A DNA stretch of 64,000 nt from Rhodobacteraceae bacterium M382 (GTDB taxonomy: Bacteria > Pseudomonadota > Alphaproteobacteria > Rhodobacterales > Rhodobacteraceae), in contig CP081098.1 in the NCBI GenBank assembly GCA_025141015.1, positions 3,540,501 through 3,604,500 of the forward strand, in the 5' to 3' direction. The position numbers and the translations under genes are program-made. A model generated the notes under the pieces. That model was given only the letters and a program-made list of their open reading frames with translations, had not been told where the DNA came from and did no database searches. This document shows positions 1-64,000 of the stretch, one piece after another; position 1 is the first letter of the stretch, and the number at the start of each line of letters is the position of its first letter.

Positions 1-444
1 CTGTGACGGGGCAGTCTGCGCTTTTGGCACCGGTCCATCGGCGGCCAATTTGAAATCCAGCAGACGGTGGGTATAGTCAAATGTCGGCCCCAACACCTGC
101 CCCCCCGGAGCGTCCTTGAACGTGGCGCTGATCCGACGGTCACAGGCCATGGCCCCCGTCTCTACCGGGAGAGAATGCCCGATCCGGGGCAATGTTGTGC
201 GATAGGCGCGGATCAGGAAGATCGCTTCGATCAGATCTCCGCGTGCCTGTTTGATCGCCAACGCCGCAAGGTCGGGATCATACAGAGATCCTTCGGCCAT
301 GACCCGATGCACGGCCAGCGACAATTGTTCACGGATTTGATCCAGGCCCAGCTCGGCCACATCCGGATCGCCGCGGCGGTCCTGGGCCAGCCAGTCATGG
401 GCATTTTCAATGGCCCGCTCGCCCCCTTTGACTGAAACATACAT
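1..444 (-). CDS. phnI: PhnI, C-P lyase core subunit (N-terminal part only)
   Basis: The N-terminal ~148 residues of PhnI are present; the gene runs off the left edge of the window. The reading frame starts MYVSVKGGERAIENAH, the typical PhnI opening, and continues with an LAVHRVMAEGSLYDP-type segment. PhnI belongs to the PhnGHIJ core; with PhnG, H and L it makes the 5-phosphoribosyl-alkylphosphonate intermediate from ATP and a phosphonate. Its ATG overlaps the TGA of phnH (TGATG), so the two are translationally coupled. The order phnG-phnH-phnI matches other alphaproteobacteria, and phnJ would be expected just outside the window. Confidence 0.9.
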   Translation of the reverse strand, partial: MYVSVKGGERAIENAHDWLAQDRRGDPDVAELGLDQIREQLSLAVHRVMAEGSLYDPDLAALAIKQARGDLIEAIFLIRAYRTTLPRIGHSLPVETGAMACDRRISATFKDAPGGQVLGPTFDYTHRLLDFKLAADGPVPKAQTAPSQ

Positions 445-1010
445 CAGCGTTCCTCCACTCGGGTCGATCGCGGCAACGCCGCAAGGCTGGAACCAGCAGT
501 GAAATAGAAATCCAGCCCCAGCGGAAAAAGGGCCCGATTGGCGACAAAGGCGGCAGTCTCTGGCAGCGACAGATTTGCCGCCTCCCTGATCCCCGGCCCG
601 GTCAGACGCGCGCCTTGTTGGTTCAGGTGCTCCACTTCGACAATGACCGTGGCAGAGCGATCCGGGTATTCTGGTGTGCCAATTGGCAAAAGCGGCAATG
701 GAAGCCCCGACCAGCGACCCACTGCGAATTGAGCTGAATCCGGTTCAACAATGGGAGCGCCGATATGAAACGCCACCCAGTTGCGGATATCCGGTGTGTC
801 GAACCCGTCCGCCAGAAACAGGCGCGTATCCTGATCGCATAATGTCAGCAGCAACGTGGCAGCCGCCCGCGACATCGGGGCCGGAGCCTGTGCCCCTTGA
901 ATGGTCTCGATGTTTCCGGGTCGTGCCATCACGGACAGCGCCGCACGAAAGGCAGTGGCGGATTGAACTGGCGGGTTGTCAAACCCTCCTTGCAGGCTCT
1001 GATCCAGCAT
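444..1010 (-). CDS. phnH: PhnH, C-P lyase subunit
   Basis: A 188-residue protein with the PhnH signature: an N-terminal FRAALSVMARPG segment, a central LLLTLCDQDT segment and FPLGLDFYF near the C-terminus. PhnH is a subunit of the C-P lyase core complex needed for growth on alkylphosphonates. The start codon overlaps the last base of phnG and the stop overlaps phnI, so it is the middle gene of a tight phnG-H-I operon. Length and order are normal for the family. Confidence 0.93.
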   Translation of the reverse strand: MLDQSLQGGFDNPPVQSATAFRAALSVMARPGNIETIQGAQAPAPMSRAAATLLLTLCDQDTRLFLADGFDTPDIRNWVAFHIGAPIVEPDSAQFAVGRWSGLPLPLLPIGTPEYPDRSATVIVEVEHLNQQGARLTGPGIREAANLSLPETAAFVANRALFPLGLDFYFTAGSSLAALPRSTRVEER

Positions 1011-1465
1011 CAGTCTTCTCCTCGTGCCATTGTAAAAAATTCAACCTTCGTGGCCGCAGCATGTGCAGCACGGTCTTGTGCACGGCTGGTGGCCTCGCTG
1101 GCCAAGGGCCCCAGAATTTGAACTTCGATTTCGTCGGCACGGGGCGTCTGCATCAGCGCATCAACCAAAGCGGCGCGTCCGGCGTGATCACGGTCACGCC
1201 CCTGCACATAGCCATGCCCGACCTCTCCACTGTCAATTCTCAGCGCACACCGGGTCACAGTCATTTCGCCCAGGTTAAACGGCGCACCTGTGCCCCCCAT
1301 TCGGCCCTGCACCATGACACCGCCCGTTTCCGGCACCCTTAACCAACTGTGGTCAGGATGATCCCCAAGACCATCCAGCAGCATTTGCAGCCGTAAGGGG
1401 GAGGCTTTGGCAAGCAGGCTCATCCAGCGCTTGCGTTCCGGTTCCGTGATCGCGGGGTTGGTCAT
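1010..1465 (-). CDS. phnG: PhnG, C-P lyase subunit
   Basis: About 151 residues from the chosen ATG at 1463-1465 (MTNPAITEPE). The frame is open another 12 codons upstream, but those codons lie inside the PhnF operator, so the internal Met is preferred. The WMSLLAKA motif, the VPETGGVMVQGRMGG segment and the G-x-GYVQGRDRDHA stretch are typical of PhnG. First gene of the leftward C-P lyase operon; its promoter region is shared with the divergent repressor gene phnF, which suggests direct repression by PhnF. Confidence 0.92.
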   Translation of the reverse strand: MTNPAITEPERKRWMSLLAKASPLRLQMLLDGLGDHPDHSWLRVPETGGVMVQGRMGGTGAPFNLGEMTVTRCALRIDSGEVGHGYVQGRDRDHAGRAALVDALMQTPRADEIEVQILGPLASEATSRAQDRAAHAAATKVEFFTMARGED

Positions 1466-1478
1466 TATACACCTTGCC

Positions 1479-1512
1479 GATTTGTCTAGATAACTATACA
1501 ACTAGACAAATC
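1479..1512. promoter_or_regulatory. Perfect inverted repeat between phnG and phnF, likely PhnF operator
   Basis: Arms GATTTGTCTAG (1479-1489) and CTAGACAAATC (1502-1512) are exact reverse complements around a 12-base spacer. The centre also holds CTATAC, so there are three related GT-x-TAG/CTA-x-AC half-sites, the kind bound by HutC-type GntR repressors. The site lies 14 bases upstream of the phnG start and 57 upstream of phnF, so one repressor could control both directions. Assignment to PhnF is inferred from position. Confidence 0.75.
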
Positions 1513-1569
1513 ATTACGGACCCGATGTACATTCGGCAAGTCGTTTACTGTGAAATTTTGGTGACAGGC

Positions 1570-2280
1570 ATGACCCGCATTCCAGTTTGGAAAACCATCA
1601 CGACCACATTGGATGATGACATCGCCAATGGTCATTATTGCACCGGGGACAAGCTGCCGACCGAAGCTGCGCTTGCAGTACGCTTTGGGGTCAACCGGCA
1701 TACGGTGCGCCGTGCCCTGGCTGATATGGCAGATCGCGGGATCGTCCGGTCCCGACGCGGTGCCGGGGTCTTTGTCGAGACCCCACCCGCCGATTACCCG
1801 ATCGGGAAACGGGTTCGGTTCCACCAAAACATTCGCGCAACCGGACGGTTACCGGCCAAACAGATGCTGCGTCTGGAAACCCGCACCTGCGCGCCCGGAG
1901 AAGCCAAGGCGTTGGACCTGGCGGTGGGCGACCCGGTGTTGGTCTACGAGGGGCTTTCCCTGTCAGGCAACGCGCCGATTGCACATTTCCTAAGCATTTT
2001 CCCACAGACCCGCGTCCCAAATCTCGCAGAAACCTTTGCCACGGTCACATCGGTCACCGAAGCCCTGCGCCGCAATGGGATTGACGATTACACCCGCCGC
2101 GACACCCGGATTTCAGCAGAATTGGCCGATACGGTTCAGGCCCTGCATCTTCGGGTGCGCGAAGGTGCCCCCCTGCTCAAATCGGTGGGCATCAATGTCA
2201 CCGCCGACGGCCTCCCCATCGAGCTGGGAAAGACCTGGTTCGCAGCAGATCGGATCACGTTGACGGTGGCGAACGACTGA
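1570..2280 (+). CDS. phnF: PhnF, GntR/HutC-family repressor of phosphonate genes
   Basis: A 236-residue regulator. Residues ~1-75 form a winged helix-turn-helix (KLPTEAALAVRFGVNRHTVR is the recognition-helix region) and the rest is a UTRA ligand-binding domain beginning at RVRFHQNIRATGRLPA. The ATG at 1570 is chosen because it aligns with the usual short N-terminus; the frame stays open upstream into the operator. It sits divergently from phnGHI, the usual position of PhnF, and its 3' end overlaps the convergent transferase gene by 26 bases. Confidence 0.88.
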   Translation: MTRIPVWKTITTTLDDDIANGHYCTGDKLPTEAALAVRFGVNRHTVRRALADMADRGIVRSRRGAGVFVETPPADYPIGKRVRFHQNIRATGRLPAKQMLRLETRTCAPGEAKALDLAVGDPVLVYEGLSLSGNAPIAHFLSIFPQTRVPNLAETFATVTSVTEALRRNGIDDYTRRDTRISAELADTVQALHLRVREGAPLLKSVGINVTADGLPIELGKTWFAADRITLTVAND

Positions 2281-2896
2281 CGGTTTCATATTTTTCCAGA
2301 AACGCCTGGATCGGCAACGACCGGAAGTCTTCCAGACGATGGTGCAAGGTTTCGTGATCCCAATTCCACCATGCCATCGCCATCAACCGGTCTGCGATCT
2401 GCGGGGCAAAGCGCGCCCGGATAGGCTTTGCCGGGACCCCCGCAACAATCGTGTAAGGAGCGACATTCCGTGTCACCACGGCCTGTGTTGCGACAACGGC
2501 TCCGTCACCGATGGTGATATCCGGCCGGATAACAGCGCCATGTCCGATCCAAGTGTCATTCCCGATCCGCGTTCGGCGCGATTTGCGATGTGCCATGAAC
2601 GTCTGATCCATGTCGGCCCCATCGAAATAATCCGATGACCGATACAGAAAATGGTGCTGGGATGCCTGCTGCATCGGGTGATCGGTCGGGCCGATACGGG
2701 CAAAGCTCGCGATATTGCAGAACTTTCCGACACTGGCGTTGGCAATGTCTGCAAACCGGTCACAATAGGAATAATCGCCGATTTCGGAGAAGCTGAGCCT
2801 GCTGCCCTGCCCGATTTCCACATAGCGGCCAAACGTCGTTTCTGTGATCTGGCAACCTGAATGGAGGACAGGGCTCTGTGCGCAAAGCCTGCTCAT
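2255..2896 (-). CDS. Left-handed beta-helix acyltransferase of the phn locus
   Basis: About 213 residues of hexapeptide repeats (IGNDTWIGHGAVIRPDITIGDGAVVATQAVV) ending in a YTIVAGVPAKPIR motif, as in the xenobiotic acetyltransferase/DapH group. A hexapeptide-repeat family is known as a regular member of phosphonate clusters, but its substrate is not established. The start ATG overlaps the TAA of phnE2 (TAATG), so it is co-transcribed with the phosphonate importer. It could modify an aminoalkylphosphonate or protect the cell from one; that is inference. Confidence 0.85.
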   Translation of the reverse strand: MSRLCAQSPVLHSGCQITETTFGRYVEIGQGSRLSFSEIGDYSYCDRFADIANASVGKFCNIASFARIGPTDHPMQQASQHHFLYRSSDYFDGADMDQTFMAHRKSRRTRIGNDTWIGHGAVIRPDITIGDGAVVATQAVVTRNVAPYTIVAGVPAKPIRARFAPQIADRLMAMAWWNWDHETLHHRLEDFRSLPIQAFLEKYETVSRSPPST

Positions 2897-4200
2897 TATT
2901 CCCCCTTGATGAGACGACGTCTCAACCACCCGGAAAAGCTATCCATCATCATCACCATCAGAATGATGAGCACGATGTAATAGGTGACCTCTTCCCAATC
3001 CTTCTGCGTGATCATCGCCTGTGTCAGCAGCAGGCCGATGCCACCGCCGGTGATTGCACCGATGATCGTGGCTGATCTGGTATTGGACTCGAGGTAGTAC
3101 AACACCTGACTGAGCAGAACCGGCGTGACTTGAGGGATCACCCCAAACCGATACCGCTGGATCGTTTTGGCTCCGGTTGAGGCCACGCCTTCAATCTGTT
3201 TTTCATCGACATTTTCCAATGCCTCAGAGAACATTTTGCCAAAGCTACCCGTGTCGGTCAGCAGGATCGCCAGCGCACCAGTCATCGGTCCGGGACCAAA
3301 GGCCCGCGACAACACGATGGTCCAGATCAACCCATCGACACCCCGCAGGAAATCGAACACCCTGCGAATACCAAAACGAGCGGCCCAAAAGGGGGAGAAA
3401 TTGCTGGCGGCAAGAAAACCAAGCGGCAAGGCAACAATCGCAGCACCGAATGTGCCCAGAAATGCCATCAGGATGGTTTCAAACATCGCCCAGGCCACAT
3501 CTGCATGACGCCACATTTCGTTGAACCAGAAATCATTCCAGGCACCCGCAATGTTGGAGCGGGTGGGATCAATCTGTTCACCGAACAGGATCTGTAACGG
3601 GCCATGTCCGTAATAGGGGCTCTTCAGCGTAAAGAAGAACAGCTCCCAACCGGGGAAATAGTTGAACACTTCGGTCTTGTTGCGGGTCAAAGACACGCGG
3701 CCTTCGGGCGTGGTGATCGCCAGGCGGGTTTTGGACAGGGAAATCCAGCCCGGAATATCACCGGTCAGATTGGTGACGACCTTGCGCCCCTGTATGGCTG
3801 CTTCGATCGTGCCAAAACCCGGGATTTCGTAGCGCAAACCATTGCCCGGCAAAAAGTACACAGCATGCCCAGAGCCCAGATCGACCTGGGTCGTGGTGCC
3901 GTCCAGCGTCACCCACTCAGGTGCCGTTCCCTGCGGATACTGCCCTTTGCGTTCACCTTCGATCGCGGCGCTGATCTCGCCTGTTCGATTGTCGCGTGTG
4001 ACGTGGGTCTTGTGGCTCCACGCATCACGGGTCAGCGTCTGGGCATTGTCCCAGCGGGCCCGTTCGGCAAGGCCGGGAATATCGAAGGCAAAGAAGACAT
4101 AGACCAAGTAGGCCAGAATGACTGCGGGCAGCCCCAGCGTGAACAGACGTTTGCGCAGGAACAGACGGTCGGCAGAGGCGTATAGATCGACGGATGCCAT
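2896..4200 (-). CDS. phnE: PhnE2, phosphonate ABC transporter permease (long form)
   Basis: A 434-residue inner-membrane permease. One membrane segment (~20-40) is followed by ~170 mostly polar residues, then the permease core with the EAA loop ENVDEKQIEGVASTGA. The C-terminal half is the usual PhnE; the N-terminal soluble stretch makes it much longer than the neighbouring 286-residue PhnE1. Long/short PhnE pairs are known in alphaproteobacteria. It starts one base after the phnE1 stop, so the two are likely paired subunits of one importer. Confidence 0.9.
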   Translation of the reverse strand: MASVDLYASADRLFLRKRLFTLGLPAVILAYLVYVFFAFDIPGLAERARWDNAQTLTRDAWSHKTHVTRDNRTGEISAAIEGERKGQYPQGTAPEWVTLDGTTTQVDLGSGHAVYFLPGNGLRYEIPGFGTIEAAIQGRKVVTNLTGDIPGWISLSKTRLAITTPEGRVSLTRNKTEVFNYFPGWELFFFTLKSPYYGHGPLQILFGEQIDPTRSNIAGAWNDFWFNEMWRHADVAWAMFETILMAFLGTFGAAIVALPLGFLAASNFSPFWAARFGIRRVFDFLRGVDGLIWTIVLSRAFGPGPMTGALAILLTDTGSFGKMFSEALENVDEKQIEGVASTGAKTIQRYRFGVIPQVTPVLLSQVLYYLESNTRSATIIGAITGGGIGLLLTQAMITQKDWEEVTYYIVLIILMVMMMDSFSGWLRRRLIKGE

Positions 4201-4201
4201 A

Positions 4202-5062
4202 TCAGTGGCCTCCCTTATGTGTCAGCCCGTTGCGCACATGGCTCGATAGCTGGTCAAAGATGACGATGGTGACGAACAGCAGGATAAAGATCGCGGCGGC
4301 TTCGTCGTATTTCCCCAAACCCCAGCTCATCGCGTTCTTGAGCTCGTATCCGATGCCGCCCGCACCAACAAAGCCCAGAATGGCCGAGGCCCGGATGTTG
4401 ATTTCGAACCTCAGCAAGGCATAGCTGAAATAGTTGGGCGCGACCTGGGGGAGAACACCCAGAAACATCCGCTGGAACCAGCTTGCCCCGACAGACGACA
4501 GTCCTTCGACCGGCTTCAAATCGGCATTTTCATTCACTTCGGAGAACAATTTGCCCAGCGCTCCGGCGGTGTGAAACGCGATTGCGATCATCGCAGGCAC
4601 CGGTCCACCACCCAGAATAAAGATCAAAACCAGCGCAATCACGATTTCAGGGATCGCCCGCATGATGTCCATCGTCCGGCGAAACAGTGAGATCAGACGG
4701 GGCCAGCGTGCCAACCCGCGCGTCGAAAGCAGCGACAGGACAATTGCGAACCCTGCCCCGATCATCGTCGAAACAGCCGCGATATTGATTGTTTCAATCA
4801 AGGCCGGGAGATAGGTCAGAAAATGCCCCGGAAGTTGATCCAGCTTGGGAAGCGTATCGGCCAGCACATCCGCCGGGAAATCCAGAATATTCGGCAACCC
4901 GGCCCAGAATCCACCGGCATTACGGTCGTCGGCCAGCATGAAGCCGGAAATCAGCAACAGGGCAAACACCCCAAGCATCAACCCGCCATATAACCGCTTG
5001 CGCTGAATGAGAGCCAAATAATGGCTGCGGGTGGTCTCCAGTTGGTCGGCGGTATGGCTCAT
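4202..5062 (-). CDS. phnE: PhnE1, phosphonate ABC transporter permease
   Basis: A 286-residue permease with about six membrane segments and an EAA-type loop (NENADLKPVEGLSSVGAS). It closely parallels the C-terminal half of PhnE2, including the GGGIGY/GGIGL region near the end. It lies between phnD and phnE2 and would form the membrane channel together with PhnE2. Standard length for PhnE. Confidence 0.92.
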   Translation of the reverse strand: MSHTADQLETTRSHYLALIQRKRLYGGLMLGVFALLLISGFMLADDRNAGGFWAGLPNILDFPADVLADTLPKLDQLPGHFLTYLPALIETINIAAVSTMIGAGFAIVLSLLSTRGLARWPRLISLFRRTMDIMRAIPEIVIALVLIFILGGGPVPAMIAIAFHTAGALGKLFSEVNENADLKPVEGLSSVGASWFQRMFLGVLPQVAPNYFSYALLRFEINIRASAILGFVGAGGIGYELKNAMSWGLGKYDEAAAIFILLFVTIVIFDQLSSHVRNGLTHKGGH

Positions 5063-5088
5063 GGCAGGGTGTTTCCATCAAAGAAACA

Positions 5089-5112
5089 GCCCCACGCAAA
5101 ATCGCGCGGGGC
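5089..5112 (-). other. GC-rich hairpin between phnD and phnE1
   Basis: Arms GCCCCACGC (5089-5097) and GCGCGGGGC (5104-5112) pair over 8 of 9 positions with a 6-base loop; in the minus-strand RNA the odd pair is a G-U. There is no T-run, so it is more likely an mRNA-stabilising or partial-attenuation stem that raises the level of the binding protein PhnD over the permeases. Confidence 0.55.
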
Positions 5113-5130
5113 CATAAGGTTGGTATTGAA

Positions 5131-6033
5131 TTAGTTTGATTTCAGCTTGCGTGCTTCGATGATGACTTCGTATGCGTCATGACCGATCGGCATGACGCCT
5201 TTGGCCTCACCCGACAGAACGCCATAGGCACATTCGGGGTCCATCGCAGGTAGCGACGCCATCAGCGCCGTGAATTTGACTTTCACGTCTTCTGGCAAAT
5301 CCTTGCGCAGAACAATCGGGCCTTCTGGGATCGGCTTGGACTGCCAGATTTGCACCAGGTCGTTCATGTCAACCAGGCCAGCATCAACCGCACGACGCAG
5401 CGCGCCCGAATTGTAGCCGTCTTCCCATTCACCCAGACCGTCGGCCCAGGTCACGCCGCCGTCCACATCGCCTGCATTTACCGCAACGATGGTCTGTTCG
5501 TGACCGCCGGTAAATTTCACTTCACCAAAATAGTCGCCCGACGTCATGGTCGATCCGGTTGCTTCGGGAATTTCGATCGACGGGATCAGGAAGCCGCTGG
5601 TCGAGTTGGGATCGCCAAAGCCAAAGACTTTGCCTTTCATGTCGTCCAACGATGAAATGCCGCTGTCCTTGCGGGCAAAGCCAACCGAGTAATAGCCATA
5701 GCCACCATCATTGTTGACTTTGACCAGGATCGGCTCGACCGCTTCGGGGTCAGACAAATAGGTTTTGGCATAGCCCGAGGCACCCAGCCACGCCATGTCA
5801 ATGGTACCACCCAGCAAGCCCTGGATCACGCCATTATAGTCGGCCGGCGCGAACAGTTTGGTTTCCACCCCCAGCAACTCTTCGGTTTTGGCGCGCAGGC
5901 ACTCGTTGTTGTTCAGACGGTCCTGTGCGTTTTCACCGCCCAGGAGGCCGATATTGAACGATTCGATGTCGGCGGCCAGGATCGGTGTGGCCAGAGCGGT
6001 GGATGCCAATGCGGCAGCGATCAGATTTTTCAT
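5131..6033 (-). CDS. phnD: PhnD, periplasmic phosphonate-binding protein
   Basis: A 300-residue protein starting MKNLIAAALASTALA with a clear signal peptide cut near A-D. The frame is open 60 codons upstream without coding character, so the internal ATG at 6033 is used. Motifs typical of PhnD include FNIGLLGGENAQDR, the YNGVIQGLLGGTIDMAWLG segment, and FGFGDPNSTSG, the phosphonate-contacting loop. It delivers phosphonates to PhnE1/PhnE2/PhnC. It lies 82 bases after phnC, leaving room for its own ribosome site. Confidence 0.95.
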   Translation of the reverse strand: MKNLIAAALASTALATPILAADIESFNIGLLGGENAQDRLNNNECLRAKTEELLGVETKLFAPADYNGVIQGLLGGTIDMAWLGASGYAKTYLSDPEAVEPILVKVNNDGGYGYYSVGFARKDSGISSLDDMKGKVFGFGDPNSTSGFLIPSIEIPEATGSTMTSGDYFGEVKFTGGHEQTIVAVNAGDVDGGVTWADGLGEWEDGYNSGALRRAVDAGLVDMNDLVQIWQSKPIPEGPIVLRKDLPEDVKVKFTALMASLPAMDPECAYGVLSGEAKGVMPIGHDAYEVIIEARKLKSN

Positions 6034-6115
6034 GATGTTTTCTTTCCAGGTTAAGTGAAGTCTGTTGCAGAAAGTTTGGAGTGGGGTTCGCAATGCGCGC
6101 GCCCTGCAGGGGGTG

Positions 6116-6934
6116 TCAGGCGAATTCAGGCAAGACGACCTTGGGCGGGACCAGTGCCGGCTCACGAATTTCCGTAGATGTGGCCGCTTCGGAAAAGTCA
6201 TCCCCTGCGCCATAGATGTCCCGGGCCACGCCGGTGGTCAGCTGTTCGGGCGTACCATCAAATACAATGCGCCCATCGCGCATTCCGATAACCCGGTCGC
6301 AATAGCGCCGTGCCGTGTCCAAGGTGTGCAGATTGGCCAGAACAGTGCGCCCGTCTTCTTCGTGAATGCGGCGCAGGGCCTCCATCACGGTTTGCGCGTT
6401 CATCGGGTCCAGCGATGCGATCGGTTCATCCGCAAGAATGATCCGGGGATCCTGCATCAACGCACGGGCGATCGCGACGCGCTGTTGCTGCCCCCCCGAC
6501 AGGGCTTCGGCCCTTTTGGGAGCATGATCCGCCATGCCCAATCGGTCCAGAATATCAATGGCCTGGTGGATGTCCGATTTGGGAAACAGGTTAAACACAG
6601 TCGTCAGGGTTGATCGTTTGCCCAATGTGCCGTGCAAAACGTTTGAAACCACATCCATTCGCGGCACCAGATTGAATTGCTGAAAGATCATCGCGCAGGA
6701 CGCTTGCCACGCACGTCGGTCCTTGCCCCTCAGCGTGGTCACATCCGTGCCTTCAAACAGAATGCGCCCCGTTGTGGCATCCGTCAGCCGATTGATCATG
6801 CGCAGCAATGTGGATTTGCCCGCCCCGGACCGTCCGATCACTCCAATCATCGCCGGGCGGTCGATCGAAAAGCTCGCATTGTCGACGGCCGCATTTGCGC
6901 CGAAACGTTTGGTCAGATTCTCTACGGTCAGCAT
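6116..6934 (-). CDS. phnC: PhnC, phosphonate ABC transporter ATPase
   Basis: A 272-residue ATPase with Walker [10 protein letters not shown], signature [13 protein letters not shown], Walker [14 protein letters not shown] and a switch His in [10 protein letters not shown]. The residues before and after these motifs match PhnC rather than generic amino-acid importers. It is the first gene of the phnC-D-E1-E2-transferase operon and lies behind a candidate Pho box. Confidence 0.94.
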
Positions 6935-6975
6935 ATTTGCCCCCAGTTAACTCCGGGGGACATGGCAAGACTTCC

Positions 6976-6993
6976 GTTGCAATTGCATGACGG
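6976..6993 (-). promoter_or_regulatory. Candidate Pho box upstream of phnC
   Basis: Read on the minus strand the site is CCGTCATGCAATTGCAAC: two 7-mers, CCGTCAT and TTGCAAC, spaced 11 bases apart. They match the PhoB half-site consensus CTGTCAT/CTGTAAC at 6 of 7 and 5 of 7. It ends 41 bases before the phnC start, a normal distance for a PhoB site that replaces the -35. Phosphate-starvation control is known for phn operons. Confidence 0.45.
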
Positions 6994-7251
6994 TTTCTTG
7001 AATGTTTTGTAAATGGAGGGGGCATGGCTTCATTTTGGATGATGCCAAATCGCCAACCCAATCGCCAAAGGTCGCCACGGTTTGACGGGCCTCTCCAGGT
7101 TTTCCGAACCGAGCAAGCCAATTGCCCGAAAGCCACCAACTGGCTAAGCTCTACCAGGGGGGCTCCTATACATTTTTGAAAAGCGCGGTTGTCAGCGGCG
7201 GCCGGAACTTGAGACGGGAATTTAAACGCATCAACATAGGGAAGCAGCAAA

Positions 7252-8199
7252 ATGGCATTTAAACTGGACTTGGTAGAGGTCGCACACGGCCTGGGCTTTC
7301 CCGAAGGGCCCGTTGCAATGAACGACGGTTCGGTACTGTTCGTCGACATTGAAAAAGAAACCCTGGTGCGCCTGGAGCCCAGTGGCGCACGTCATGATGT
7401 CGCGGAGATCCCCGGTGGCCCAAACGGCGTAGCAATCGGGCCCGATGGTGCGGCCTATGTCTGCAACAACGGCGGCGTCTATTGTTTCAAGAACGCCGGC
7501 CCTGGTGGGGTGAACATCCCTCTTCCTGATCCAGAACATTACACCGGTGGCTTGATCCAGAGGGTGGATCTGACGTCTGGTGAGGTTACGCCCTTGTACA
7601 CGGAATGTGACAGCAAACGGCTTCTGGCCCCCGACGACATCGTTTTTGACAAGGCCAAAGGGTTCTGGTTCACCGAAACCGGCATTCAGGATGATGAAAC
7701 CCTTCGCAAGGGGGGGCTGTATTATGCGACGACAGATGGATCGTCGATTGTGCGGATGGCCACGATTCCGATGGCAAACGGTGTTGGGCTATCGCCTGAT
7801 GGAGACACCGTTTTTGTGTCGGATACGATTTTCGGGCGGCTCTGGAAGATGAAGATCAAAAGAGACAGCAGTGGTAACCCGGTTGGTCTGGACGATGGAC
7901 CAATCCAGGGCATCATGCCCGGTGAAGTCGTCCAAACCCTTCCAGGGTTTCAGTGGCTCGACAGCCTCAAGGTCGAAGCGGATGGCCGCGTCTGTGTTGG
8001 TACGATCTTTACCGGAGGTATCACCATTTTTGAAATGGATGGCACGACCGAGCATGTCGATGTACCGGATATTTTCACCACCAATATGTGCTTTGGCGGC
8101 GAAGACATGATGGATATGTGGATCACAGCGTCCAGTACCGGAAAAATCTACAAGACCCGCTGGCCACGCCCCGGTCTGAAGCTGGAATTCACAGCATAG
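7252..8199 (+). CDS. SMP-30/gluconolactonase-family beta-propeller
   Basis: A 315-residue protein without signal peptide and with six-blade propeller features: FPEGPV near the N-terminus supplies the metal-ligand Glu, GGPNGVAIGPDG the next ligand region, then VGLSPDGDTVFVSDT. This family hydrolyses sugar lactones or related esters. The gene stands alone, is divergent from phnC, and is followed by a strong hairpin. The actual substrate cannot be read from the sequence. Confidence 0.82.
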   Translation: MAFKLDLVEVAHGLGFPEGPVAMNDGSVLFVDIEKETLVRLEPSGARHDVAEIPGGPNGVAIGPDGAAYVCNNGGVYCFKNAGPGGVNIPLPDPEHYTGGLIQRVDLTSGEVTPLYTECDSKRLLAPDDIVFDKAKGFWFTETGIQDDETLRKGGLYYATTDGSSIVRMATIPMANGVGLSPDGDTVFVSDTIFGRLWKMKIKRDSSGNPVGLDDGPIQGIMPGEVVQTLPGFQWLDSLKVEADGRVCVGTIFTGGITIFEMDGTTEHVDVPDIFTTNMCFGGEDMMDMWITASSTGKIYKTRWPRPGLKLEFTA

Positions 8200-8231
8200 T
8201 TTGTTGCCCTTTTTTTCGGACTACGTAGACG

Positions 8232-8261
8232 GTAAAAGGGCGCATCACAGCGCCCTTTTAC
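8232..8261 (+). terminator. Intrinsic terminator after the SMP-30 gene
   Basis: A perfect 12-bp stem, GTAAAAGGGCGC (8232-8243) and GCGCCCTTTTAC (8250-8261), with the 6-base loop ATCACA. The 3' arm itself carries the T-run. It lies 33 bases after the stop. Confidence 0.8.
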
Positions 8262-8457
8262 ACTGCGATGTCTTGCGCTCCCAAACAGGCCACAACGCAA
8301 AACAGGCGTATTTGCCCGTGGCGTTCAGGTCTTTTGGCACCCGCATTGCGCTCCTGTTTCTTCTGGCCCTGCGCATAGGTTGAAAAGACCATCGCCCAGC
8401 CTGATCAGGCCAAGCTTTGCTAGCGTTTCCATCAGGATATTGTAAAATATCTTAATA

Positions 8458-11400
8458 ATGGATGAAACACCCGCCATACCCGAGATCCAATCGACGCGTT
8501 TGGGCGAAAGGCGTCTGGTCTCCGTTCTGTTCACCGATATGGTGGGATATACCGCCATCGTCGAGCGACTTGGCGCGGAAAAAACTCTCCAATTCACACG
8601 AATGGTTTACAAGGAACTGACCGGTGCCGTTCAGGATCATGGCGGGTCTGTCCGCGGCTTTGCCGGGGACAGTGTCATGGCAGTTTTTGGCATTCCAGAC
8701 GCCCAGGAGGATGCCGCGCTGAGGGCCTGCCAGGCGGCGTTGTCGATCCAGAAAACCTTTGGCGACGCCACCGAAGACATCGAAGCGAGATTTGGTGAAC
8801 GCCCCAGTATGCGGGTCGGTGTGAGCTCGGGCACCGTCGTCATGGCCCATGTCGAGGGCGAAGGGTCGCCTTTGACAGCGGTCGGCAATACCGTGAACCT
8901 CGCGTCGCGTATCGAGGCGTTGGCCCCCAGAGGTGGCTGCCTGATCTGCGACGCAACTCGAAGTCTCGTCGAATGGCTTGTCGACCTCAGCTTTGATGAC
9001 GAGTATCAGATCAAAGGCGTGGCAAAACCGCAAAAGCTATGGCGGTTGCTGTCCATCCGCGAAGGGGCCACGCGGTTTGATGCCTCGCTGGCGCGTGGAC
9101 TCAGCCAATATATCGGACGCGATGCAGAGCTGGCGACGCTGGCTGGCGCGTTGGAACGCGCCCGTGACCAGGTTCAAGTGGTGGATCTTGTTGCCGAACC
9201 GGGACTGGGTAAAACCCGCCTGATTTTCGAATTTCTAAATCCGATAACAAAAGAAGACGCCTTTGTGCTGACCGGGCATTGCTCGGCCAATGGCCAACAA
9301 ACCCCGTTTTTGCCGTTTCTCGAAGTTATGCGCGGATCATTCCAGATCCGCGACGAAGATGAGCCGTTTGAAATCGCGCGAAAGCTAGAAACCGGGCTTC
9401 GCCGGGCGGGGCTGGATACGCCCGAGAATCTGGGCCTTCTGCTCAACTTGTTGGGCCTTCCCCCTCCAGACGGATCACTGGACGGGCTTGACGGTGTTCT
9501 GATTGGCCTGCGGACCCGCGATCTTCTCCCTGCGTTGTTGCAGGCGCAATGCCAGGCGACACGGGTGGTTCTTTTGATCGAGGACATCCATTGGATCGAT
9601 GGCGCGTCCGAAGAGATGCTACGCAAACTGATCGAAAGCGGAACGCAGTCGAATCTGTTGATCCTACTGACACGGCGCCCGGAATATGATCCCGGTTGGT
9701 GCACCCTGCCCTGCGTGAATGCGTTGGCACTGCAACCGCTTGAGGATGGCGACATCTGGCAACTGGCCCGCACACGTCTGGGCGTTGAAACCCTGCCCGA
9801 TGCTCTGATCCAACAGGTCACAGAACGCGCTGGGGGCAATCCGTTGTTTGGCGAGGAGATCCTGAGCTATCTAATCGACCAGGGCGCGTTGCGCATCACA
9901 TCGGGCACGGCCGAATTTGACGCCGAAAAGGCGACAAGCGGGCTTCCCGCAAGCATGCAAAGCCTGCTGACGGCCCGCATTGATCGATTGCAGCCCCAGG
10001 ACCAGGCGTTGCTTCAGGCGGCGGCCACAATTGGTCGGCGTTTCGATCCGGGCCTGTTGTCTCTTGTGATTGGACGCGCGGGGGAAACAGGTGCAGCCTT
10101 GCACAGATTGCAGGCGCAGGACATTGTCTACCGCGAAACCAACTCGTCGGATTACATGTTCAAACATGTGCTGCTGAGAGACACCGTCTATCAAGGGTTG
10201 GTGTCCGATCGCCGGGCTGATCTGCATTTGGCGATTGCCGAAGCTCTGGTCCAACGCAACCAGGACCGGCTTGCCGAGGTGGCCGATACCCTTGCCTATC
10301 ATTACGCACAAACCGACCGTAAGGATCTCGCCTTTCGGTACAGCGCTTTGGCAGGTGCAAAAAGTCTGGGTGTTTTTTCACACGATCAGGCCAACCGGTA
10401 TTTTGCCTCTGCCCTGGCGCTCTATCTGGATGATCCGACCTGTGCCAGCGACGCGGAGTTTGCCGAATTCCTCGCGAATTATGCGCTGTGTTCGAACATC
10501 TCGCTCATGGTCAAACCCATGATCGAACTGGCCCCCAAGGTCAGACCGATTCTCAATGGCATTGGCGATAGCGGTGACCACGTTCTCTTCTTGCATCATT
10601 ATGTATCCTGTCTGGTGTGCAGCGGCCGCTATCGCGATGCGCTTGGTGTCCAGCAGGAACTGACGGCAATGGCCAATCGTTTGGGCGACCCCAAGTCGAT
10701 CGCCTATGCATTGGTCAACGAGCTATCGGTGTCGATCTATTGCGCGCCCATTCCCGATGATGTTTTCGAGACCAAGCGACAGGAAGCAGAGACTGCACTG
10801 ACCTGTTTCGACGATGCCTATTTGAAAAATTTCTTCGTTGCCACCGTGGGTTGGAACGAGCTCACCCGCGGTCGGGTCACAAAAGCGCATGAAGCCGCGG
10901 ACCGCATGCGCGCCGAAGGCATTTCCAAGAACGATCCTCGTTCCCTGGGGTACGGAACCGCGATGAAGGCGTTGATTGCCATGGTCACCGACGACCATCA
11001 AACCGCGCTGGAGATATCCGAACAGGCACACAGCGTTTCCCGGGCCGAATTTGAAATGGCAATTGCCGATTCATCGAGATTCTCTGCTTTGGTTCCATTG
11101 GGCAAACCAGGGGCGCTGGAGGACGTTCGAGGGTACGTAGATATGTGCAAGCAGAACGGGTGGGCACTGTTCGCGGAAGGTCCGGAAACCATGCTGGGGG
11201 TCGCGCTGGCGATGGACGGTCAGATCGGGGCCGGGTTGCGCCAGATCGAAGACGCGATTGCCCGTCGGGAAGCCGAAGGCACCAGGATCGCCGCCGATTG
11301 GAACCGGTTGTTTCTGTGTGAAGTCTATCTCGAAATTCTATCCGGCGAAGGCGGCGCATCTCTCGGCGTGCTCATGCGCAATATCGGTGCCTTGACTGGT

Positions 11401-11646
11401 GTTTTCCTGTTCGGTGGCAAGCGGATCATTGAACTGATCGAACACGTGCGCGCCAATCCTCAGTTCGATCCCGCAGGACATTACATCGCCCGAAGCGAAT
11501 TGATCCTGGGATTGCTCTACAAGATCAAGAAGAAGAAGGCCCAGGCGCTTCAGCATCTGAACGAAGCCAAACGGATCGTCGAGCCAGCAGGGCAATCCCC
11601 CATGCTGACACGGATCAACGTGGCATTGGCCGAACTGAACGCGTGA
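8458..11646 (+). CDS. Class III nucleotide cyclase-ATPase-TPR regulator
   Basis: A 1062-residue cytoplasmic protein. Residues ~16-195 are a class III adenylate/guanylate cyclase domain with FTDMVGY (first metal Asp), GDSVMAVFG (second metal Asp) and VGNTVNLASRIEALA (Asn and Arg of the transition-state set). Next is an AAA-type NTPase domain with AEPGLGKT as Walker A and LLIEDIHWID as Walker B. The C-terminal ~500 residues are helical repeats of the TPR kind. The first Gly of the Walker A (GxxxxGK) is Ala here. This matches the cyclase-ATPase-TPR sensor family, presumed to make cAMP in response to an unknown signal. It is monocistronic and converges on the DyP operon. Confidence 0.88.
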   Translation: MDETPAIPEIQSTRLGERRLVSVLFTDMVGYTAIVERLGAEKTLQFTRMVYKELTGAVQDHGGSVRGFAGDSVMAVFGIPDAQEDAALRACQAALSIQKTFGDATEDIEARFGERPSMRVGVSSGTVVMAHVEGEGSPLTAVGNTVNLASRIEALAPRGGCLICDATRSLVEWLVDLSFDDEYQIKGVAKPQKLWRLLSIREGATRFDASLARGLSQYIGRDAELATLAGALERARDQVQVVDLVAEPGLGKTRLIFEFLNPITKEDAFVLTGHCSANGQQTPFLPFLEVMRGSFQIRDEDEPFEIARKLETGLRRAGLDTPENLGLLLNLLGLPPPDGSLDGLDGVLIGLRTRDLLPALLQAQCQATRVVLLIEDIHWIDGASEEMLRKLIESGTQSNLLILLTRRPEYDPGWCTLPCVNALALQPLEDGDIWQLARTRLGVETLPDALIQQVTERAGGNPLFGEEILSYLIDQGALRITSGTAEFDAEKATSGLPASMQSLLTARIDRLQPQDQALLQAAATIGRRFDPGLLSLVIGRAGETGAALHRLQAQDIVYRETNSSDYMFKHVLLRDTVYQGLVSDRRADLHLAIAEALVQRNQDRLAEVADTLAYHYAQTDRKDLAFRYSALAGAKSLGVFSHDQANRYFASALALYLDDPTCASDAEFAEFLANYALCSNISLMVKPMIELAPKVRPILNGIGDSGDHVLFLHHYVSCLVCSGRYRDALGVQQELTAMANRLGDPKSIAYALVNELSVSIYCAPIPDDVFETKRQEAETALTCFDDAYLKNFFVATVGWNELTRGRVTKAHEAADRMRAEGISKNDPRSLGYGTAMKALIAMVTDDHQTALEISEQAHSVSRAEFEMAIADSSRFSALVPLGKPGALEDVRGYVDMCKQNGWALFAEGPETMLGVALAMDGQIGAGLRQIEDAIARREAEGTRIAADWNRLFLCEVYLEILSGEGGASLGVLMRNIGALTGVFLFGGKRIIELIEHVRANPQFDPAGHYIARSELILGLLYKIKKKKAQALQHLNEAKRIVEPAGQSPMLTRINVALAELNA

Positions 11647-11670
11647 CAGGCCAGATAACCCGTCAGCCCG

Positions 11671-13074
11671 TCAGCCCGTCAGCCGGGACAAATAGCGGAT
11701 CGCAGACAAGCTTGGCAAAAAGGTATAGGCTCCGCCGCGTGTGGTCACAAACCGGGGAAACCCTCTCAGTCGAATAGTCCCCTCTTTTGGGAGCGTCAGG
11801 TCAAACCAGCTGGTTTCCGGAGAATTGGCCCCAATCAACGGATCATTGGAGCCGGTAACAGTCGGATCCTGCAGTCCCAGGTTCAGCCAATCACACATGA
11901 CCGCTTCGAATTGGGCCCCGAAATTCGCGCCGATAAAGTTACCCAACAGTCCCCGTTCCTGGCTATCGGGATTGGCGGGGTCAAAGTCGGGGCCATAAGA
12001 CATACCGCGCCGCACAAGCCGGCGCGTGTAGTTGGCAATACGTTGGACGATCGGACCGCCCCGCGGGTTGACGCGCCGCATATGCGCCCCTGCTGGGCAT
12101 CGGGATCCGTGATGGTAATCGAAATTTGTGAGCGCGCCGGGCTCCTCGGATTTTGGCCATTGCGCATCTGGCGAGGTTTCATACGGCATGCCGTTGCGCC
12201 AACGTCCACACATCTGCGCCGCCACAACCTCGCGCAGGGCACCATGGCGATCCAACCCCGCACCAATGCGGTCTTCGGTACCCGGAACCACCAGGTCCTT
12301 GGCCCTGGGATGGGTCAGCAACATGTCAGCGGCCTTGTCCAGATAGGTTTCAAACCCCTGTGCATCCTGGGCCAGGATGCGAAAGGCATTGAAGGCCCCG
12401 TTAAATCCCAGTTCGCGGGGCTGAGGAATACTGAATTCAAGCCCTTGCATCCGCGTCGGATAGCCCAGCAGAACAGTTCCCAAGGGATCAGTGGGTTCAT
12501 TTGCAGCGGCTTGCTCAGGATCATCAACATGTCGGAACTTGGGTTGCGAGATGCTGTCCTGATAGCCAAAGAACACCTTTTGATCGGCCAGATTACGCCC
12601 GTTCCTGACGCCAATCACATTAAAAGCACGCGCGACCTGCCCCTGAACGACATCAAGATGACGTTCTTCGTCCACATAAATCGATGCTATGATATGCACC
12701 CGCTCAGGCTGGTCGAACGGCGCAGGCCAATGTTCGGGCGCGCTCGACCCAAAATCACCAAGCTTCATGGCGCGCGCGCGCATTCCTTCGACGAACTCCG
12801 TAGGGAAACTGTCCAGGCATTCGCCTGGTGTCCCCAGCGCCCGCAACCCTTCGTAGGTCACGCCTATGTTGAAACAGACATCGGGTTTCGTGGCCCACCA
12901 TGCTGATCTGGTAATCTTTGGTACATCTGCGTCGGTCCCATCGGCCGACGCCGCAAGAAACCGCCGCGCTGCAGCCAGGTCCGACACCTCGAGAATGAGG
13001 TAACGCACCATATTGTTTCGGTAGCCCCGCAAAATGTTGCCCTGGACTTCGTTTGAATCATAAGCTTCGCTCAT
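11671..13074 (-). CDS. Dyp-type heme peroxidase
   Basis: About 467 residues beginning MSEAYDSNEVQGNILRGYR, an opening seen in the larger Dyp peroxidases. The FGYQDSISQP segment occupies the position of the GxxDG motif (the usual distal Asp is present, the second Gly replaced), and HMRRVNPRG with a preceding HGSRCP segment lies in the heme-binding region. No signal peptide, so cytoplasmic or encapsulated. The start overlaps the TAA of the preceding gene (TAATG), so it is translated with the catalase-like operon. The C-terminal codons lie in a short tandem repeat. Confidence 0.85.
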   Translation of the reverse strand: MSEAYDSNEVQGNILRGYRNNMVRYLILEVSDLAAARRFLAASADGTDADVPKITRSAWWATKPDVCFNIGVTYEGLRALGTPGECLDSFPTEFVEGMRARAMKLGDFGSSAPEHWPAPFDQPERVHIIASIYVDEERHLDVVQGQVARAFNVIGVRNGRNLADQKVFFGYQDSISQPKFRHVDDPEQAAANEPTDPLGTVLLGYPTRMQGLEFSIPQPRELGFNGAFNAFRILAQDAQGFETYLDKAADMLLTHPRAKDLVVPGTEDRIGAGLDRHGALREVVAAQMCGRWRNGMPYETSPDAQWPKSEEPGALTNFDYHHGSRCPAGAHMRRVNPRGGPIVQRIANYTRRLVRRGMSYGPDFDPANPDSQERGLLGNFIGANFGAQFEAVMCDWLNLGLQDPTVTGSNDPLIGANSPETSWFDLTLPKEGTIRLRGFPRFVTTRGGAYTFLPSLSAIRYLSRLTG

Positions 13075-13790
13075 TACCAACCTACTCCCAGTTTGCGACG
13101 GACCTGTGCGGCGGACACTCCGGGATACGCACGATAGCCGCCGCCCAACGAAATATTGGGGTTCGCGTTCAGTTGCAGAATCAATTCTCGTGGCAGGCTC
13201 AACAATTCATGCGGTGGACCATCAGCGGAACGGCCCGCGGCTGCATCCTGCAGACCAAATAGGTCCGTTGGGAAATCCGGTGCCTGGAACAGGTCGTGAT
13301 CCTGCACCCAGTCAATGAATTTCTCGACATTCTGCGCCGTTGGCTTGAGTTCCTCACCGCCGTCCACCAAAGTCATCACATCGTCGAAAACGCTGCCGAT
13401 GGTCATGATGAAGTCGCGGATATAATTGCTGAAATCACCATCATAAACCGAGATCATGCAAATATAGTCGTCGATCAACAGAAAGCGGGCGAAATGCACC
13501 GTGCCGACATTGTCCAGACCGGCGAATATTTCGTCCACGTTCGTAGCAATTGCCATGGCGGCCTTGGCGCGCCCCACAGGGGTTGGATCCTTGAGCGGCA
13601 TCACCAGATTCATCATGCGCTGCACGTTTTCACTCGGTTGCGGCGAAGGACGCGGACCGCCCGGCAGTTTTGGCTTTTTTTCGCGCCAGACCCAATACGG
13701 CACAACCACATAGGTCGACAGAAATTTGAACCACCCCCGTTCCGGGAGGCTGTTGACGTACCGATTGAACCAACCGCCATCATCCGTCAT
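13074..13790 (-). CDS. Unrecognised protein between a catalase-like and a Dyp peroxidase
   Basis: About 238 residues from the ATG at 13788-13790 (MTDDGGWFNRYVN); the longer frame would overlap the upstream gene. No named domain is recognised. The central segment VHFARFLLIDDYICMISVYDGD followed by YIRDFIM has the strand-turn-helix look of a dimeric alpha/beta-barrel half like that in Dyp peroxidases; this is a weak structural guess. There is no signal peptide. It is coupled on both sides (4-base gap upstream, TAATG downstream), which implies a joint function with the two peroxidases. Confidence 0.75.
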   Translation of the reverse strand: MTDDGGWFNRYVNSLPERGWFKFLSTYVVVPYWVWREKKPKLPGGPRPSPQPSENVQRMMNLVMPLKDPTPVGRAKAAMAIATNVDEIFAGLDNVGTVHFARFLLIDDYICMISVYDGDFSNYIRDFIMTIGSVFDDVMTLVDGGEELKPTAQNVEKFIDWVQDHDLFQAPDFPTDLFGLQDAAAGRSADGPPHELLSLPRELILQLNANPNISLGGGYRAYPGVSAAQVRRKLGVGW

Positions 13791-13794
13791 GAAT

Positions 13795-14883
13795 TCAGCT
13801 CCCTGAAAATGGGCAAGGTGTCGCGTCTCGCCGTTTGCTCGAATATTCATAGGCCTCGCGCCGGATTTTCAACACCGGATCGTCCGAAGCCCGGATGCCA
13901 TCCGTCAAGTTGCAGGGATTGAAACTGATCTTTTCCAGATCCCCGTCCGCGCCCTCGATTTTTTTGTCCAGCGTCAACGTCCCCATCATCACCCGTTTGC
14001 GGTGAGGGGGCCAGGCGCGGGTGGAGTCATTGAAATCATCGCCCAGCTCTCCGATCATCATCATCAGGGAAAACCGCGCGCCTCCCTTGTCCAGACACTC
14101 TTCCAGCTTCTCCTTGAGGTATGTGTCGACAATGGGGTCCTTGGGGGTGGTGTTTTGCACCCCCGCAATAGGTTGCCATGTAAACCGAACCCAGCGTTGC
14201 GTGCCGTCCGGAGCCGTGACGATGAATGTATGCACCGCATGATAGGACGCCCGTTCATAGCTGACCGGAGCCCCGATCGTCGCGGCCTGCAATACCGCCA
14301 GTTGTGCGAATTTATTCTGATCCGCGAACCGGATAGCACCTTCGTTCGGCCTGACATCCTGTCCTGGGTAGGGATCTGGCATGGGGATTGTCAGCTTTAG
14401 AAAATCAACGATTTTCCGCCAAGGTGACAGGCGTTCACACGGCGCTGGTTTTGCTTCTTTGGCGAACTCCAGAAATGTTTCAGGAGTCGGTGCAAAAAAT
14501 TCGGGTAGCGTCATCGCCACCAAATCTGTTGCACCACCATCAGACAGGTGAAACCTGGTTGCCATGCCGCGCACATCGGACCAGCCATCCCGCTCTATCG
14601 CGCTGCCCGACCCGTTTGAAAACCGAACAGTAACGTCCAGCTGTTTGCCTTGAAAATGCTCGGCGGTACAATAATCGCGGGCGACTGGAGACGCTTGGAA
14701 ATACCCTGCCACGCCTGTGCCGATGGTGTGAACGGGGCGCCTCACAAGACCCTCTACGGGATTGTCGTCAGGCAGAACAAGCGCCTCAACCAGTTGCTCG
14801 GCAATGTCGGGATCGTTCATCTCTATCCACTCCCAGCAAAATTCATCAAAACCAAATTGATGTTTCGTCATATCATATCTCAC
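13795..14883 (-). CDS. Catalase-family heme peroxidase-like protein
   Basis: A 362-residue protein related to the compact catalase-like peroxidases (SrpA group). The VTVRFSNGSGSA and DVRGMATRFHLSDG segments correspond to the catalase core around the distal pocket, and the HTFIVTAPDG region lies after it. It is shorter than true catalases (~480-500 residues). First gene of a three-gene leftward operon with the unknown protein and the Dyp peroxidase. The start may be 14883 or the Met four codons in. Substrate and cofactor are inferred from the family. Confidence 0.78.
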   Translation of the reverse strand: MRYDMTKHQFGFDEFCWEWIEMNDPDIAEQLVEALVLPDDNPVEGLVRRPVHTIGTGVAGYFQASPVARDYCTAEHFQGKQLDVTVRFSNGSGSAIERDGWSDVRGMATRFHLSDGGATDLVAMTLPEFFAPTPETFLEFAKEAKPAPCERLSPWRKIVDFLKLTIPMPDPYPGQDVRPNEGAIRFADQNKFAQLAVLQAATIGAPVSYERASYHAVHTFIVTAPDGTQRWVRFTWQPIAGVQNTTPKDPIVDTYLKEKLEECLDKGGARFSLMMMIGELGDDFNDSTRAWPPHRKRVMMGTLTLDKKIEGADGDLEKISFNPCNLTDGIRASDDPVLKIRREAYEYSSKRRDATPCPFSGS

Positions 14884-15164
14884 GCATTAAATCACCAATG
14901 TCCTGTCCGAAGCTTGGTGAAGGTAGGAACTCCCGGGTCTTGAGCGCTCCCTAGCGACCCGCCTGCCCGCGTTCGGGCCATACGCACGGGTCCCTGCACC
15001 AAGAGCCACAGCACGGAACTGACACCAGTTTTTGGGAGGTTGGCACGCATAACACATCGGGATCATACCTGACCCGAACGTTCACAGGCGCGTCCACTGG
15101 GTCGCTCGATCGGTCACGATCAAAGCCCCTGCCACAAAAGTAATTTTCTGTGCCACTTTTCCGC
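14884..15164. other. Intergenic stretch before tRNA-fMet
   Basis: No open frame with coding character. It must hold the promoter of the leftward catalase-like operon, but no convincing -35/-10 pair could be fixed. Confidence 0.5.
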
Positions 15165-15193
15165 TTGCAGTCCCCGATGATTAGATCTACATC
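15165..15193 (+). promoter_or_regulatory. Possible promoter of tRNA-fMet
   Basis: TTGCAG (15165-15170), a 17-base spacer and TACATC (15188-15193) lie 12 bases before the mature tRNA 5' end. Spacing and position suit a sigma-70 tRNA promoter; the -10 is only a moderate match. Confidence 0.4.
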
Positions 15194-15205
15194 AGCCTCA
15201 ATTGA

Positions 15206-15282
<77 letters not shown>

Positions 15283-15293
15283 ATTGTACCCAA

Positions 15294-15349
15294 TAAAACA
15301 AACACTTAGAACCCGAGTAAAACACTGGGGAATTCTAAGTGCTGTTTTA
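15294..15349. repeat. Long inverted repeat just after tRNA-fMet
   Basis: The left arm 15294-15311 and right arm 15333-15349 pair as TAAAAC-CACTTAGAA against TTCTAAGTG-GTTTTA with a small internal bulge, around a 21-base loop. It starts 11 bases after the tRNA. It may be the tRNA terminator, though it lacks a T-run directly after the stem, or the scar of an integrated element. Confidence 0.55.
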
Positions 15350-15411
15350 CCTCAACGCCACCTCAACGTTTGAAGAGTCGTGTAGGAAAATCGCACGAAA
15401 TCAATGCGGTA

Positions 15412-15693
15412 TAGAGCCTTCAGATTGCCTAAGCCCCCCCTGACCCGGCACTCCGCCAAAGAACTTAAAGGCGCGCGCATGAGCCAATATGGGTGCCAGA
15501 GTGTCGCTGGAAAAGCCGACGAATTACTCCGGAATGCGCAATCCTCAATACTGTCTCACTTGCGCCACTTCCAAACCGATTGTTCGGAGGTCCCATATTT
15601 CGCCGCAGAGATCCATGCGGGATCATCGCTCGTCTGAAGAACAACATGTATCATCGGTGCTGTCTTAGCCTGACCATAAAGTTGAACCAACAT
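15412..15693 (-). pseudogene. Decayed N-terminal fragment of an IS481-type transposase
   Basis: The frame from 15693 reads MLVQLYGQAK and then SAAKYGTSEQSVWKWRK, which resembles the helix-turn-helix start of IS481-family transposases (LAKRYGI-x-TVWKWRKRDSVEDRSHT). An in-frame TGA replaces the next Arg, but the same frame goes on with DSIEDCAFR and later AECRVRGGLGNLKAL, again like the family (DRCLRRHGVGNLRDL), with about 13 residues missing between. The DDE catalytic domain is absent. Recognition is by eye from remembered family sequence. Confidence 0.6.
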
Positions 15694-15789
15694 GAAACGC
15701 TCCTTTTGGGATATCCCCAAAAACAGATCCTGCCATGAAAAATGCAGAACGGCCAAGGTCTATGTGATCGTCAGGTGTAGGGCTGACAA

Positions 15790-17028
15790 TCAAGCATGAA
15801 TCACCGCAAATGAGTTTTTTGGGGTCGACTTTGTTTGTTGTTTCGTTTTTGCCTTTGAAAAGAACTTCGTAATCTCCTGATATCTAATCCGGGTGTCCTC
15901 CAAGGTTTGATAATACCGAAACAGCTCCTTTAGGGGCATCGAAAAGTCTTTGTGTGCAGCAAGCACTGCAACAAGCGCCCCCAGACTGATACGTCCCTCT
16001 ATGACGAAGTATCCACCTAGCGAATAGAATAGGAAGGGCGTGAGCGCGGTCAGAAAGTTGTTTAGCGCCTTGATGAAGAACTTCAGTCGGAAAATCCGCC
16101 TTCTCACCCGCTCAAGCTCCCGAAAACTTGCGTTGGTTGGCGCAAGTAGCGTTTTGTCCCCGGATTCCACCCGTATCTGATCGCCAAGGTGCCGACCCAG
16201 TTCCCGCACCTCCGCAATTCTGGTCCGGGAGAGCACGTTAAGCCTGCGTTGAAGCTTTGGCAGCAGGATCAACTGTACCGGCAGGACGGTTAGTGCCGCA
16301 GCGCCTAAAACAGGGTCTTGAATGAACATAAACAGTAGAATTGTCACGAGCGTGCCGCCTTGCAGGATTGGCAAGGTCAACACATCAGCCGCAAAAGCAC
16401 CAATTGGCTCTACTTCTTGTGCAAGGATCGGAATAATTTCACTTTGTTTGCGTGCGGTGGGATCTTTCCGCCATTGCCGATAGACCAACAGTCGAAAACG
16501 CCGCAGAAACCGCTCCGCCACGTAGCCTTTGAAGATGTTCAGACCATATTTGCCTATTCCGTTCAGAATGATTGCCAGCAGATAGAGACTGCAAAGTACC
16601 ATTAAAAACGTGAATTGATCAAAGTCGCGATCGAAAACTTCCACCGGAAAGCGATTTGAATTCAGGGCGTTGTTCACGATCTGCTTGGGCAACTCCAGTG
16701 TCAGATACAATATCGGCAACGAAATCAGACTTAGGGCGATCATAATGACCTGTTGCTTTTTGGAGTATCGCAAAACGGAGCTAAACAGGCTTGTTCCCAA
16801 GCCTTGAACGTGACTTGGCTGCGGTTCCACCAGCTGCTGAGTCTGTACAAATTTGAGTCCGCTGCGAATGATCAGATAGCTACCAACCCCAATCAGTAAG
16901 GTCGGGGCAAATACCAGGATCAAGTGAATGAAAGGATGGACCCAATCGGGCGTAGCATCATTAAAGACATATCCAAAATCCGAAGATATTTTGTGCACAA
17001 CTGCATGATATTGATCCAGGAGTGACAT
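15790..17028 (-). CDS. ABC exporter membrane domain without an ATPase domain
   Basis: About 412 residues from the ATG at 17028 (MSLLDQYHAVVHK). One N-terminal membrane segment precedes a type IV ABC-transporter membrane domain of about six helices with long charged connecting helices (LPKLQRRLNVLSRTRIAEVRELG). It ends soon after the last helix in a Lys/Thr/Gln-rich tail, with no Walker A or signature motif. Downstream is only transposase debris, so the nucleotide-binding domain may have been lost. It follows the second cupredoxin gene in the copper operon by 14 bases. Confidence 0.72.
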   Translation of the reverse strand: MSLLDQYHAVVHKISSDFGYVFNDATPDWVHPFIHLILVFAPTLLIGVGSYLIIRSGLKFVQTQQLVEPQPSHVQGLGTSLFSSVLRYSKKQQVIMIALSLISLPILYLTLELPKQIVNNALNSNRFPVEVFDRDFDQFTFLMVLCSLYLLAIILNGIGKYGLNIFKGYVAERFLRRFRLLVYRQWRKDPTARKQSEIIPILAQEVEPIGAFAADVLTLPILQGGTLVTILLFMFIQDPVLGAAALTVLPVQLILLPKLQRRLNVLSRTRIAEVRELGRHLGDQIRVESGDKTLLAPTNASFRELERVRRRIFRLKFFIKALNNFLTALTPFLFYSLGGYFVIEGRISLGALVAVLAAHKDFSMPLKELFRYYQTLEDTRIRYQEITKFFSKAKTKQQTKSTPKNSFAVIHA

Positions 17029-17042
17029 CTTGCCGACCCCTA

Positions 17043-17567
17043 CTAGCTCTTGGAACGCGGAGCGAGGTGATCGTGGACAATGATGACGCCCCACATGCCT
17101 GCTTCCCGGTGGCCAGGAATAAGACAAGCATACTCCAGATTCATTATGCTTGAAAACTTCCAAACGATTTCGGCAGTCTCCCCGGCCGGGACCTTTACTG
17201 CGCTAGCAACGTCATGCGGCAAATCCGGGTTTCTGCGAAATGACTGTCGCCGTTGTTCAATTTCGTCGAATGTTCCTAAAACGAGCTCATGCACTAACGA
17301 GCCTGTATTAGAAACAATGAAACGAATTGTTGTGTCATGCTCAATATGAACAACGTCGGGATCAAACAGCATGTCGCCGGAACCCGTTTCACGCACAAAG
17401 ATTTCAATCGTCCGATCAACATTCTCAATCCGACCGGGAGTGCCGATTGTACTTGTGACGTGGCCCTGTTGCAGGTCATGGCTTGAGTGAAGCGTCGGAG
17501 CTGCCTCGACATGAGGTGTCTGAACAAACGTGGCGGCAACGAAGAGTAGAGAGTGTATTTTGTTCAT
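17043..17567 (-). CDS. Periplasmic cupredoxin, copper-resistance type
   Basis: About 174 residues from the ATG at 17567 (MNKIHSLLFVAATF), with a signal peptide and an AGGA ribosome site 8 bases upstream. The cupredoxin domain shows the type 1 copper ligands: a His in VHELVLG and the C-x4-H-x4-M pattern in ACLIPGHREAGM. It resembles CopI/plastocyanin-like copper-tolerance proteins. It probably binds periplasmic copper or relays electrons to the multicopper oxidase of the same operon. A paralogue lies at 18001-18525. Confidence 0.85.
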   Translation of the reverse strand: MNKIHSLLFVAATFVQTPHVEAAPTLHSSHDLQQGHVTSTIGTPGRIENVDRTIEIFVRETGSGDMLFDPDVVHIEHDTTIRFIVSNTGSLVHELVLGTFDEIEQRRQSFRRNPDLPHDVASAVKVPAGETAEIVWKFSSIMNLEYACLIPGHREAGMWGVIIVHDHLAPRSKS

Positions 17568-17680
17568 TTTTCGTCCTGCCTGATTCAGATGGTGCGAGAG
17601 GTCGGCACGGTTCAAAATGGCATGTACCGTCTTGTCGAAGGAACGGGTGGCAGAATGCGCCGCCACCCGCCAGACGAAGC

Positions 17681-17965
17681 CTACTCCTTGAGTTCGACGA
17701 CGGTCAGCTTGCCTTTCACACGGTCGGCCACAAATTCGATGTCCTGCCCTTTGGACATCTTGGCGATCATCTCTTCGTCAGCGCGAAAGACCATTGTCAT
17801 TGCGGGCATGTCCAGGTTCACCAGCTCTTCGTGTATGATGGTGACCTTGCCCGCTTTCGAATCGATCTTTTTGATCGTGCCTTTGGTGTAGTCACCACCG
17901 GCAAGTGCGAACCCTGATGATAGGGTCAGAACTGCGGCGGCAGTCATCATGATATTGCGAAACAT
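17681..17965 (-). CDS. CusF-like periplasmic copper-binding protein
   Basis: A 94-residue protein with a signal peptide (MFRNIMMTAAAVLTLSSGFALA) and the small OB-fold of CusF. The metal motif is IHEELVNLDMPAMTM: the His and both Met ligands of CusF are kept, but the Trp that caps Cu(I) in E. coli CusF (NWPxMTM) is Met. In the Cus system CusF hands Cu(I) to the RND pump; no RND pump is seen in this window, so it may instead serve the oxidase or the outer-membrane channel. Confidence 0.87.
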   Translation of the reverse strand: MFRNIMMTAAAVLTLSSGFALAGGDYTKGTIKKIDSKAGKVTIIHEELVNLDMPAMTMVFRADEEMIAKMSKGQDIEFVADRVKGKLTVVELKE

Positions 17966-18000
17966 TTAGCTATCCTTTGTTCAGCGTTTGAAAGTGGTGC

Positions 18001-18525
18001 TCAGTTGACAACCAACGGGCCGTGCATGCCGGATTCGTAGTGACCTGGGATCAGGCAAGCAAATTCGAACGTTCCAGCGTTTGAGAAGGTCCAGACGATT
18101 TCACCCGATACGCCGGATTCGAGCCGCACTGCGTTGGGATCATCGTGTTCCATCTCAGGAAACCTCTCCATCATTGCCTTGTGTTCTACGTTGGCCTCGA
18201 CAGTGTCCATGACGAACTCGTGCACTTGCTCACCGTCGTTGGTGATCTTGAATCTGATCGTCTCACCCGACTTGAAACTCAACACTGACGGCTCGAAAAT
18301 CATGTCGCCATCGTCGGTCTCTTGCATTGAAACCTTCACAATGCGGGCATGGTGGTCATCGGCAGGCATGCCAATGGCCATTTTCTCATCATGCCCGTGC
18401 CCATCGTCAGAGTGGCCCTGCATCGCGACGGGTTCTTTATCGTGTCCGCCGCCGTGCGTGCCGGTCGCGAACGAAGGTGTGGGCAATGAGAACGCAAGAG
18501 CAGTCGTCAGAAGAATTTTTTTCAT
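18001..18525 (-). CDS. His-rich periplasmic cupredoxin
   Basis: A 174-residue exported protein. After the signal peptide comes a His/Asp/Met-rich linker (GTHGGGHDKEP, GHSDDGHGHDEKM), then a cupredoxin domain with VHEFVMD and the ACLIPGHYESGM copper site (Cys, His, Met). It is clearly a paralogue of the protein at 17043-17567, but has the extra metal-chelating N-terminal stretch. It lies between the multicopper oxidase and the CusF-like gene. Confidence 0.88.
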   Translation of the reverse strand: MKKILLTTALAFSLPTPSFATGTHGGGHDKEPVAMQGHSDDGHGHDEKMAIGMPADDHHARIVKVSMQETDDGDMIFEPSVLSFKSGETIRFKITNDGEQVHEFVMDTVEANVEHKAMMERFPEMEHDDPNAVRLESGVSGEIVWTFSNAGTFEFACLIPGHYESGMHGPLVVN

Positions 18526-18572
18526 TTGTTTTCCTTTGGATAGTGTTGCTTGAGATTTGTTCTCGAAGGCGT

Positions 18573-19931
18573 TCAGCCCTTCGAGGTTTGTTTAGGTGTA
18601 ATCAGCGTTTTCGGGCTCGTGTTGGTGGCAAACTCGGGCAGCTCACCCGTCCATTCATAGGCCTGCTCACCAGGAGGGTTCACGTACCAACCCGGATCGC
18701 TGTAATCGTCAGCTCCAATGCCTTCTCTGACTTTTACAACTGAGAACATGCCACCCATCTCAATCGGGCCATGTGGGCCCCAGCCAGTCATCATTGGAAT
18801 CGTGTTGTCCGGCAGCTCCATTTCCATGACACCCATATCGGCCATGCCAGCAGTTCCCATAGGCATGTATTCGGGTTGGAGTTTCCGGATTTGTTTCGTC
18901 AACTGCCGTTTGTCGACCCCAATGAATGTTGGTATGTCGTGGCCCATCGCATTCATTGTATGGTGTGATTTGTGGCAATGGATTGCCCAGTCGCCTAGGT
19001 TGTCAGCCACAAATTCGTAGGCACGCATACCGCCAATCGGGATGTCGACTGTGACTTCAGGCCATTGCGCCGCTTCCGGAACCCACCCGCCATCGGTACA
19101 GGTAACTTTGAAGTCGTACCCATGCATGTGGATCGGATGATTGGTCATAGTAAGGTTACCAACCCGAACACGCACTTTGTCGCCCTGATTGACCACCAAA
19201 GGGTCGATGTCAGGGAATATCCGACTGTTCCAGGTCCATAAGTTGAAATCCGTCATCGTCATGATGCGAGGCACGTATGTACCAGGATCAATATCAAAAG
19301 CGTTGAGCATGATCAGAAAATCCCGATCTACTCTCATGAACTCTGGGTCCTTTGGGTGCACTACAAACATGCCCATCATACCCATTGCCATCTGCACCAT
19401 CTCGTCGGCGTGAGGGTGGTACATGAAAGTGCCCGACTTTGTCAGATCGAATTCATAGATGAAGGTCTTGCCAGGTGGGATGCCAGGGTGGCTAAGCCCG
19501 CCGACACCATCCATGCCTGAGGGCAGGATTAACCCATGCCAATGGATACTCGTGTGTTCTGGCAATTTGTTAGTCACATAAAAGCGAACCCGGTCACCTT
19601 CGACAGCTTCAATAGTTGGCCCGGTGGACTGGCCATTATATCCCCAAAGATAGGCGATCATCCCGTCAGCTAATTCTCGCTCCACAGGTTCGGCAACCAA
19701 ATGAAACTCTTTGACACCGTTGTTCATTCGATACGGCAGTGTCCACCCGTTCAAGGTTACGACCGGATTGTAATCAACACCTGTCGAAGGTCGCGTAGGT
19801 GATTGAGTGGCTGCCGTGTCCATCACTGCGGCTTCCGGCAACCCTCTGTTTGAAGTTTGGCTCCATGCCTGAGACGAGACTAAGGCCCCCGCAGCGGCAC
19901 CAGCACCTAGCAATTGGCGTCTGTTCATCAT
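18573..19931 (-). CDS. Tat-exported multicopper oxidase, CopA-like
   Basis: A 452-residue protein with a twin-arginine signal (NRRQLLGAGAAAG). All four copper motifs are present: HWHG, YHPHAD, HPIHMHG and HCHKSHHTMNAM, the last fitting HCHxxxHxxxxM with axial Met. A Met-rich run (MVQMAMGMMGM) and several Met clusters near the C-terminus suggest copper capture. It probably oxidises Cu(I) to Cu(II) in the periplasm. The next gene upstream encodes the TolC-like channel. Confidence 0.9.
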   Translation of the reverse strand: MMNRRQLLGAGAAAGALVSSQAWSQTSNRGLPEAAVMDTAATQSPTRPSTGVDYNPVVTLNGWTLPYRMNNGVKEFHLVAEPVERELADGMIAYLWGYNGQSTGPTIEAVEGDRVRFYVTNKLPEHTSIHWHGLILPSGMDGVGGLSHPGIPPGKTFIYEFDLTKSGTFMYHPHADEMVQMAMGMMGMFVVHPKDPEFMRVDRDFLIMLNAFDIDPGTYVPRIMTMTDFNLWTWNSRIFPDIDPLVVNQGDKVRVRVGNLTMTNHPIHMHGYDFKVTCTDGGWVPEAAQWPEVTVDIPIGGMRAYEFVADNLGDWAIHCHKSHHTMNAMGHDIPTFIGVDKRQLTKQIRKLQPEYMPMGTAGMADMGVMEMELPDNTIPMMTGWGPHGPIEMGGMFSVVKVREGIGADDYSDPGWYVNPPGEQAYEWTGELPEFATNTSPKTLITPKQTSKG

Positions 19932-19944
19932 TTCAGTATTCCTT

Positions 19945-21408
19945 TCAATGTCCTGCGCCGCCGCCAGCGGCTATTGCCATTCCTTCACCACCGCCCGCCG
20001 CTCCGGAACCACCGCCGTAAATCGCCGCCTTTACGTTGGCCTGAGCCAACCAGAAGTCCCGCTTGGCGTTGGACGCCTCCAACGAGCTGCCGAGTTTCTG
20101 GCGCACATCCAACAACAGCTCAAAAGTGTTTGTTATCATGCCATTGTAGCTCAGAAGCGCTTCCTCTTCGATGGTTCCGCGAAGCGGGACAACAACGTCT
20201 CGATAGTGTCGGGCAATTTGGTAAGACGCATGATATGCAGCTTCTGCACTGCGCGCCTCAGAGCGAACATTTACGGCCCTTTCAGCCAGGACATTGGCAG
20301 CCTGCATGTAAGACAGCTCTGCCTTTTTCATCCGCGCTTCACCATTATCGAAAATGGGAATTGCGAACTCCAATTCCAGTTGAGGTCGAGTGTCCGTTGT
20401 CGTGTCTCCTCCGTCGTTTTCACGCTCGGATTCAAATCCGGCGATCAGCTCAAGGTCCGTTACCAACCGTGTCTGATCCGTCAAGCCAAACGCCTTGGCT
20501 TGTGCCTCCAATCCAATTTTGGCCACCTTCAGGTCAACTCGATTTGCCAGCGCTGTCGCTTCAATGGAAGACACTCGACGCAAAGATGTCGGCAGAGCCG
20601 GGAGAGCATCGGGAACGAAATAATTTACATCAGTACCCCAGAGCCCCATAAGGCGAGTCAGCTCTTCCTTTGCCAGCGTGGCGTTAAGTCTGGCTTTTGC
20701 CAGTTGACCGGCCAATTCTGCATTGAATGCAAATTCTCTGGCTTGCCCGGCCTTATTCAATGCACCTGTTTGTCCGAGCTTCGCGGCCAGTTCAGATCCT
20801 GCAGCCGCTGCGTCGCTCGCTTGTCTCAGATAGCTGACCGTTTCAAACGCGGACACGGCGTTGATCCATGCCTGTCGAGTTTGATTGGCCAACATGAGGG
20901 TCTCATTCACAGCGTTCATTTGGGCTTGCTGAAACTGAGCACTTGCAAGGGCTTTACGCTGTTTGCGTGTGGCGGCATCCAAAAGGTTGAAGGCAATTGT
21001 GGATTCCAGTGCCCTGTATACACCTAATTCGGGTGCCCCAATCCCAAAAAGACCGATGGAGACTACTGGGTTCTTCAGCAATGATTGCTGCCAGACCTCG
21101 GCCCCCGATATCCCGACAGCAGCGTAGGACGCCTGCAGCCCCTTGTTGTTCAACAAAGCCGCCTGCACGGCAGTGTCCGCCGATATCGTTTTCCGGTACA
21201 CCATGCCGTGCACTTGTTTGTTTAAGGCAACGTTTTCAGCCTGCGTCTGCGCAAGGACCGTCCTCTTTCCAATTGCAGCCGATGTCTGAGAGGAAACCTC
21301 CAGGAAACCTGCCTTTGGGTCCGTATATTTTCCCGGGATTTCGGTGGCACAGGCCGCCAAAATCAGGGGCGTCACAATTAGAGCGGGCCATTTTCTGACT
21401 GACATCAA
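19945..21408 (-). CDS. TolC-family outer-membrane channel lipoprotein
   Basis: A 487-residue protein with a lipoprotein signal (LAAC) and the two long coiled-coil repeats of outer-membrane efflux proteins (AQFQQAQMNAVNETL; MKKAELSYMQAANVLAERAVNVRSEARSAE). The C-terminus is an unusual Gly/Ala-rich tail ending in His. TolC-like proteins normally dock to an RND or ABC pump with a membrane-fusion protein, but neither an RND pump nor an adaptor is encoded here. Its ATG overlaps the stop of the upstream small lipoprotein gene. Confidence 0.88.
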   Translation of the reverse strand: MMSVRKWPALIVTPLILAACATEIPGKYTDPKAGFLEVSSQTSAAIGKRTVLAQTQAENVALNKQVHGMVYRKTISADTAVQAALLNNKGLQASYAAVGISGAEVWQQSLLKNPVVSIGLFGIGAPELGVYRALESTIAFNLLDAATRKQRKALASAQFQQAQMNAVNETLMLANQTRQAWINAVSAFETVSYLRQASDAAAAGSELAAKLGQTGALNKAGQAREFAFNAELAGQLAKARLNATLAKEELTRLMGLWGTDVNYFVPDALPALPTSLRRVSSIEATALANRVDLKVAKIGLEAQAKAFGLTDQTRLVTDLELIAGFESERENDGGDTTTDTRPQLELEFAIPIFDNGEARMKKAELSYMQAANVLAERAVNVRSEARSAEAAYHASYQIARHYRDVVVPLRGTIEEEALLSYNGMITNTFELLLDVRQKLGSSLEASNAKRDFWLAQANVKAAIYGGGSGAAGGGEGMAIAAGGGAGH

Positions 21409-21629
21409 TTGCCCTCCGTTTGCGCGTCATTGAGCTCGCGCCAGGAACCCGGTTCTGACGGTTCTTGACGCCGGAAGCCCGCCAAGGGATTTTGATACGC
21501 GAAGTGTGATCGGGGCGCGGATACAGACGAAATCGCTTGTTGCGGCGATACGTTAGGAAGTGGTCGCGGCTCGGATGAGCATGCGCCAAGTGCCAAGGCT
21601 GATGCCCCCAGCAAAAATTGGATTTTCAT
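21405..21629 (-). CDS. Small lipoprotein of the copper operon
   Basis: A 74-residue protein with a clear lipobox (ALALGAC, then SSEPRPL) and a polar, Pro/Gln-rich mature part. No family recognised. Its stop overlaps the start of the TolC-like gene by four bases, so the two are coupled and the lipoprotein may assist the channel. Confidence 0.75.
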   Translation of the reverse strand: MKIQFLLGASALALGACSSEPRPLPNVSPQQAISSVSAPRSHFAYQNPLAGFRRQEPSEPGSWRELNDAQTEGN

Positions 21630-21711
21630 GATTTTCCCTGAGATTTAGTAAACTTGCGGCCGCACAATGAGGCGCGAGAACCAAAAGCCGCTTTGACAGC
21701 GGCGTACTAAA

Positions 21712-22092
21712 TCACAAAGAGGGTGGGCGCAGAAAGGCCTGAATATCGCTTGATACCAGCGTGGGAGGGACGAAACCATTTTGCGCACTGCCAGTTTCAG
21801 GCTCGCCAATCGCAGATAGGTTAATCAAAGCAAGAGTCAGGCACATGCCCGAACAACACTCTCCGTCGTGATGATCGTCGGTTTTGCTGTGGATGGGTGA
21901 CCCACACTCGTCACCCGCGATTTCAATCACGTCCGATGGTTCATGCTGATGCTGATCAGCAGATGAAATTTGCCCAACATTTTCATTCATCATGCTGGCA
22001 TGAACTGAAGGCGCTTGGACAAGCAATGCGCCAACCGCAAGTGCCAACATCACTGCTTTCAGCGACCATATGATATGAAATTGAGCGTTCAT
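21712..22092 (-). CDS. Small exported His/Cys-containing protein
   Basis: From the ATG at 22092 (MNAQFHIIWSLKAVM) the product is 126 residues with a signal peptide and a DDHHDGECCSGMC metal-ligand cluster. The frame is open to 22197, so a longer start is possible. Downstream genes are copper-handling, so metal binding is likely, but no family is recognised. It is probably the first gene of the leftward copper operon. Confidence 0.6.
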   Translation of the reverse strand: MNAQFHIIWSLKAVMLALAVGALLVQAPSVHASMMNENVGQISSADQHQHEPSDVIEIAGDECGSPIHSKTDDHHDGECCSGMCLTLALINLSAIGEPETGSAQNGFVPPTLVSSDIQAFLRPPSL

Positions 22093-22197
22093 TCCACCAT
22101 TCTGTTTGCGGCCAATGCTCTTGTCAACGCCAATCATGTATTTTTGACTCACCGTTGTGTGAAGTTGCCTAAGACAGGTCCGCACGTCCATGTTCAA

Positions 22198-22600
22198 CGC
22201 CTTCCAAAAGAAACTAAATCATGCAAATTCAAAGCGCTAATTGAATTTTTCCGAAACATCCTTTCGGCAGGATTAGTGATAGAAACGACGTCATTTTCGC
22301 AACAAAAATCAAAATTTGTCGGGGTGGTTGTGGGGAGCAATTCCATTCGAAGGTGTTTTTCAACCAATGTTTTGACCAATACCGTGTAGATTCTTGTTGT
22401 GAGCGCAGGGCGGAAGCAGGCAGTTCAACATTTTCCGCCAGAAACCAAACCAGATTCCTTGGATGACAGAGGCCGGAATCGGATCAGCATCCCCAGTGTC
22501 CGCAGGTTCTTCACCGACCTGCAGGGATAGAAATCCGGGGGGCCTATGTGAATCCCGTCCGATCCCAGAGAGCCATCATTCGGCTTTGCAAGCACCCAAG
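22198..22600. other. Non-coding gap upstream of the copper operon
   Basis: About 400 bases without a credible gene; it looks more AT-rich than the flanks between 22200 and 22400. It should contain the promoter of the leftward operon, but no TTGACC-N19 copper promoter was found here. Nothing else is seen. Confidence 0.5.
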
Positions 22601-22915
22601 TTATCCCTCCAGCGCCTTCTTGCGGTTCTGGTATTCGTCCGAGTCTATATCCCCGCGAGCAAGACGCTCCTGAAGAATATCGAGCGCCGAAGAGCGTTTT
22701 CCATTGCCACCGTTCTGGCTCAGCCACCGGATGGCGAGTACGGTGCATACAATTGCTGCGATCCAGAAAAGTATCATCACCGCGCCACCCAGTACCCCGT
22801 GGCCATAGCCGCCCATCATGTGACCTCCATAGCCATATTGTTCCGGGTCAGCCCAGGCCGTGCCCCCGGTCAGGACCATTGTCACAGCACTCACAATAAG
22901 GATTGAACTTTTCAT
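22601..22915 (-). CDS. Small SHOCT-domain membrane protein
   Basis: A 104-residue protein: signal-like N-terminus, a Gly/Met/His stretch (YGYGGHMMGGYGHG), one membrane helix (~45-63), and a C-terminal SHOCT motif (LDILQERLARGDIDSDEYQNRKKAL). SHOCT proteins of this build often accompany copper ATPases and two-component systems. It starts 12 bases after the histidine kinase gene and is the last gene of that operon. Confidence 0.85.
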   Translation of the reverse strand: MKSSILIVSAVTMVLTGGTAWADPEQYGYGGHMMGGYGHGVLGGAVMILFWIAAIVCTVLAIRWLSQNGGNGKRSSALDILQERLARGDIDSDEYQNRKKALEG

Positions 22916-22926
22916 CTCTTTCTCCT

Positions 22927-24330
22927 TTACGTCTTCGGTGTCCGTTTCATGTCCACGCCGGTGCAGGGCAGTGTGACCACCACTCTGAGTCCTCCGCTGG
23001 ATGCTGCGCCCAGCAAGATATCTCCGCCATGGGCAAGAACGATGGCTCGCGCGATAGCCAGCCCCAAGCCGGTACCGCCGGTGTCGCGTGACCGCGAAGT
23101 CTCCAGCCGCACGAAGGGGTCAAACACCCGTGTGCGATCAGTTTCCGGAATGCCGGGGCCGTCATCTTCGACAACGATCTGGACCATGCCCGGCCCTGTT
23201 GACAGCCTTACTCGCGCCTTTTCGCCGTACCGAACCGCATTCTCGATCAGGTTGCGTAATGCACGACGTAAGGCTCCGGATCGAACCCGGCACATTGCAG
23301 GACCAGATGCCTCCAAGGTGGCGCTCGCCGGGTCGGGAAGTTCCTCGGTCAACTCCGCCAACAGCGCGGCCAGATCAGTTTCGATCGCGGGTTCGGAGGT
23401 GGTCGTTCCTCGCGCAAATGACAGCGTGGCCTCGGCCATTTCTTGCATTTCAGCGATGATAGCGATCAGGCGTTCGCGGGTTTCCTCGTCCTCGACCATT
23501 TCCGCACGCACACGAAGGGCTGTCAAAGGCGAGCGCAGGTCGTGACCCAGAGCGGCAAAAACCTGAGCGCGTTCCGTAACGAACCGGCTGAGGCGGTCCT
23601 GCATGTCATTGAAAGCACCTGTCAACCGGCGCAGTTCGTCTGGCCCAGTGCAGGATATCGGCGTGATCTGTTCACCTCGGCCTAACCGATCGGCGGCATC
23701 GGCGAGAACGCGCAGAGGGCCAGTCAGACGCCGAAGTACCAGCCAGAGGACAAGCACGACCATCAGGGCCGTCAGGGTAAAGGTTGCGATTTGCGACCAG
23801 GCCCATTGCAATGGGGGGCGATGGAAACGTGTGGTCACATTCAACCATTGGGCCTGCCGCAGGCCAATGGCGATCTGCGTTTCCACCGTCGCCATCTCTA
23901 AGGGCATTTGGTGATGCATCCGGACCATCTCGGGTGGCATTCCGGGCAATGGTGACAAGGGCTGTATTTCCTCATGGCTTTCCACTCGGATTTCAACCTC
24001 GGTGCTGAACAGTTGGGCGCGGATACGCCTTGCGATCTGTGTATCGCCGTGGCCGAGATGGTCGACGATCGGCACTGCATCAAGGCTGAACCTTGCCAGA
24101 GAGGAATTCGCGGCCCGCAGGATAGAAGGATGCAAATCGGCCGGAACCTCGGTGATCAGACGCGCGACATTGGCAGCACGATCCGCGGCTTCAAGCCCTA
24201 GTGCATTGCGGACAGCCAGACCGCGCTCATCAAAGAACATCCACAGGCTGATGGCCTGTGCCATGGCCAGAGCTGCCAGTATCATCACGATCAGCTGGCC
24301 GGACAGCGTTCGGGGCAGCAGCCGTTTCAT
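22927..24330 (-). CDS. Sensor histidine kinase of the copper island
   Basis: A 467-residue kinase. Two membrane segments (~10-30 and ~180-200) flank a periplasmic domain containing MPPEMVRMHHQM, a Met/His run suited to metal sensing. HAMP follows, then the H-box ALGHDLRSPLTALR with His263, the N-box NLIENAVRYG, and G-boxes DDGPGIP and GGTGLGLAIA. Its 3' end continues into SHOCT and its 5' end overlaps the response regulator by four bases. The Met/His cluster and neighbours suggest that it senses periplasmic copper or silver. Confidence 0.9.
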   Translation of the reverse strand: MKRLLPRTLSGQLIVMILAALAMAQAISLWMFFDERGLAVRNALGLEAADRAANVARLITEVPADLHPSILRAANSSLARFSLDAVPIVDHLGHGDTQIARRIRAQLFSTEVEIRVESHEEIQPLSPLPGMPPEMVRMHHQMPLEMATVETQIAIGLRQAQWLNVTTRFHRPPLQWAWSQIATFTLTALMVVLVLWLVLRRLTGPLRVLADAADRLGRGEQITPISCTGPDELRRLTGAFNDMQDRLSRFVTERAQVFAALGHDLRSPLTALRVRAEMVEDEETRERLIAIIAEMQEMAEATLSFARGTTTSEPAIETDLAALLAELTEELPDPASATLEASGPAMCRVRSGALRRALRNLIENAVRYGEKARVRLSTGPGMVQIVVEDDGPGIPETDRTRVFDPFVRLETSRSRDTGGTGLGLAIARAIVLAHGGDILLGAASSGGLRVVVTLPCTGVDMKRTPKT

Positions 24331-25049
24331 GGTTCGGGCCTGACATCGACCGACAGGCTGTAGCCACCGCCGCGCACGGTTGCGATAATTGTAGGGCGTG
24401 CCGGGTCCGCCTCAATCTTGTGACGCAGGCGGCTGACTTGATTGTCGATCGTTCGATCAAAGACCTGTCCCGTACGGCCCGAGGTCAGATCCAGCAATTG
24501 CTCGCGGCTCAGGACGAAACGCGGACGTTCCAGCATGACGGTCAGAAGTTTGAATTCAGCCGTAGTCAGCGAAACCTCGTGTCCATCGTCATGGATCAGG
24601 CGGCGTTGGTCGGTGTCAAGTACCCATGAACCAAAGCGCACTCGCAGGCTGGCCAGGGTGCTAGCAACCCGCGCAGGGCGTTCCGAACGGCGCAGAATGG
24701 CCTTAATCCGGGCCAACAATTCACGCGGATTGAACGGCTTGGACAGATAATCATCAGCGCCAATCTCAAGCCCAACAATCCGGTCCGTGTCTTCGTCCAG
24801 CGCGGTCAGCATCAGGATGGGAGGCCCACGCTCTGCGGTGAGTCGTCGACAGATGGACAACCCGTCTTCACCCGGCATCATTACATCAAGCACAATCAGG
24901 TCGAACTGTCCCACTTTCAGTTTGGCATCCATCTCGACGGCATCCCGTGCCGACGTTGCCCGCATCCCGTTCTTCTCCAGATATCGCGTGACCGCATCGC
25001 GAATCTCGCGGTGATCATCGACGACCAGAATATGCAGCAATTTGCTCAT
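24327..25049 (-). CDS. OmpR-family response regulator
   Basis: A 240-residue regulator with receiver domain (acidic DD near residue 11, phospho-Asp55 in VLDVMMPG, Lys in YLSKPF) and a C-terminal winged helix (LSREQLLDLTSGRTGQVFDRTIDNQVSRLRHK, shown in part by family). It is the first gene of the regulator-kinase-SHOCT operon and diverges from the EF-hand gene. Confidence 0.93.
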   Translation of the reverse strand: MSKLLHILVVDDHREIRDAVTRYLEKNGMRATSARDAVEMDAKLKVGQFDLIVLDVMMPGEDGLSICRRLTAERGPPILMLTALDEDTDRIVGLEIGADDYLSKPFNPRELLARIKAILRRSERPARVASTLASLRVRFGSWVLDTDQRRLIHDDGHEVSLTTAEFKLLTVMLERPRFVLSREQLLDLTSGRTGQVFDRTIDNQVSRLRHKIEADPARPTIIATVRGGGYSLSVDVRPEP

Positions 25050-25090
25050 ACTCGGTTCATACCCGAGCGGCGCAGTGATTGGGCAATGAA

Positions 25091-25171
25091 ATTGTCGCAG
25101 AATGTATCAGATCGCCCGGCTGACACAGCCCGATACAAATTCGCCTCCTACTGGCATCGTCTTGCGACAAT
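25091..25171. promoter_or_regulatory. Paired inverted 9-mers in the regulator/EF-hand divergent promoter
   Basis: ATTGTCGCA (25091-25099) and its exact reverse complement TGCGACAAT (25163-25171) face each other 63 bases apart. One lies near each divergent gene start. Such symmetry suits binding sites of the neighbouring response regulator; this is inferred from position only. Confidence 0.4.
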
Positions 25172-25216
25172 AGACGCCCAGATAAGCTTCATCGAAACAT
25201 CAAATGATAGGGTGAC

Positions 25217-25849
25217 ATGATGAAACGGAAAACAGTTTTCGCACTTGGTCTGATCGGAGCGACTTCCCTTGCGGGTGTAATTGCCTTGCCAGCACTGGCA
25301 AGCGGCGGGGGTCACGGCGGCCAGGCAGGCCACAAAGCTCATGGCGACCAGAGTGGAATGGGCCAGGGCGGGATGAGCCACGGGCAGCATGGGATGGCAG
25401 GCGGCCAGAGTGGCCAAGGGATGATGGACCCGCAGATGATGCAGATGATGATGCGCATGCACGGCCAGATGATGGGCGGCGGCGGTATGATGGGCGGCAT
25501 GATGGACAATCCCATGTTCAAGTCCTTTGATACGGATGGGGATGGCCGCGTCAGCCCCGAAGAAATGCGCGCGGGTCAGAAGGCCAAGCTCGAGCGATTT
25601 GATGAAAACAGTGACGGCAGCCTGTCGCTGGACGAATTCGAAGCCCTGCACAGCGCAGCCATCCGCGAAATGATGGTCGATAAGTTCCAGAAGCTGGACA
25701 ATGACGGCGACGGACAGGTGACCTCCGAGGAAATGGCCGCCCCTGCCAGGAAAATGGAACGCATGCAAAAGATGCGGGCTCAATCCGGCCAAAAGCACCC
25801 AGGTGCCATGATGGGCGGCGACACCGAGACGAGTGAAGAAAACAACTGA
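25217..25849 (+). CDS. Exported Met/His-rich EF-hand protein
   Basis: A 210-residue protein with a signal peptide (ALPALASGGG), a region rich in His, Met, Gly and Gln (~30-95, with MMDPQMMQMMMRMHGQMMGG), then three EF-hand loops: DTDGDGRVSPEE, DENSDGSLSLDE and DNDGDGQVTSEE. The EF loops should bind Ca2+; the Met/His part looks like a Cu(I)/Ag(I) sponge. It diverges from the two-component genes and is probably their target. The 3' 542 bases are repeated nearly exactly at 32640-33181. Confidence 0.87.
   Translation: MMKRKTVFALGLIGATSLAGVIALPALASGGGHGGQAGHKAHGDQSGMGQGGMSHGQHGMAGGQSGQGMMDPQMMQMMMRMHGQMMGGGGMMGGMMDNPMFKSFDTDGDGRVSPEEMRAGQKAKLERFDENSDGSLSLDEFEALHSAAIREMMVDKFQKLDNDGDGQVTSEEMAAPARKMERMQKMRAQSGQKHPGAMMGGDTETSEENN
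25308..25849 (+). repeat. Direct repeat copy 1 (EF-hand gene)
   Basis: This segment matches 32640-33181 with a constant offset of 7332 and no indels. I count five substitutions, all in the first ~85 bases; the remaining ~460 bases look identical. Sequence after the stop is still similar but clearly diverged. Confidence 0.92.
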
Positions 25850-25890
25850 ATGTCGTAGGGCGGGGTAGATCCCGCCCCATCGTAGTGACC

Positions 25891-25912
25891 TGTGGCCGCT
25901 GTGGTGGCCACA
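25891..25912 (+). terminator. Hairpin terminator after the EF-hand gene
   Basis: TGTGGCC (25891-25897) and GGCCACA (25906-25912) form a 7-bp stem with an 8-base loop followed by TTTT. A second GC stem (GGGCGGG/CCCGCCC, 25858-25877) lies just upstream. Confidence 0.6.
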
Positions 25913-25995
25913 TTTTGCGCAACAGTTTTGATGCCCCTCAGCCGACCCGCCGCCGGAAATCGTCCCCGATGGCCTAAAATGAAAAGGAAATCACA

Positions 25996-27060
25996 ATGAT
26001 TACGCACAATTTGGGCAATTTATTTGGCGGAGTGACGTTTGCAGCACTCGTGGTAGGCGCAGCCTCCGCTGAGACTGTTTTCATTCCAGAAGGTAGTGCA
26101 GATTCGATGCTGATCGTGGATGCGGCGACTGGCACCACGATCCGCCGGATCGAAGGGCTGGAGGCAGTGCACGGTTTGTCTGGTGCCCCCGGCGTGCCGG
26201 TGCTGGTGGCAGGTAGTTATACCGAGATTGAACGCACCAAAATCACCGAAATAGAGCAACCCATAGGCGTTTCTGCAGATGACCATGCCGCACACCATGC
26301 GGCTGCGCCAAAGCGTCTGGGACCAGCTGATGCCGGGCTTAGCTTGCTCAGCATTCTCGATGCGACATCCGGTGAGATATTGCGCCAGATAGAAGTTCCG
26401 GGCGCCGTGCATCACACCGCTGTGTCGCCCAATGGCCGTTTTGCCATTGCAACCCATCCTTCCGGTGACGGAATTTCAGTGGTTGACCTTGTGGATTTCG
26501 AGCTGGTCGCCTTTGTGGTGACCGGTAGTATGCCAAATTATGCGGTTTTCGGGGCCGATCCCGATATCGTTTATGTCACGAACACGGGTAACGGGACGAT
26601 CAGCGAAGTTGATCTGACCCGTGGGATCGTGCGGCGCAACTTGATTGCGGGCGAGGCGCCCGAGCACATGGTTGCCGATCCGGATGCAGGAGTACTCTAT
26701 GTCGCGGACGCTGATGTCGGGCAAGTTCTGGAACTTGATCTAACTGACGAAACCGCGCGCCGAAGCTTCGACATTGGTGGCGAAATCCATGGCCTTGGCC
26801 TGTCGGACGATCGCACCCGGCTTTTCGTTGCGGGGCGCGGAGAGAACAAGTTGGCAGCAATTGACCTGGACAGTGGCTCGGTCACAACCGTCGCTCTCAC
26901 GCCCGAACCCTATCATCTGACGACAATTCCAGGCACCGGACGGTTCTTCGTGTCTTCAAGGGCTGAGCCCATGGTCTGGATCGTCGAAGACATCAACCTG
27001 AGCGTCACCGGCGAGTTCCCAGTCAATGGCGAGGGCCACCAAATGGTAGCGACACAATGA
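25996..27060 (+). CDS. Exported YVTN-type beta-propeller protein
   Basis: A 354-residue protein with signal peptide (VVGAASA-ET) and repeated propeller blades (MLIVDAATGTTIRRIEG; GISVVDLVDFELVAFV; VLYVADADVGQVLELDL; KLAAIDLDSGSV). A loop DDHAAHHAAAPK carries several His. The YVTN/YncE group are periplasmic propellers of mostly unknown role, some copper-linked. It lies downstream of the EF-hand gene behind a terminator. Confidence 0.8.
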   Translation: MITHNLGNLFGGVTFAALVVGAASAETVFIPEGSADSMLIVDAATGTTIRRIEGLEAVHGLSGAPGVPVLVAGSYTEIERTKITEIEQPIGVSADDHAAHHAAAPKRLGPADAGLSLLSILDATSGEILRQIEVPGAVHHTAVSPNGRFAIATHPSGDGISVVDLVDFELVAFVVTGSMPNYAVFGADPDIVYVTNTGNGTISEVDLTRGIVRRNLIAGEAPEHMVADPDAGVLYVADADVGQVLELDLTDETARRSFDIGGEIHGLGLSDDRTRLFVAGRGENKLAAIDLDSGSVTTVALTPEPYHLTTIPGTGRFFVSSRAEPMVWIVEDINLSVTGEFPVNGEGHQMVATQ

Positions 27061-27129
27061 TGTTTTTGCGGCTGTGTAAACAGAACTGCAGCCTTCCGCA
27101 AAATGACTGCTGAGAAAGGGTTTGAAATC

Positions 27130-27237
27130 ATGATTATCTTCATTTTATTCGCCGCCGCAACCACACTGTTTTTCGGTGCCGCGCATTTGCTGCCGACTGT
27201 GCGACGTGTTGCAGTCGTAGCCAACCGCAGATCCTAG
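27130..27237 (+). CDS. Possible 35-residue membrane peptide
   Basis: ATG at 27130 preceded by GAAAGGG; the product MIIFILFAAATTLFFGAAHL plus a basic tail (PTVRRVAVVANRRS) is a single helix with positive C-terminus. The codon choice is compatible with the region. It could be a small accessory of the copper system or a chance frame. Confidence 0.4.
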   Translation: MIIFILFAAATTLFFGAAHLLPTVRRVAVVANRRS

Positions 27238-27351
27238 GCGCGTACGACATATACTGCCGCACGGCTTGGAGGCTGGCCTCAGGTCGGCCTCCAAGATCAG
27301 GGCGAGACTCTCAGTGACGGCGCGCCTGGGCGAATGGAAGGAACACAAACC

Positions 27352-27717
27352 ATGTTACCATTGATCTATTTTGCCACCGTTGGCGGGATGTTTTTTCTGA
27401 TCCTGCGCCTGAGTTGTGGACCCTGTGTAATGGGGCGTGCAGAAGCAGATGGTGCCATCACAAGCCATCGCCTGCCGATCATTCAGTTGGGGTGGGCGCT
27501 GAGTCTGTTTCTGGCTCTGAGCTTCATAATCTGCGTGGTCTTTGATCTGATTCTTCCGGGATATGCGATGTATGAAACCTGGGCGGGCCTTTTGCCGGGC
27601 TTTGTCTGGCTGTCGCCTGGCGCGTTCCTGCTCGGTCTCGTCGAGAGCTTTCTTTATGGCTGGTATGTCGCGTTGATCTTCGGTGGGCTCTACAACGCCG
27701 TTGCAAATCGGGAGTGA
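27352..27717 (+). CDS. DUF5676-type membrane protein
   Basis: About 121 residues from the Met at 27352 (MLPLIYFATVGGMFF). Three to four membrane segments and the motif YETWAGLLPGFVWL-x-FLLGLVESFLYGWYVALIFGG look like the DUF5676 family, which is often found beside copper P-type ATPases. N-terminal CGPC could bind metal. It precedes the P1B-ATPase gene by ~130 bases that include a copper-type promoter. Confidence 0.75.
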   Translation: MLPLIYFATVGGMFFLILRLSCGPCVMGRAEADGAITSHRLPIIQLGWALSLFLALSFIICVVFDLILPGYAMYETWAGLLPGFVWLSPGAFLLGLVESFLYGWYVALIFGGLYNAVANRE

Positions 27718-27783
27718 TTGCCATGGCCCGCATTGCCCAACCGTCGCTGCGTTTTCCCGGGACCGCCGGTCTGATTGGCAAGG

Positions 27784-27814
27784 TTGACCCTACCGTGCTG
27801 GAAGGCTGCAAACT
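27784..27814 (+). promoter_or_regulatory. CueR-type promoter upstream of the P1B-ATPase at 27848
   Basis: TTGACC (27784-27789), a 19-base spacer containing CCTACC-N5-GGAAGG, and CAAACT (27809-27814). The over-long 19-base spacer and the dyad are the mark of MerR-family copper promoters. The -10 is a weak match. It is 33 bases before the ATPase start. Confidence 0.65.
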
Positions 27815-27847
27815 CGGCGTCAAACGTAACACAAAAGGAAATCCGTG

Positions 27848-30205
27848 ATGAACAGCCACTCGCACAATGGTTCTAAGTCCATGGACACGGTTTACACTTG
27901 TCCGATGCATCCCGAGGTCCGGGCTGAGGAGCCGGGCGACTGCCCCAAATGTGGCATGCATCTGGTGCAACATGGCAAAGGGGCGACGCACACGGGCCAC
28001 GATCACCACGCGTATGCACATGCGGCACATGATGCAGGCAGCAGCGACGGCGACGGGTACGACACCGTTCCCGCGGGCCATGAAGGCGAGGTCTATACCT
28101 GCCCGATGCATGCGCAGGTGCGTCAGACGCATTCCGGTTCCTGCCCGATCTGCGGAATGGGGCTGGAGCTGGAAAGTTCGGCCATGACCGAGGCGGGACC
28201 GAACCCAGAGCTGGTCAATTTCACTCGTCGCTTCTGGGTTGGCACCGTCCTGAGCATCCCGCTTTTGATTCTAGCGATGGGCCCCTATCTGGGTCTTTCC
28301 GCGGTCCGCGAGATTTTTGGCGAACGTGGAACGCTCTGGGTCGAACTGGTGCTTGGAACGCCAGTTGTGTTCTGGTCGGGCTGGCCGTTTTTGGTGCGCG
28401 GCTGGAATTCGTTCCGGACGATGAACCTCAATATGTTCTCGCTTATCGCAATGGGCGTGATTGCCGCCTGGCTGTTCAGCGTGGTCGCAGTACTGGCGCC
28501 AGGCATATTCCCCGACGGTTTCCGAGACGCCGCGGGCAATGTCGGGGTCTATTTCGAAGCGGCTGCAGTGATCGTGACGTTGGTGCTGCTGGGCCAGGTG
28601 ATGGAACTACGCGCCCGCGAAGGCACCGGCAAGGCGATACGGGCGCTTCTGGACATGGCCGCCAAGACCGCGCGGGTGATCCGTGACGACGGGAGCGAGG
28701 CGGATATCCCGCTAGAGGATGTCCGGGTTGATGATCGCTTGCGCGTGCGCCCCGGTGACAAAGTGCCGGTCGATGGCATTGTCATCGACGGGCGCTCGTC
28801 GGTTGATGAAAGCATGATCTCGGGCGAGCCGGTGCCGGTGGAGAAAACCATCGGCGATCCGCTGACGGGGGCCACGATCAATGGCACCGGCAGCCTGATA
28901 ATGGAAGCGACGCGGGTGGGCTCTGATACCATGCTCGCCCAGATCGTCGAGATGGTGTCGAACGCGCAAAGGAGCCGTGCGCCGATTCAGAAATACGCCG
29001 ATCAGGTCGCGGGAGTTTTCGTGCCTGCGGTGATTGGCGTTGCCGTGCTGGCCTTTCTCGCCTGGGCGATATGGGGCCCGGCACCGGCTCTGTCATATGC
29101 GTTGATCTCGGCTGTGGCGGTGCTGATCATCGCCTGCCCCTGTGCCCTCGGACTGGCGACACCGATGTCGATCATGACCGCAACAGGTCGCGGCGCGCAG
29201 GCCGGTGTTCTGATCAAGAACGCCGAGGCGCTGGAGCGGTTCGAAAAGGTCGATACACTGATCGTGGACAAGACCGGCACCCTCACCGAGGGCAAGCCGC
29301 GCCTTGTTGCGGTCCTACCCGAGGCGGGGCATGACGAGTCCGAGGTGCTGCGCCTCGCGGCTTCGCTTGAGCGCGGCTCCGAGCATCCGCTGGCAGAGGC
29401 CATCGTCCGGGGTGCCGAGGAACGCGGCGTGGCACTGGCCACGGCGAGCGACTTTGAGGCCGTGACGGGTAAAGGCGTCAGGGGCGTGGTCGATGGCCGC
29501 TCAGTGGCGCTTGGCAACCTCGCGCTGCTTTCAGAAATGGGCCTTGAAGGCGGCGAGCTGACCGCCAAGGCCGACGCGCGCCGGGATGAGGGCGAAACGG
29601 TGATGTTTGTTGTGCTGGAGGGCCAGATCGAGGGCCTCGTCAGCGTTGCGGACCCGGTGAAAGTGACGACACCCGCAGCCCTTGAGGCGCTGCATGGTCT
29701 GGGTTTCCGCATCATAATGGCAACGGGCGACAACAAGCGCACGGCCAAAGCCATCGGCGCGCGCCTCGGAATCGATGAAATTCGCGCCGACGTGCTGCCC
29801 GAGAACAAGGCCCGCCTCATCCGTGAGTTGCAGGATCAGGGCCGCAAAGTGGCGATGGCGGGTGATGGCGTGAACGACGCACCGGCGCTAGCGCAGGCCG
29901 ATGTCGGTATTGCCATGGGAACAGGAGCGGATGTCGCCATTGAAAGCGCCGGTTTCACCCTGATAGGAGGCAACCTTGACGGTATCGTGCGCGCCCGTCG
30001 TTTGAGCCGCGCCACCATGAACAACATCCGCCAGAACCTGTTCTTCGCGCTGATCTACAACGCCCTGGGCGTGCCTGTCGCAGCAGGCCTCCTCTATCCG
30101 TTCCTCGGCATCCTGATTAGCCCGATGTTCGCGGCCTTCGCCATGAGCGCCTCGTCGATCTCTGTTGTGCTCAATGCACTTCGGCTGCGCCGGGCCAAAA
30201 TCTGA
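27848..30205 (+). CDS. Cu(I)-exporting P1B-type ATPase with two heavy-metal-binding domains
   Basis: 785 residues from ATG 27848 (a GTG lies one codon earlier). Two N-terminal YTCPMHxxVR...CPxCGM domains with a His-rich linker replace the usual HMA domains. The core has the CPC metal motif (430-432, IACPCALG), DKTGT phosphorylation site, and [10 protein letters not shown]. Near the end [18 protein letters not shown] and [15 protein letters not shown] carry the Asn/Tyr and Met/Ser residues of the Cu(I) P1B-1 class. It pumps cytosolic Cu(I) to the periplasm. It heads an operon with DUF2933, a methyltransferase-like protein and an APC permease. Confidence 0.95.
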
Positions 30206-30221
30206 TGTAAGGATATGAAAA

Positions 30222-30476
30222 ATGAAAAAAGTAACGCCTTTCACCGACACGAACGAGACCACAGAACCGGGCAAAAAGAGCTTCTGGCGATCGCGCACTG
30301 GGGTATACCTGATCATCGCTTTTCTGCTCGGTGGATTGCTTTTGGGTTACGAACACAAGGTTCACATCTTCGCCAGCAGCTGGATATTTTATCTGCCGCT
30401 TCTGATCTGCGTCGGAATGCATTTCTTCATGCATGGTGGACACGGAGGGCACGGTTCGGGTGGTGACAAGTCGTGA
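30222..30476 (+). CDS. DUF2933-type small membrane protein
   Basis: An 84-residue protein: two membrane helices (~27-45 and ~52-68) and a His/Gly tail, MHFFMHGGHGGHGSGGDKS. It resembles the DUF2933 family, a regular companion of heavy-metal ATPases; function unknown, metal binding likely from the tail. Its TGA overlaps the GTG start of the next gene. Confidence 0.8.
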   Translation: MKKVTPFTDTNETTEPGKKSFWRSRTGVYLIIAFLLGGLLLGYEHKVHIFASSWIFYLPLLICVGMHFFMHGGHGGHGSGGDKS

Positions 30477-31135
30477 CCGATCCGGGGTCTTCTTATGGTC
30501 TGTGGCTGCTTGTTTTCGTTAATTCAGCAGTTTTCATCCTGTTCGCTTTCAGCTTTTTCAAACCACAGACCACCCGTGATTGGCGCAGCTTCGGTGCGTT
30601 CAGTGCGTTTCTTGTGGCGCTCTTCACAGAGATGTACGGCTTTCCGTTGACGATTTACTTTCTGTCGGGCTGGCTGCAATCGACTTGGCCTGACATTGAC
30701 TGGTTCGCCCACGACAGCGGGCATTTGCCTGAGATGATGTTCGGCTGGACCGCAAATCCGCATTTCGGGCCGTTTCATCTGCTCAGCTTCGTGCTGATCG
30801 GCGGTGGATTCTGGCTGATCTCGGTGGCCTGGCACCACCTTTGGGCGGCGCAGCGGCGGGATCGGCTGGCTGTAACCGGGCCCTATGCTCGAATCCGCCA
30901 CCCCCAATATGTGGGCTTTATCCTTATCATGCTGGGTTTCCTCGTGCAGTGGCCGAAGCTGTTAACTCTAGCAATGTTTCCCGTGTTGGTCTGGATGTAT
31001 GTCCATCTCGCGCGCAGCGAGGAAGCGGACACCCAAGCGCGGTTCGAGGCAGATTATGACTTGTACGCGAAGCAGGTTCCGGCATTCATCCCCGTTTCCT
31101 TCGCGACCCGAGCCGGAAATAGTGAAACGCTGTAG
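30473..31135 (+). CDS. Isoprenylcysteine methyltransferase-like membrane protein
   Basis: 220 residues, GTG start at 30473 overlapping the previous stop. About five membrane segments and the C-terminal motif GPYARIRHPQYVGFILIMLG with a following ARSEE, as in the ICMT/phospholipid methyltransferase group. Bacterial members in metal-resistance operons have no settled substrate. Its coupling to DUF2933 ties it to copper export. Confidence 0.82.
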   Translation: MTDPGSSYGLWLLVFVNSAVFILFAFSFFKPQTTRDWRSFGAFSAFLVALFTEMYGFPLTIYFLSGWLQSTWPDIDWFAHDSGHLPEMMFGWTANPHFGPFHLLSFVLIGGGFWLISVAWHHLWAAQRRDRLAVTGPYARIRHPQYVGFILIMLGFLVQWPKLLTLAMFPVLVWMYVHLARSEEADTQARFEADYDLYAKQVPAFIPVSFATRAGNSETL

Positions 31136-31166
31136 GCAAGAAACCACTAGTATTTAGGATGTCGGA

Positions 31167-32492
31167 ATGAAACGCGAACACCAGAGCGAATCTTACGAGA
31201 AAGGCTCGATTGGCCTCGGCAGTGCGGTGGCGATGGGCACCGGAGTGATGATTGGCGCAGGTATCTTTGCGCTAACCGGGCAGATCGCACAACTGGCCGG
31301 GACGCTGTTTCCACTGGCTTTTATTGCAGGTGCGGTCGTCACCGGGTTCAGTGCCTATAGCTACATCAAGATGTCGAATGCCTGGCCATCCGCGGGCGGT
31401 ATCGCGATGATCCTGGAAAAAGCCTATGGGCCGGGGGCGATTGCTGCCGGTGCCGCTCTTTTGATGGCGCTGTCGATGGTAATTGCCGAAAGCCTCGTGG
31501 CACGGACTTTTGCCACATATGTGCTGCGCCCCTTCGATATAACAGGCGGACCTCTGGTGCCGTTACTCGCGGTTAGCGTGATCCTGTTTGCCTATCTGAT
31601 CAACCTCGCCGGAAATCGTTCAGTCGGAGTTTTTTCGTTGATACTGGCTGCGGCCAAGATCGGTGGCATCGCGATTTTCGGGATCGCGGCGATCTGGGCG
31701 AGCGGGTTTCAGTTCGCGGCGACAAGCGAGTCCTCCGGGGCATTCGATGCGACCGGCTTTATCGCCTCTGTCGCGTTCGCGATTCTTGCCTTCAAGGGAT
31801 TTACCACCATCACCAACAGCGGCGCTGAGGTCACTGACCCGCATCGCAATGTGGGTCGGGCGATTATGATCTCAATCGCGATTTGTGTTGTCATCTATCT
31901 GTTGGTTGCCTTCGCTGTCAGTTCAAGCCTGACAATTGACGAGATCGTGGCGGCGCGCGACTATTCACTGGCCGAAGCCGCCGCGCCCGCATTTGGCCAG
32001 GTCGGGTTTTACGCCACCGTCCTCCTGGCCGCCGCTGCCACGGTCTCGGGCGTGTTGGCCAGCGTCTTTGCGGTGTCCCGTATGCTGGCGATGTTGACGG
32101 ATATGAAGATGATTCCACATCGCCATTTTGGCATGTCGGGACCGATCCAGAAGCATACGCTGGTCTATACAGTGGTGATTGCATCGACTCTTGCGGTGTT
32201 CTTCGATCTCAGCCGAATTGCGTCACTTGGCGCGTTTTTCTACCTCGTCATGGACATGATTGTGCAGTGGGGAGTCTTCCGTTTCATGCGACACGAGATC
32301 AAGGCTGCGGGGCCGGTATTGCTTCTGGCGCTCGGTTTCGATGCAGTGGTGCTGGTGGCATTTACATTGATGAAACTTCAGAGCGACCCGGGGATTGTGC
32401 TTTACGCGACCATAGGCATCGGTGCAGTCTTCGCTTATGAGCGGGTCTACCTGTCACACTGGCTGGCGCCAAAGAGCGGCCACAGCCACTGA
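31167..32492 (+). CDS. APC-superfamily permease
   Basis: A 441-residue transporter with about 12 membrane segments. The N-terminal GTGVMIGAGIFALTGQ motif is the first, broken helix of amino-acid/polyamine permeases, and FAILAFKGFTTITNSGAEVTDP lies in helix 6-loop as in the family. Substrate unknown. It lies 31 bases after the methyltransferase-like gene and may be co-transcribed. Confidence 0.87.
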   Translation: MKREHQSESYEKGSIGLGSAVAMGTGVMIGAGIFALTGQIAQLAGTLFPLAFIAGAVVTGFSAYSYIKMSNAWPSAGGIAMILEKAYGPGAIAAGAALLMALSMVIAESLVARTFATYVLRPFDITGGPLVPLLAVSVILFAYLINLAGNRSVGVFSLILAAAKIGGIAIFGIAAIWASGFQFAATSESSGAFDATGFIASVAFAILAFKGFTTITNSGAEVTDPHRNVGRAIMISIAICVVIYLLVAFAVSSSLTIDEIVAARDYSLAEAAAPAFGQVGFYATVLLAAAATVSGVLASVFAVSRMLAMLTDMKMIPHRHFGMSGPIQKHTLVYTVVIASTLAVFFDLSRIASLGAFFYLVMDMIVQWGVFRFMRHEIKAAGPVLLLALGFDAVVLVAFTLMKLQSDPGIVLYATIGIGAVFAYERVYLSHWLAPKSGHSH

Positions 32493-32639
32493 TGCAGCGC
32501 AGGGTGTTCACTGACCGTAGGCTATGATGGAGCGGATTTCCTTATTATGGCATCGCGTTGTCTTAGAGTCTGATTCAAAACTAACCGAATGTTTTCAGGT
32601 TCTTGCGAGCAAGCGGATGATGCGCCTGATATGGGCAAT

Positions 32640-33181
32640 GGGGTCACGGCGGCCAGGCAGCCCACAAAGCTCATGGCGACCGGAGTGGTATGGGCCAGGG
32701 TGGGATGGGCCACGGGCAGCATGGGATGGCAGGCGGCCAGAGTGGCCAAGGGATGATGGACCCGCAGATGATGCAGATGATGATGCGCATGCACGGCCAG
32801 ATGATGGGCGGCGGCGGTATGATGGGCGGCATGATGGACAATCCCATGTTCAAGTCCTTTGATACGGATGGGGATGGCCGCGTCAGCCCCGAAGAAATGC
32901 GCGCGGGTCAGAAGGCCAAGCTCGAGCGATTTGATGAAAACAGTGACGGCAGCCTGTCGCTGGACGAATTCGAAGCCCTGCACAGCGCAGCCATCCGCGA
33001 AATGATGGTCGATAAGTTCCAGAAGCTGGACAATGACGGCGACGGACAGGTGACCTCCGAGGAAATGGCCGCCCCTGCCAGGAAAATGGAACGCATGCAA
33101 AAGATGCGGGCTCAATCCGGCCAAAAGCACCCAGGTGCCATGATGGGCGGCGACACCGAGACGAGTGAAGAAAACAACTGA
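32640..33181 (+). pseudogene. 5'-truncated second copy of the EF-hand gene
   Basis: Nearly identical to 25308-25849 but without the start codon and signal peptide, which are replaced by unrelated sequence. The first in-frame Met (32690, MGQGGMGHGQHG) would give a 163-residue protein that could not be exported; all three EF loops are intact. It is therefore probably non-functional as a periplasmic protein. The opposite possibility, a cytoplasmic copper/calcium binder, is less likely. Confidence 0.75.
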
Positions 33182-33241
33182 GTGTTGTTGGGGTGGGTAG
33201 GTCCCGCGCCCCCGCATCCCTAAACCGGAAAGGATAGTTCG

Positions 33242-33370
33242 ATGATGGGGTTTGGAATGCTACTTCTGACGTTGCTGGCAATTTTGACGCTTGTTGCGAT
33301 AGTCAAATACCTGAACAATTCAAACCAGACATATTACGACAGGAGACATGAGCATGAGCTACACCATTAA
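33242..33370 (+). CDS. 42-residue membrane peptide with His-rich tail
   Basis: ATG at 33242 behind AAAGGA. The product begins MMGFGMLLLTLLAILTLVAI and ends YYDRRHEHELHH: one membrane helix plus a His cluster. It overlaps the start of the DUF302 gene by 17 bases in another frame, suggesting coupling. It may be a small metal-binding accessory. Confidence 0.55.
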   Translation: MMGFGMLLLTLLAILTLVAIVKYLNNSNQTYYDRRHEHELHH

Positions 33371-33740
33371 CCGCCTTATCGCGGATGCCGATTTTGAAGA
33401 AGTCGATGCGCGCGTTCGTAAGGCGTTGGGCGATCACGGCTTTGGCGTACTGACGGAAATTGACGTCAAAGCGACAATGAAAAAGAAGATCGACGTTGAT
33501 ATGGATCCGTACCGAATTCTTGGGGCGTGTAACCCGAACATGGCGTACCAGGCCATCGGGATGGAACCGCGGGTCGGTGCGATGCTGCCCTGCAACGTGA
33601 TCCTGCGCGCCGTTGATGGCGGTGTCGAAGTCAGCGCCATTGATCCGGTCGCTTCGATGCAGGCAATCGACAATGACGAACTGCATTCTGTCGCAGGTCA
33701 GGTGCGCGACATGCTGGCCGAGGCCGTCGCGGGCGCATGA
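33354..33740 (+). CDS. DUF302-family protein
   Basis: 128 residues from ATG 33354, chosen because AGGAG then stands 8 bases upstream; the ATG at 33348 is too close. The motif YRILGACNPNMAYQAIGMEPRVGAMLPCNVILR is the DUF302 core, with two Cys that could bind metal. DUF302 proteins often sit in copper and sulfur-oxidation loci. No signal peptide. Its TGA overlaps the next start (ATGA). Confidence 0.88.
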   Translation: MSYTINRLIADADFEEVDARVRKALGDHGFGVLTEIDVKATMKKKIDVDMDPYRILGACNPNMAYQAIGMEPRVGAMLPCNVILRAVDGGVEVSAIDPVASMQAIDNDELHSVAGQVRDMLAEAVAGA

Positions 33741-34399
33741 TCGGCCAGCGCCTGTTCCGCCGCACGGTTCTGATAACTGCCGTGCTCGCAGGTTCGGGAG
33801 CCTTTCTTTGGTGGTGGTATTTTGGACAGCACGAGGGCTTGTTGACCCGTGGCGGGGTCGAACAACTTGTAGGACATCTGGGGCGTTGGGGCCCGGCGCT
33901 GATCATTGGGTTGATGACGCTGGCGGTGGTTGCAAGCCCGATCCCCAGCGCGCCAATAGCCCTTGCCTCCGGGGCCGTTTATGGGCACTTCTCAGGCACG
34001 ATCTATGTGCTTATCGGAGCGGAGCTCGGGGCGTTGATCGCCTTCACTTTGGGTCGCGCCTTGGGGCGGGAAACGCTCCAACGCTGGTTCAGCACCCGGA
34101 TCGACGCCGGGCTTCTGGGATCGCAGAACGCCCTGATGCTGATGGTTTTCGTCAGTCGGCTTCTCCCTTTCGTCTCCTTTGATTTAGTGAGCTATGCCGC
34201 TGGCCTCAGCTGCTTGCAATTTTGGCGCTTTGCAGTGGCAACACTGGCCGGAATTATTCCCGCAAGCTTTTTCCTGGCCCATCTGGGAGGCGAGGCCGCA
34301 GCCGGGAACGCAAAGGGGGCGATCCTGACAGCTCTCATTCTTGGTTTGGCAACCGGTATTCCGCTGCTGTGGATCGCCATCCGCCCGGCACGGGGCTGA
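33737..34399 (+). CDS. TVP38/TMEM64 (VTT-domain) membrane protein
   Basis: 220 residues with a SPIPSAPIALASGAVYG re-entrant motif, an FTLGRALGR-type loop and SRLLPFVSFDLVSYAAGLS, typical of the DedA/VTT fold. Members are membrane proteins linked to lipid or metal (selenite, mercury) handling. It is coupled to DUF302 by a four-base overlap. Confidence 0.87.
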   Translation: MIGQRLFRRTVLITAVLAGSGAFLWWWYFGQHEGLLTRGGVEQLVGHLGRWGPALIIGLMTLAVVASPIPSAPIALASGAVYGHFSGTIYVLIGAELGALIAFTLGRALGRETLQRWFSTRIDAGLLGSQNALMLMVFVSRLLPFVSFDLVSYAAGLSCLQFWRFAVATLAGIIPASFFLAHLGGEAAAGNAKGAILTALILGLATGIPLLWIAIRPARG

Positions 34400-34690
34400 T
34401 CAGGGACACGATCAGACCGCAATCTGGGTCACAGATCCATTCCTTTCCCGAATAAGTCTTCACGAAATCCACCAAAAGCATCGTGAACCACCCTATGTTG
34501 TTCCATGTGTCCTTCCGTGTGAAGTCATCATGTCGCTCTCGATCAATTAGTTGTTTTGTTTGAATATTTAATCGTGATCTGCCACCTTCAGCCAATCTCT
34601 GGGTCGCTATTTTCCTACACGAAATCCCAGCTGCTCCAGAGCTGGTAAGACAAACTGGAAATTCTCACTGTTTTGTTATCAAGAAACCGT
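34400..34690. other. Intergenic stretch before the L,D-transpeptidase operon
   Basis: No credible gene. It leads into the copper-type promoter at 34691 and appears AT-richer than its flanks. A short inverted match around CCAGCTGCTCCAGAGCTGG (34628-34646) is the only other structure seen. Confidence 0.5.
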
Positions 34691-34721
34691 TTGACCTTCC
34701 CGCGCAGGAAGCTGGTTTAAA
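34691..34721 (+). promoter_or_regulatory. CueR-type promoter of the L,D-transpeptidase operon
   Basis: TTGACC (34691-34696), a 19-base spacer with the dyad ACCTTCC-N6-GGAAGCT, and TTTAAA (34716-34721). The long spacer and dyad match copper-responsive MerR promoters, and the cueR gene lies 9 kb away in the same island. It is 43 bases before the transpeptidase ATG. Confidence 0.8.
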
Positions 34722-34764
34722 ACCGCAAAAGTCGGCAACCCGATATTTCTGGAGGCAGAGGGCG

Positions 34765-35367
34765 ATGAAAACGTTCGACAAAACTACGAGTCGGCGGCAG
34801 TTTCTTATTGGTGGGGCAACTACGGGTCTGATTGGTTTGGCGACGCCAGGTGTTTTGCGCGCGCAGCAAATTCAGCTCCCTGAGCCGGAGGAAGAAGCAC
34901 CTGTACGCCGGAACGTATCATCCTTTCGTGCTGAGAGTTGGCAGGATCATTTCGATACGCTTAAAGGCGGGGTGATTTTGTCTGATACAACGTCAAAAAT
35001 GCTCCAGTTCTGGTCGGAAGACGAAAGCGTCTACAAGGTTTTCCCAACCAGCGTTCCCTTGTCCGAAGATCTGACCCGGCTTGGGTATACCAAGATTATT
35101 CGCAAAGTGGATGGACCCAGCTGGGCCCCCACGCCGTCGATGAAGAAGCGCAACCCTGAATGGCCGGATTTTGTAGGTCCCGGGCCGGAAAATCCGCTGG
35201 GGACGCATGCCCTTTACCTGTCCTGGCAGTATTACCGAATCCATGGAACCAACGATACGCGCAAAATTGGGCGCAAGTCGTCCAACGGGTGTATCGGGCT
35301 TTACAATGAACAAATCGCTGAACTGTTTGCGCTGACCAAGGTCGGGACGCAGGTGAAACTAATCTGA
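34765..35367 (+). CDS. Tat-exported L,D-transpeptidase
   Basis: 200 residues. Twin-arginine signal (SRRQFLIGGATTG, cut after LRAQ-like site). YkuD catalytic motif complete: HGTND (His160) and SSNGCIGL (Ser173, Gly175, Cys176). It would make 3-3 peptidoglycan cross-links or attach proteins to the wall. A Tat signal is unusual for this family. It is the first gene behind a CueR-type promoter, so its expression should rise with copper. Confidence 0.88.
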   Translation: MKTFDKTTSRRQFLIGGATTGLIGLATPGVLRAQQIQLPEPEEEAPVRRNVSSFRAESWQDHFDTLKGGVILSDTTSKMLQFWSEDESVYKVFPTSVPLSEDLTRLGYTKIIRKVDGPSWAPTPSMKKRNPEWPDFVGPGPENPLGTHALYLSWQYYRIHGTNDTRKIGRKSSNGCIGLYNEQIAELFALTKVGTQVKLI

Positions 35368-35418
35368 CCCGGCGCTGCCAGTGACTAGCGGCCAGCCAAC
35401 TTGAGAGAGCAGACAAGA

Positions 35419-35877
35419 ATGAACAGAAAAGTTGTTTACGGATTGGGTGCGGTGGGGATAGCCGCTGTCGCGGTGTTTCTACTGCAATCAAAAGATCAAC
35501 CCGGCCCACAAGGTCATTCGATGACGCCACCTGACACGTCATCCATCGCGCAGGGTGATCCGATCATGACTGTTGCACTTCCTGCCACACTGTCATCGGA
35601 TGCGCAGATTGGAAAACGCGGCTTTGATGCCAAATGCGCCCAGTGTCACGGCGAGAATGCCGCCGGTCAGAACGGTGTCGCGCCGCCGTTGATTCACAAG
35701 ATTTACGAGCCGAACCACCATTCAGATATGGCGTTCATCCTGGCTGCTAAAAATGGCGTTCGGTCTCACCACTGGAAGTTTGGCAACATGCCCCCGGTCA
35801 AGGGCCTGACAGATGCCGATGTCAAATACATCGCTCGATATGTGCGCGAACTTCAGAAAGAGAATGGTATCTTCTGA
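35419..35877 (+). CDS. Membrane-anchored cytochrome c
   Basis: 152 residues from ATG 35419 (MNRKVVYGLGAVG). An N-terminal helix anchors it; the heme motif is CAQCHG (Cys73, Cys76, His77), and a Met in FGNMPPV is the likely sixth ligand. Monoheme class I cytochrome. Its TGA overlaps the start of the next gene. It is likely an electron partner of the oxidase encoded downstream. Confidence 0.88.
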   Translation: MNRKVVYGLGAVGIAAVAVFLLQSKDQPGPQGHSMTPPDTSSIAQGDPIMTVALPATLSSDAQIGKRGFDAKCAQCHGENAAGQNGVAPPLIHKIYEPNHHSDMAFILAAKNGVRSHHWKFGNMPPVKGLTDADVKYIARYVRELQKENGIF

Positions 35878-36230
35878 TGCAGCAGGGGCAGCGTGCGCAT
35901 TTTTGGTTGGTGTTTCAGGCAGCTGTTTTGTCCGCACTGTTTGCTTTTTTCTGGCTACCGCAAACAGCCAGCGCGCATCTGGATATTGGCGCTGACACCT
36001 ATTCGACCGTTAATATCCAACACAAAGACAACCCGGCTTCAGATGGCCCTTTCGGAATGTTCGGGCATTATCATTCCGGATTGGATTGTTCGGTTCAAGC
36101 GGCCTTTGCCTCTGGGTGTGATGCCCGGTTCATTGACGCTGATCTTCGACCAAATTTTCGATCCGTTGACAATACCATGGTCAGCTGGCCTGTTTCCTTT
36201 GATCCGCCGCTACCGCGAGTCCTGTCCTGA
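35877..36230 (+). CDS. Exported protein of unknown function
   Basis: 117 residues, ATG overlapping the cytochrome stop (TGATG). A signal peptide (FFWLPQTASA-HL) is followed by a polar mature part with FGMFGHYHSGLDCSVQAAF, a His-x-His and two Cys that could bind copper. No family recognised. Confidence 0.6.
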   Translation: MQQGQRAHFWLVFQAAVLSALFAFFWLPQTASAHLDIGADTYSTVNIQHKDNPASDGPFGMFGHYHSGLDCSVQAAFASGCDARFIDADLRPNFRSVDNTMVSWPVSFDPPLPRVLS

Positions 36231-36272
36231 TAAACCACCAACCCTGCAACCAGGAAATGCTAGGACGACAAG

Positions 36273-36574
36273 ATGAACCCCAAAGCAATTGTAATGAGCG
36301 GCGTGTTGACAACCTTTGTGGCAGCCACGGCTTTCGCGCATGGCAATGCGAGGGGCAGCGCATTACCCGGCCTGTCATACCGGGCGAAACTTTACGGACG
36401 CACTGTGGGGCCGTGGACAATCTGGCCTATGCTTTGAAAACCGGTGTCATGCCATCCGGTGGCGCGCTTGGCGGAACCATGGGCGAAGTTGTTTTGCAGG
36501 GAACATGGTTTCTGACTGACGGGGACCGCAAAGCAATGGCGATCTATCTGATGGACGATCATGTCGGCGAATAA
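36273..36574 (+). pseudogene. Remnant of a cytochrome c gene
   Basis: A signal peptide frame (MNPKAIVMSGVLTTFVAATA-FAHG) stops early at a TGA. In another frame the sequence goes on as NLAYALKTGVMPSGGALGGTMGEVV and FLTDGDRKAMAIYL, which is the C-terminal part of a cytochrome c domain. The CxxCH heme site between them is missing. An internal deletion with frame change explains this best. Confidence 0.65.
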
Positions 36575-36623
36575 TACCGGGACGGGCGAACCTGTTACCC
36601 GCCCGAAGAGAGGAAAGAGAGAC

Positions 36624-38021
36624 ATGAACATCTCGAGAAGACGATTTGTAGGGGTAGCCGGTGCTGCCGGGTTACTTGCCTCCGCCCCGATCCGGTCGCT
36701 TGCTGAAGACCTGAACAACCCGGTTCTGCAGGCGCAGGTGCGAAATGTTCAGCTTGCGCCAGCGGGCTATCCGCAGACCGAGATCTGGGGATACGGCGGG
36801 CAGACGCCCGGCCCGGAAATTCGGCTGCTTCAGGGGCAAAGCCTGCATCGCAGGCTGAAGAACACACTGCCGCAAGCCACCTCGGTGCATTGGCATGGCA
36901 TCAGAAGCGACAATGCAATGGACGGCGTGCCCGGGTTGACGCAAGAGGCCGTCATGCCGGGTGCGGAATTCGACTATGATTTTATCGTGCCCGATGCGGG
37001 AACCTATTGGTACCACGCGCATAACCGATCCGCTGAACAGGTAGCTCGAGGTCTGTATGGCGCGTTGATTGTCGAAGAGGCGGATGGCCCCGACGTAGAT
37101 CGCGAAGAGGTTCTGGTGCTCGACGACTGGCTGCTTAACCCCGAATCCGCGCAGATCGATCCGGACTTTGCGGCACAGCATGATCGCAGCCACGCGGGAA
37201 GGCGCGGGAATTTTGTGGCGACCAATGGACGTTTTGAACTGACGCTTCCGACCACTCGTCACGAGAGAATGCGCCTAAGGATCATCAACGCGGCCAACGC
37301 CCGGATATTTGTCCTTGCATTGGAAGGGCTTGAGGGATGGGTCGTCGCGTTGGACGGCATGCCGTTGCCAGAGCCCGAGCCGGTTACAGAGGAATTCCTG
37401 ATAGGGCCGGGTCAACGCGTTGATCTGATTGTCGATGTGACGGCAGAAGTTGGTGATACCGCCTATCTGGTGCGCCTTGAGAGCGAAGAGGCGCGCGCCC
37501 AGGCGTCCTTTCCGGTGACAGTGGCGGGCAGCCGGGCCCGCCGGGACGCTCCGGAGGCGTTGCCCCCAAATCCTGATCAGTCAGTTACTGGTCTTGAGGG
37601 CGCACTGTGCGCCCGCCTGACCATGGCGGGTGGTGCCATGGGGACATTGCAATCCGCAATTCTGAATGGCGAGCAGGCGTCCTTTCGACAGATGGTGCAG
37701 GCCAATGAGTTCTGGGCATTCAACGGGACCGTCGGGATGACCGAGACACCATTGGTCGAGGTATCTCTGGGCCAGACGGTGCGGGTGGAGATTAACAACG
37801 ACACATCTTTTCCTCATGCGATGCACCTTCATGGCATGCATTTCCGCGAAGTCATGCAGGGCGGAAACCTTGGGCCGCTTCGAGATACGCTGATGACATT
37901 TGCGGGCCAGACGCGCGAGATTGCCTTTATGGCAAACAACCCCGGCGATTGGCTGTTCCACTGTCACATGCTGTCCCATGCGGATTCCGGCATGATGACT
38001 TGGCTAAAGGTGGTCGCATGA
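36624..38021 (+). CDS. Tat-exported multicopper oxidase
   Basis: 465 residues from ATG 36624 with an AGGAAAG ribosome site. Twin-arginine signal SRRRFVGVAG. Copper motifs HWHGIRSDNAMDG, YWYHAHN, FPHAMHLHGMHF and FHCHMLSHADSGMM (HCHxxxHxxxxM) are complete. It lacks a strong Met-rich insert, unlike the CueO-type oxidase nearby. Its stop overlaps the following cytochrome c start, so the oxidase and cytochrome are made together. Confidence 0.92.
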   Translation: MNISRRRFVGVAGAAGLLASAPIRSLAEDLNNPVLQAQVRNVQLAPAGYPQTEIWGYGGQTPGPEIRLLQGQSLHRRLKNTLPQATSVHWHGIRSDNAMDGVPGLTQEAVMPGAEFDYDFIVPDAGTYWYHAHNRSAEQVARGLYGALIVEEADGPDVDREEVLVLDDWLLNPESAQIDPDFAAQHDRSHAGRRGNFVATNGRFELTLPTTRHERMRLRIINAANARIFVLALEGLEGWVVALDGMPLPEPEPVTEEFLIGPGQRVDLIVDVTAEVGDTAYLVRLESEEARAQASFPVTVAGSRARRDAPEALPPNPDQSVTGLEGALCARLTMAGGAMGTLQSAILNGEQASFRQMVQANEFWAFNGTVGMTETPLVEVSLGQTVRVEINNDTSFPHAMHLHGMHFREVMQGGNLGPLRDTLMTFAGQTREIAFMANNPGDWLFHCHMLSHADSGMMTWLKVVA

Positions 38022-38500
38022 AACGATACGCGCTTATGGTAATTGCGGTGTCCACCCTTGCACTTGGGGGATGGGTTTTATTTTCGCTCTCTTCCCGGTC
38101 ACCAATTACATCGGCAGATAATGCAGATCCCGCCGCGGGCGAGGCTCTCTATCAGGCAAACTGTGCCTCTTGCCATGGGGTCAATTTGCAGGGGCAGCCA
38201 AATTGGCGATCTCAGGGCGATGACGGGCTGTTGCCAGCCCCGCCGCATGATAAAACGGGCCATACCTGGCATCACGGAGACGGGCTTTTATTTTCCTACA
38301 CCAAACTTGGCGGCAAAGAAGCTCTGGCCCAACAGGGCGTCGACTTTGACAGTGGCATGCCAGGCTTTGGCGATCAGCTGAGTGATCAGCAGATCTGGGA
38401 TATTCTTACCTATATCAAATCCACCTGGCCTGACCGCGAAAGAGAGCTTCAGGCCACACGCAGCGAGGCCGAGCGCCTTCAGAAGGATGCAAACCCATGA
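38018..38500 (+). CDS. Membrane-anchored cytochrome c
   Basis: 160 residues from ATG 38018 (ATGA overlap with the oxidase). N-terminal membrane anchor, heme motif CASCHG (Cys49, Cys52, His53), sixth ligand probably the Met in DSGMPGFGD. It is coupled at both ends: its stop overlaps the dsbA-like start. It may pass electrons to or from the oxidase. Confidence 0.9.
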   Translation: MKRYALMVIAVSTLALGGWVLFSLSSRSPITSADNADPAAGEALYQANCASCHGVNLQGQPNWRSQGDDGLLPAPPHDKTGHTWHHGDGLLFSYTKLGGKEALAQQGVDFDSGMPGFGDQLSDQQIWDILTYIKSTWPDRERELQATRSEAERLQKDANP

Positions 38501-39223
38501 ACAAACTGACCACAGTCACACTGGCGATCCTTATGGGAGGGCTTCCGTTTGTCGCCTCTGCTGGGGAACTCAGCGAGGCCCGAATCAAGGAACTGGTGTA
38601 TGAGGCCATCCGGGAGAATCCAGATATCATTATGGAGGCCGTCGCCATCCTGCAACAACGCGAGGACGAGGCGCAGGCATCCGCTACACAATCGATCCTG
38701 AGCGATCAGCGCGCGGCGCTGGAACGCGACCCCAATGCGCCGGTTCTGGGGAATCCAGACGGCGATGTGACGGTTGTTGAGTTTTTCGACTATAACTGCC
38801 CCTATTGCAAACGCGCCATGACCGAAGTTCAGGCGCTGCTTGAGGCGGATGCGGATGTCCGGTTGGTCTATAGAGAATGGCCAGTACTGGGCGAGGGATC
38901 AGTCTTTGCCTCGCCCAGTACTGGCGGCCCGGGCGCAGGGGAAATACGAAGAGTTCCACCGGGCGCTGATGGGTTCCCGGGGCCGGGTCGAAGAAGCATC
39001 CGTTCTTCGCATCGCAAAAGAAGTGGGCCTTGATCTTGAAAGGTTGAAGGCGGACATGCAGTCACCCGAAGTGGAAGAGCATTTGGCCACATCAATGCAA
39101 CTGGCCCAGTCCCTTGGCTTTAACGGCACGCCATCTTTCGTGATCGGCGACGCGTTGGTCCCGGGATTTGTGGAACGGGCGCAATTGCAGGAAATCGTGG
39201 GCGAGAACCGTAAGAACGAGTGA
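38497..39223 (+). pseudogene. DsbA-family thiol oxidoreductase, frameshifted
   Basis: The N-terminal part has a signal peptide, an N-terminal helical domain and the active site FDYNCPYCKRAMTEV, and runs to YREWPVLGEGSVFAS. Then the frame breaks: the rest of the DsbA fold (LAARAQGKYEEFHRALMG, FNGTPSFVIGD with the cis-Pro) continues one frame over to 39223. The break falls inside a perfect inverted repeat. As read, the product of the first frame lacks the C-terminal domain and is probably inactive, unless ribosomes shift. Confidence 0.85.
38880..38925. repeat. Perfect 17-bp inverted repeat at the dsbA frameshift
   Basis: Arms 38880-38896 and 38909-38925 (GCCAGTACTGGGCGAGG and its exact reverse complement) surround a 12-base loop. 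The DsbA reading frame changes within the right arm. Confidence 0.95.
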
Positions 39224-39291
39224 GAGTTACGGTTTTCCGGCCACAGCCGGGGAAGTCAGGCCGAAATGAGCAATCCTTCCGGCTTCAGCTC

Positions 39292-40752
39292 TCAAGACAC
39301 TGAAAACTGACCCATCATGCCCGCATCCTCATGTTCCAGAATATGACAATGATACATGTACGGCGCATGGTTCGGGGCTGGCTGGTCAAACCGCATCAAG
39401 AGTTCCGCCTGCCCGTCAATCAGCACTGTGTCCTTCCATCCCCGGTTTTGTGCGGCCGATGGTTGACCGTTCTCGCTCAGAACCTGAAATCGGGTGCCGT
39501 GAACGTGGAACGGGTGCATCATCATCGGCGCCGACACCTGCCAGAGTTCTGTCTGGCCGCGCTTGGCTGCGACATTGATATGGCTCATGTCAAACGGCTG
39601 TCCATTGATCGAAAAGCCGCCGCCGCGCCGCCCCATCATGCCGCCGCCCATTCCCATATCCAATGTAAACTGGCGTTGAACCGCGCCAGTCGGATCAAGG
39701 TCTGGCAGCGCCTCTCCTATACCCGTGGGCAAGGTGGCAATGCGCGGGATTAGCCCCGGATCAACCTCAAATTTCTGCACGTCGAACGATCCGCCACCGC
39801 CGCCCATCATGCCGCCCATCATGGGCGTGTTGGAAACCGAAGCGCTCAAAAGGCTGTCTGCGTCGGTGCCGGAAAAATCGACCAGAATCTCAATGCGCTC
39901 GCCAGGGGCCAATGTGATGTCTTTCAGCGCCAACGGGGCAGGCAACAAACCGGCATCAGTGGCAACCATGTGCAGTTCCCGGCCTGAGGCCATGGAAAAC
40001 CGGTAGACACGCGCATTTGACCCGTTCAACAGCCGAAGCCGCACGATCCCGGCAGGCACCACAGCCACGCTTCCGATCTGGCCGTTGACAACAACGGTGT
40101 CGCCCAGAAATCCCACCATCGATTCATGCATGCCACGCGAGTAGGTCATCCGGCCCCGGCGATCAAAGCGACGGTCCTGAACAACCAGTGTCAGGTCATC
40201 TGTGCCATAGGTGCTTGGCAGGCCGCGTTCGTCATCCCGCCCGTCGGTGATTTGCAGCACACCGGCCAGTCCTGCGTGAACCTGCTCGGCGGTTTGTTCA
40301 TGGATGTGGGAATGATACCAGGCCGTTGCCGATGGTTGCATGATCGGAAGTGTCACGCGCCATGTTTCGCCTGCCAACACCGGTTGGTGGGGGCCGCCAT
40401 CCACCTCGCCCGGGATCAACAGACCATGCCAATGGGTCGAGACCGGCCGGTTCAGGGCATTTTCAACGGTGGCCTCGGTTTCACCATGGGTCACCCGGAT
40501 CACAGGTCCCAGATATGCCTGATTGAAGCCGAAGGTATTGCTGGCCGATCTGTTCAGAAAGTTCGTTTCCCCCGCCTGCGCTCGCAGGCTGAACCGCCTG
40601 GATTTTGTCGCGTCCAGCAGCGGTGGCATCGACAGCCGCTGCGATGACGTCTGGGCAGATGCCGAACCCGGCAGAGAAAACGCAACCCCAGCTGCAGCCA
40701 TGCCTGCAAGACAGGTGCGCCGGTTCACCCTGCGGCCCTCACTGATTGCCAT
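39292..40752 (-). CDS. cueO: CueO-type multicopper oxidase
   Basis: 486 residues with a twin-arginine signal (VNRRTCLAGMAAAG). Copper motifs HWHGLLIPG, WYHSHIH, HPFHVHG and YHCHILEHEDAGMM are complete. Met/Gly-rich inserts (TPMMGGMMGGGGG; LDMGMGGGMMGRRGGG) near the type 1 site are the mark of CueO cuprous oxidases. Its start overlaps the copZ stop (TGATG), so it is expressed from the CueR-type promoter in front of copZ. Confidence 0.92.
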   Translation of the reverse strand: MAISEGRRVNRRTCLAGMAAAGVAFSLPGSASAQTSSQRLSMPPLLDATKSRRFSLRAQAGETNFLNRSASNTFGFNQAYLGPVIRVTHGETEATVENALNRPVSTHWHGLLIPGEVDGGPHQPVLAGETWRVTLPIMQPSATAWYHSHIHEQTAEQVHAGLAGVLQITDGRDDERGLPSTYGTDDLTLVVQDRRFDRRGRMTYSRGMHESMVGFLGDTVVVNGQIGSVAVVPAGIVRLRLLNGSNARVYRFSMASGRELHMVATDAGLLPAPLALKDITLAPGERIEILVDFSGTDADSLLSASVSNTPMMGGMMGGGGGSFDVQKFEVDPGLIPRIATLPTGIGEALPDLDPTGAVQRQFTLDMGMGGGMMGRRGGGFSINGQPFDMSHINVAAKRGQTELWQVSAPMMMHPFHVHGTRFQVLSENGQPSAAQNRGWKDTVLIDGQAELLMRFDQPAPNHAPYMYHCHILEHEDAGMMGQFSVS

Positions 40753-40949
40753 CAGATGAGTGTCGCTTCGTAACCGGCTTCCTTGATGGCGCCCAGTATC
40801 GCGTCATTGCCAAGAATGCTTTGGACCGCAACGCTTCGGTCTGACAGATCACACGATACCTCGGCCATTTGATCTGCGCCTTTAATTTCTTTTTCGATGG
40901 CAGCGGTGCAATGGCCGCAACTCATGTCCGGAACTGTGAATTTTGTCAT
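40752..40949 (-). CDS. copZ: CopZ-type copper chaperone
   Basis: A 65-residue HMA domain with the motif MSCGHC near the N-terminus (MTKFTVPDMSCGHC). The ATG at 40949 is chosen because AAAGGAG precedes it at proper spacing; the frame is open eight codons more. It carries Cu(I) in the cytosol, probably to CopA, whose divergent gene shares the intergenic region. First gene of the copZ-cueO operon. Confidence 0.93.
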   Translation of the reverse strand: MTKFTVPDMSCGHCTAAIEKEIKGADQMAEVSCDLSDRSVAVQSILGNDAILGAIKEAGYEATLI

Positions 40950-40970
40950 GTGGGTCTCCTTTGTCCTGAC

Positions 40971-41001
40971 CATCTGGGTCCTTCCAGCGCTGGAGGGTCA
41001 A
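40971..41001 (-). promoter_or_regulatory. CueR-type promoter of copZ-cueO
   Basis: On the minus strand TTGACC (41001-40996), a 19-base spacer with the strong dyad CCTCCAGCGCTGGAAGG, and CAGATG (40976-40971). Dyad and spacer fit CueR; the -10 is poor, which is common in promoters that need activator distortion. Confidence 0.7.
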
Positions 41002-41030
41002 GAGTGAAACCCGCAATTTGTGATTAGGTC

Positions 41031-41061
41031 TTGACCTTCCAGTAAGTGGAAGCCCTATGTA
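41031..41061 (+). promoter_or_regulatory. CueR-type promoter of copA-cueR
   Basis: TTGACC (41031-41036), a 19-base spacer containing CCTTCC-N6-GGAAG, and TATGTA (41056-41061). It has the best -10 of the four such sites in the window, 22 bases before the copA start. Confidence 0.8.
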
Positions 41062-41082
41062 AGAGGCGAAACCGATCTTGGG

Positions 41083-43602
41083 ATGAGTCGCATGGGCGTT
41101 GAAAATCAACTGAAACTGTCATTGCAGGGAATGTCCTGTGCGTCTTGTGTAGGGCGCGCCGAAAAAGCCCTGAAGGGAATGACCGGTGTAACGGATGCAT
41201 CCGTCAATCTTGCCTCGGAAACGGCGGTGGTGAAATTCTCGGGACTTGCAGATGCCCGGCAAACTCTGGCAACGCTTGATAAAGCAGGCTACCCGGCACG
41301 CACCGGATCCGTGACGATGCATGTGGACTCCATGTCATGTGCGTCCTGTGTCGGTCGGGTAGACAAGGCGCTGGCGGTTGTGTCCGGCGTGCTTGAGGTC
41401 AATGTGAATCTGGCCTCGGAAACGGCGACTGTTACCTTTCTTGAGGGACAGGTCAGTCCGGGGGATCTACTGCAGGCAGCGGCAGATGCCGGGTATCCGG
41501 CACGTTTGAAAGATGCGTCAGCGCCCGAGGACATGGGCGCGCGCAAAGCGGCAGAAGCGCAGAGCCTTGCGCGGCGGACATTGCTTGCAGCAGCATTGGC
41601 ATTGCCGGTCTTTGTGATGGAGATGGGGGGGCACGCGATCCCGGCATTTCATGACTGGATTCGCCACACGATTGGCCATGAAACAAGCTGGTTGATCCAG
41701 TTCGTTCTGACCACAATCGTTCTTATCGGGCCAGGGCGTCAGTTTTACCTTAAGGGGTTCCCTGCACTGATGCGGGGCGCGCCGGATATGAACAGCCTTG
41801 TGGCGGTGGGAACATCTGCGGCCTATGCGTTTTCGGTGATAGCAACGTTCTTCCCGACGCTGCTGCCACAAGGGACCCGCGCGGTCTATTACGAGGCCGC
41901 GGCGGTCATCGTCGTTCTGATCCTTCTGGGACGGTTCCTTGAGGCCCGCGCCAAAGGGCGTACCGGAGAGGCGATCCGCAAGCTGCTGGGGCTTCAGGCC
42001 AAGACCGCACATGTGCTGAGAAGTGACGAGATTGTTGAAATCGACGTGGATCAGATTGTGGTCGGTGACATTCTGTTGGCCCGTCCCGGCGAGCGCATCG
42101 CGGTAGATGGCGATGTCACGCAAGGCACCAGCTATGTCGATGAAAGCATGATAAGCGGGGAGCCCGTTCCTGTCGCCAAGGCTGGCGGAGACCCGGTAAC
42201 CGGTGGAACGGTAAACGGTGCCGGAAGCATCCGGTTTCAGGCCACCCGCGTGGGCGCGGATACAACATTGGCCCAGATCATCCGCATGGTCGAAGAGGCC
42301 CAGGGCGCCAAGCTGCCGATCCAGGGGTTGGTGGACAGGATCACCCTGTGGTTCGTGCCCGCCGTGATGGGGCTGGCCGCGCTGACCGTTGTGGTCTGGC
42401 TTGTGTTCGGACCGGACCCGGCATTGTCGTATGCGCTTATTGCCGGGGTTGCCGTCCTGATCATTGCCTGTCCCTGTGCCATGGGGCTGGCCACGCCGAC
42501 TTCGATCATGGTCGGAACCGGGCGGGCGGCCGAGATGGGCGTTTTGTTCCGCAAGGGCGATGCGCTGCAAAGCCTTCAGGCTGTCAACGTGGTCGCGCTG
42601 GACAAAACCGGCACCCTGACCGAAGGCCGCCCCGAACTGACCGATCTCAGCGTGGCTGATGGGTTTTCGCGCGACGAAGTCTTGCGCCTTGTGGCCGCCG
42701 TTGAACGCGACTCGGAACACCCCATCGCCGAGGCAATTGTCCGGGCAGCAGGAAACGAGGGAATTGCTTTGCCGGATATCGGCGACTTCGCGTCGATCAC
42801 CGGGTATGGGGTGTGCGCCCAAGTCGATGAACGATCAGTTCTGGTTGGCGCGGACCGACTGATGACCCGCGAAGGGATTGATCTGGAGACCCTGTATTCT
42901 GCGGGGGAGGCGTTGGGGGCTGAAGGCAAGACCCCGCTCTATGCCGCGGTGGACGGTCGGATTGCGGCTGTCATTGCGGTTTCAGACCCGGTCAAACCTA
43001 CAACCAAAATGGCGATCAAGGCTCTGCATGATCTTGGACTGAAAGTTGCCATGATCACCGGCGACAATCGCGCAACGGCGCAGGCAATTGCTGATGCAAT
43101 CGGCATTGACCACGTGGTCGCCGAAGTCCTGCCGGATGGCAAGGTCGCCGCCCTGAACGAACTGGCGCAGGGTGGCAAGAAGGTCGCCTTCGTCGGTGAC
43201 GGCATAAACGACGCGCCCGCCCTGGCCCATGCCGATGTCGGAATTGCCATTGGCACTGGCACCGATGTGGCTATCGAAGCGGCCGATGTTGTCTTGATGT
43301 CGGGTGACCTGCGTGGTGTTGTGAATGCGTTCGACGTCTCTGCACGCACGATGGCGAATATCCGTCAGAACCTGTTCTGGGCCTTTTCTTACAACTCAGC
43401 ACTGATCCCGGTCGCCGCAGGTGCGCTGTATCCGGCATTCGGGCTGTTGTTATCGCCCGTTCTGGCCGCCGGGGCCATGGCCCTGTCCAGCGTGTTTGTT
43501 CTGAGCAACGCGCTGCGATTGCGGATGGCGCAGCCAATAATGCCTGAGAAGGCTACCCAAAGTCCAGCCGGCTCAGAAATGCAACCGGCCCCCGCTGAAT
43601 AA
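41083..43602 (+). CDS. copA: CopA, Cu(I)-exporting P1B-1 ATPase
   Basis: 839 residues. Two N-terminal HMA domains each with GMSCASC or SMSCASC, then eight membrane helices. CPC metal site in [17 protein letters not shown], and [17 protein letters not shown]-terminal [18 protein letters not shown] and [16 protein letters not shown] give the Asn/Tyr and Met/Ser residues of the Cu(I) class. It is the second copper ATPase of the island and differs from the one at 27848 in having HMA domains. It takes Cu(I) from CopZ. The ATG at 41092 is an alternative start. cueR follows after 12 bases. Confidence 0.95.
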
Positions 43603-43614
43603 GGAGACAGAAGA

Positions 43615-44031
43615 ATGAACATCGGAGACGTATCGCGCTTGTCCGGGCTTCCGGCGAAAACCATTCGCTATTACGAGGAAATCGGCCTTGTCGATCCGCT
43701 GCGCAGTAGCAATGGCTATCGGAGTTTCCGCAAAAGCGACCTGCACAAACTTGCCTTTCTGGGGCGGGCCCGGTCCCTGGGTTTTTCCATTGACGATTGC
43801 CGCGACCTGCTGGCTCTTTACGATGACAGAACCCGTGCCAGCGCCGATGTCAAAGCGATCGCAAAAGAACATCTGCTACGAATTGACCAGAAATTGGCAG
43901 AACTGAATGAAATGCACGAAACGCTATCGCACCTGGTTAATGAGTGCGCCGGAGATCACCGCCCAGATTGCCCGATCTTGGCAGATTTGGCGGCCACATC
44001 AGAGAAAGATGCTACCGCTTTGGCAAGCTAG
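43615..44031 (+). CDS. cueR: CueR, copper-responsive MerR-family activator
   Basis: 138 residues. Winged helix (MNIGDVSRLSGLPAKTIRYYEEIGLV), a long dimer helix, and the metal loop ECAGDHRPDC: two Cys seven residues apart, as in CueR/HmrR. It should activate the four TTGACC-N19 promoters of this island. It is co-transcribed with copA, which gives positive feedback. Confidence 0.93.
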   Translation: MNIGDVSRLSGLPAKTIRYYEEIGLVDPLRSSNGYRSFRKSDLHKLAFLGRARSLGFSIDDCRDLLALYDDRTRASADVKAIAKEHLLRIDQKLAELNEMHETLSHLVNECAGDHRPDCPILADLAATSEKDATALAS

Positions 44032-44129
44032 CGATGCTAGGATTCGTTCTTCGTATTAGTCCTTGTTGATTGCTGGTCGAGTGTCGTTGTTCCGTTTTGA
44101 CGGCAATTGAAAATTTCCAGAGAAATCTC

Positions 44130-44387
44130 TTAGTATGCAGAACAGGCCCGTGTCTGTTCCCGCATTTCGGCATAATCGATTAGCATTTCTGCGATTGCCG
44201 ATTTCGCGGGCAGCAGCTTGATTTCTCCGACTGCCCGCACCTGAAGTTCCCTGCTGTACTCTACGAATGGTGGACAGACAGGCACGGCGCGCAGTTTAGA
44301 ACTCCCCGTCGCGCAAGCGCTGAGCAAGCTCATCGCGATTACGCGGACGACGAGCCGCCGCCTCCAGCATCCGGCGTTGAACTTCAT
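44130..44387 (-). CDS. Probable o-spanin-like phage lipoprotein
   Basis: From the ATG at 44387 the product has 85 residues with a basic n-region (RRRLVVR), a hydrophobic stretch and a lipobox (LLSAC), then CPPFVEYSRELQVRA. It overlaps the upstream membrane gene by ~90 bases in another frame, the nested layout of Rz/Rz1 spanins. The exact start is uncertain (44408 is possible). Confidence 0.6.
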   Translation of the reverse strand: MKFNAGCWRRRLVVRVIAMSLLSACATGSSKLRAVPVCPPFVEYSRELQVRAVGEIKLLPAKSAIAEMLIDYAEMREQTRACSAY

Positions 44388-44553
44388 TGATTTTCTCCGT
44401 GGTTTCAAGGCGCTCGACCAACCGCCCGATGCGTTCGCCGGATCGGCGCAAGGTCAGCAGAAACAGGACAATGGCGAGCGCGATGGCCCCATAACGCAGT
44501 GCGGCCCGAGCCAATGATCTGGCGGCGATCCCACCGAGCAAGGTGGTGATCAT
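44296..44553 (-). CDS. Probable i-spanin-like phage membrane protein
   Basis: 85 residues from ATG 44553 (MITTLLGGIAARSL), overlapping the endolysin stop (ATGA). One N-terminal membrane helix, then a charged coiled coil (RIGRLVERLETTEKINEVQRRMLEAAARR). Size, topology and the overlapping lipoprotein gene fit an inner-membrane spanin. Confidence 0.65.
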   Translation of the reverse strand: MITTLLGGIAARSLARAALRYGAIALAIVLFLLTLRRSGERIGRLVERLETTEKINEVQRRMLEAAARRPRNRDELAQRLRDGEF

Positions 44554-45224
44554 CGCTGCCCCTGTTTCCAATCATCCCAGCGCGCATAGATCGCGACCGC
44601 AATGCCAGCCAACGCCGCGGCGATAAACACCCAGCGCAACGTGTCGAAATACGGAACCAACGGCAGGATGGCAGATTGCGTATCGCCCAGAACACCCTGC
44701 GCAACCTCAACCCCAGCCGCACCGATCGTAGCAACCCCAGCCGCCCCACCACCTTTCATGGTGCGGCTTTCAGCCAGGATTTCCCGTGCCAGCGGCGGCT
44801 CAACAGCAAAGGCGGTCTCCCGCACCGGAAACCTCTGCCCCCATTGCCGCGCAGGCCCCAGATCCACATGCATGAACCCCGAGCGCCGATAGAATCCAAA
44901 CCCCAGAAACCCGACCTCCCTGGCCGCGGCCTCGAACGCCACAGGATCATGGTTCGACATGGCGATATCAAACGCTGCGCTCTCCATGTGCTTCGAACGT
45001 TTCGCGCCTCCGACAGCTAGGTTGTGTTCCGGGCTGCGATAGGCCGAGCGGACAATCAGCGGCTTACCAAGGCGATCCCGCAACGCCTGCAGTTTATCCA
45101 GCGCGGGTTCGTTGATCAGCAACTTGCCGGTGCCGCGGCAGGCAATCTCTGCGGGCGAGAAGTTGGGCCAGCGCCAGGCGGTATCCGGCACATCGCGCCA
45201 GTGGTCATAGAATGTAGGTGTCAT
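44550..45224 (-). CDS. Phage M15-type peptidase endolysin with C-terminal membrane helix
   Basis: 224 residues from ATG 45224. The N-terminal ~140 residues are a D-Ala-D-Ala/L-Ala-D-Glu type peptidase with IVRSAYRSPEHN, KRSKHMESAAFDIA and FMHVDLG, which supply the zinc His/Asp/His ligands. The C-terminal part has a linker and a membrane helix (WVFIAAALAGIAVAIYA). It degrades peptidoglycan at lysis; the membrane helix suggests it is tethered until activated. Confidence 0.82.
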   Translation of the reverse strand: MTPTFYDHWRDVPDTAWRWPNFSPAEIACRGTGKLLINEPALDKLQALRDRLGKPLIVRSAYRSPEHNLAVGGAKRSKHMESAAFDIAMSNHDPVAFEAAAREVGFLGFGFYRRSGFMHVDLGPARQWGQRFPVRETAFAVEPPLAREILAESRTMKGGGAAGVATIGAAGVEVAQGVLGDTQSAILPLVPYFDTLRWVFIAAALAGIAVAIYARWDDWKQGQR

Positions 45225-45315
45225 GGGGTTCTCCATAGGAAAAGGCCCGCCAATTGGAGGGCTGGATCAGGGTCATCAGGTTTGGTGCTGGTATCGAAAG
45301 CTCGGCACGCGCCGA

Positions 45316-45606
45316 TCAGGGCCCGCCACCAAAGAACCTCAGCTTCAGCGCCACGCCTGCGAGCATAGCGAGGATCAGTCCGGTGGTGATGAGATGTACC
45401 GTGGTCTGCACCGCGGTGCGGCGCACGAAGCGGACGCAATCCAGCAGCGAGCGCAGATCGCGAATATCAAGCGCCGCGTCTTTGCCGTCGAGACCAACAT
45501 CGGCCAGTGCCTGCCGGGCCCCTGCCTTGGCTGCACGTGCCATCATCGCCTCAAACTCGGCCTCAGGGATGCGGAGATTTGTGCCATCACGCGAAGGTGG
45601 TGTCAT
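45316..45606 (-). CDS. DUF6127-like phage membrane protein
   Basis: 96 residues from ATG 45606 (MTPPSRDGTNLRIPEAEFEAMM), with an acidic/Ala-rich helix and one C-terminal membrane helix (THLITTGLILAMLAGVAL region). It resembles the DUF6127 family found in tail-to-lysis regions of Rhodobacteraceae prophages. A holin role is possible from position, not shown. Confidence 0.65.
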   Translation of the reverse strand: MTPPSRDGTNLRIPEAEFEAMMARAAKAGARQALADVGLDGKDAALDIRDLRSLLDCVRFVRRTAVQTTVHLITTGLILAMLAGVALKLRFFGGGP

Positions 45607-45657
45607 GGGACGTGTCTTTCTCAAAATAGGGTCTGTTTGGTGCCGGGACCGCGCCTC

Positions 45658-46650
45658 TCAGGTGTCACCCATGAAGCCAATCTCGAGGCTGGCAAGATCG
45701 GCCCAGGTCCAGGGCACGCCGGTTGCCGGGTTCAGCGTCCATTCAGAACTCAGCGCCTCGATCGACCCACCGGCGGGTGATTGACCCGTGGCGTCATAGT
45801 CAGTGCCGCCAATGCGCAAGCGGTTCACAACCGCGGCCGGGTTTGGCGTCTCCACCGCATTGCGGGCGTAGCTGGCGAGGATGATCTTGCCGATGGTGCC
45901 CGGCGGTGCCGCGCCGGGGGTGAGGGTGGAGGTCACGGCATCACCGGCGGCGCGGGCATAAGCAAAGGTAGCGGGATCGCCATCGCCAAGCTCAGCATGC
46001 CCACCTTCAGCCGTGGCCAGGGCTCCGGCTCCGGTCGGGCGCAGAATGCGAAACCGTCGGCCTCGCGTGTCCAGATCAGACACCAGCACGTTGGAGAGAA
46101 AAAACCGCGCATTGCCATCGAGGAAATCTGTGCCGCCGAAATCAAACCGCACCGGCGGTGCACCGTTGACCTTGTCTGCCTTTCCGATCACCTGCCCGAG
46201 GAGGCTGAGACCCACATAGAGTGTCACCCGAAAATCATCGACGTTGCCTGCCACTGCCGCGCCGGTCTCGATATGCACATCGAGAGTAAAAAGTTGCGCG
46301 TCGGGAATGCCATCAACCGGCGGTCCGGTCAGATTGGGGGTCGCGTAGCTGGTCCCGGCATAATCCAGCGTTTTGTCTCCGTTGGAGAAATCAACCATGA
46401 CGATGCTGGCGTTGGGCACTGCCACGGTCCAGAAATTGCCGTCGCCATTGGAGGTGAGGTCGAAATCATCATAATAGCAGTCTGCCCGGATCCAGAGATC
46501 GTTGAGGGCTGGCAGCGAAATGCTGGCCGCTTCGACTTCATCAAAGCGGAGGGCGTGATCAGCGTGCTGCGGATCAAAACTGCCCGGGACCGAGGCGTCC
46601 TCGATGCCACCGAGAAGGGCGGCGCTGTTGGTGATCAGATAATCGGTCAT
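45658..46650 (-). CDS. Phage tail-tip appendage protein
   Basis: 330 residues of mostly beta-strand composition with no recognised catalytic motif. The N-terminal half (LWIRADCYYDDFD; DFRVTLYVG) looks like a jelly-roll/laminin-type domain, possibly carbohydrate-binding. It lies directly downstream of the tip protein, where receptor-binding or tail-fibre proteins occur. Confidence 0.6.
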   Translation of the reverse strand: MTDYLITNSAALLGGIEDASVPGSFDPQHADHALRFDEVEAASISLPALNDLWIRADCYYDDFDLTSNGDGNFWTVAVPNASIVMVDFSNGDKTLDYAGTSYATPNLTGPPVDGIPDAQLFTLDVHIETGAAVAGNVDDFRVTLYVGLSLLGQVIGKADKVNGAPPVRFDFGGTDFLDGNARFFLSNVLVSDLDTRGRRFRILRPTGAGALATAEGGHAELGDGDPATFAYARAAGDAVTSTLTPGAAPPGTIGKIILASYARNAVETPNPAAVVNRLRIGGTDYDATGQSPAGGSIEALSSEWTLNPATGVPWTWADLASLEIGFMGDT

Positions 46651-46733
46651 GGGCGTTTCCTGTCAATGATGGGGGCACAGGCGAAAATTGCGTGCGGGTT
46701 TGCTGGTCTCAGGCCACGCTTGAGGGTTTGCCT

Positions 46734-49700
46734 CTACGGCAGCATCTCGATCACCAATTCCTGAGCGCTGATGCCCATCTCCGGGGCTTCAAAACTGAGG
46801 ATCATGTGCTGATGCAGCAAATCGATGCCCGGACCGGTGAAACCCAGGATCAGATCCTGCCAGGCCACATCGACGCCGGGGCCGGAGAACAGGATCGCCA
46901 ATTCCTGATCAGTGATCTGAACCTTGCCACCGATGAGAACCCGGTACTCGCGAAAGGCGCGATCCTCATATCCGTCCCGCACAGCACGTAGGCGGATGGC
47001 GGCCATCTCAACCCCGATTGGCGGTTGCGGATAGTCGGCATCGGTGAGGGTGAGCGAAGTTGCCTGTGCTGCATTGATCACGGCGGCCGCAGGCTCCAAC
47101 GTCGCACCTGTCGCTGTATCGACCCAGTGAATGCGGACCTCATAGGCAACCCCCGGTTCGGGTCCGATGTCGGGTCCGGTGTAGTCATCAAACACGCTGC
47201 TGGTCTGGGCCAGCCGGTCGCGATGCGCCCAGCTTAGCGCTGCTTCGGTGCCCGACAGCATCTGCACAAACAACCCATCGCCGCGGAAATTCCCCGGCGG
47301 CAGCGGTCGGATCGCCCGGCTGGCCAACACAACCTGATCCGCCGGGGCCTGCGCCAGTGGCAGGGTGCCAAAGCCAGTCTGAGGCAACATCTTCACCGCG
47401 ATGGTCTCCCCGGCGGCAAACTGGGTTGCGGTGGCATTGGCCATGTGCTGCCAGCAGATCACCGGCGTTCCCGCGAGATGGTTCATGGGAAGTGTATCAA
47501 GACATCCGCGCCCGACAGTGAGAGAGGTGGCGCTGATCCCATCGATGCGAACAAACTCGCCGCCGATGGCGGCCAGGGTTCCGGTGGTCAGGTCCTCAAG
47601 TCCGGTCCAGTCGCTAACGGCAAGCACCCGCTCGGTCGGATCGTCGGTGACATCAGCGGCCAAAACTGCCGTTGGCACAAACTCCACCGGCTCTTCCGGG
47701 GCGTATCCTGTTCCCGGATCGATCCAGACCTGCGTTGACAGCGCGTCCGATGACGGGCGCTCGCCAGAAGCAATCAGAACCCCGGTATCGGGATCCTCTG
47801 CAAGCAAGGTATCGGCCTGCGTATGCCCCAATTCCTGTACCAGCATCCAATACGGCGCTTCCTGCACAATGCGGCGCGACAGCGGTTGCGGCGCTGTAAT
47901 CAAGGGCACGGGATCACTGGTCTCGCCGCCAATCAGCGCGGTTTCCCCGAGTGAAAACACATCCTCAACGATGCGCAGGCGAACACCATTGGCGCGCCCG
48001 TCGCCGTGATCGATCTCAACCACCCGAACCACGAGCGCGTCGAGACCTTTGCGGTCACTGTCCAGAATAATGACATCGCCTGGATCAAGATCAGACCCGG
48101 CGCGTGACACAGTGATCTCGCCAGACAGCAACGGGGCCGACAATCCGCGCAGATCCCGTTCCGCCACGCGCACGGCGAGGCTTTCAAACCGGATGCCGGG
48201 ATAATCCACCGTCGTACTGATCACCTGACCCATCAGCTGTACCAGCGCCGTATCAGTCACACTGACCGAGCCGGTCTGATCGGTGCGCGCATCGGAAAAC
48301 TTCACCGTGACGCTGTTGATCTGATCAGCCGCCTCGCGTCGGCCGAGCTCACCCCAGTCGACAACGTTGCTTTCGTCAAAAATTGGCAGGGTCGCGGGAT
48401 CAAAATCATCGCGAATGAGGCGCAACTCCCAGCGACCGGAGCGGCGATCGACATAGAGATAGGCATCAATGTGGCTCAGAATGTCGGCGATGAAATCCTC
48501 GATGGTGGATTCTCGCTGCCAGAGCAGCGAAAGACCAAAACCCTCGGTGAAGAGCGTATCAGCCGCACCGTTGAAGCTGGCACCGATATCCGCATCGCCA
48601 TATCCCAGCCCCCAGGCGGAGTTGGTCAGGCATTCGCGGACGATATGGGCCGGATTCATGTCCGGGCCACGCCCGAAGGCAGCGCGTACCGAGGCGACCA
48701 GCGCGTCCGCGTCGCCCGCTGGCACCACCGGAACGCCGTCCACCGGCGTATTGTCCAATTGCGCCGTGGCGCTGATATCTGACAGGGCGATATTGAAAGC
48801 AAAGACATCGACAGCGGAAATACCGGCCAGCGTTGCTTTCGCCGTCTCCAGCGATGAAGCCGGACTTGGCGCACCATCCGTCACGAAGATCAGGACCCGG
48901 CGTTTGCTACCAGCGCCAGCAAAGAAGGCACTGGCCTGACTAACCGCCGCCCCGAAGTTGGTGCCAAAAGCGGTGGCGGTGGAAAGCCCATCGACCCAGG
49001 ACTTCAGCTCGCCGTAAGCGACTGCATCTGCGTTCCGTCGGGTAATGCTGCCGGTGATGGTGGCGTTGTAGGTGACGATCTCAATGTCATTCAGCGCATT
49101 GGCATTGTCACTGATCTCGCCGATCAGGGTCGAGACTGCGGCCATCTGGGCGGCCATACGGGCACCTGACATGGAGCCCGAGGTATCCATGGCGATGTAG
49201 ATCGCCGCATCGCCAATGCGCGCGGCGGCAATGATCTGGGCTTTTTCGGGGTACCATTGCTCCGTCCCGTCCTCAGCCGCAAGAACCCGGGTCAGCCGCA
49301 CCGCCCATGGTTTGAGGTAGGGGTTGAGCCCGAGATAGACCTGCCGCAACACCAGCGAGCAAAGTCCACGATAGCCCGGCACGTTTGCCCCGGCGCGGGC
49401 GGCAAGATAGTCGTTCTGGCCCTGGGAGGGCTCTCCCATCAGCACGTCGATGTCGCCGACAATACCACCTTCGCGGCTTTCCCCGCCAAACAAGTCCGGT
49501 TTGTTGATCCGGATCTGGTTAGTGACGGGAGCCTCAGCCTCGGGTTCTGGCGCAGGTGCTTCAACGGGATCGGCAGAGGTGAAGGTGACAGACTGGAGGG
49601 CAAAGGACACAGTCCGAGGATCGACCAGCAAGGTGGTCAGCCCGCCCTCGCCATCATTGGCGATAGAGCGCACAGTGACAATGAGGCTGGTGCCATCGGT

Positions 49701-50012
49701 CTGCAGTTCCAACTTCAGGGCTTGTCCAATGCTGAGACCTGTCGGCGCACCCGGACCCTGGATCATCACCATGGACCAAGTGCCTTTCTCGTCGGCAGGA
49801 AATCCCGAAACGCTGTTGAATGTCCCAAAGCTCTGAACGGCCCCAACGCCGGTACCAGCGACTGGTGCAGCCCCTTCTCCGATCGACCAAGCGGTTTTAT
49901 CATCAACGAGGATTTCCCGGATGGCATCGACCGGGCCATGACAGAGCGCCAGATGCGCGCCAAGCGAATAGCGATATCCAACCGTCTGGGTGCTTGAGGA
50001 CCGGCTACCCAT
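46734..50012 (-). CDS. Large phage tail-tip protein with inserted VWA domain
   Basis: 1092 residues. The N-terminal ~265 and the part after ~447 look like a host-specificity/tail-tip protein (CSLVLRQVYLGLNPYLKPW; IVRECLTNSAWGLGYGDADIG; later fibronectin-like and repeat domains). Between them, ~268-447, lies a von Willebrand A domain with a full MIDAS: DTSGS (Asp276, Ser278, Ser280), Thr351 and Asp379 in FVTDG. The C-terminal ~80 residues are short repeats (DVAWQDLILGF; DLLHQHMILSF; GISAQELVIEM). Inserted VWA domains are not a usual part of this protein. Confidence 0.85.
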   Translation of the reverse strand: MGSRSSSTQTVGYRYSLGAHLALCHGPVDAIREILVDDKTAWSIGEGAAPVAGTGVGAVQSFGTFNSVSGFPADEKGTWSMVMIQGPGAPTGLSIGQALKLELQTDGTSLIVTVRSIANDGEGGLTTLLVDPRTVSFALQSVTFTSADPVEAPAPEPEAEAPVTNQIRINKPDLFGGESREGGIVGDIDVLMGEPSQGQNDYLAARAGANVPGYRGLCSLVLRQVYLGLNPYLKPWAVRLTRVLAAEDGTEQWYPEKAQIIAAARIGDAAIYIAMDTSGSMSGARMAAQMAAVSTLIGEISDNANALNDIEIVTYNATITGSITRRNADAVAYGELKSWVDGLSTATAFGTNFGAAVSQASAFFAGAGSKRRVLIFVTDGAPSPASSLETAKATLAGISAVDVFAFNIALSDISATAQLDNTPVDGVPVVPAGDADALVASVRAAFGRGPDMNPAHIVRECLTNSAWGLGYGDADIGASFNGAADTLFTEGFGLSLLWQRESTIEDFIADILSHIDAYLYVDRRSGRWELRLIRDDFDPATLPIFDESNVVDWGELGRREAADQINSVTVKFSDARTDQTGSVSVTDTALVQLMGQVISTTVDYPGIRFESLAVRVAERDLRGLSAPLLSGEITVSRAGSDLDPGDVIILDSDRKGLDALVVRVVEIDHGDGRANGVRLRIVEDVFSLGETALIGGETSDPVPLITAPQPLSRRIVQEAPYWMLVQELGHTQADTLLAEDPDTGVLIASGERPSSDALSTQVWIDPGTGYAPEEPVEFVPTAVLAADVTDDPTERVLAVSDWTGLEDLTTGTLAAIGGEFVRIDGISATSLTVGRGCLDTLPMNHLAGTPVICWQHMANATATQFAAGETIAVKMLPQTGFGTLPLAQAPADQVVLASRAIRPLPPGNFRGDGLFVQMLSGTEAALSWAHRDRLAQTSSVFDDYTGPDIGPEPGVAYEVRIHWVDTATGATLEPAAAVINAAQATSLTLTDADYPQPPIGVEMAAIRLRAVRDGYEDRAFREYRVLIGGKVQITDQELAILFSGPGVDVAWQDLILGFTGPGIDLLHQHMILSFEAPEMGISAQELVIEMLP

Positions 50013-50277
50013 CGCAACTGTCCTCTCTTGCCATGCGGGCCTCTCTAGCCATACGTGCCCGGGCTTGAGCGATCACCCGCATTGCCAGCGCATCGCCTGT
50101 GGTTTCCAGCGTCTCTGCTTCGATGCCATTGGCGAGAAAATCCTGCCAGCTGAACCCGTGCCGGGCCAGCCAGGGTCGTGCGCCCTGAAAACAGAGCTTT
50201 GCGGCGCGCAGGTCCTGAACAGTCACGATGGTCTTTGGCTCTGTGATCTTCGGTGTTGTGGCATCCTGTTCGTTCAC
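50005..50277 (-). CDS. Small phage protein of unknown function
   Basis: 90 residues with LCFQGARPWLARHGFSWQDFLANGI and an Arg/Ala/Met-rich C-terminal helix. It overlaps the start of the large tip protein by 8 bases and the previous stop by 4. Its position suits a tip-assembly factor. No family named. Confidence 0.65.
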   Translation of the reverse strand: MNEQDATTPKITEPKTIVTVQDLRAAKLCFQGARPWLARHGFSWQDFLANGIEAETLETTGDALAMRVIAQARARMAREARMAREDSCDG

Positions 50278-50522
50278 TTCTTGCCTCCGGATTTGCGGAT
50301 CGGATCGACCTTGAGATCACCTGCCCAGACCACGTTTGGCCCGCGCAGCAGCACGGTGCCGAACACCACCGGGATGGGGCGGCCTTCCTCGGCGGTGGGC
50401 AGGTTGAAATCATCCAGTCCTGCCGCTTTTGGTGGTGTGGTCTTCGGCTTTGGGGACAGCGCATAGGAGATCGCCGTCAGCACCAGGCTGACGACGATCT
50501 GGACGATGAAATTCCAGACCAT
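50274..50522 (-). CDS. Small phage tail protein with N-terminal hydrophobic helix
   Basis: 82 residues: a hydrophobic helix (FIVQIVVSLVLTAISYAL), then GLDDFNLPTAEEGRPIPVVFGT, a motif that in larger phages opens the tail-tip protein (tail assembly I/J region). Here it is a separate gene, coupled to the next by ATGA. Confidence 0.7.
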   Translation of the reverse strand: MVWNFIVQIVVSLVLTAISYALSPKPKTTPPKAAGLDDFNLPTAEEGRPIPVVFGTVLLRGPNVVWAGDLKVDPIRKSGGKK

Positions 50523-50534
50523 AAGAAATGTGCC

Positions 50535-51383
50535 TCAGATTATGCTGGAGCCGCCGAAGGGATTGCGGCCCGGGATGTCGGGGAAACCGCCGAAGTTCAG
50601 CAGGTTGGCGAATTTGGCATCACAGGTGTCGCGACGCAGATCGCAGCCGGGTGCGATATCGATGGCCGGGGTGATGATTGGATCGTCAATCGCGGCCTCA
50701 AGATCCGGCATGCGCCCCGCAAGTGTGAGGGTAGTGCCCGTGTGCCCGGTGATGAACCCCAGAAGACCGCTGTGGCGCAGCACGCCACCGCGATACCAGC
50801 CATTTGGTTGGGATGCGGCCTCGGGAACAGTGACCTGCAATCCGGCCCGGGAGGTGGCTGTGCCTGCAACAAAGAAGGTCTCGATGTCCAGCCGACAGCC
50901 CCCGGCATAGAGCGCATGGCGACACAGGCGCTGGTACTTGGCGCGTACGCCCTCGCGGCGCATGGCCGTAAACAGGGATTCGCAACGCAGGATGATACGT
51001 GGACCTTCGGTGCGGGCTGACACCACCCGGCCTTTCCAGTGCGCCACAACTTCCATGGGCACCTGTTCGTGGCCGCGAAAGATCGTCAGCGTGGTGACTG
51101 CCCGGCTGCGGGGGCCAAGATAACGGCGCGCGAAGGGATCGGAGATCGGGAAGGTAAGGCTCAGATCAACCCGGCGCGGATCGCTGCTTTGCACGACGGG
51201 ACCGTGTGACAGCGCAGATGCTGTCCATACTGTCTCGCTTAGCTCCCCGGCAATCGCACCCACCGGAGCAACCCAGTCAGTCGCCCGGCTGCTGAACCGC
51301 CACAGAGCTGACCCTTCGGCGAAAAGGTAGAGGAAATACGGCCGACCCTCGGCGGTCGAGGTCTCCAACTGATCATAGCTCAT
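50535..51383 (-). CDS. BR0599-family phage tail protein
   Basis: 282 residues. N-terminal beta domain followed by CRHALYAGGCRLDIETFFVAG and CDAKFANLLNFGGFPDIPGRNPF at the C-terminus; these Cys-containing motifs are typical of the BR0599/DUF2163 group of tail-hub proteins. It overlaps the preceding VWA-containing gene by four bases. Confidence 0.82.
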   Translation of the reverse strand: MSYDQLETSTAEGRPYFLYLFAEGSALWRFSSRATDWVAPVGAIAGELSETVWTASALSHGPVVQSSDPRRVDLSLTFPISDPFARRYLGPRSRAVTTLTIFRGHEQVPMEVVAHWKGRVVSARTEGPRIILRCESLFTAMRREGVRAKYQRLCRHALYAGGCRLDIETFFVAGTATSRAGLQVTVPEAASQPNGWYRGGVLRHSGLLGFITGHTGTTLTLAGRMPDLEAAIDDPIITPAIDIAPGCDLRRDTCDAKFANLLNFGGFPDIPGRNPFGGSSII

Positions 51384-53065
51384 ACAAGCACCTCGATCAC
51401 GGTGGCGCTCATCGCGGTTCGGGTTGCGCTGTGCTCCAACTCAATCCGGTCGGTATCGAGGCGCATCTTTGTCAGAACATGCACCGGGGTGTCAGCCGGG
51501 ATATCAACACCCGGCGGCACCATGGTGAGCCGATGCCCCAGTGCCTCAAAGCTGGCCGCAGTGACCTGCCGGAATATTCCGCCGGTGGGCATATCGATCA
51601 TGACGTGACGATTGATCCAGGTCGCGAGGTCGAATGTCGGGGCGACGATCAGAAAATCATCATCCGCCAAAACGTCGGCCTGCAGCACCAGTTCCCGGCC
51701 CCATGTGGGCAGCCAGAAACTCCGTTGCCGTCCGCACAATGAATGCAACCATCGCCGCCGCGACCAAGCAATCTGTCGACCATAATCCAAAAACGTGAGT
51801 GTCGAACGGCGCTGCAGATAGGCGCGCGTGGGCTCGATGACAATCGGTCCAAAACCGTTGTCGATCGTCTCGATAGTCTGAGCGATGGTGTCGCGCAGCG
51901 GCTGGCGCAGCACAGTTGGATCGATCAGCACATCGCGCCCGAGATAAATGGGCAGACCGGTGAACGCTCTGCGCAAGGATGAGAGCAGCGTGTCTATGTC
52001 CCCTGGTGCGATGACGGGCACGCCATCCTCCGGCGTGTTGTCCAGCAGGGCGGTGAAGCTGGTGTCGGTAAGGCCGATGTTGAAGCCAAACACTTCGACG
52101 TCGGAAATGCTGCCAAGCGTTGTTATGGCCGGGTTCACCGAAGCAGCCGGATAGGGCTCGCCGTCGGTGAGGAACAGGATAACCCGCCGTTTGGCACCCG
52201 CACCGGCAAAGAAGGCCTCAGCCTCGCTCACCGCCACCCCGAAATCCGTCCCGCCACCCAGAGCACCCTGCGCGGTCAGCCAGTTAGCGATGTCCGCAAA
52301 ATCCGCCGTATCCGCATCGCGGCGCAGGATCATATCCCCGACTGCCCCGTGCCAGGTCAGGATGCAGATATCGTTCCGGACCGCGGGTGGTACGGTCAAG
52401 CCGAGGTCGGCAATCAGGGCCTGCACGGCGGCAATGGCTCCAGTCATCGCAGCACCCGACATTGAATATGAGTTGTCGATGGCGATATAAATCGCCGCAC
52501 CGGAAATCCCCGACAAATCGGCGCTATCAAGCAGGTGGAAACTGGCGGTGACAATGCCCTGACCCTGACGGCGGCGTTCGATCTCCACCGGCGCAGTCAG
52601 AACTGCCCGGCGCACCGGTGCCACGATGGCATGGGTCAGGTTGACCCCGACTGGTGCAACAAGTTCCAGACGATCCGAGAATACCTGCGCTACTTCCACC
52701 AGATAAGTCTCGCCACCATCGCTTGCCAGTGCCGCAAACCCCGGGCCACGGTAATCGGCATCGCGGGTAACCATCGGAATTGTCGTGTCCGTTTCCAGCA
52801 CGGTGATCCCCGGCGAGGTTGCCATGGCCCAGAGCGGCACCAGCCATTCATCAGCAAATCCCGACCGTGCCAGTTCCGCCGCCCTTGCCATCCCATCTGC
52901 GCCCAGCAGATGGCGACAGGTCAGTGTCTCGCGCGGTGTGGGGCGCAGAGCGATGCGCTGCTCTCCCTCCCGGCTGGCAAGAACGTCCGTGCGCCATTCC
53001 AGAACTTCACTGCCCGGCTGGCGCGCCGGGAAGGACCAGAGTGTTGGAGCGGGGTCAGGCAGCAA
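51380..53065 (-). CDS. Phage tail protein with inserted VWA domain
   Basis: 561 residues. An N-terminal ~185 residues and C-terminal ~190 residues look like a tail-hub protein of the DUF-type found between tape measure and BR0599 genes. The middle (~190-368) is a VWA domain with full MIDAS: DNSYS (Asp197, Ser199, Ser201), Thr273 and Asp301 in FLTDG. It resembles the VWA of the 1092-residue protein throughout (AIYIA-D-S-SMSG; FFAGAGAKRRV; DNTPEDGVPV). It overlaps the tape-measure stop by 11 bases. Confidence 0.85.
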   Translation of the reverse strand: MLPDPAPTLWSFPARQPGSEVLEWRTDVLASREGEQRIALRPTPRETLTCRHLLGADGMARAAELARSGFADEWLVPLWAMATSPGITVLETDTTIPMVTRDADYRGPGFAALASDGGETYLVEVAQVFSDRLELVAPVGVNLTHAIVAPVRRAVLTAPVEIERRRQGQGIVTASFHLLDSADLSGISGAAIYIAIDNSYSMSGAAMTGAIAAVQALIADLGLTVPPAVRNDICILTWHGAVGDMILRRDADTADFADIANWLTAQGALGGGTDFGVAVSEAEAFFAGAGAKRRVILFLTDGEPYPAASVNPAITTLGSISDVEVFGFNIGLTDTSFTALLDNTPEDGVPVIAPGDIDTLLSSLRRAFTGLPIYLGRDVLIDPTVLRQPLRDTIAQTIETIDNGFGPIVIEPTRAYLQRRSTLTFLDYGRQIAWSRRRWLHSLCGRQRSFWLPTWGRELVLQADVLADDDFLIVAPTFDLATWINRHVMIDMPTGGIFRQVTAASFEALGHRLTMVPPGVDIPADTPVHVLTKMRLDTDRIELEHSATRTAMSATVIEVLV

Positions 53066-55553
53066 GACCGCCCCGGTTGCGCCGGATCACGTTGATGATG
53101 GCGCGTTCCCCGGCTGGCGTAGCAAGGTAATCTCCGACAATGCCCGGATCGAGCACGTTGATGATCCGCGTGGCGGCCGGTTCGGGTTGCGGCGCATTAC
53201 CTCCATCGACCCCCAGCCGACCACCCGGGCCGCGGCGCAGCGGCAGGATGGCTTCGGGCCCGGCTTCGCCCATCAACCCGATGCCTTTGGAGAACGGAAA
53301 CACTGTTGGCTGATTAACAACACCGCCGCGGGCAAAGGCTGTGATCTCGCCTGCCTGGCCGAAGGCGCCACCCTGTGCAAACAAAGCGCCCCCGCCACCG
53401 AACAGCCCGCCAATGGCTTTGGTGAGAAATCCAAAGATGCCACCGCCGCCGGTACCACCACCTTTGCCGCCGCCAAAACCACCACTGAGTGCTTTGAACA
53501 GCGCGTCTTCGATCGGCTTGAAGGCAGTGTCGATCAACCGGTTGGCGAGGTTCTGCGCAATGCCGGACACAGCGCCTGCGAATGTCTGCCAGCTGATTTC
53601 GCCGGACTTCAATGCTTCTTTCAGTGGACCGGTGATGTCATCGGCAATGCCGCGGGCCATTTCCTTGGTGCGCTCAATTGCCATTTTGGCACCCTCCCAG
53701 GCTTGCCTGGCAACGTCCGCTGCACCTTTGAGGGCACCACCTGCACTCCCGGCGGCAGAAGTCGTGTCATCAAGGGCCGGGTTGGTGCCGGTCTCCGTCA
53801 AGGCGGTGTTCAGTTGATCCGCTGCAGCCGTGGCGGCATTGAGCGCATTTGCGCCGTCTTCACCACTGCCTCTGACGGCATCCTTCAGAGCCTGCCAGCT
53901 GGCCAGCGGCGCTGTTGCGCCCGCTGCAAGCTCTGCGGAAACGGCGCTATAAGCCTCAGCAGCGTTCCGCGCTTCATTTGCACCGCTGGCCAGTCCAAGA
54001 TCGGGAACAGATAGTGGATTATCCGCAAACGCGCGGTCAAAAGCTTCCTTCGCCACCGTGCCCGCGCGCCCGGCTGCACCGGCAAAGCGGTTCTGGATCT
54101 CGCCAAGATCCAGATCACCCAGGATGGTGATGCGACGTTCTGATCCCAGGGCTTCGAGCCCGGTGTTGATGCCTTTGATAAATCCGTTGATCCGGGCAAC
54201 CACGCCGTTGAGCATACTCTCCACACCTTCAATCAGGCTGTTGGCTGCCTGGAATGCCAGATCACCAATCGCAGCAGGCAGCAGACCCCAGATTGAGGTG
54301 ATTGCCTGGTATGCGCCTTCAAATGTATTGGCTGCCGTGTTGCCAAACCCGACAACGCTCTCAATCGCGCTTTGCATGCCACTGGCCGCGTCGGCCTTGA
54401 TCCCGGCAAACATTGCCGTGGCGGCAGCACCTGCGGAGGCGGTTCCCAACTTCAGCCGGTCCCAGGCTTCACCGACAACATCCCGGAGCAAACCCATGGC
54501 GTTGCCAAAGCCACCCGCACCGGAGACCAGTTTTGTGAACTGATGTACCAGCTCACCCGCGCCGACGATCAGGGCGCCGATGCCGGTGCGAATGAGCGCG
54601 CCGCGCAGAACCACCAGCGTTGTGGCAAGACCACGCACGGACAGGGCAGCCGCGGCCAGTCCGGCAACCCAGCGTCCTGCCATCATGGCAGCGAAGGTGG
54701 CGGCGTAAGTGGTAAGGCGGCCGAGATTGTCGAACAACCCCCGGATGGCGATGCCGATCGGCCCTGTGCTGCGCGCCATGGACGCCATCGCGTTTGCCAC
54801 TGCTTCCAGCGCCGGGGCTGCAGCCACCGCCAGCTGGTTCGACACCCCGCGCCAGATCAGGCCTAGCCGGGAGATCGCGTCATTAGTGCGTTCGATCTGG
54901 TCCGCATCCTGTTCGGAAACGACCACACCGAAATCCCGCACATCATCCGTGGCCTGTCGCAATACGCCCGTATCAATGCGCGACATTGCAATGCTGCCTT
55001 CCTCGCCGAAGAGCTGACCTGCAAGTGCGGCGCGTTCGGCCACTGGTACGAAGGCGTCGATAGCTGCGTTGATTGCACCGACGCGCTCATCCAGCGGCAG
55101 AGCCATCAGATCCTTGGCGGACAGGCCCAACTGATCCAGTGCCTTTGCCGCCGGACCAGTGCCGGATGCGGCCTGGCTCAGCCGCCGGGTCAGGTCCTTG
55201 GTGGCCTGTTCCACACCTGACATGGACACACCGGCCAGATCGCCCGCGCGCTCCAGCACCTGAATGCTCGCAACCGTAGTGCCCAGCGATTGCGCCAGCT
55301 TGGCCTGCGCATCCACCGTTTGCAGGCCGGAGCGGATCATCGCGACGCCAGCGGCAACGGCCGCTGCGGCGGCTGCTGCTGCCATTACCTTTGCCTTGCG
55401 GGCGAACCCTGCCATTCGCGCATTGGCGGCTTCCATTTCGCGCGACAGACGCCCCATGCCTTTGGCACCGGCCTCACCAATACCCTCAAGCTCGGCGCGC
55501 ACCTGTCGTCCGCCAACCGCCGCCAGACGAACAGACACCCGTTTCTCAGCCAT
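53055..55553 (-). CDS. Phage tail tape-measure protein
   Basis: 832 residues, long helical and Ala/Gly-rich, with a membrane-like middle (RWVAGLAAAALSVRGLATTLVVL) and Gly-rich C-terminal part (GGGFGGGKGGGTGGGGIFGF). It is the longest head-tail gene after the tip gene, in the normal place after the tail chaperone. Its length should set tail length. Its start overlaps the chaperone extension stop by 8 bases. Confidence 0.92.
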   Translation of the reverse strand: MAEKRVSVRLAAVGGRQVRAELEGIGEAGAKGMGRLSREMEAANARMAGFARKAKVMAAAAAAAAVAAGVAMIRSGLQTVDAQAKLAQSLGTTVASIQVLERAGDLAGVSMSGVEQATKDLTRRLSQAASGTGPAAKALDQLGLSAKDLMALPLDERVGAINAAIDAFVPVAERAALAGQLFGEEGSIAMSRIDTGVLRQATDDVRDFGVVVSEQDADQIERTNDAISRLGLIWRGVSNQLAVAAAPALEAVANAMASMARSTGPIGIAIRGLFDNLGRLTTYAATFAAMMAGRWVAGLAAAALSVRGLATTLVVLRGALIRTGIGALIVGAGELVHQFTKLVSGAGGFGNAMGLLRDVVGEAWDRLKLGTASAGAAATAMFAGIKADAASGMQSAIESVVGFGNTAANTFEGAYQAITSIWGLLPAAIGDLAFQAANSLIEGVESMLNGVVARINGFIKGINTGLEALGSERRITILGDLDLGEIQNRFAGAAGRAGTVAKEAFDRAFADNPLSVPDLGLASGANEARNAAEAYSAVSAELAAGATAPLASWQALKDAVRGSGEDGANALNAATAAADQLNTALTETGTNPALDDTTSAAGSAGGALKGAADVARQAWEGAKMAIERTKEMARGIADDITGPLKEALKSGEISWQTFAGAVSGIAQNLANRLIDTAFKPIEDALFKALSGGFGGGKGGGTGGGGIFGFLTKAIGGLFGGGGALFAQGGAFGQAGEITAFARGGVVNQPTVFPFSKGIGLMGEAGPEAILPLRRGPGGRLGVDGGNAPQPEPAATRIINVLDPGIVGDYLATPAGERAIINVIRRNRGGLAA

Positions 55554-55767
55554 TTCTTACACCTTCAATCTGTTCATTGGCCTTGCGCACCATCACGGCT
55601 TCAATTCCGGGCAGCAGTTCTGCGGCAACCAGCCTGTTCACGCCCAGCGCCTCTGCCAGCATCATTGCGGCACCAAGATCCCAGCCCAGAACTGTGCCGG
55701 GGATTACACGCAGCTGGCCGCCAAGACGGCCCACCAGATCCCAGATCTGCCAGCCCTCAAAGGTCAG
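55546..55767 (-). CDS. Frameshift extension of the tail assembly chaperone (T-like)
   Basis: In the -1 frame relative to the chaperone, reading from the end of that gene gives LTFEGWQIWDLVGRLGGQLR and runs to 55546. There is no good start codon of its own; a GTG at 55734 would cut off the clearly coding LTFEGWQIWDLV part. The usual explanation is a programmed -1 shift, as in lambda G/GT, here at C-CCC-TGA. The fused protein would recruit the tail tube and tape measure. Confidence 0.75.
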   Translation of the reverse strand: MTFEGWQIWDLVGRLGGQLRVIPGTVLGWDLGAAMMLAEALGVNRLVAAELLPGIEAVMVRKANEQIEGVRNG

Positions 55768-56213
55768 GGGTTGGTTTTGCTTTGCCGGACAGTCCGGGCA
55801 GCTGCCTTCGCACGCGCCGCAGTAGTTTGCGCCCCCGCCGAACTCCCATTCGGCAAGGGCGCAGAGACGTTTTTTTCCGCGTCCAGCAGCAACCCCTTGC
55901 TGACATAATCCGTCTGGAAGGCTTCAAAGATCGGCCAGATCTCCAAAAGCGCATCAATCCCCTCCGGGCTGACAGCGACGGTATTGCCCTCCGCATCCCC
56001 AACACCCTCCCAGTCCAGCACCGCCCGGCGCGCCACGGCTTTCGCCATGGCCAGCGCCAGTTCTTCGGTGCTGGCGCTCTCGGGAAGACCTTCGACGGCG
56101 GGATCGGCGCGGGCCGAGACCATCAGCGCTGTGGTCAGCGGGGCCAGAAGCAGGCGGACACCGGGAGCGAGAGTCAGCCAGGTGGGTGTGTTGGTAAGGT
56201 TGAGTGTCAGCAT
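55764..56213 (-). CDS. Tail assembly chaperone (G-like)
   Basis: 149 residues from ATG 56213 (MLTLNLTNTPTWLTLAPGVR). The N-terminal beta part and acidic helix (STEELALAMAKAVARRAVLDW) are followed by a C-terminal Ala/Lys tail (AAARAKAAARTVRQSKTNP). It stands between tail tube and tape measure, the usual place. The TGA stop follows CCC, so part of the ribosomes may slip back and make the longer form. Confidence 0.78.
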   Translation of the reverse strand: MLTLNLTNTPTWLTLAPGVRLLLAPLTTALMVSARADPAVEGLPESASTEELALAMAKAVARRAVLDWEGVGDAEGNTVAVSPEGIDALLEIWPIFEAFQTDYVSKGLLLDAEKNVSAPLPNGSSAGAQTTAARAKAAARTVRQSKTNP

Positions 56214-56217
56214 GGGA

Positions 56218-57156
56218 TCAATAGACCTCGATATCATTGACAAGGGTGGCGGTGCACATGCGGCCCAGCACCGGATCGCGGGCCGCCTGCCAATCGAAAC
56301 TGGCCTGCACACCCTGTGGTCCGGAAATCTCGATCCGCGGGCGCGGCAGATAGACCGCGTGCACCGTGAAGGTGAGGCCTTCGCCGGAGGGGAGCGTGTA
56401 GGCGAACTCGAACGTGCAGGGATCACCATTCAGTGCTTGTGTCACCAGCGTCTGATCGGCAAAGCGCACTTCGATCCGGCCGGTGAGGGCAGCAATGGAG
56501 GGATCAGCACCATCAATGCGGCCGTCCGAGCGGATGGTCTCGATCCGGTCGAGATTGTTGGCATAGGTGATCTCGGCCGAGACCACATTGCCCAGCGCGG
56601 ACCCGTCGCGGGTAATCGCGCCGTTGAAATGACCAAACCGCTTTAGCGCAAGATCGGCTGGTGTGCCGACCCCGCTGGCAGCTCCTACGGTCTCGCCCTG
56701 AGCAATCAGACGTGCGGTTGCGGTCAGCAGCCCCGAGCGTTGCACCTGCCAGCTGAGCTGATCCAGCACGCAGCCGGAATAGAGCGCATAGCGGGGCACC
56801 TCCGGCATGCCGGTCTCTATCGTGAGGCTTGGCAGGGTCCAGTTGCCCGACTGAAACACATGGGTCCAGGGGCCGGTACCGGTGGTGACCGGATCGCCGA
56901 ATGTCGCCTTCAGCCAGAACCCGAAGGCTTCAGCATCAATCGGCACCACCACATCGCCATCCGCAGTCACCGCGTCCTTGATCGGGGCCAGCGGATCGCG
57001 GCCATAGCCCAGCAACTCCGAGTTCAGCAGCGGCTGTTCAGCCCCCAGCGATGTGCTGGCAAACGGCATCCGGGTGTAACCGCCCACCGGGGCGGTGCCA
57101 TAAATCGTCTCGAATGCAAGCGCCATCTGCGCCCGTGCCCCCTGGGCTCGTGCCAT
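56218..57156 (-). CDS. Phage major tail tube protein
   Basis: 312 residues with AAGGAGA-type ribosome site (AAAAGGAGATACTAAC before ATG). The protein is beta-rich, with VSAEITYANNLDRIETIRSDG and GRIEVRFADQTLV, which fit phage tail-tube proteins of the long type. Position before the chaperone genes supports this. Confidence 0.83.
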   Translation of the reverse strand: MARAQGARAQMALAFETIYGTAPVGGYTRMPFASTSLGAEQPLLNSELLGYGRDPLAPIKDAVTADGDVVVPIDAEAFGFWLKATFGDPVTTGTGPWTHVFQSGNWTLPSLTIETGMPEVPRYALYSGCVLDQLSWQVQRSGLLTATARLIAQGETVGAASGVGTPADLALKRFGHFNGAITRDGSALGNVVSAEITYANNLDRIETIRSDGRIDGADPSIAALTGRIEVRFADQTLVTQALNGDPCTFEFAYTLPSGEGLTFTVHAVYLPRPRIEISGPQGVQASFDWQAARDPVLGRMCTATLVNDIEVY

Positions 57157-57258
57157 GTTAGTATCTCCTTTTGCATGCTTGGTGCTGTCTGGTTAGGGTT
57201 GGTCCGGCCCGGGTTGTGCCTGCGCGACAGGGCCCGCCCAAATGATCGGATTTAGAAA

Positions 57259-57630
57259 ATGTCGAACCCCACACCGAGTGATGCCCAATCCAGCAAGGCG
57301 AGCCAGGGTGCGCGATCGCTTCTGAGCGCAGGTTCCAAGATCACCGGCGACCTTGCGTTTCCGGGGCTGGTCGAAGTGCTCGGGCGCATTGATGGTCAGC
57401 TCTCGGCTGACTCTGTTGTGATTGGCGAACAGGGTGAGGTCGAAGGCAGCATCAAGGCAAAGACCATAGCCATCAAGGGCAAGGTCAACGGTGAAATCAC
57501 CGGAGGCTCCGTTACACTGCACACCGGCGCACATGTCAGCGGGGAGATCACCTATCAACAGCTTGTTGTGGAGACCGGCGCAGCAGTCGATGGTGGCATT
57601 CACAAGGCAGAAACTGGCGGGTCAACCTGA
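57259..57630 (+). CDS. Bactofilin, inserted in the prophage on the opposite strand
   Basis: 123 residues with the polymer-forming beta-helix of bactofilins (LLSAGSKITGDLAFPG; RIDGQLSADSVVIGEQG; KGKVNGEITGGSVTLHTGAHVSG). Bactofilins form cytoskeletal filaments that shape the envelope. It stands alone, rightward, between the tail-tube and tail-terminator genes, all of which run leftward. It is probably a lysogenic cargo gene. Confidence 0.9.
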   Translation: MSNPTPSDAQSSKASQGARSLLSAGSKITGDLAFPGLVEVLGRIDGQLSADSVVIGEQGEVEGSIKAKTIAIKGKVNGEITGGSVTLHTGAHVSGEITYQQLVVETGAAVDGGIHKAETGGST

Positions 57631-57649
57631 TCCAGGGAGCGGATCCAAT

Positions 57650-58069
57650 CTAACAGAGCGGATCATCCGTCGAATAGGTCAGAACAATTGGAATGATCCC
57701 GGCCTTCAGCGTGGCGGCACCTTCAACTGGCAGATCGACCGGTTTGGGTGCTTCCGGCTCAACCCAGTCGCAGAACCCGCCCAGGGTGTGATCTGTGGCG
57801 ATGGCGGTGCCGACACTGGCGATCAGCGCGTCGAAACGGACATCCCGATCCGTTCCCTGCACCACAGCTTCGATCTCGACCCGGTGCTGAAAATGATAGC
57901 GCAACGGCGACAGTGTCACCTCCGGATTTCCGGGGTCTCCATCGCGCAGGATAAGCAGACCAGCCGAGGGCACGCGTTCAGGCAAAATCTCGCCGCGTAG
58001 AGCCGTCGCGGACAGAGTTTGCAGGAGGGCATGCAAGGCCGTGAGGATGGATTCGCGGGGGGTGGGCAT
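57650..58069 (-). CDS. Phage tail terminator-like protein
   Basis: 139 residues beginning MPTPRESILTALHALLQ, with LLILRDGDPG and VTLSPLRYHFQHRVEIEAVVQG, a pattern common in tail-terminator (gpU-type) proteins of this phage group. It would cap the tail tube. Position between head-joining and tube genes fits. Confidence 0.7.
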   Translation of the reverse strand: MPTPRESILTALHALLQTLSATALRGEILPERVPSAGLLILRDGDPGNPEVTLSPLRYHFQHRVEIEAVVQGTDRDVRFDALIASVGTAIATDHTLGGFCDWVEPEAPKPVDLPVEGAATLKAGIIPIVLTYSTDDPLC

Positions 58070-58102
58070 TTTCTGGCTCGTGAAGGGTAGTTGCTTCTAT
58101 CA

Positions 58103-58118
58103 AGCATAATGATATGCT
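58103..58118. promoter_or_regulatory. Inverted repeat before the toxin-antitoxin pair
   Basis: AGCATA-ATGA-TATGCT is a perfect 6-bp dyad 38 bases before the antitoxin start, overlapping a possible -10 (TATGCT). It is a good place for autorepression by the antitoxin. Confidence 0.55.
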
Positions 58119-58156
58119 AATGGTAATACCTCTGAATACCCATGTGGAGTATCCCG

Positions 58157-58441
58157 ATGAATGCTATCCGCCCCGTTGCCGTGAAGCTGGACGAAGACAC
58201 GCGCGATCGCCTCAAGCGGCTTGCTGAGGCCAGGGACCGGTCCACGCACTGGATGCTGCGTGAAGCGATTGCCCAGTTTGTTGAACGCGAGGAACAGCGC
58301 GAGGAATTTCGTCAGGCCGGGCTTCGGGCCTGGAATGATTATCAGGAAACCGGTTTGCACGTTGCGCATGAGGAAGCCGACGCATGGCTGGCAAAACTGG
58401 AAGCGGGCGAAGAGGCTGAGATTCCTGAATGCCACAACTGA
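58157..58441 (+). CDS. Ribbon-helix-helix antitoxin (ParD/CopG type)
   Basis: 94 residues from ATG 58157, with GGAG upstream. The N-terminal PVAVKLDEDTRDRLKRLAEARDRSTHWMLREAI is a ribbon-helix-helix DNA-binding domain; the C-terminal part binds the toxin. It overlaps the toxin gene by 13 bases. Confidence 0.87.
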   Translation: MNAIRPVAVKLDEDTRDRLKRLAEARDRSTHWMLREAIAQFVEREEQREEFRQAGLRAWNDYQETGLHVAHEEADAWLAKLEAGEEAEIPECHN

Positions 58442-58719
58442 TCTGGTCGCCCGCGGCCCTGAGGGATGTCGAGCGGCTTTATCGGTTTGTGGCTGACAAG
58501 AACCCGGTTGCTGCGCGCCGGGCGGTAAAGACCATCCGGGAGGGTATGAATATCCTCGAAACGCAGCCCGCCGCGGGAAGACCCGTGCAGGATATGGACC
58601 CGGCGTTTCGCGAATGGTTTATCACGTTTGGCGGCAGTGGGTATGTTGCGCTTTACCGCCTTGAAGGTGAGCGAGCCGTCATTCTGGCCGTTCGCCATCA
58701 ACGTGAAGCGGGTTATTGA
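58429..58719 (+). CDS. RelE/ParE-family toxin
   Basis: 96 residues with the ParE pattern LIWSPAALRDVERLYRFVADKN at the start and GYVALYRLEGERAVILAVRHQREAGY at the end. The family includes gyrase poisons and ribosome-dependent RNases; this one is closer to ParE by the VRHQREAGY end. It is coupled to the antitoxin and inserted against the direction of the late phage genes, so a lysogen-expressed stability or defence cargo. Confidence 0.9.
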   Translation: MPQLIWSPAALRDVERLYRFVADKNPVAARRAVKTIREGMNILETQPAAGRPVQDMDPAFREWFITFGGSGYVALYRLEGERAVILAVRHQREAGY

Positions 58720-58734
58720 TCGCTTTTCCATTGT

Positions 58735-59364
58735 TCAGACTTTTCCGTCAACCCATTTCGCCACAATCAATCCCGGAATACTGTCCGCCGCCCGCATTGC
58801 ATCGCGTGCCAGATCCAGCCGTTTTGCCAGTTTCACCTGCGACACCAGAATGAAGATCGGTGCGCTCACCACGCCGCGCCCGGTTTTTGAGCGCGACCGC
58901 ACGGCTTTTCCGCGGGTGTTCAACCGGGATTCAGCCACCAGCAGGCTGGGGTGATTGCGCCGATATATGAAGCGCAACCGTAGGCCTGAGCGCTGCTCCC
59001 ATTCGCCCGGTGTGATCCGCCCGCCGCGCCTGGATTTGCCTGCGGCGTCGGTCGGGATCGCCAGCCAGAAGCCATGGCGGGACCGGATCAGGGGTCCGGT
59101 GTCATGGGCGTTGATGACCTTCGGAGCTTTTGACCAGATGAGTGCTGCCGCATTCAGGCTGGGTTCCCGCTTGGGATAGAACTCTGATCGGATGCTTCTG
59201 GCCAACCGCCGCCCCAATCCCGCTCCGATGATCTGATCGCGCCAGTCGGATTTCAGGCTGGTGCCTGCCTCGCGCATGGCCGCGCTGACAGCCTTTTCAC
59301 CGGCAAGGATTTCGGCCTGCATCAGGGTTACGATGTCTGGGTCGATGTCGAGCTTCAGCTTCAT
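58735..59364 (-). CDS. DUF6441-like phage protein
   Basis: 209 residues. SDWRDQIIGAGLGRRLARSIRSEFYP and FWLAIPTDAAGK fit the DUF6441 family, found between head-joining and tail genes; likely a minor tail or neck protein. It overlaps the next upstream gene by four bases. Confidence 0.75.
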   Translation of the reverse strand: MKLKLDIDPDIVTLMQAEILAGEKAVSAAMREAGTSLKSDWRDQIIGAGLGRRLARSIRSEFYPKREPSLNAAALIWSKAPKVINAHDTGPLIRSRHGFWLAIPTDAAGKSRRGGRITPGEWEQRSGLRLRFIYRRNHPSLLVAESRLNTRGKAVRSRSKTGRGVVSAPIFILVSQVKLAKRLDLARDAMRAADSIPGLIVAKWVDGKV

Positions 59365-59675
59365 GACGGTCGCAGATCCAGCGCCCAGATCAGCCGCTCT
59401 GAGTCACGCGTAGGTTCTCCCTGAATGACAAAGCTGTCGGTGCCAAGAATGATCAGATCGCCTGGTTGCGGATTGGGAAGTTCACTGACACGCACATCCA
59501 CGGTAGTGGTATCACTGAGAATGCGCGCAGCCCCAAACTCGGTGATGTGATCCGGCGCACGGCGAATGATCCGGATCGGGCGCTCTTCTGATGTGCTGCC
59601 CGATATCCAGACCGCCGCCGCCGCCATGTTGGTGTCTGCAAAGATACGCTCCATGGCGGTCGCAAAGGCATTCAC
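59361..59675 (-). CDS. Probable phage head-tail joining protein
   Basis: 104 residues, beta-rich, with VDVRVSELPNPQPGDLIILG. It directly follows the capsid gene and is the size of gpFII/gpZ-type neck proteins. The assignment is from position and size. Confidence 0.6.
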   Translation of the reverse strand: MNAFATAMERIFADTNMAAAAVWISGSTSEERPIRIIRRAPDHITEFGAARILSDTTTVDVRVSELPNPQPGDLIILGTDSFVIQGEPTRDSERLIWALDLRPS

Positions 59676-59686
59676 GGAAACGCTCG

Positions 59687-60709
59687 TCAGTTCGAGCTGT
59701 GCAGGCGGATGGCCAGACGGGGGCGTTTGTTCACCGGCAGCACCGAGGCTTCGGTCATCAGATCAATCCAGCGGCCCTTTTCATCGAGATGCTGGCGGGC
59801 ATAGAGCGGCAGGCCAACCGTGTTGGCGGCCTCCAGAAGGTTGGCAGGTCCGCCATAGGTGGTGAACGTGTCAAACGTGCCCAGCGGAAAGGCAATGCCT
59901 TCGCCTGCCGGGATCAAACGCTCGGAGGTGCCATCTGAGAGCGTGACGCTGCCATTGTATTCTTCGAACAGGATGCCGCCGAACGGGAAGTTGCGGCGCA
60001 TATCATCGCGCAGCGGCTGCCCGCCGGTGGCGGAGAAGAACTTGTAAGCGTCGGCCGTCTTGGCATGCGAGATCAACTTGTCAAAGAACTCCGAGCTGAC
60101 CAGCGCATAGGCATTGGTCATGGTTTCCCCGAGAAGATTGTCTTCGATGCTGCGCAGCACGGTGCGGATCTTGCCCTGGACATTGGTTCCGGCAGTGCCG
60201 AGCACGAAGTCCACTGCGATTTGCGCCAGGCCAAACTCGGTGAAGTAATTGTAGAGTGTGGTGCCAGCCCCGTCCTTCACAATACCGCGCAGGGCGTTCA
60301 TCTCCATATATTCCCTTGTCTGGGCATGCTTGCGCCGCATCAGGGTCAGCTTGCGGTTCATCACCGTGAGCAGCGGATCAGCTGCATCTGATACGCCAAT
60401 TGCCGGAATGCCCTGAATGTCGGCGGGCAGGATCACATCATCATGCGGAATCCACGGCAGGGCAAAGGAGCGCATCGAGCGGCCCTCGCGGGTGCCGACA
60501 GTGGCCGGAGCCCCCAATGGAACCGAGGGCAGCAGACTTAGCACACCTTCATGTTGTTCAATGACAATGCTGCGCTGGGTGACGCCTTCAAAGCGAAACA
60601 GGCCGATCTGGGCCAGGCGGGTGTAGAGGTTGGGCAGGATATTGATGGCCTGCGTCATCTCGGCCAGCGAATAGCCGCCAGCGTCAAAGGGATTGCGGGT
60701 GATGGTCAT
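59687..60709 (-). CDS. Phage major capsid protein (lambda gpE type)
   Basis: 340 residues starting MTITRNPFDAGGYSLAEMTQAINILPN, with ITQRSIVIEQHEGVLSLLPS-like and RSFALPWIPHDDVILPADIQG segments typical of the lambda gpE capsid family. The decoration protein and S49 protease genes precede it, as in lambda. Confidence 0.93.
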   Translation of the reverse strand: MTITRNPFDAGGYSLAEMTQAINILPNLYTRLAQIGLFRFEGVTQRSIVIEQHEGVLSLLPSVPLGAPATVGTREGRSMRSFALPWIPHDDVILPADIQGIPAIGVSDAADPLLTVMNRKLTLMRRKHAQTREYMEMNALRGIVKDGAGTTLYNYFTEFGLAQIAVDFVLGTAGTNVQGKIRTVLRSIEDNLLGETMTNAYALVSSEFFDKLISHAKTADAYKFFSATGGQPLRDDMRRNFPFGGILFEEYNGSVTLSDGTSERLIPAGEGIAFPLGTFDTFTTYGGPANLLEAANTVGLPLYARQHLDEKGRWIDLMTEASVLPVNKRPRLAIRLHSSN

Positions 60710-60747
60710 GAGGGGCTCCGAGGTATGAGGAGGTGAAGCGGGATGGA

Positions 60748-61128
60748 TCAGGCCGCATCGCGGGCGATGATGCCAAGTGCTGCCAGCTCAGTAATCTTGG
60801 TGGTGATTTTGGCCGCATCATCAACCGATGCGTCATAAGCAAGCCCGGCGCGGGAGACGATTGCCGGACCGCGGGTCACGACAATACCGAGGGCATCAGC
60901 GAGCGTGGCATCCACCGGGTAGAGCAAAACAGCGGCGGCGGTTTCAGCGCCATCTGTGCCGCCATCGCTGGCCAGCGTGTATTTGCCATTGACGGTGATG
61001 CGCCCAAGGACAGAACCGACAGGATAGGTGATGCCCGCCAGCAAGGTGATGGTGTCGCGGGTGTAGTTCGGATTGACCTCATATTTGAGGACATCGCCCA
61101 TGCTGGGCGGTTGCGTGAGGACGGTCAT
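60748..61128 (-). CDS. Phage head decoration protein (lambda gpD type)
   Basis: 126 residues with SRDTITLLAGITYPVGSVLG-like N-terminal half and GKYTLASDGGTDGAETAAAVLL, typical of gpD. It binds and stabilises the expanded head. Position between protease and capsid genes is standard. Confidence 0.88.
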   Translation of the reverse strand: MTVLTQPPSMGDVLKYEVNPNYTRDTITLLAGITYPVGSVLGRITVNGKYTLASDGGTDGAETAAAVLLYPVDATLADALGIVVTRGPAIVSRAGLAYDASVDDAAKITTKITELAALGIIARDAA

Positions 61129-61177
61129 GGGTCAGGCTCCGTGAGTGTGGAAAGGCATGGGGTGGATTGGAGTGCAA

Positions 61178-61636
61178 TCAGCGGGCGGCGTCGGTTGCAG
61201 CTTTGCGGGCGGCGGCAACCAGCGGGCTGTCTTTTGCAGCCGCGGCGGCAGGTGCCGTGGCCACGATCGAGGTCGCGTCACCGCGTGCGGCCAGATCCTC
61301 GAGCACCTGGGCGCGCAGGGCGTCAGGCTTGAGCCCGCGGTTCACCGCATCTGACGCATCGATCTGCACCCCAAGCCGGGCGGCTTGAGCGCAGACCTGA
61401 GCCACTTCTGCTGCTTCGGCGCGGATGGCATCGGCGGAAATAACCGGGGTGGGTGCTGGAATGGCGGCTGCCGGGGCGGCTGGTAGTGCCACCGGTTCAG
61501 GGGATTTTGGTTGCGCCGAAGACGGTGGCGCTGTGGTAAACGGCAAGGCCGTCTCTGTTTTTGCCTGCGATGTTTCCGGTTGCGACGCGGATACTTCGGT
61601 TTCCGTTTCATCGGCGGGTTCTGTGGTTGGGTTCAT
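61178..61636 (-). CDS. Nested scaffold protein (Nu3-like) inside the protease gene
   Basis: In-frame ATG at 61636 (MNPTTEPADETETE) is preceded by AAAGGAGA at a 6-base distance, a far stronger ribosome site than an internal Met needs. The 152-residue product would be the acidic, Pro/Ala-rich scaffold with helical C-terminus, as lambda Nu3 is made within gene C. Confidence 0.75.
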   Translation of the reverse strand: MNPTTEPADETETEVSASQPETSQAKTETALPFTTAPPSSAQPKSPEPVALPAAPAAAIPAPTPVISADAIRAEAAEVAQVCAQAARLGVQIDASDAVNRGLKPDALRAQVLEDLAARGDATSIVATAPAAAAAKDSPLVAAARKAATDAAR

Positions 61637-62617
61637 GGACGTCTCCTTTCGGGATTGCGGGGTGAGCGTGCGTGATGGCAGGGGCGGAACCGGGATGGTG
61701 TCGGGATGGTTCAGGGATTCCGCGAAGGCCTGGAATGCACTGCGGGGATCTGCGACAGCGTCGGCCAGTCCGGCGGCGACGGCCTCAGCGCCATGCAATA
61801 CTGCGGCTTCGGTATCCAGTGCCGCATGTACATCCAGCCGGTTGCCGCGTCCGGCGGCGACGGTTTGGGCAAACAGGGTTCTCAGGCCTTCAAGTTCGGA
61901 TTGCATTCGCGCCTGCACAGGTTTGGGCAGAGGCTCATAGGGATTGGCATCGGTCTTGTGTGTGCCCGCGTGCACCAGCGTGACGGTGATACCTTTCTGC
62001 TCCAGCATGCCGCTCATTTCGGTGTGCAGGCTTACGACACCAATGCTGCCAACAGCACCGGTGCGCGGCAGGGTGATGTGATCTGCCTGGGCGGCGAGCA
62101 CATAACCCGCCGAGAGCGCATGCTCGACCACAAAGGCACGTACCGGTTTAATCTCTCTTGCCGCACGAATGCGATCAGCGAGATCAAATGCCCCGGCAAC
62201 CTCGCCGCCAAAGCTGTCAATCTCCAGGGCAATGCCCAGCACGGCCGGATCAGCAACGGCCGCTTCGATCTGCGCGGTGATACCCTCATTGGAGGTCAGT
62301 CCCGAGGATTGCCCGATCCAGGCGCCGCGATGCACCAGAGTTCCGGCGATTTCGATCACGGCAATGCCATCGATCAGAAGGAACGGATGGTTTCCCTGAT
62401 CGCCGTCACGTTCCGTGAGGTTTCCGCCGATCAGCGATGTTTGGGCAGGCAAGCCAGCGCGTACAACATCAGTCTCAGCCAGATCGCTCCCCTGGAAGAT
62501 GATCTCCTGCCCGGCAATCCGGGGTCCCAGCCCGGAGAGAAAGGCCAGGGCTTTGGAGGGCTCCACCATAAGGGGTGTGTTAAACGCGCGCTGCGCAATC
62601 CGGGCGTGATGCATCAT
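61178..62617 (-). CDS. Phage head maturation protease (S49, lambda gpC type)
   Basis: 479 residues. The N-terminal ~320 are an S49/SppA-like serine protease (IALEIDSFGGEVAGAFDLAD; HALSAGYVLAAQADHI with the catalytic Ser in ALSAGY; GSIGVV). The C-terminal ~150 are Pro/Glu/Ala-rich and then helical, a scaffold segment. It overlaps the portal stop by four bases. A nested scaffold start lies within it. Confidence 0.92.
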   Translation of the reverse strand: MMHHARIAQRAFNTPLMVEPSKALAFLSGLGPRIAGQEIIFQGSDLAETDVVRAGLPAQTSLIGGNLTERDGDQGNHPFLLIDGIAVIEIAGTLVHRGAWIGQSSGLTSNEGITAQIEAAVADPAVLGIALEIDSFGGEVAGAFDLADRIRAAREIKPVRAFVVEHALSAGYVLAAQADHITLPRTGAVGSIGVVSLHTEMSGMLEQKGITVTLVHAGTHKTDANPYEPLPKPVQARMQSELEGLRTLFAQTVAAGRGNRLDVHAALDTEAAVLHGAEAVAAGLADAVADPRSAFQAFAESLNHPDTIPVPPLPSRTLTPQSRKETSMNPTTEPADETETEVSASQPETSQAKTETALPFTTAPPSSAQPKSPEPVALPAAPAAAIPAPTPVISADAIRAEAAEVAQVCAQAARLGVQIDASDAVNRGLKPDALRAQVLEDLAARGDATSIVATAPAAAAAKDSPLVAAARKAATDAAR

Positions 62618-64000
62618 TTCTCTGCCTCGCTGTCAGACCGGCGTTTGCTGGCCTCCTGATCAGAGTCCTCCGCTTCCCCTTCGGTGTCGTCGCTCTGCGT
62701 GCCACCCTGACCAGGGGCCTGCGCGGGCGATCCCGGGCGGCGGAAGTCCAGACCCAAGGCCTGTTCGCGGTTGCGTTCAGCCGCAATCTCCCGCTCGACC
62801 TGTTCGGCGTCATAGCCGCGTTCAGACAGCGCCTGGGTGCGGGATTTGAGGCCCGCTTCGATCTGCAGGATTTCAGCTGAGGCGTCCTTCATCGGATCCA
62901 CCCAGTCCCATTTGGTGGGCAGCCACATGCAGGCCTGGTACTGACGCCGTTTTGCGTCATAGCCCGGCAACTCCAGTGCCCCGGACAGCACTGCCATATC
63001 CATCCAGCGCATCCAGACCGCCCGGCACATCTGATAAACCAGCACGCCATGCTGCCAGGCCGAGATGCGGCGGCGAAAATCCACCAGCGAGATGCGGGTA
63101 TTGGAGAAGTTGCCCTTTGCCGTATCGTTGGTCAGATAGCCATAAGGGATGCCCAGCGCTGCCGAGATCTGCAGCAGGGTGCGGTATTGAAACGGCTCAT
63201 AGGTGGAGCCGGAATCCGGAGTGGTCGGGGTGGAGACATCCTCGCCCGGATCGAGCCGCACCACTTGGCCGGGTTCGACCTCCAGATCCTCGTCGGCCGG
63301 TTCCAGCGGGGTTTCCGGCGCAGGCGACGTGATAAACATCGCGAACATCGCCGCGGTCTTTTTGCGCTCGAGCTCTGCATCATCATAAAGGTCCAGCGTG
63401 AACAGCTTGACGATGGCCGGGGTAAAGCGGGAGACGCCGCGCAACTGGCCCGCCTCAACCGGATCGATGATGTGGATGATGTCTGACGCAGGAACGCGGA
63501 CAGTTTCACCGGCAAGACCCGGATCGGTCATATCACCGGGGTGGCGGCGCAGGAAATGATAGGCAACGCGCCTGCCAATGGCGTTGAACTCAATGCCCTG
63601 CCGGATCAGCCCGGTGCCGGGCAACTCGCGGTTCATGGCAAGCGGCAGCATTTCTGAAGGCAGCATCTGCAATTGCAGCGGTACGCTCAGCCCGTCTGAT
63701 GCTCGCCGGGGTCGGATACGCAGGAACACTTCGCCTGCCAGAAACACTTCGCGGGTGGCGCGGCGCTGCAGCCCGTAGAAATCGGTCAGCCCTTCGGCGT
63801 CGGCCTCATCGGTCCAGGCCAGCCACAGGGATTGCAGCTTTTCTTTTAGGACCGCATCGGCAATCGACGAGGACGGCTTGATCCCGTCACCGACCACGTT
63901 GCAGGCAAAGGACTCAACCGCGTTTGCGGCATAGCCATTGTTACGTACCAGCCAGCGGGCCCGGGCGGTGATGGTCTCTCCAGCCCCGGCAATCAGCGTG
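62614..64000 (-). CDS. Phage portal protein (lambda gpB type), N-terminus outside window
   Basis: The visible ~461 residues include the upstream frame to 64000 (RWLVRNNGYAANAVESFACN) continuing into VVGDGIKPSS, the typical portal opening. YYGLQ-type and FSNTRISLVDFRRRISAWQH segments are portal-like. The C-terminal tail is charged. The start lies right of the window; terminase genes are expected beyond. Confidence 0.92.
   Translation of the reverse strand, partial: TLIAGAGETITARARWLVRNNGYAANAVESFACNVVGDGIKPSSSIADAVLKEKLQSLWLAWTDEADAEGLTDFYGLQRRATREVFLAGEVFLRIRPRRASDGLSVPLQLQMLPSEMLPLAMNRELPGTGLIRQGIEFNAIGRRVAYHFLRRHPGDMTDPGLAGETVRVPASDIIHIIDPVEAGQLRGVSRFTPAIVKLFTLDLYDDAELERKKTAAMFAMFITSPAPETPLEPADEDLEVEPGQVVRLDPGEDVSTPTTPDSGSTYEPFQYRTLLQISAALGIPYGYLTNDTAKGNFSNTRISLVDFRRRISAWQHGVLVYQMCRAVWMRWMDMAVLSGALELPGYDAKRRQYQACMWLPTKWDWVDPMKDASAEILQIEAGLKSRTQALSERGYDAEQVEREIAAERNREQALGLDFRRPGSPAQAPGQGGTQSDDTEGEAEDSDQEASKRRSDSEAEK

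Follow-up and report, generated by a model that had tools for sequence, protein, structure and literature searches.

The tail tip of the prophage in the window (the entire analysed stretch of 64,000 nucleotides from Rhodobacteraceae bacterium M382) raises the question of how two of its neighbouring structural proteins each came to harbor a von Willebrand A (VWA) domain, and what such a domain may contribute there. The 1092-residue product (Table 1) was assigned as a gpJ-like baseplate hub on the basis of its sequence match to the solved hubs of phage Chi (PDB 8vjh_A; E 3.6e-99) and JBD30 (8rk3_o; E 5.2e-80). The 561-residue product represents the distal tail (Dit) protein, as indicated by sequence matches to 8rk3_U (E 4.3e-6) and 8vjh_B (E 0.0026) and by the position of its gene between the tape-measure gene and those of the BR0599-family protein and the hub. 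The BR0599-family protein, in which four cysteines are invariant (11 of 11 rows), is the counterpart of the JBD30 upper baseplate protein gp50, and the Dit, upper baseplate protein, and hub of the window are the same core proteins as those of JBD30 (8rk3; gp49, gp50, and gp53) and Chi (8vjh).

Table 1. Tail-tip genes and VWA domains of the window prophage
Feature	Size or residues	Position	Strand	Remarks
Baseplate hub protein, Phage-tail_3 family	1092 aa	46734..50012	-	ATG start; Pfam PF13550, E 8e-11
Hub VWA domain	residues 267-446	48675..49214	-	inserted between WYPEK..I and GPDMNPAHI
Small tail-tip protein	90 aa	50005..50277	-	phrog_1196
Small tail-tip protein	82 aa	50274..50522	-	phrog_1180
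BR0599-family protein	282 aa	50535..51383	-	Pfam PF09356, E 1.3e-13; no VWA in the window
Distal tail (Dit) protein	561 aa	51380..53065	-	TTG start; immediately after the tape-measure gene
Dit VWA domain	residues 189-368	51962..52501	-	between the two Dit halves
Tape-measure protein	832 aa	53055..55553	-	phrog_8462, E 3.5e-194

Both VWA domains score above the Pfam curated cut-off (hub, PF00092, E 3.5e-8, 34.3 bits; Dit, PF13519, E 1.1e-6, and PF00092, E 9.6e-6), and each possesses a complete MIDAS (D276-x-S278-x-S280, T351, and D379 in the hub; D197-x-S199-x-S201, T273, and D301 in Dit), which confirms the two domains of approximately 180 residues recognized in an earlier sequence-only reading of this DNA. 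That reading also held that the domains are alike and the surrounding protein is not, a view borne out by an identity of 51% over 183 residues (145 bits; E 1e-40), with no other local alignment of the pair exceeding 21.9 bits; the VWA is, therefore, the sole part that they share. The hubs of JBD30 and Chi, unlike that of the window, lack a VWA at the insertion site, where the JBD30 alignment stops at residue 142 and restarts at 145, and that of Chi stops at 143 and restarts at 160. Dit relatives without a VWA are mostly about 380 to 400 residues long and uninterrupted across the linker site. The AlphaFold2 model of Dit (pLDDT 81.9) adopts a VWA fold at residues 188 to 369 (VIA-align Z 21.5 to 4fx5; 169 aligned residues; rmsd 2.0), flanked by two halves which match JBD30 8rk3_D and Chi 8vjh_B (Z 25.9 and 341 aligned residues each), its other matches being VWA domains; among 50 Foldseek rows, Dit proteins came first, followed by VWA-bearing chains. 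The start of the window Dit corresponds structurally to that of JBD30 Dit domain III. The hub model (overall pLDDT 60.6) is too poor to place its VWA or to judge the exposure of the domain, the VWA region itself having a mean pLDDT of 86 to 94 over residues 271 to 420.

With VWA/integrin I-type domains (4fx5, ANTXR2, and the A. hydrophila adhesin 9das), the tail VWAs share the fold (Z about 20 to 21 for the Dit model) and a full MIDAS; they differ from these domains in being embedded in phage baseplate proteins and in having a motif of their own, LDNTPxDGVPVV, which precedes the last helix and is kept, with few exceptions, across very different hosts. None of the 142 distinct tail VWAs (122 from hubs, 14 from Dit proteins, and 6 from BR0599 fusions) departs from the MIDAS at any of its five residues. 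The Dit VWA displays a low dN/dS (dN 0.065 to 0.086 and dS 0.61 to 0.88 against four relatives), a constraint equal to that on the rest of Dit.

Members of a single VWA family reside in three neighbouring proteins of the siphophage baseplate core (hub, Dit, and BR0599-like); the carrier changes while the metal-site residues are kept. Of 102 tail tips for which the genes of all three proteins were available, the domain resides in the hub alone in 78, in hub and Dit in 2, in Dit alone in 7, and in hub and BR0599 in 6; it is missing from 9, of which 8 possess lateral fibres and 1 does not. This last phage, Kharn, carries a different insert of about 115 residues at the hub VWA site. Wherever all three genes were seen in relatives outside the 22 phage records, a VWA was present in the hub or in Dit. 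As each viral scan is limited to its best 80 matches, this describes the near clade. For two distant members, the VWA assignment rests on profiles and tblastn: the RcSpartan Dit VWA scores 24.5 bits, below the Pfam cut-off of 27, and the FP1 BR0599 fusion yields no Pfam VWA match. Cultured VWA phages include RcTitan, RcSpartan, and RcHartney of Rhodobacter capsulatus, and R6L and ZS04 of Erythrobacter.

Relatives of the window prophage usually have a VWA in the hub, and the Dit copy is the extra one. The sequence-only reading allowed that a domain found in the same place in most related phages would be a normal family trait; the hub VWA is such a trait, and the Dit copy alone is unusual. The statement in that reading that tail hubs normally lack a VWA is correct across the wider range of hub relatives: the hub protein has matches in 757 of 50,697 phage records, and the domain was detected with three VWA queries and one Dit query in at least 25 records. 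The idea that the hub VWA is invariably kept was, in turn, overturned by phages with a Dit VWA alone. Such phages include sister prophages of the window, in which the Dit VWA is present and the hub VWA absent, so that, given the two copies in the window prophage, the domain has in effect passed from hub to Dit in this clade.

Trees of the domain support the repeated placement of one VWA family into neighbouring tail-tip genes. Of 19 generic VWAs drawn from members of the same class of bacteria, 16 lie outside the group of tail VWAs, and the other three are long branched and attach at the unresolved base of that group; the generic set forms one side of the tree with support of 77/52 and in 80% of bootstrap trees. 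Away from tail tips, 18 of 385 genomes of the class contained VWA matches (up to eight candidates scored in each), with best E-values, the genome of the window aside, of 1.4e-15 and weaker, and no tail-tip domain was found at the short loci of these other genomes. Dit VWAs of the window clade cluster with VWAs from the hubs of the same set of prophage relatives (98/96; 33 rows), which upholds the earlier proposal of one domain copied into neighbouring genes as regards a single family. It does not hold as regards a fresh duplicate: recent duplication within the phage, as a simple story, was ruled out because the Dit VWA of the window belongs to an older clade common to other phages.

Copying in the ancestor of the window clade was not rejected (AU p 0.17), nor did it give the best tree. 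A single origin of all Dit VWAs was rejected (AU p 0.0135) in a test whose groups were defined with a tree already in view and which includes the long Titanvirus branch. At least three changes of Dit VWA state are forced on the VWA tree, and a 34-row tree contains nine changes of carrier pattern and two of presence, counts in which gain and loss are indistinguishable. The group of the window and a Ruegeria/Seohaeicola group are united by the VWA tree (99/95) and the hub tree (100/99), and stand apart on the tree of the Dit backbone with its VWA removed (an open fork; four changes, three forced). One gain of the Dit VWA followed by loss of the hub VWA may be read from these two groups, as a plausible though unproven sequence of events.

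Pieces of this family are already held in databases. PHROG families 15205 and 1101 are annotated as tail assembly protein and tail protein, and the former joins, in one profile, a first part matching the VWA and a second part matching the BR0599-family protein of the window; in other phages, the BR0599-family protein likewise bears a VWA. PHROG gives no function beyond "tail" and no change of carrier. Within the portions covered of the open-licence literature, no earlier description of a VWA in a siphophage hub or Dit was found; the word "Willebrand" occurs zero times in the main text of five papers on relatives (PMC11946847, PMC8601537, PMC6469090, PMC8471281, and PMC9206674), and the consulted part of PMC10892097 describes VWA proteins without assigning them to the tail tip. 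A role in virion assembly has been proposed or reported for the MoxR-vWA chaperone pairs encoded by jumbo phages and by an archaeal two-tailed virus (PMC7824862). These consist of a separate VWA protein paired with an AAA+ ATPase, whereas the window VWAs are inserted in structural proteins, and no AAA+ family was detected among 10 + 10 phage proteins (Pfam and PHROGs; E up to 0.1).

The reading that we favor, at a probability of roughly 45%, is that the VWA is an adhesion module of the baseplate core which depends on a metal and takes the place of lateral fibres. The domains would be exposed at the periphery of the trimeric core and attach to the host surface via the MIDAS metal. JBD30-type phages use lateral fibres to grip type IV pili, and in phages that lack such fibres the VWA would be the adsorption device. 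In integrin I domains, coordination of the MIDAS metal is completed by a carboxylate or hydroxyl of the ligand. If each core protein is present in three copies, as in JBD30, a VWA on any one of them would be displayed threefold, a possible reason why the carrier may change while the domain stays. More tentatively still, the VWA may be a portable, carrier-independent module for adhesion (or triggering), handed between tip-core subunits, at times present in two at once, and replacing fibres as an integrin-like grip.

In JBD30, the lateral fibres gp47/gp48, which bind type IV pili, are docked on Dit and gp50 and wrapped by Dit domain I as an arm (PMC11445458); neither the fibres nor the arm was found in the window. 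The tape-measure gene runs into the beginning of the Dit gene, which leaves no lateral-fibre genes between the two, and Ab18 gp65/gp66, which match the JBD30 fibre proteins in 8rk3 (E 5.7e-24 and 6.2e-15), have no match in the genome of the window at E up to 0.001. Homologues of gp65/gp66 are present in eight of the nine VWA-less phages (full length in seven; partial in Bhz54), which were chosen from Dit and hub matches and not randomly, and whole homologues in none of 13 VWA isolates and none of five VWA host genomes searched entire. Shorter traces comprise a 44-residue gp65-like match in Kharn and, in the VWA phage FP1, gp65-like stretches in two genes downstream of the hub plus a 63-residue match with stops. 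On the core tree, the contrast between VWA and fibres reduces to one switch, with two independent pairs, in one of which the fibre trait is equal; it is, therefore, not statistically established, and was rejected as a statistical law. Passages of papers on relatives establish no receptor for a VWA phage. AXL1, whose gp65 homologue is full length (35.4% identity), uses the type IV pilus according to part of PMC9206674, while in the consulted passages on LK3, a congener of FP1, its authors infer pili from likeness to YuA and consider F5/8 (discoidin) tail proteins another possible binder (PMC8471281).

Weighing against adhesion, receptor-binding parts usually diversify, but the tail VWA is constrained and its LDNTPxDGVPVV motif kept, to which a conserved partner fits as well. 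The main rival, unlikely on balance, draws on that constraint and on the persistence of the motif across hosts: the MIDAS would grip an acidic residue on a different protein of the tail tip and so fasten Dit, upper baseplate protein, and hub to one another, until contact releases the clamp and the tip can open. According to passages of PMC11445458, all three carriers touch one another in JBD30, and a metal-sulphur site in gp50 may already stabilise assembly. Yet relatives of the JBD30, Chi, and Ab18 types are built from the same core proteins without a VWA, and a shift of carrier from hub to Dit to BR0599 is not easily allowed by fixed clamp geometry.

More doubtful is a docking adapter, in which the VWA, rather than a Dit arm like the fibre-holding one of JBD30, would anchor to the baseplate a fibre or receptor-binding protein encoded by the phage. 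A conserved phage partner would account for the conservation of the VWA, and the Dit N-terminal extension of approximately 170 residues, seen in eight of eight fibre phages, is missing from VWA tips. Two VWA phages, R6L and ZS04, do have a long extension, which counts against the adapter, although it goes unmatched by the profile built from the extension of fibre phages; in a search that was not systematic, no common adhesin gene accompanying the VWA was identified. That the VWA is a functionless duplicated passenger tolerated at two permissive loops is very improbable: the alternative insert at the Kharn hub site and the absence of the VWA from either carrier in some tips are outweighed by the MIDAS retained in 142 of 142 sequences, by the low dN/dS, and by the fact that, once the phage records are set aside, no relative whose three genes are all visible is devoid of the domain.

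Tailed phages are normally considered to adsorb by means of dedicated fibres or spikes. Because VWA phages exist in culture, the adhesion reading is testable; if it is true, and a metal-binding domain on any of three core subunits replaces fibres or spikes, it would provide a new way of reading host range from sequence, and the tips with a VWA in the hub only, in hub and Dit, in Dit only, and in hub and BR0599 would constitute a natural series for studying how one subunit takes over the role of another.

The prophage tail genes of the window (C1:3540501-3604500 of a 5.17-Mb assembly in four contigs), which are preceded by genes for the tail tube, capsid, protease and portal, encode a 561-aa protein that is, by its modelled fold, a distal tail protein (Dit) and a 1092-aa hub. 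Both were found to carry a von Willebrand A (VWA) domain with a complete metal site (MIDAS), as a sequence-only reading had held, and its further claim that the two domains are alike while their surroundings are not is borne out by an identity of 51% over 183 residues, with no other part in common. The hub VWA is located between WYPEK..I and GPDMNPAHI, where alignment to the solved hubs breaks (stopping at 142 and restarting at 145 for JBD30, and at 143 and 160 for Chi), and the W-to-MNPAHI spacing is 11 residues in the fibre phage Ab18 versus 199 in the window hub. The Dit VWA occupies the linker joining the two halves of the protein, which in JBD30 are described, in the excerpted text of PMC11445458, as the similar domains III (175-356) and IV (357-567), decorations included; the window model aligns to JBD30 Dit residues 172-563, and a Dit without VWA has approximately 380 to 400 aa in most relatives.

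Window tail genes and adjoining features
Feature	Position	Strand	Remark
Tape measure	53055-55553	-	prophage tail gene
Dit protein, 561 aa	51380-53065	-	model (pLDDT 81.9) matches Dit of JBD30 (Z 25.9) and Chi (Z 25.9)
BR0599-family protein, 282 aa	50535-51383	-	prophage tail gene
Two small proteins		-	among tail genes, listed between BR0599 and hub
Hub, 1092 aa	46734-50012	-	matches solved hubs of Chi (E 3.6e-99) and JBD30 (E 5.2e-80)
Putative metal-handling genes	39292-44031		adjoining prophage end; multicopper oxidase-like, heavy-metal P-type ATPase-like, MerR-like

A second extra stretch of approximately 120 aa, modelled with beta strands, is present at hub residues ~44-163 and missing at that place in JBD30 and Chi (alignment edges: query 43 to 164-166 versus chain 41-42 to 47-50). 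Four cysteines of the BR0599-family protein (C154, C163, C247 and C254, window numbering), invariant in 11 of 11 rows, resemble the putative metal-binding cysteines of JBD30 gp50 described in the same excerpt (PMC11445458).

Loci were collected from five IMG/VR scans (best 80 hits each), named GTDB genomes, further relatives (up to 4 candidates scored per genome, giving a Dit or VWA match in at least 14 of 295 family genomes and at least 12 of 341 order genomes) and 22 phage records; domains were located with profiles built here, and loci sharing identical Dit or hub ends were merged. Among the 191 resulting clusters, 102 in which all three genes were seen were counted and 89 were set aside. 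The VWA was borne by the hub only in 78 of the 102, by the Dit only in 7 (including three near-identical Titanviruses), by the BR0599 protein and hub in 6, and by Dit and hub in 2 (the window and L176, from the same contig as L012), and was absent from 8 clusters with lateral fibres and 1 without, proportions which describe this clade rather than phages generally, since the IMG/VR loci are the nearest hits either to the window proteins or to an alignment headed by one near relative. Two further loci, L005 and L006, likewise bear it in Dit and hub; owing to a truncated hub or a frameshift in the Dit, they were counted among the partial clusters. The hub matches 757 phage records, and a VWA was found in at least 25 records. 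Frameshifts or in-frame stops break tail genes (Dit, tape measure, BR0599 or hub) at L006, L007, L028, L036, L037, L046, L051, L334 and L343, and some of these copies may therefore be decayed or misassembled. Tail genes of this type of prophage also occur in MAGs labelled as Geminicoccaceae, Peregrinibacteria and Burkholderiaceae (L326, L331 and L340), perhaps through binning errors.

Among named hosts, Ruegeria sp. PrR005, Seohaeicola saemankumensis DP4N-5, Alexandriicola marinus LZ-14 and MAG WY4.bin28 combine a Dit VWA with a VWA-less hub, Wenxinia marina DSM 24838 has it in both, and in the remaining GTDB-scan loci with a hub seen, the hub rather than the Dit bears the domain. Isolates bear it in the Dit only (Titanvirus RcTitan, RcSpartan and RcHartney), in hub and BR0599 protein (Bordetella FP1, Pseudomonas PaMx28, Xanthomonas Mallos, Variovorax V45iii and BAPIC_0004, and Stenotrophomonas QH3) or in the hub only (Xanthomonas Elanor, Erythrobacter R6L and ZS04, and Stenotrophomonas Bhz59). 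With Pfam alone, the score of the RcSpartan Dit fell under the VWA_2 cut-off, and no VWA match was obtained for the BR0599 fusion of FP1; both calls are based on iterated profiles and tblastn. Pieces of this picture were already in databases (phrog_15205, and a GenBank "von Willebrand factor type A" label on the feature under the MW2 match); in open-licence papers, no description was found of a VWA in hub or Dit, of the carrier change or of a relation to fibres. Database labels at L367, L369, L372 and H106 appear doubtful: BR0599 proteins are called "FAD/FMN-containing dehydrogenase" and a fibre protein is called "endo-beta-N-acetylglucosaminidase F2".

In the hub tree, three VWA-less hubs of prophage relatives share one clade (100/99) with those of the window, L005 and L006, amid VWA-bearing hubs, and they retain GPDMNPAHI directly after the VWA site. 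The VWA tree unites the Dit domains from the window, the Ruegeria/Seohaeicola group and relatives in one clade (99/95) that adjoins hub VWAs of relatives (98/96). The Dit VWA of the Wenxinia type (L012) groups with hub VWAs (99/96), and that of the Titanviruses is a third, distant branch. The proposal that one domain was copied into two genes holds in part: the tests reject a single origin of all Dit VWAs (p 0.0135) but do not reject copying in an ancestor of the window's clade (p 0.17). On the Dit backbone tree, the window's and the Ruegeria/Seohaeicola groups stay apart, a discordance for which recombination or weak signal are the sole explanations we offer. Our reading is that the hub VWA came first, that a Dit copy was gained and that the hub copy was then lost in some lineages, the window representing the two-copy stage.

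JBD30 has three gp47/gp48 fibres, which bind type IV pili; they dock on the Dit and the upper baseplate protein, and Dit domain I wraps them (PMC11445458, excerpted text). In Ab18, the products of the genes lying between tape measure and Dit match the JBD30 fibre chains of the PDB entry (E 5.7e-24 and 6.2e-15), and the first of these Ab18 products has a match in 407 phage records. Fibre genes were present in 8 of 9 VWA-less phages examined, each with a Dit N-terminal extension of ~170 aa, and whole fibre proteins were found in none of 13 isolates with a VWA and in none of 5 VWA host genomes, entire records being searched; partial fibre-like stretches comprise a 63-aa piece with stops in FP1 and 44 aa in Sphingomonas phage Kharn. 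Tape measure and Dit frames touch or overlap in VWA tips (a gap of at most 4 bases in tips showing both), whereas 2.2 to 2.6 kb separate them in fibre phages. Both kinds occur among phages of Pseudomonas, Xanthomonas, Stenotrophomonas and Variovorax, and PaMx28 (VWA) and phiH1 (fibres) share the Pamexvirus label; in a tip-core tree of 34 rows, however, the fibre phages form a single clade, representing one change and two independent pairs. R6L and ZS04 have a long Dit N-terminal extension though no adjacent fibre genes, and this extension did not match the profile of the fibre-phage extension. Two FP1 genes downstream of the hub (11360-12058 and 12067-12744) hold short stretches resembling the fibre protein gp65 of Ab18, and may be the F5/8-type tail proteins mentioned for its congener LK3 in the excerpted text of PMC8471281. 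Kharn has neither VWA nor fibres; at the VWA site of its relatives, its hub carries a different insert of ~115 aa (residues ~154-265) without a match in a Pfam search, and this position resembles a slot that can take interchangeable domains.

All five MIDAS residues are intact in 142 of 142 distinct tail VWAs (122 hub, 14 Dit and 6 BR0599; at least 150 aa within a recognised frame), a count that would miss copies decayed past recognition, since all 14 rows of the search profile have the MIDAS. The motif DNTPxDG is almost as constant, with few exceptions in Dit and hub, and dN/dS of the window Dit VWA is ~0.1 versus four relatives, not above the remainder of the Dit. The best argument against a role in adhesion is that a receptor binder would not be expected to be as conserved as this VWA, which keeps alive an internal clamp, in our estimate unlikely, and an adapter, less likely still. 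Ligand binding through the metal is common among VWA domains of this type. Because the MIDAS is intact, because two of the three carriers are the fibre-holding proteins of JBD30, the third being the hub beneath them, and because the VWA occurs where fibres do not, we tentatively propose, with a probability of roughly 45%, that the tail VWA is a metal-dependent adhesion module, which would bind metal at its MIDAS, would be exposed on the baseplate, and would bind a ligand and serve adsorption.
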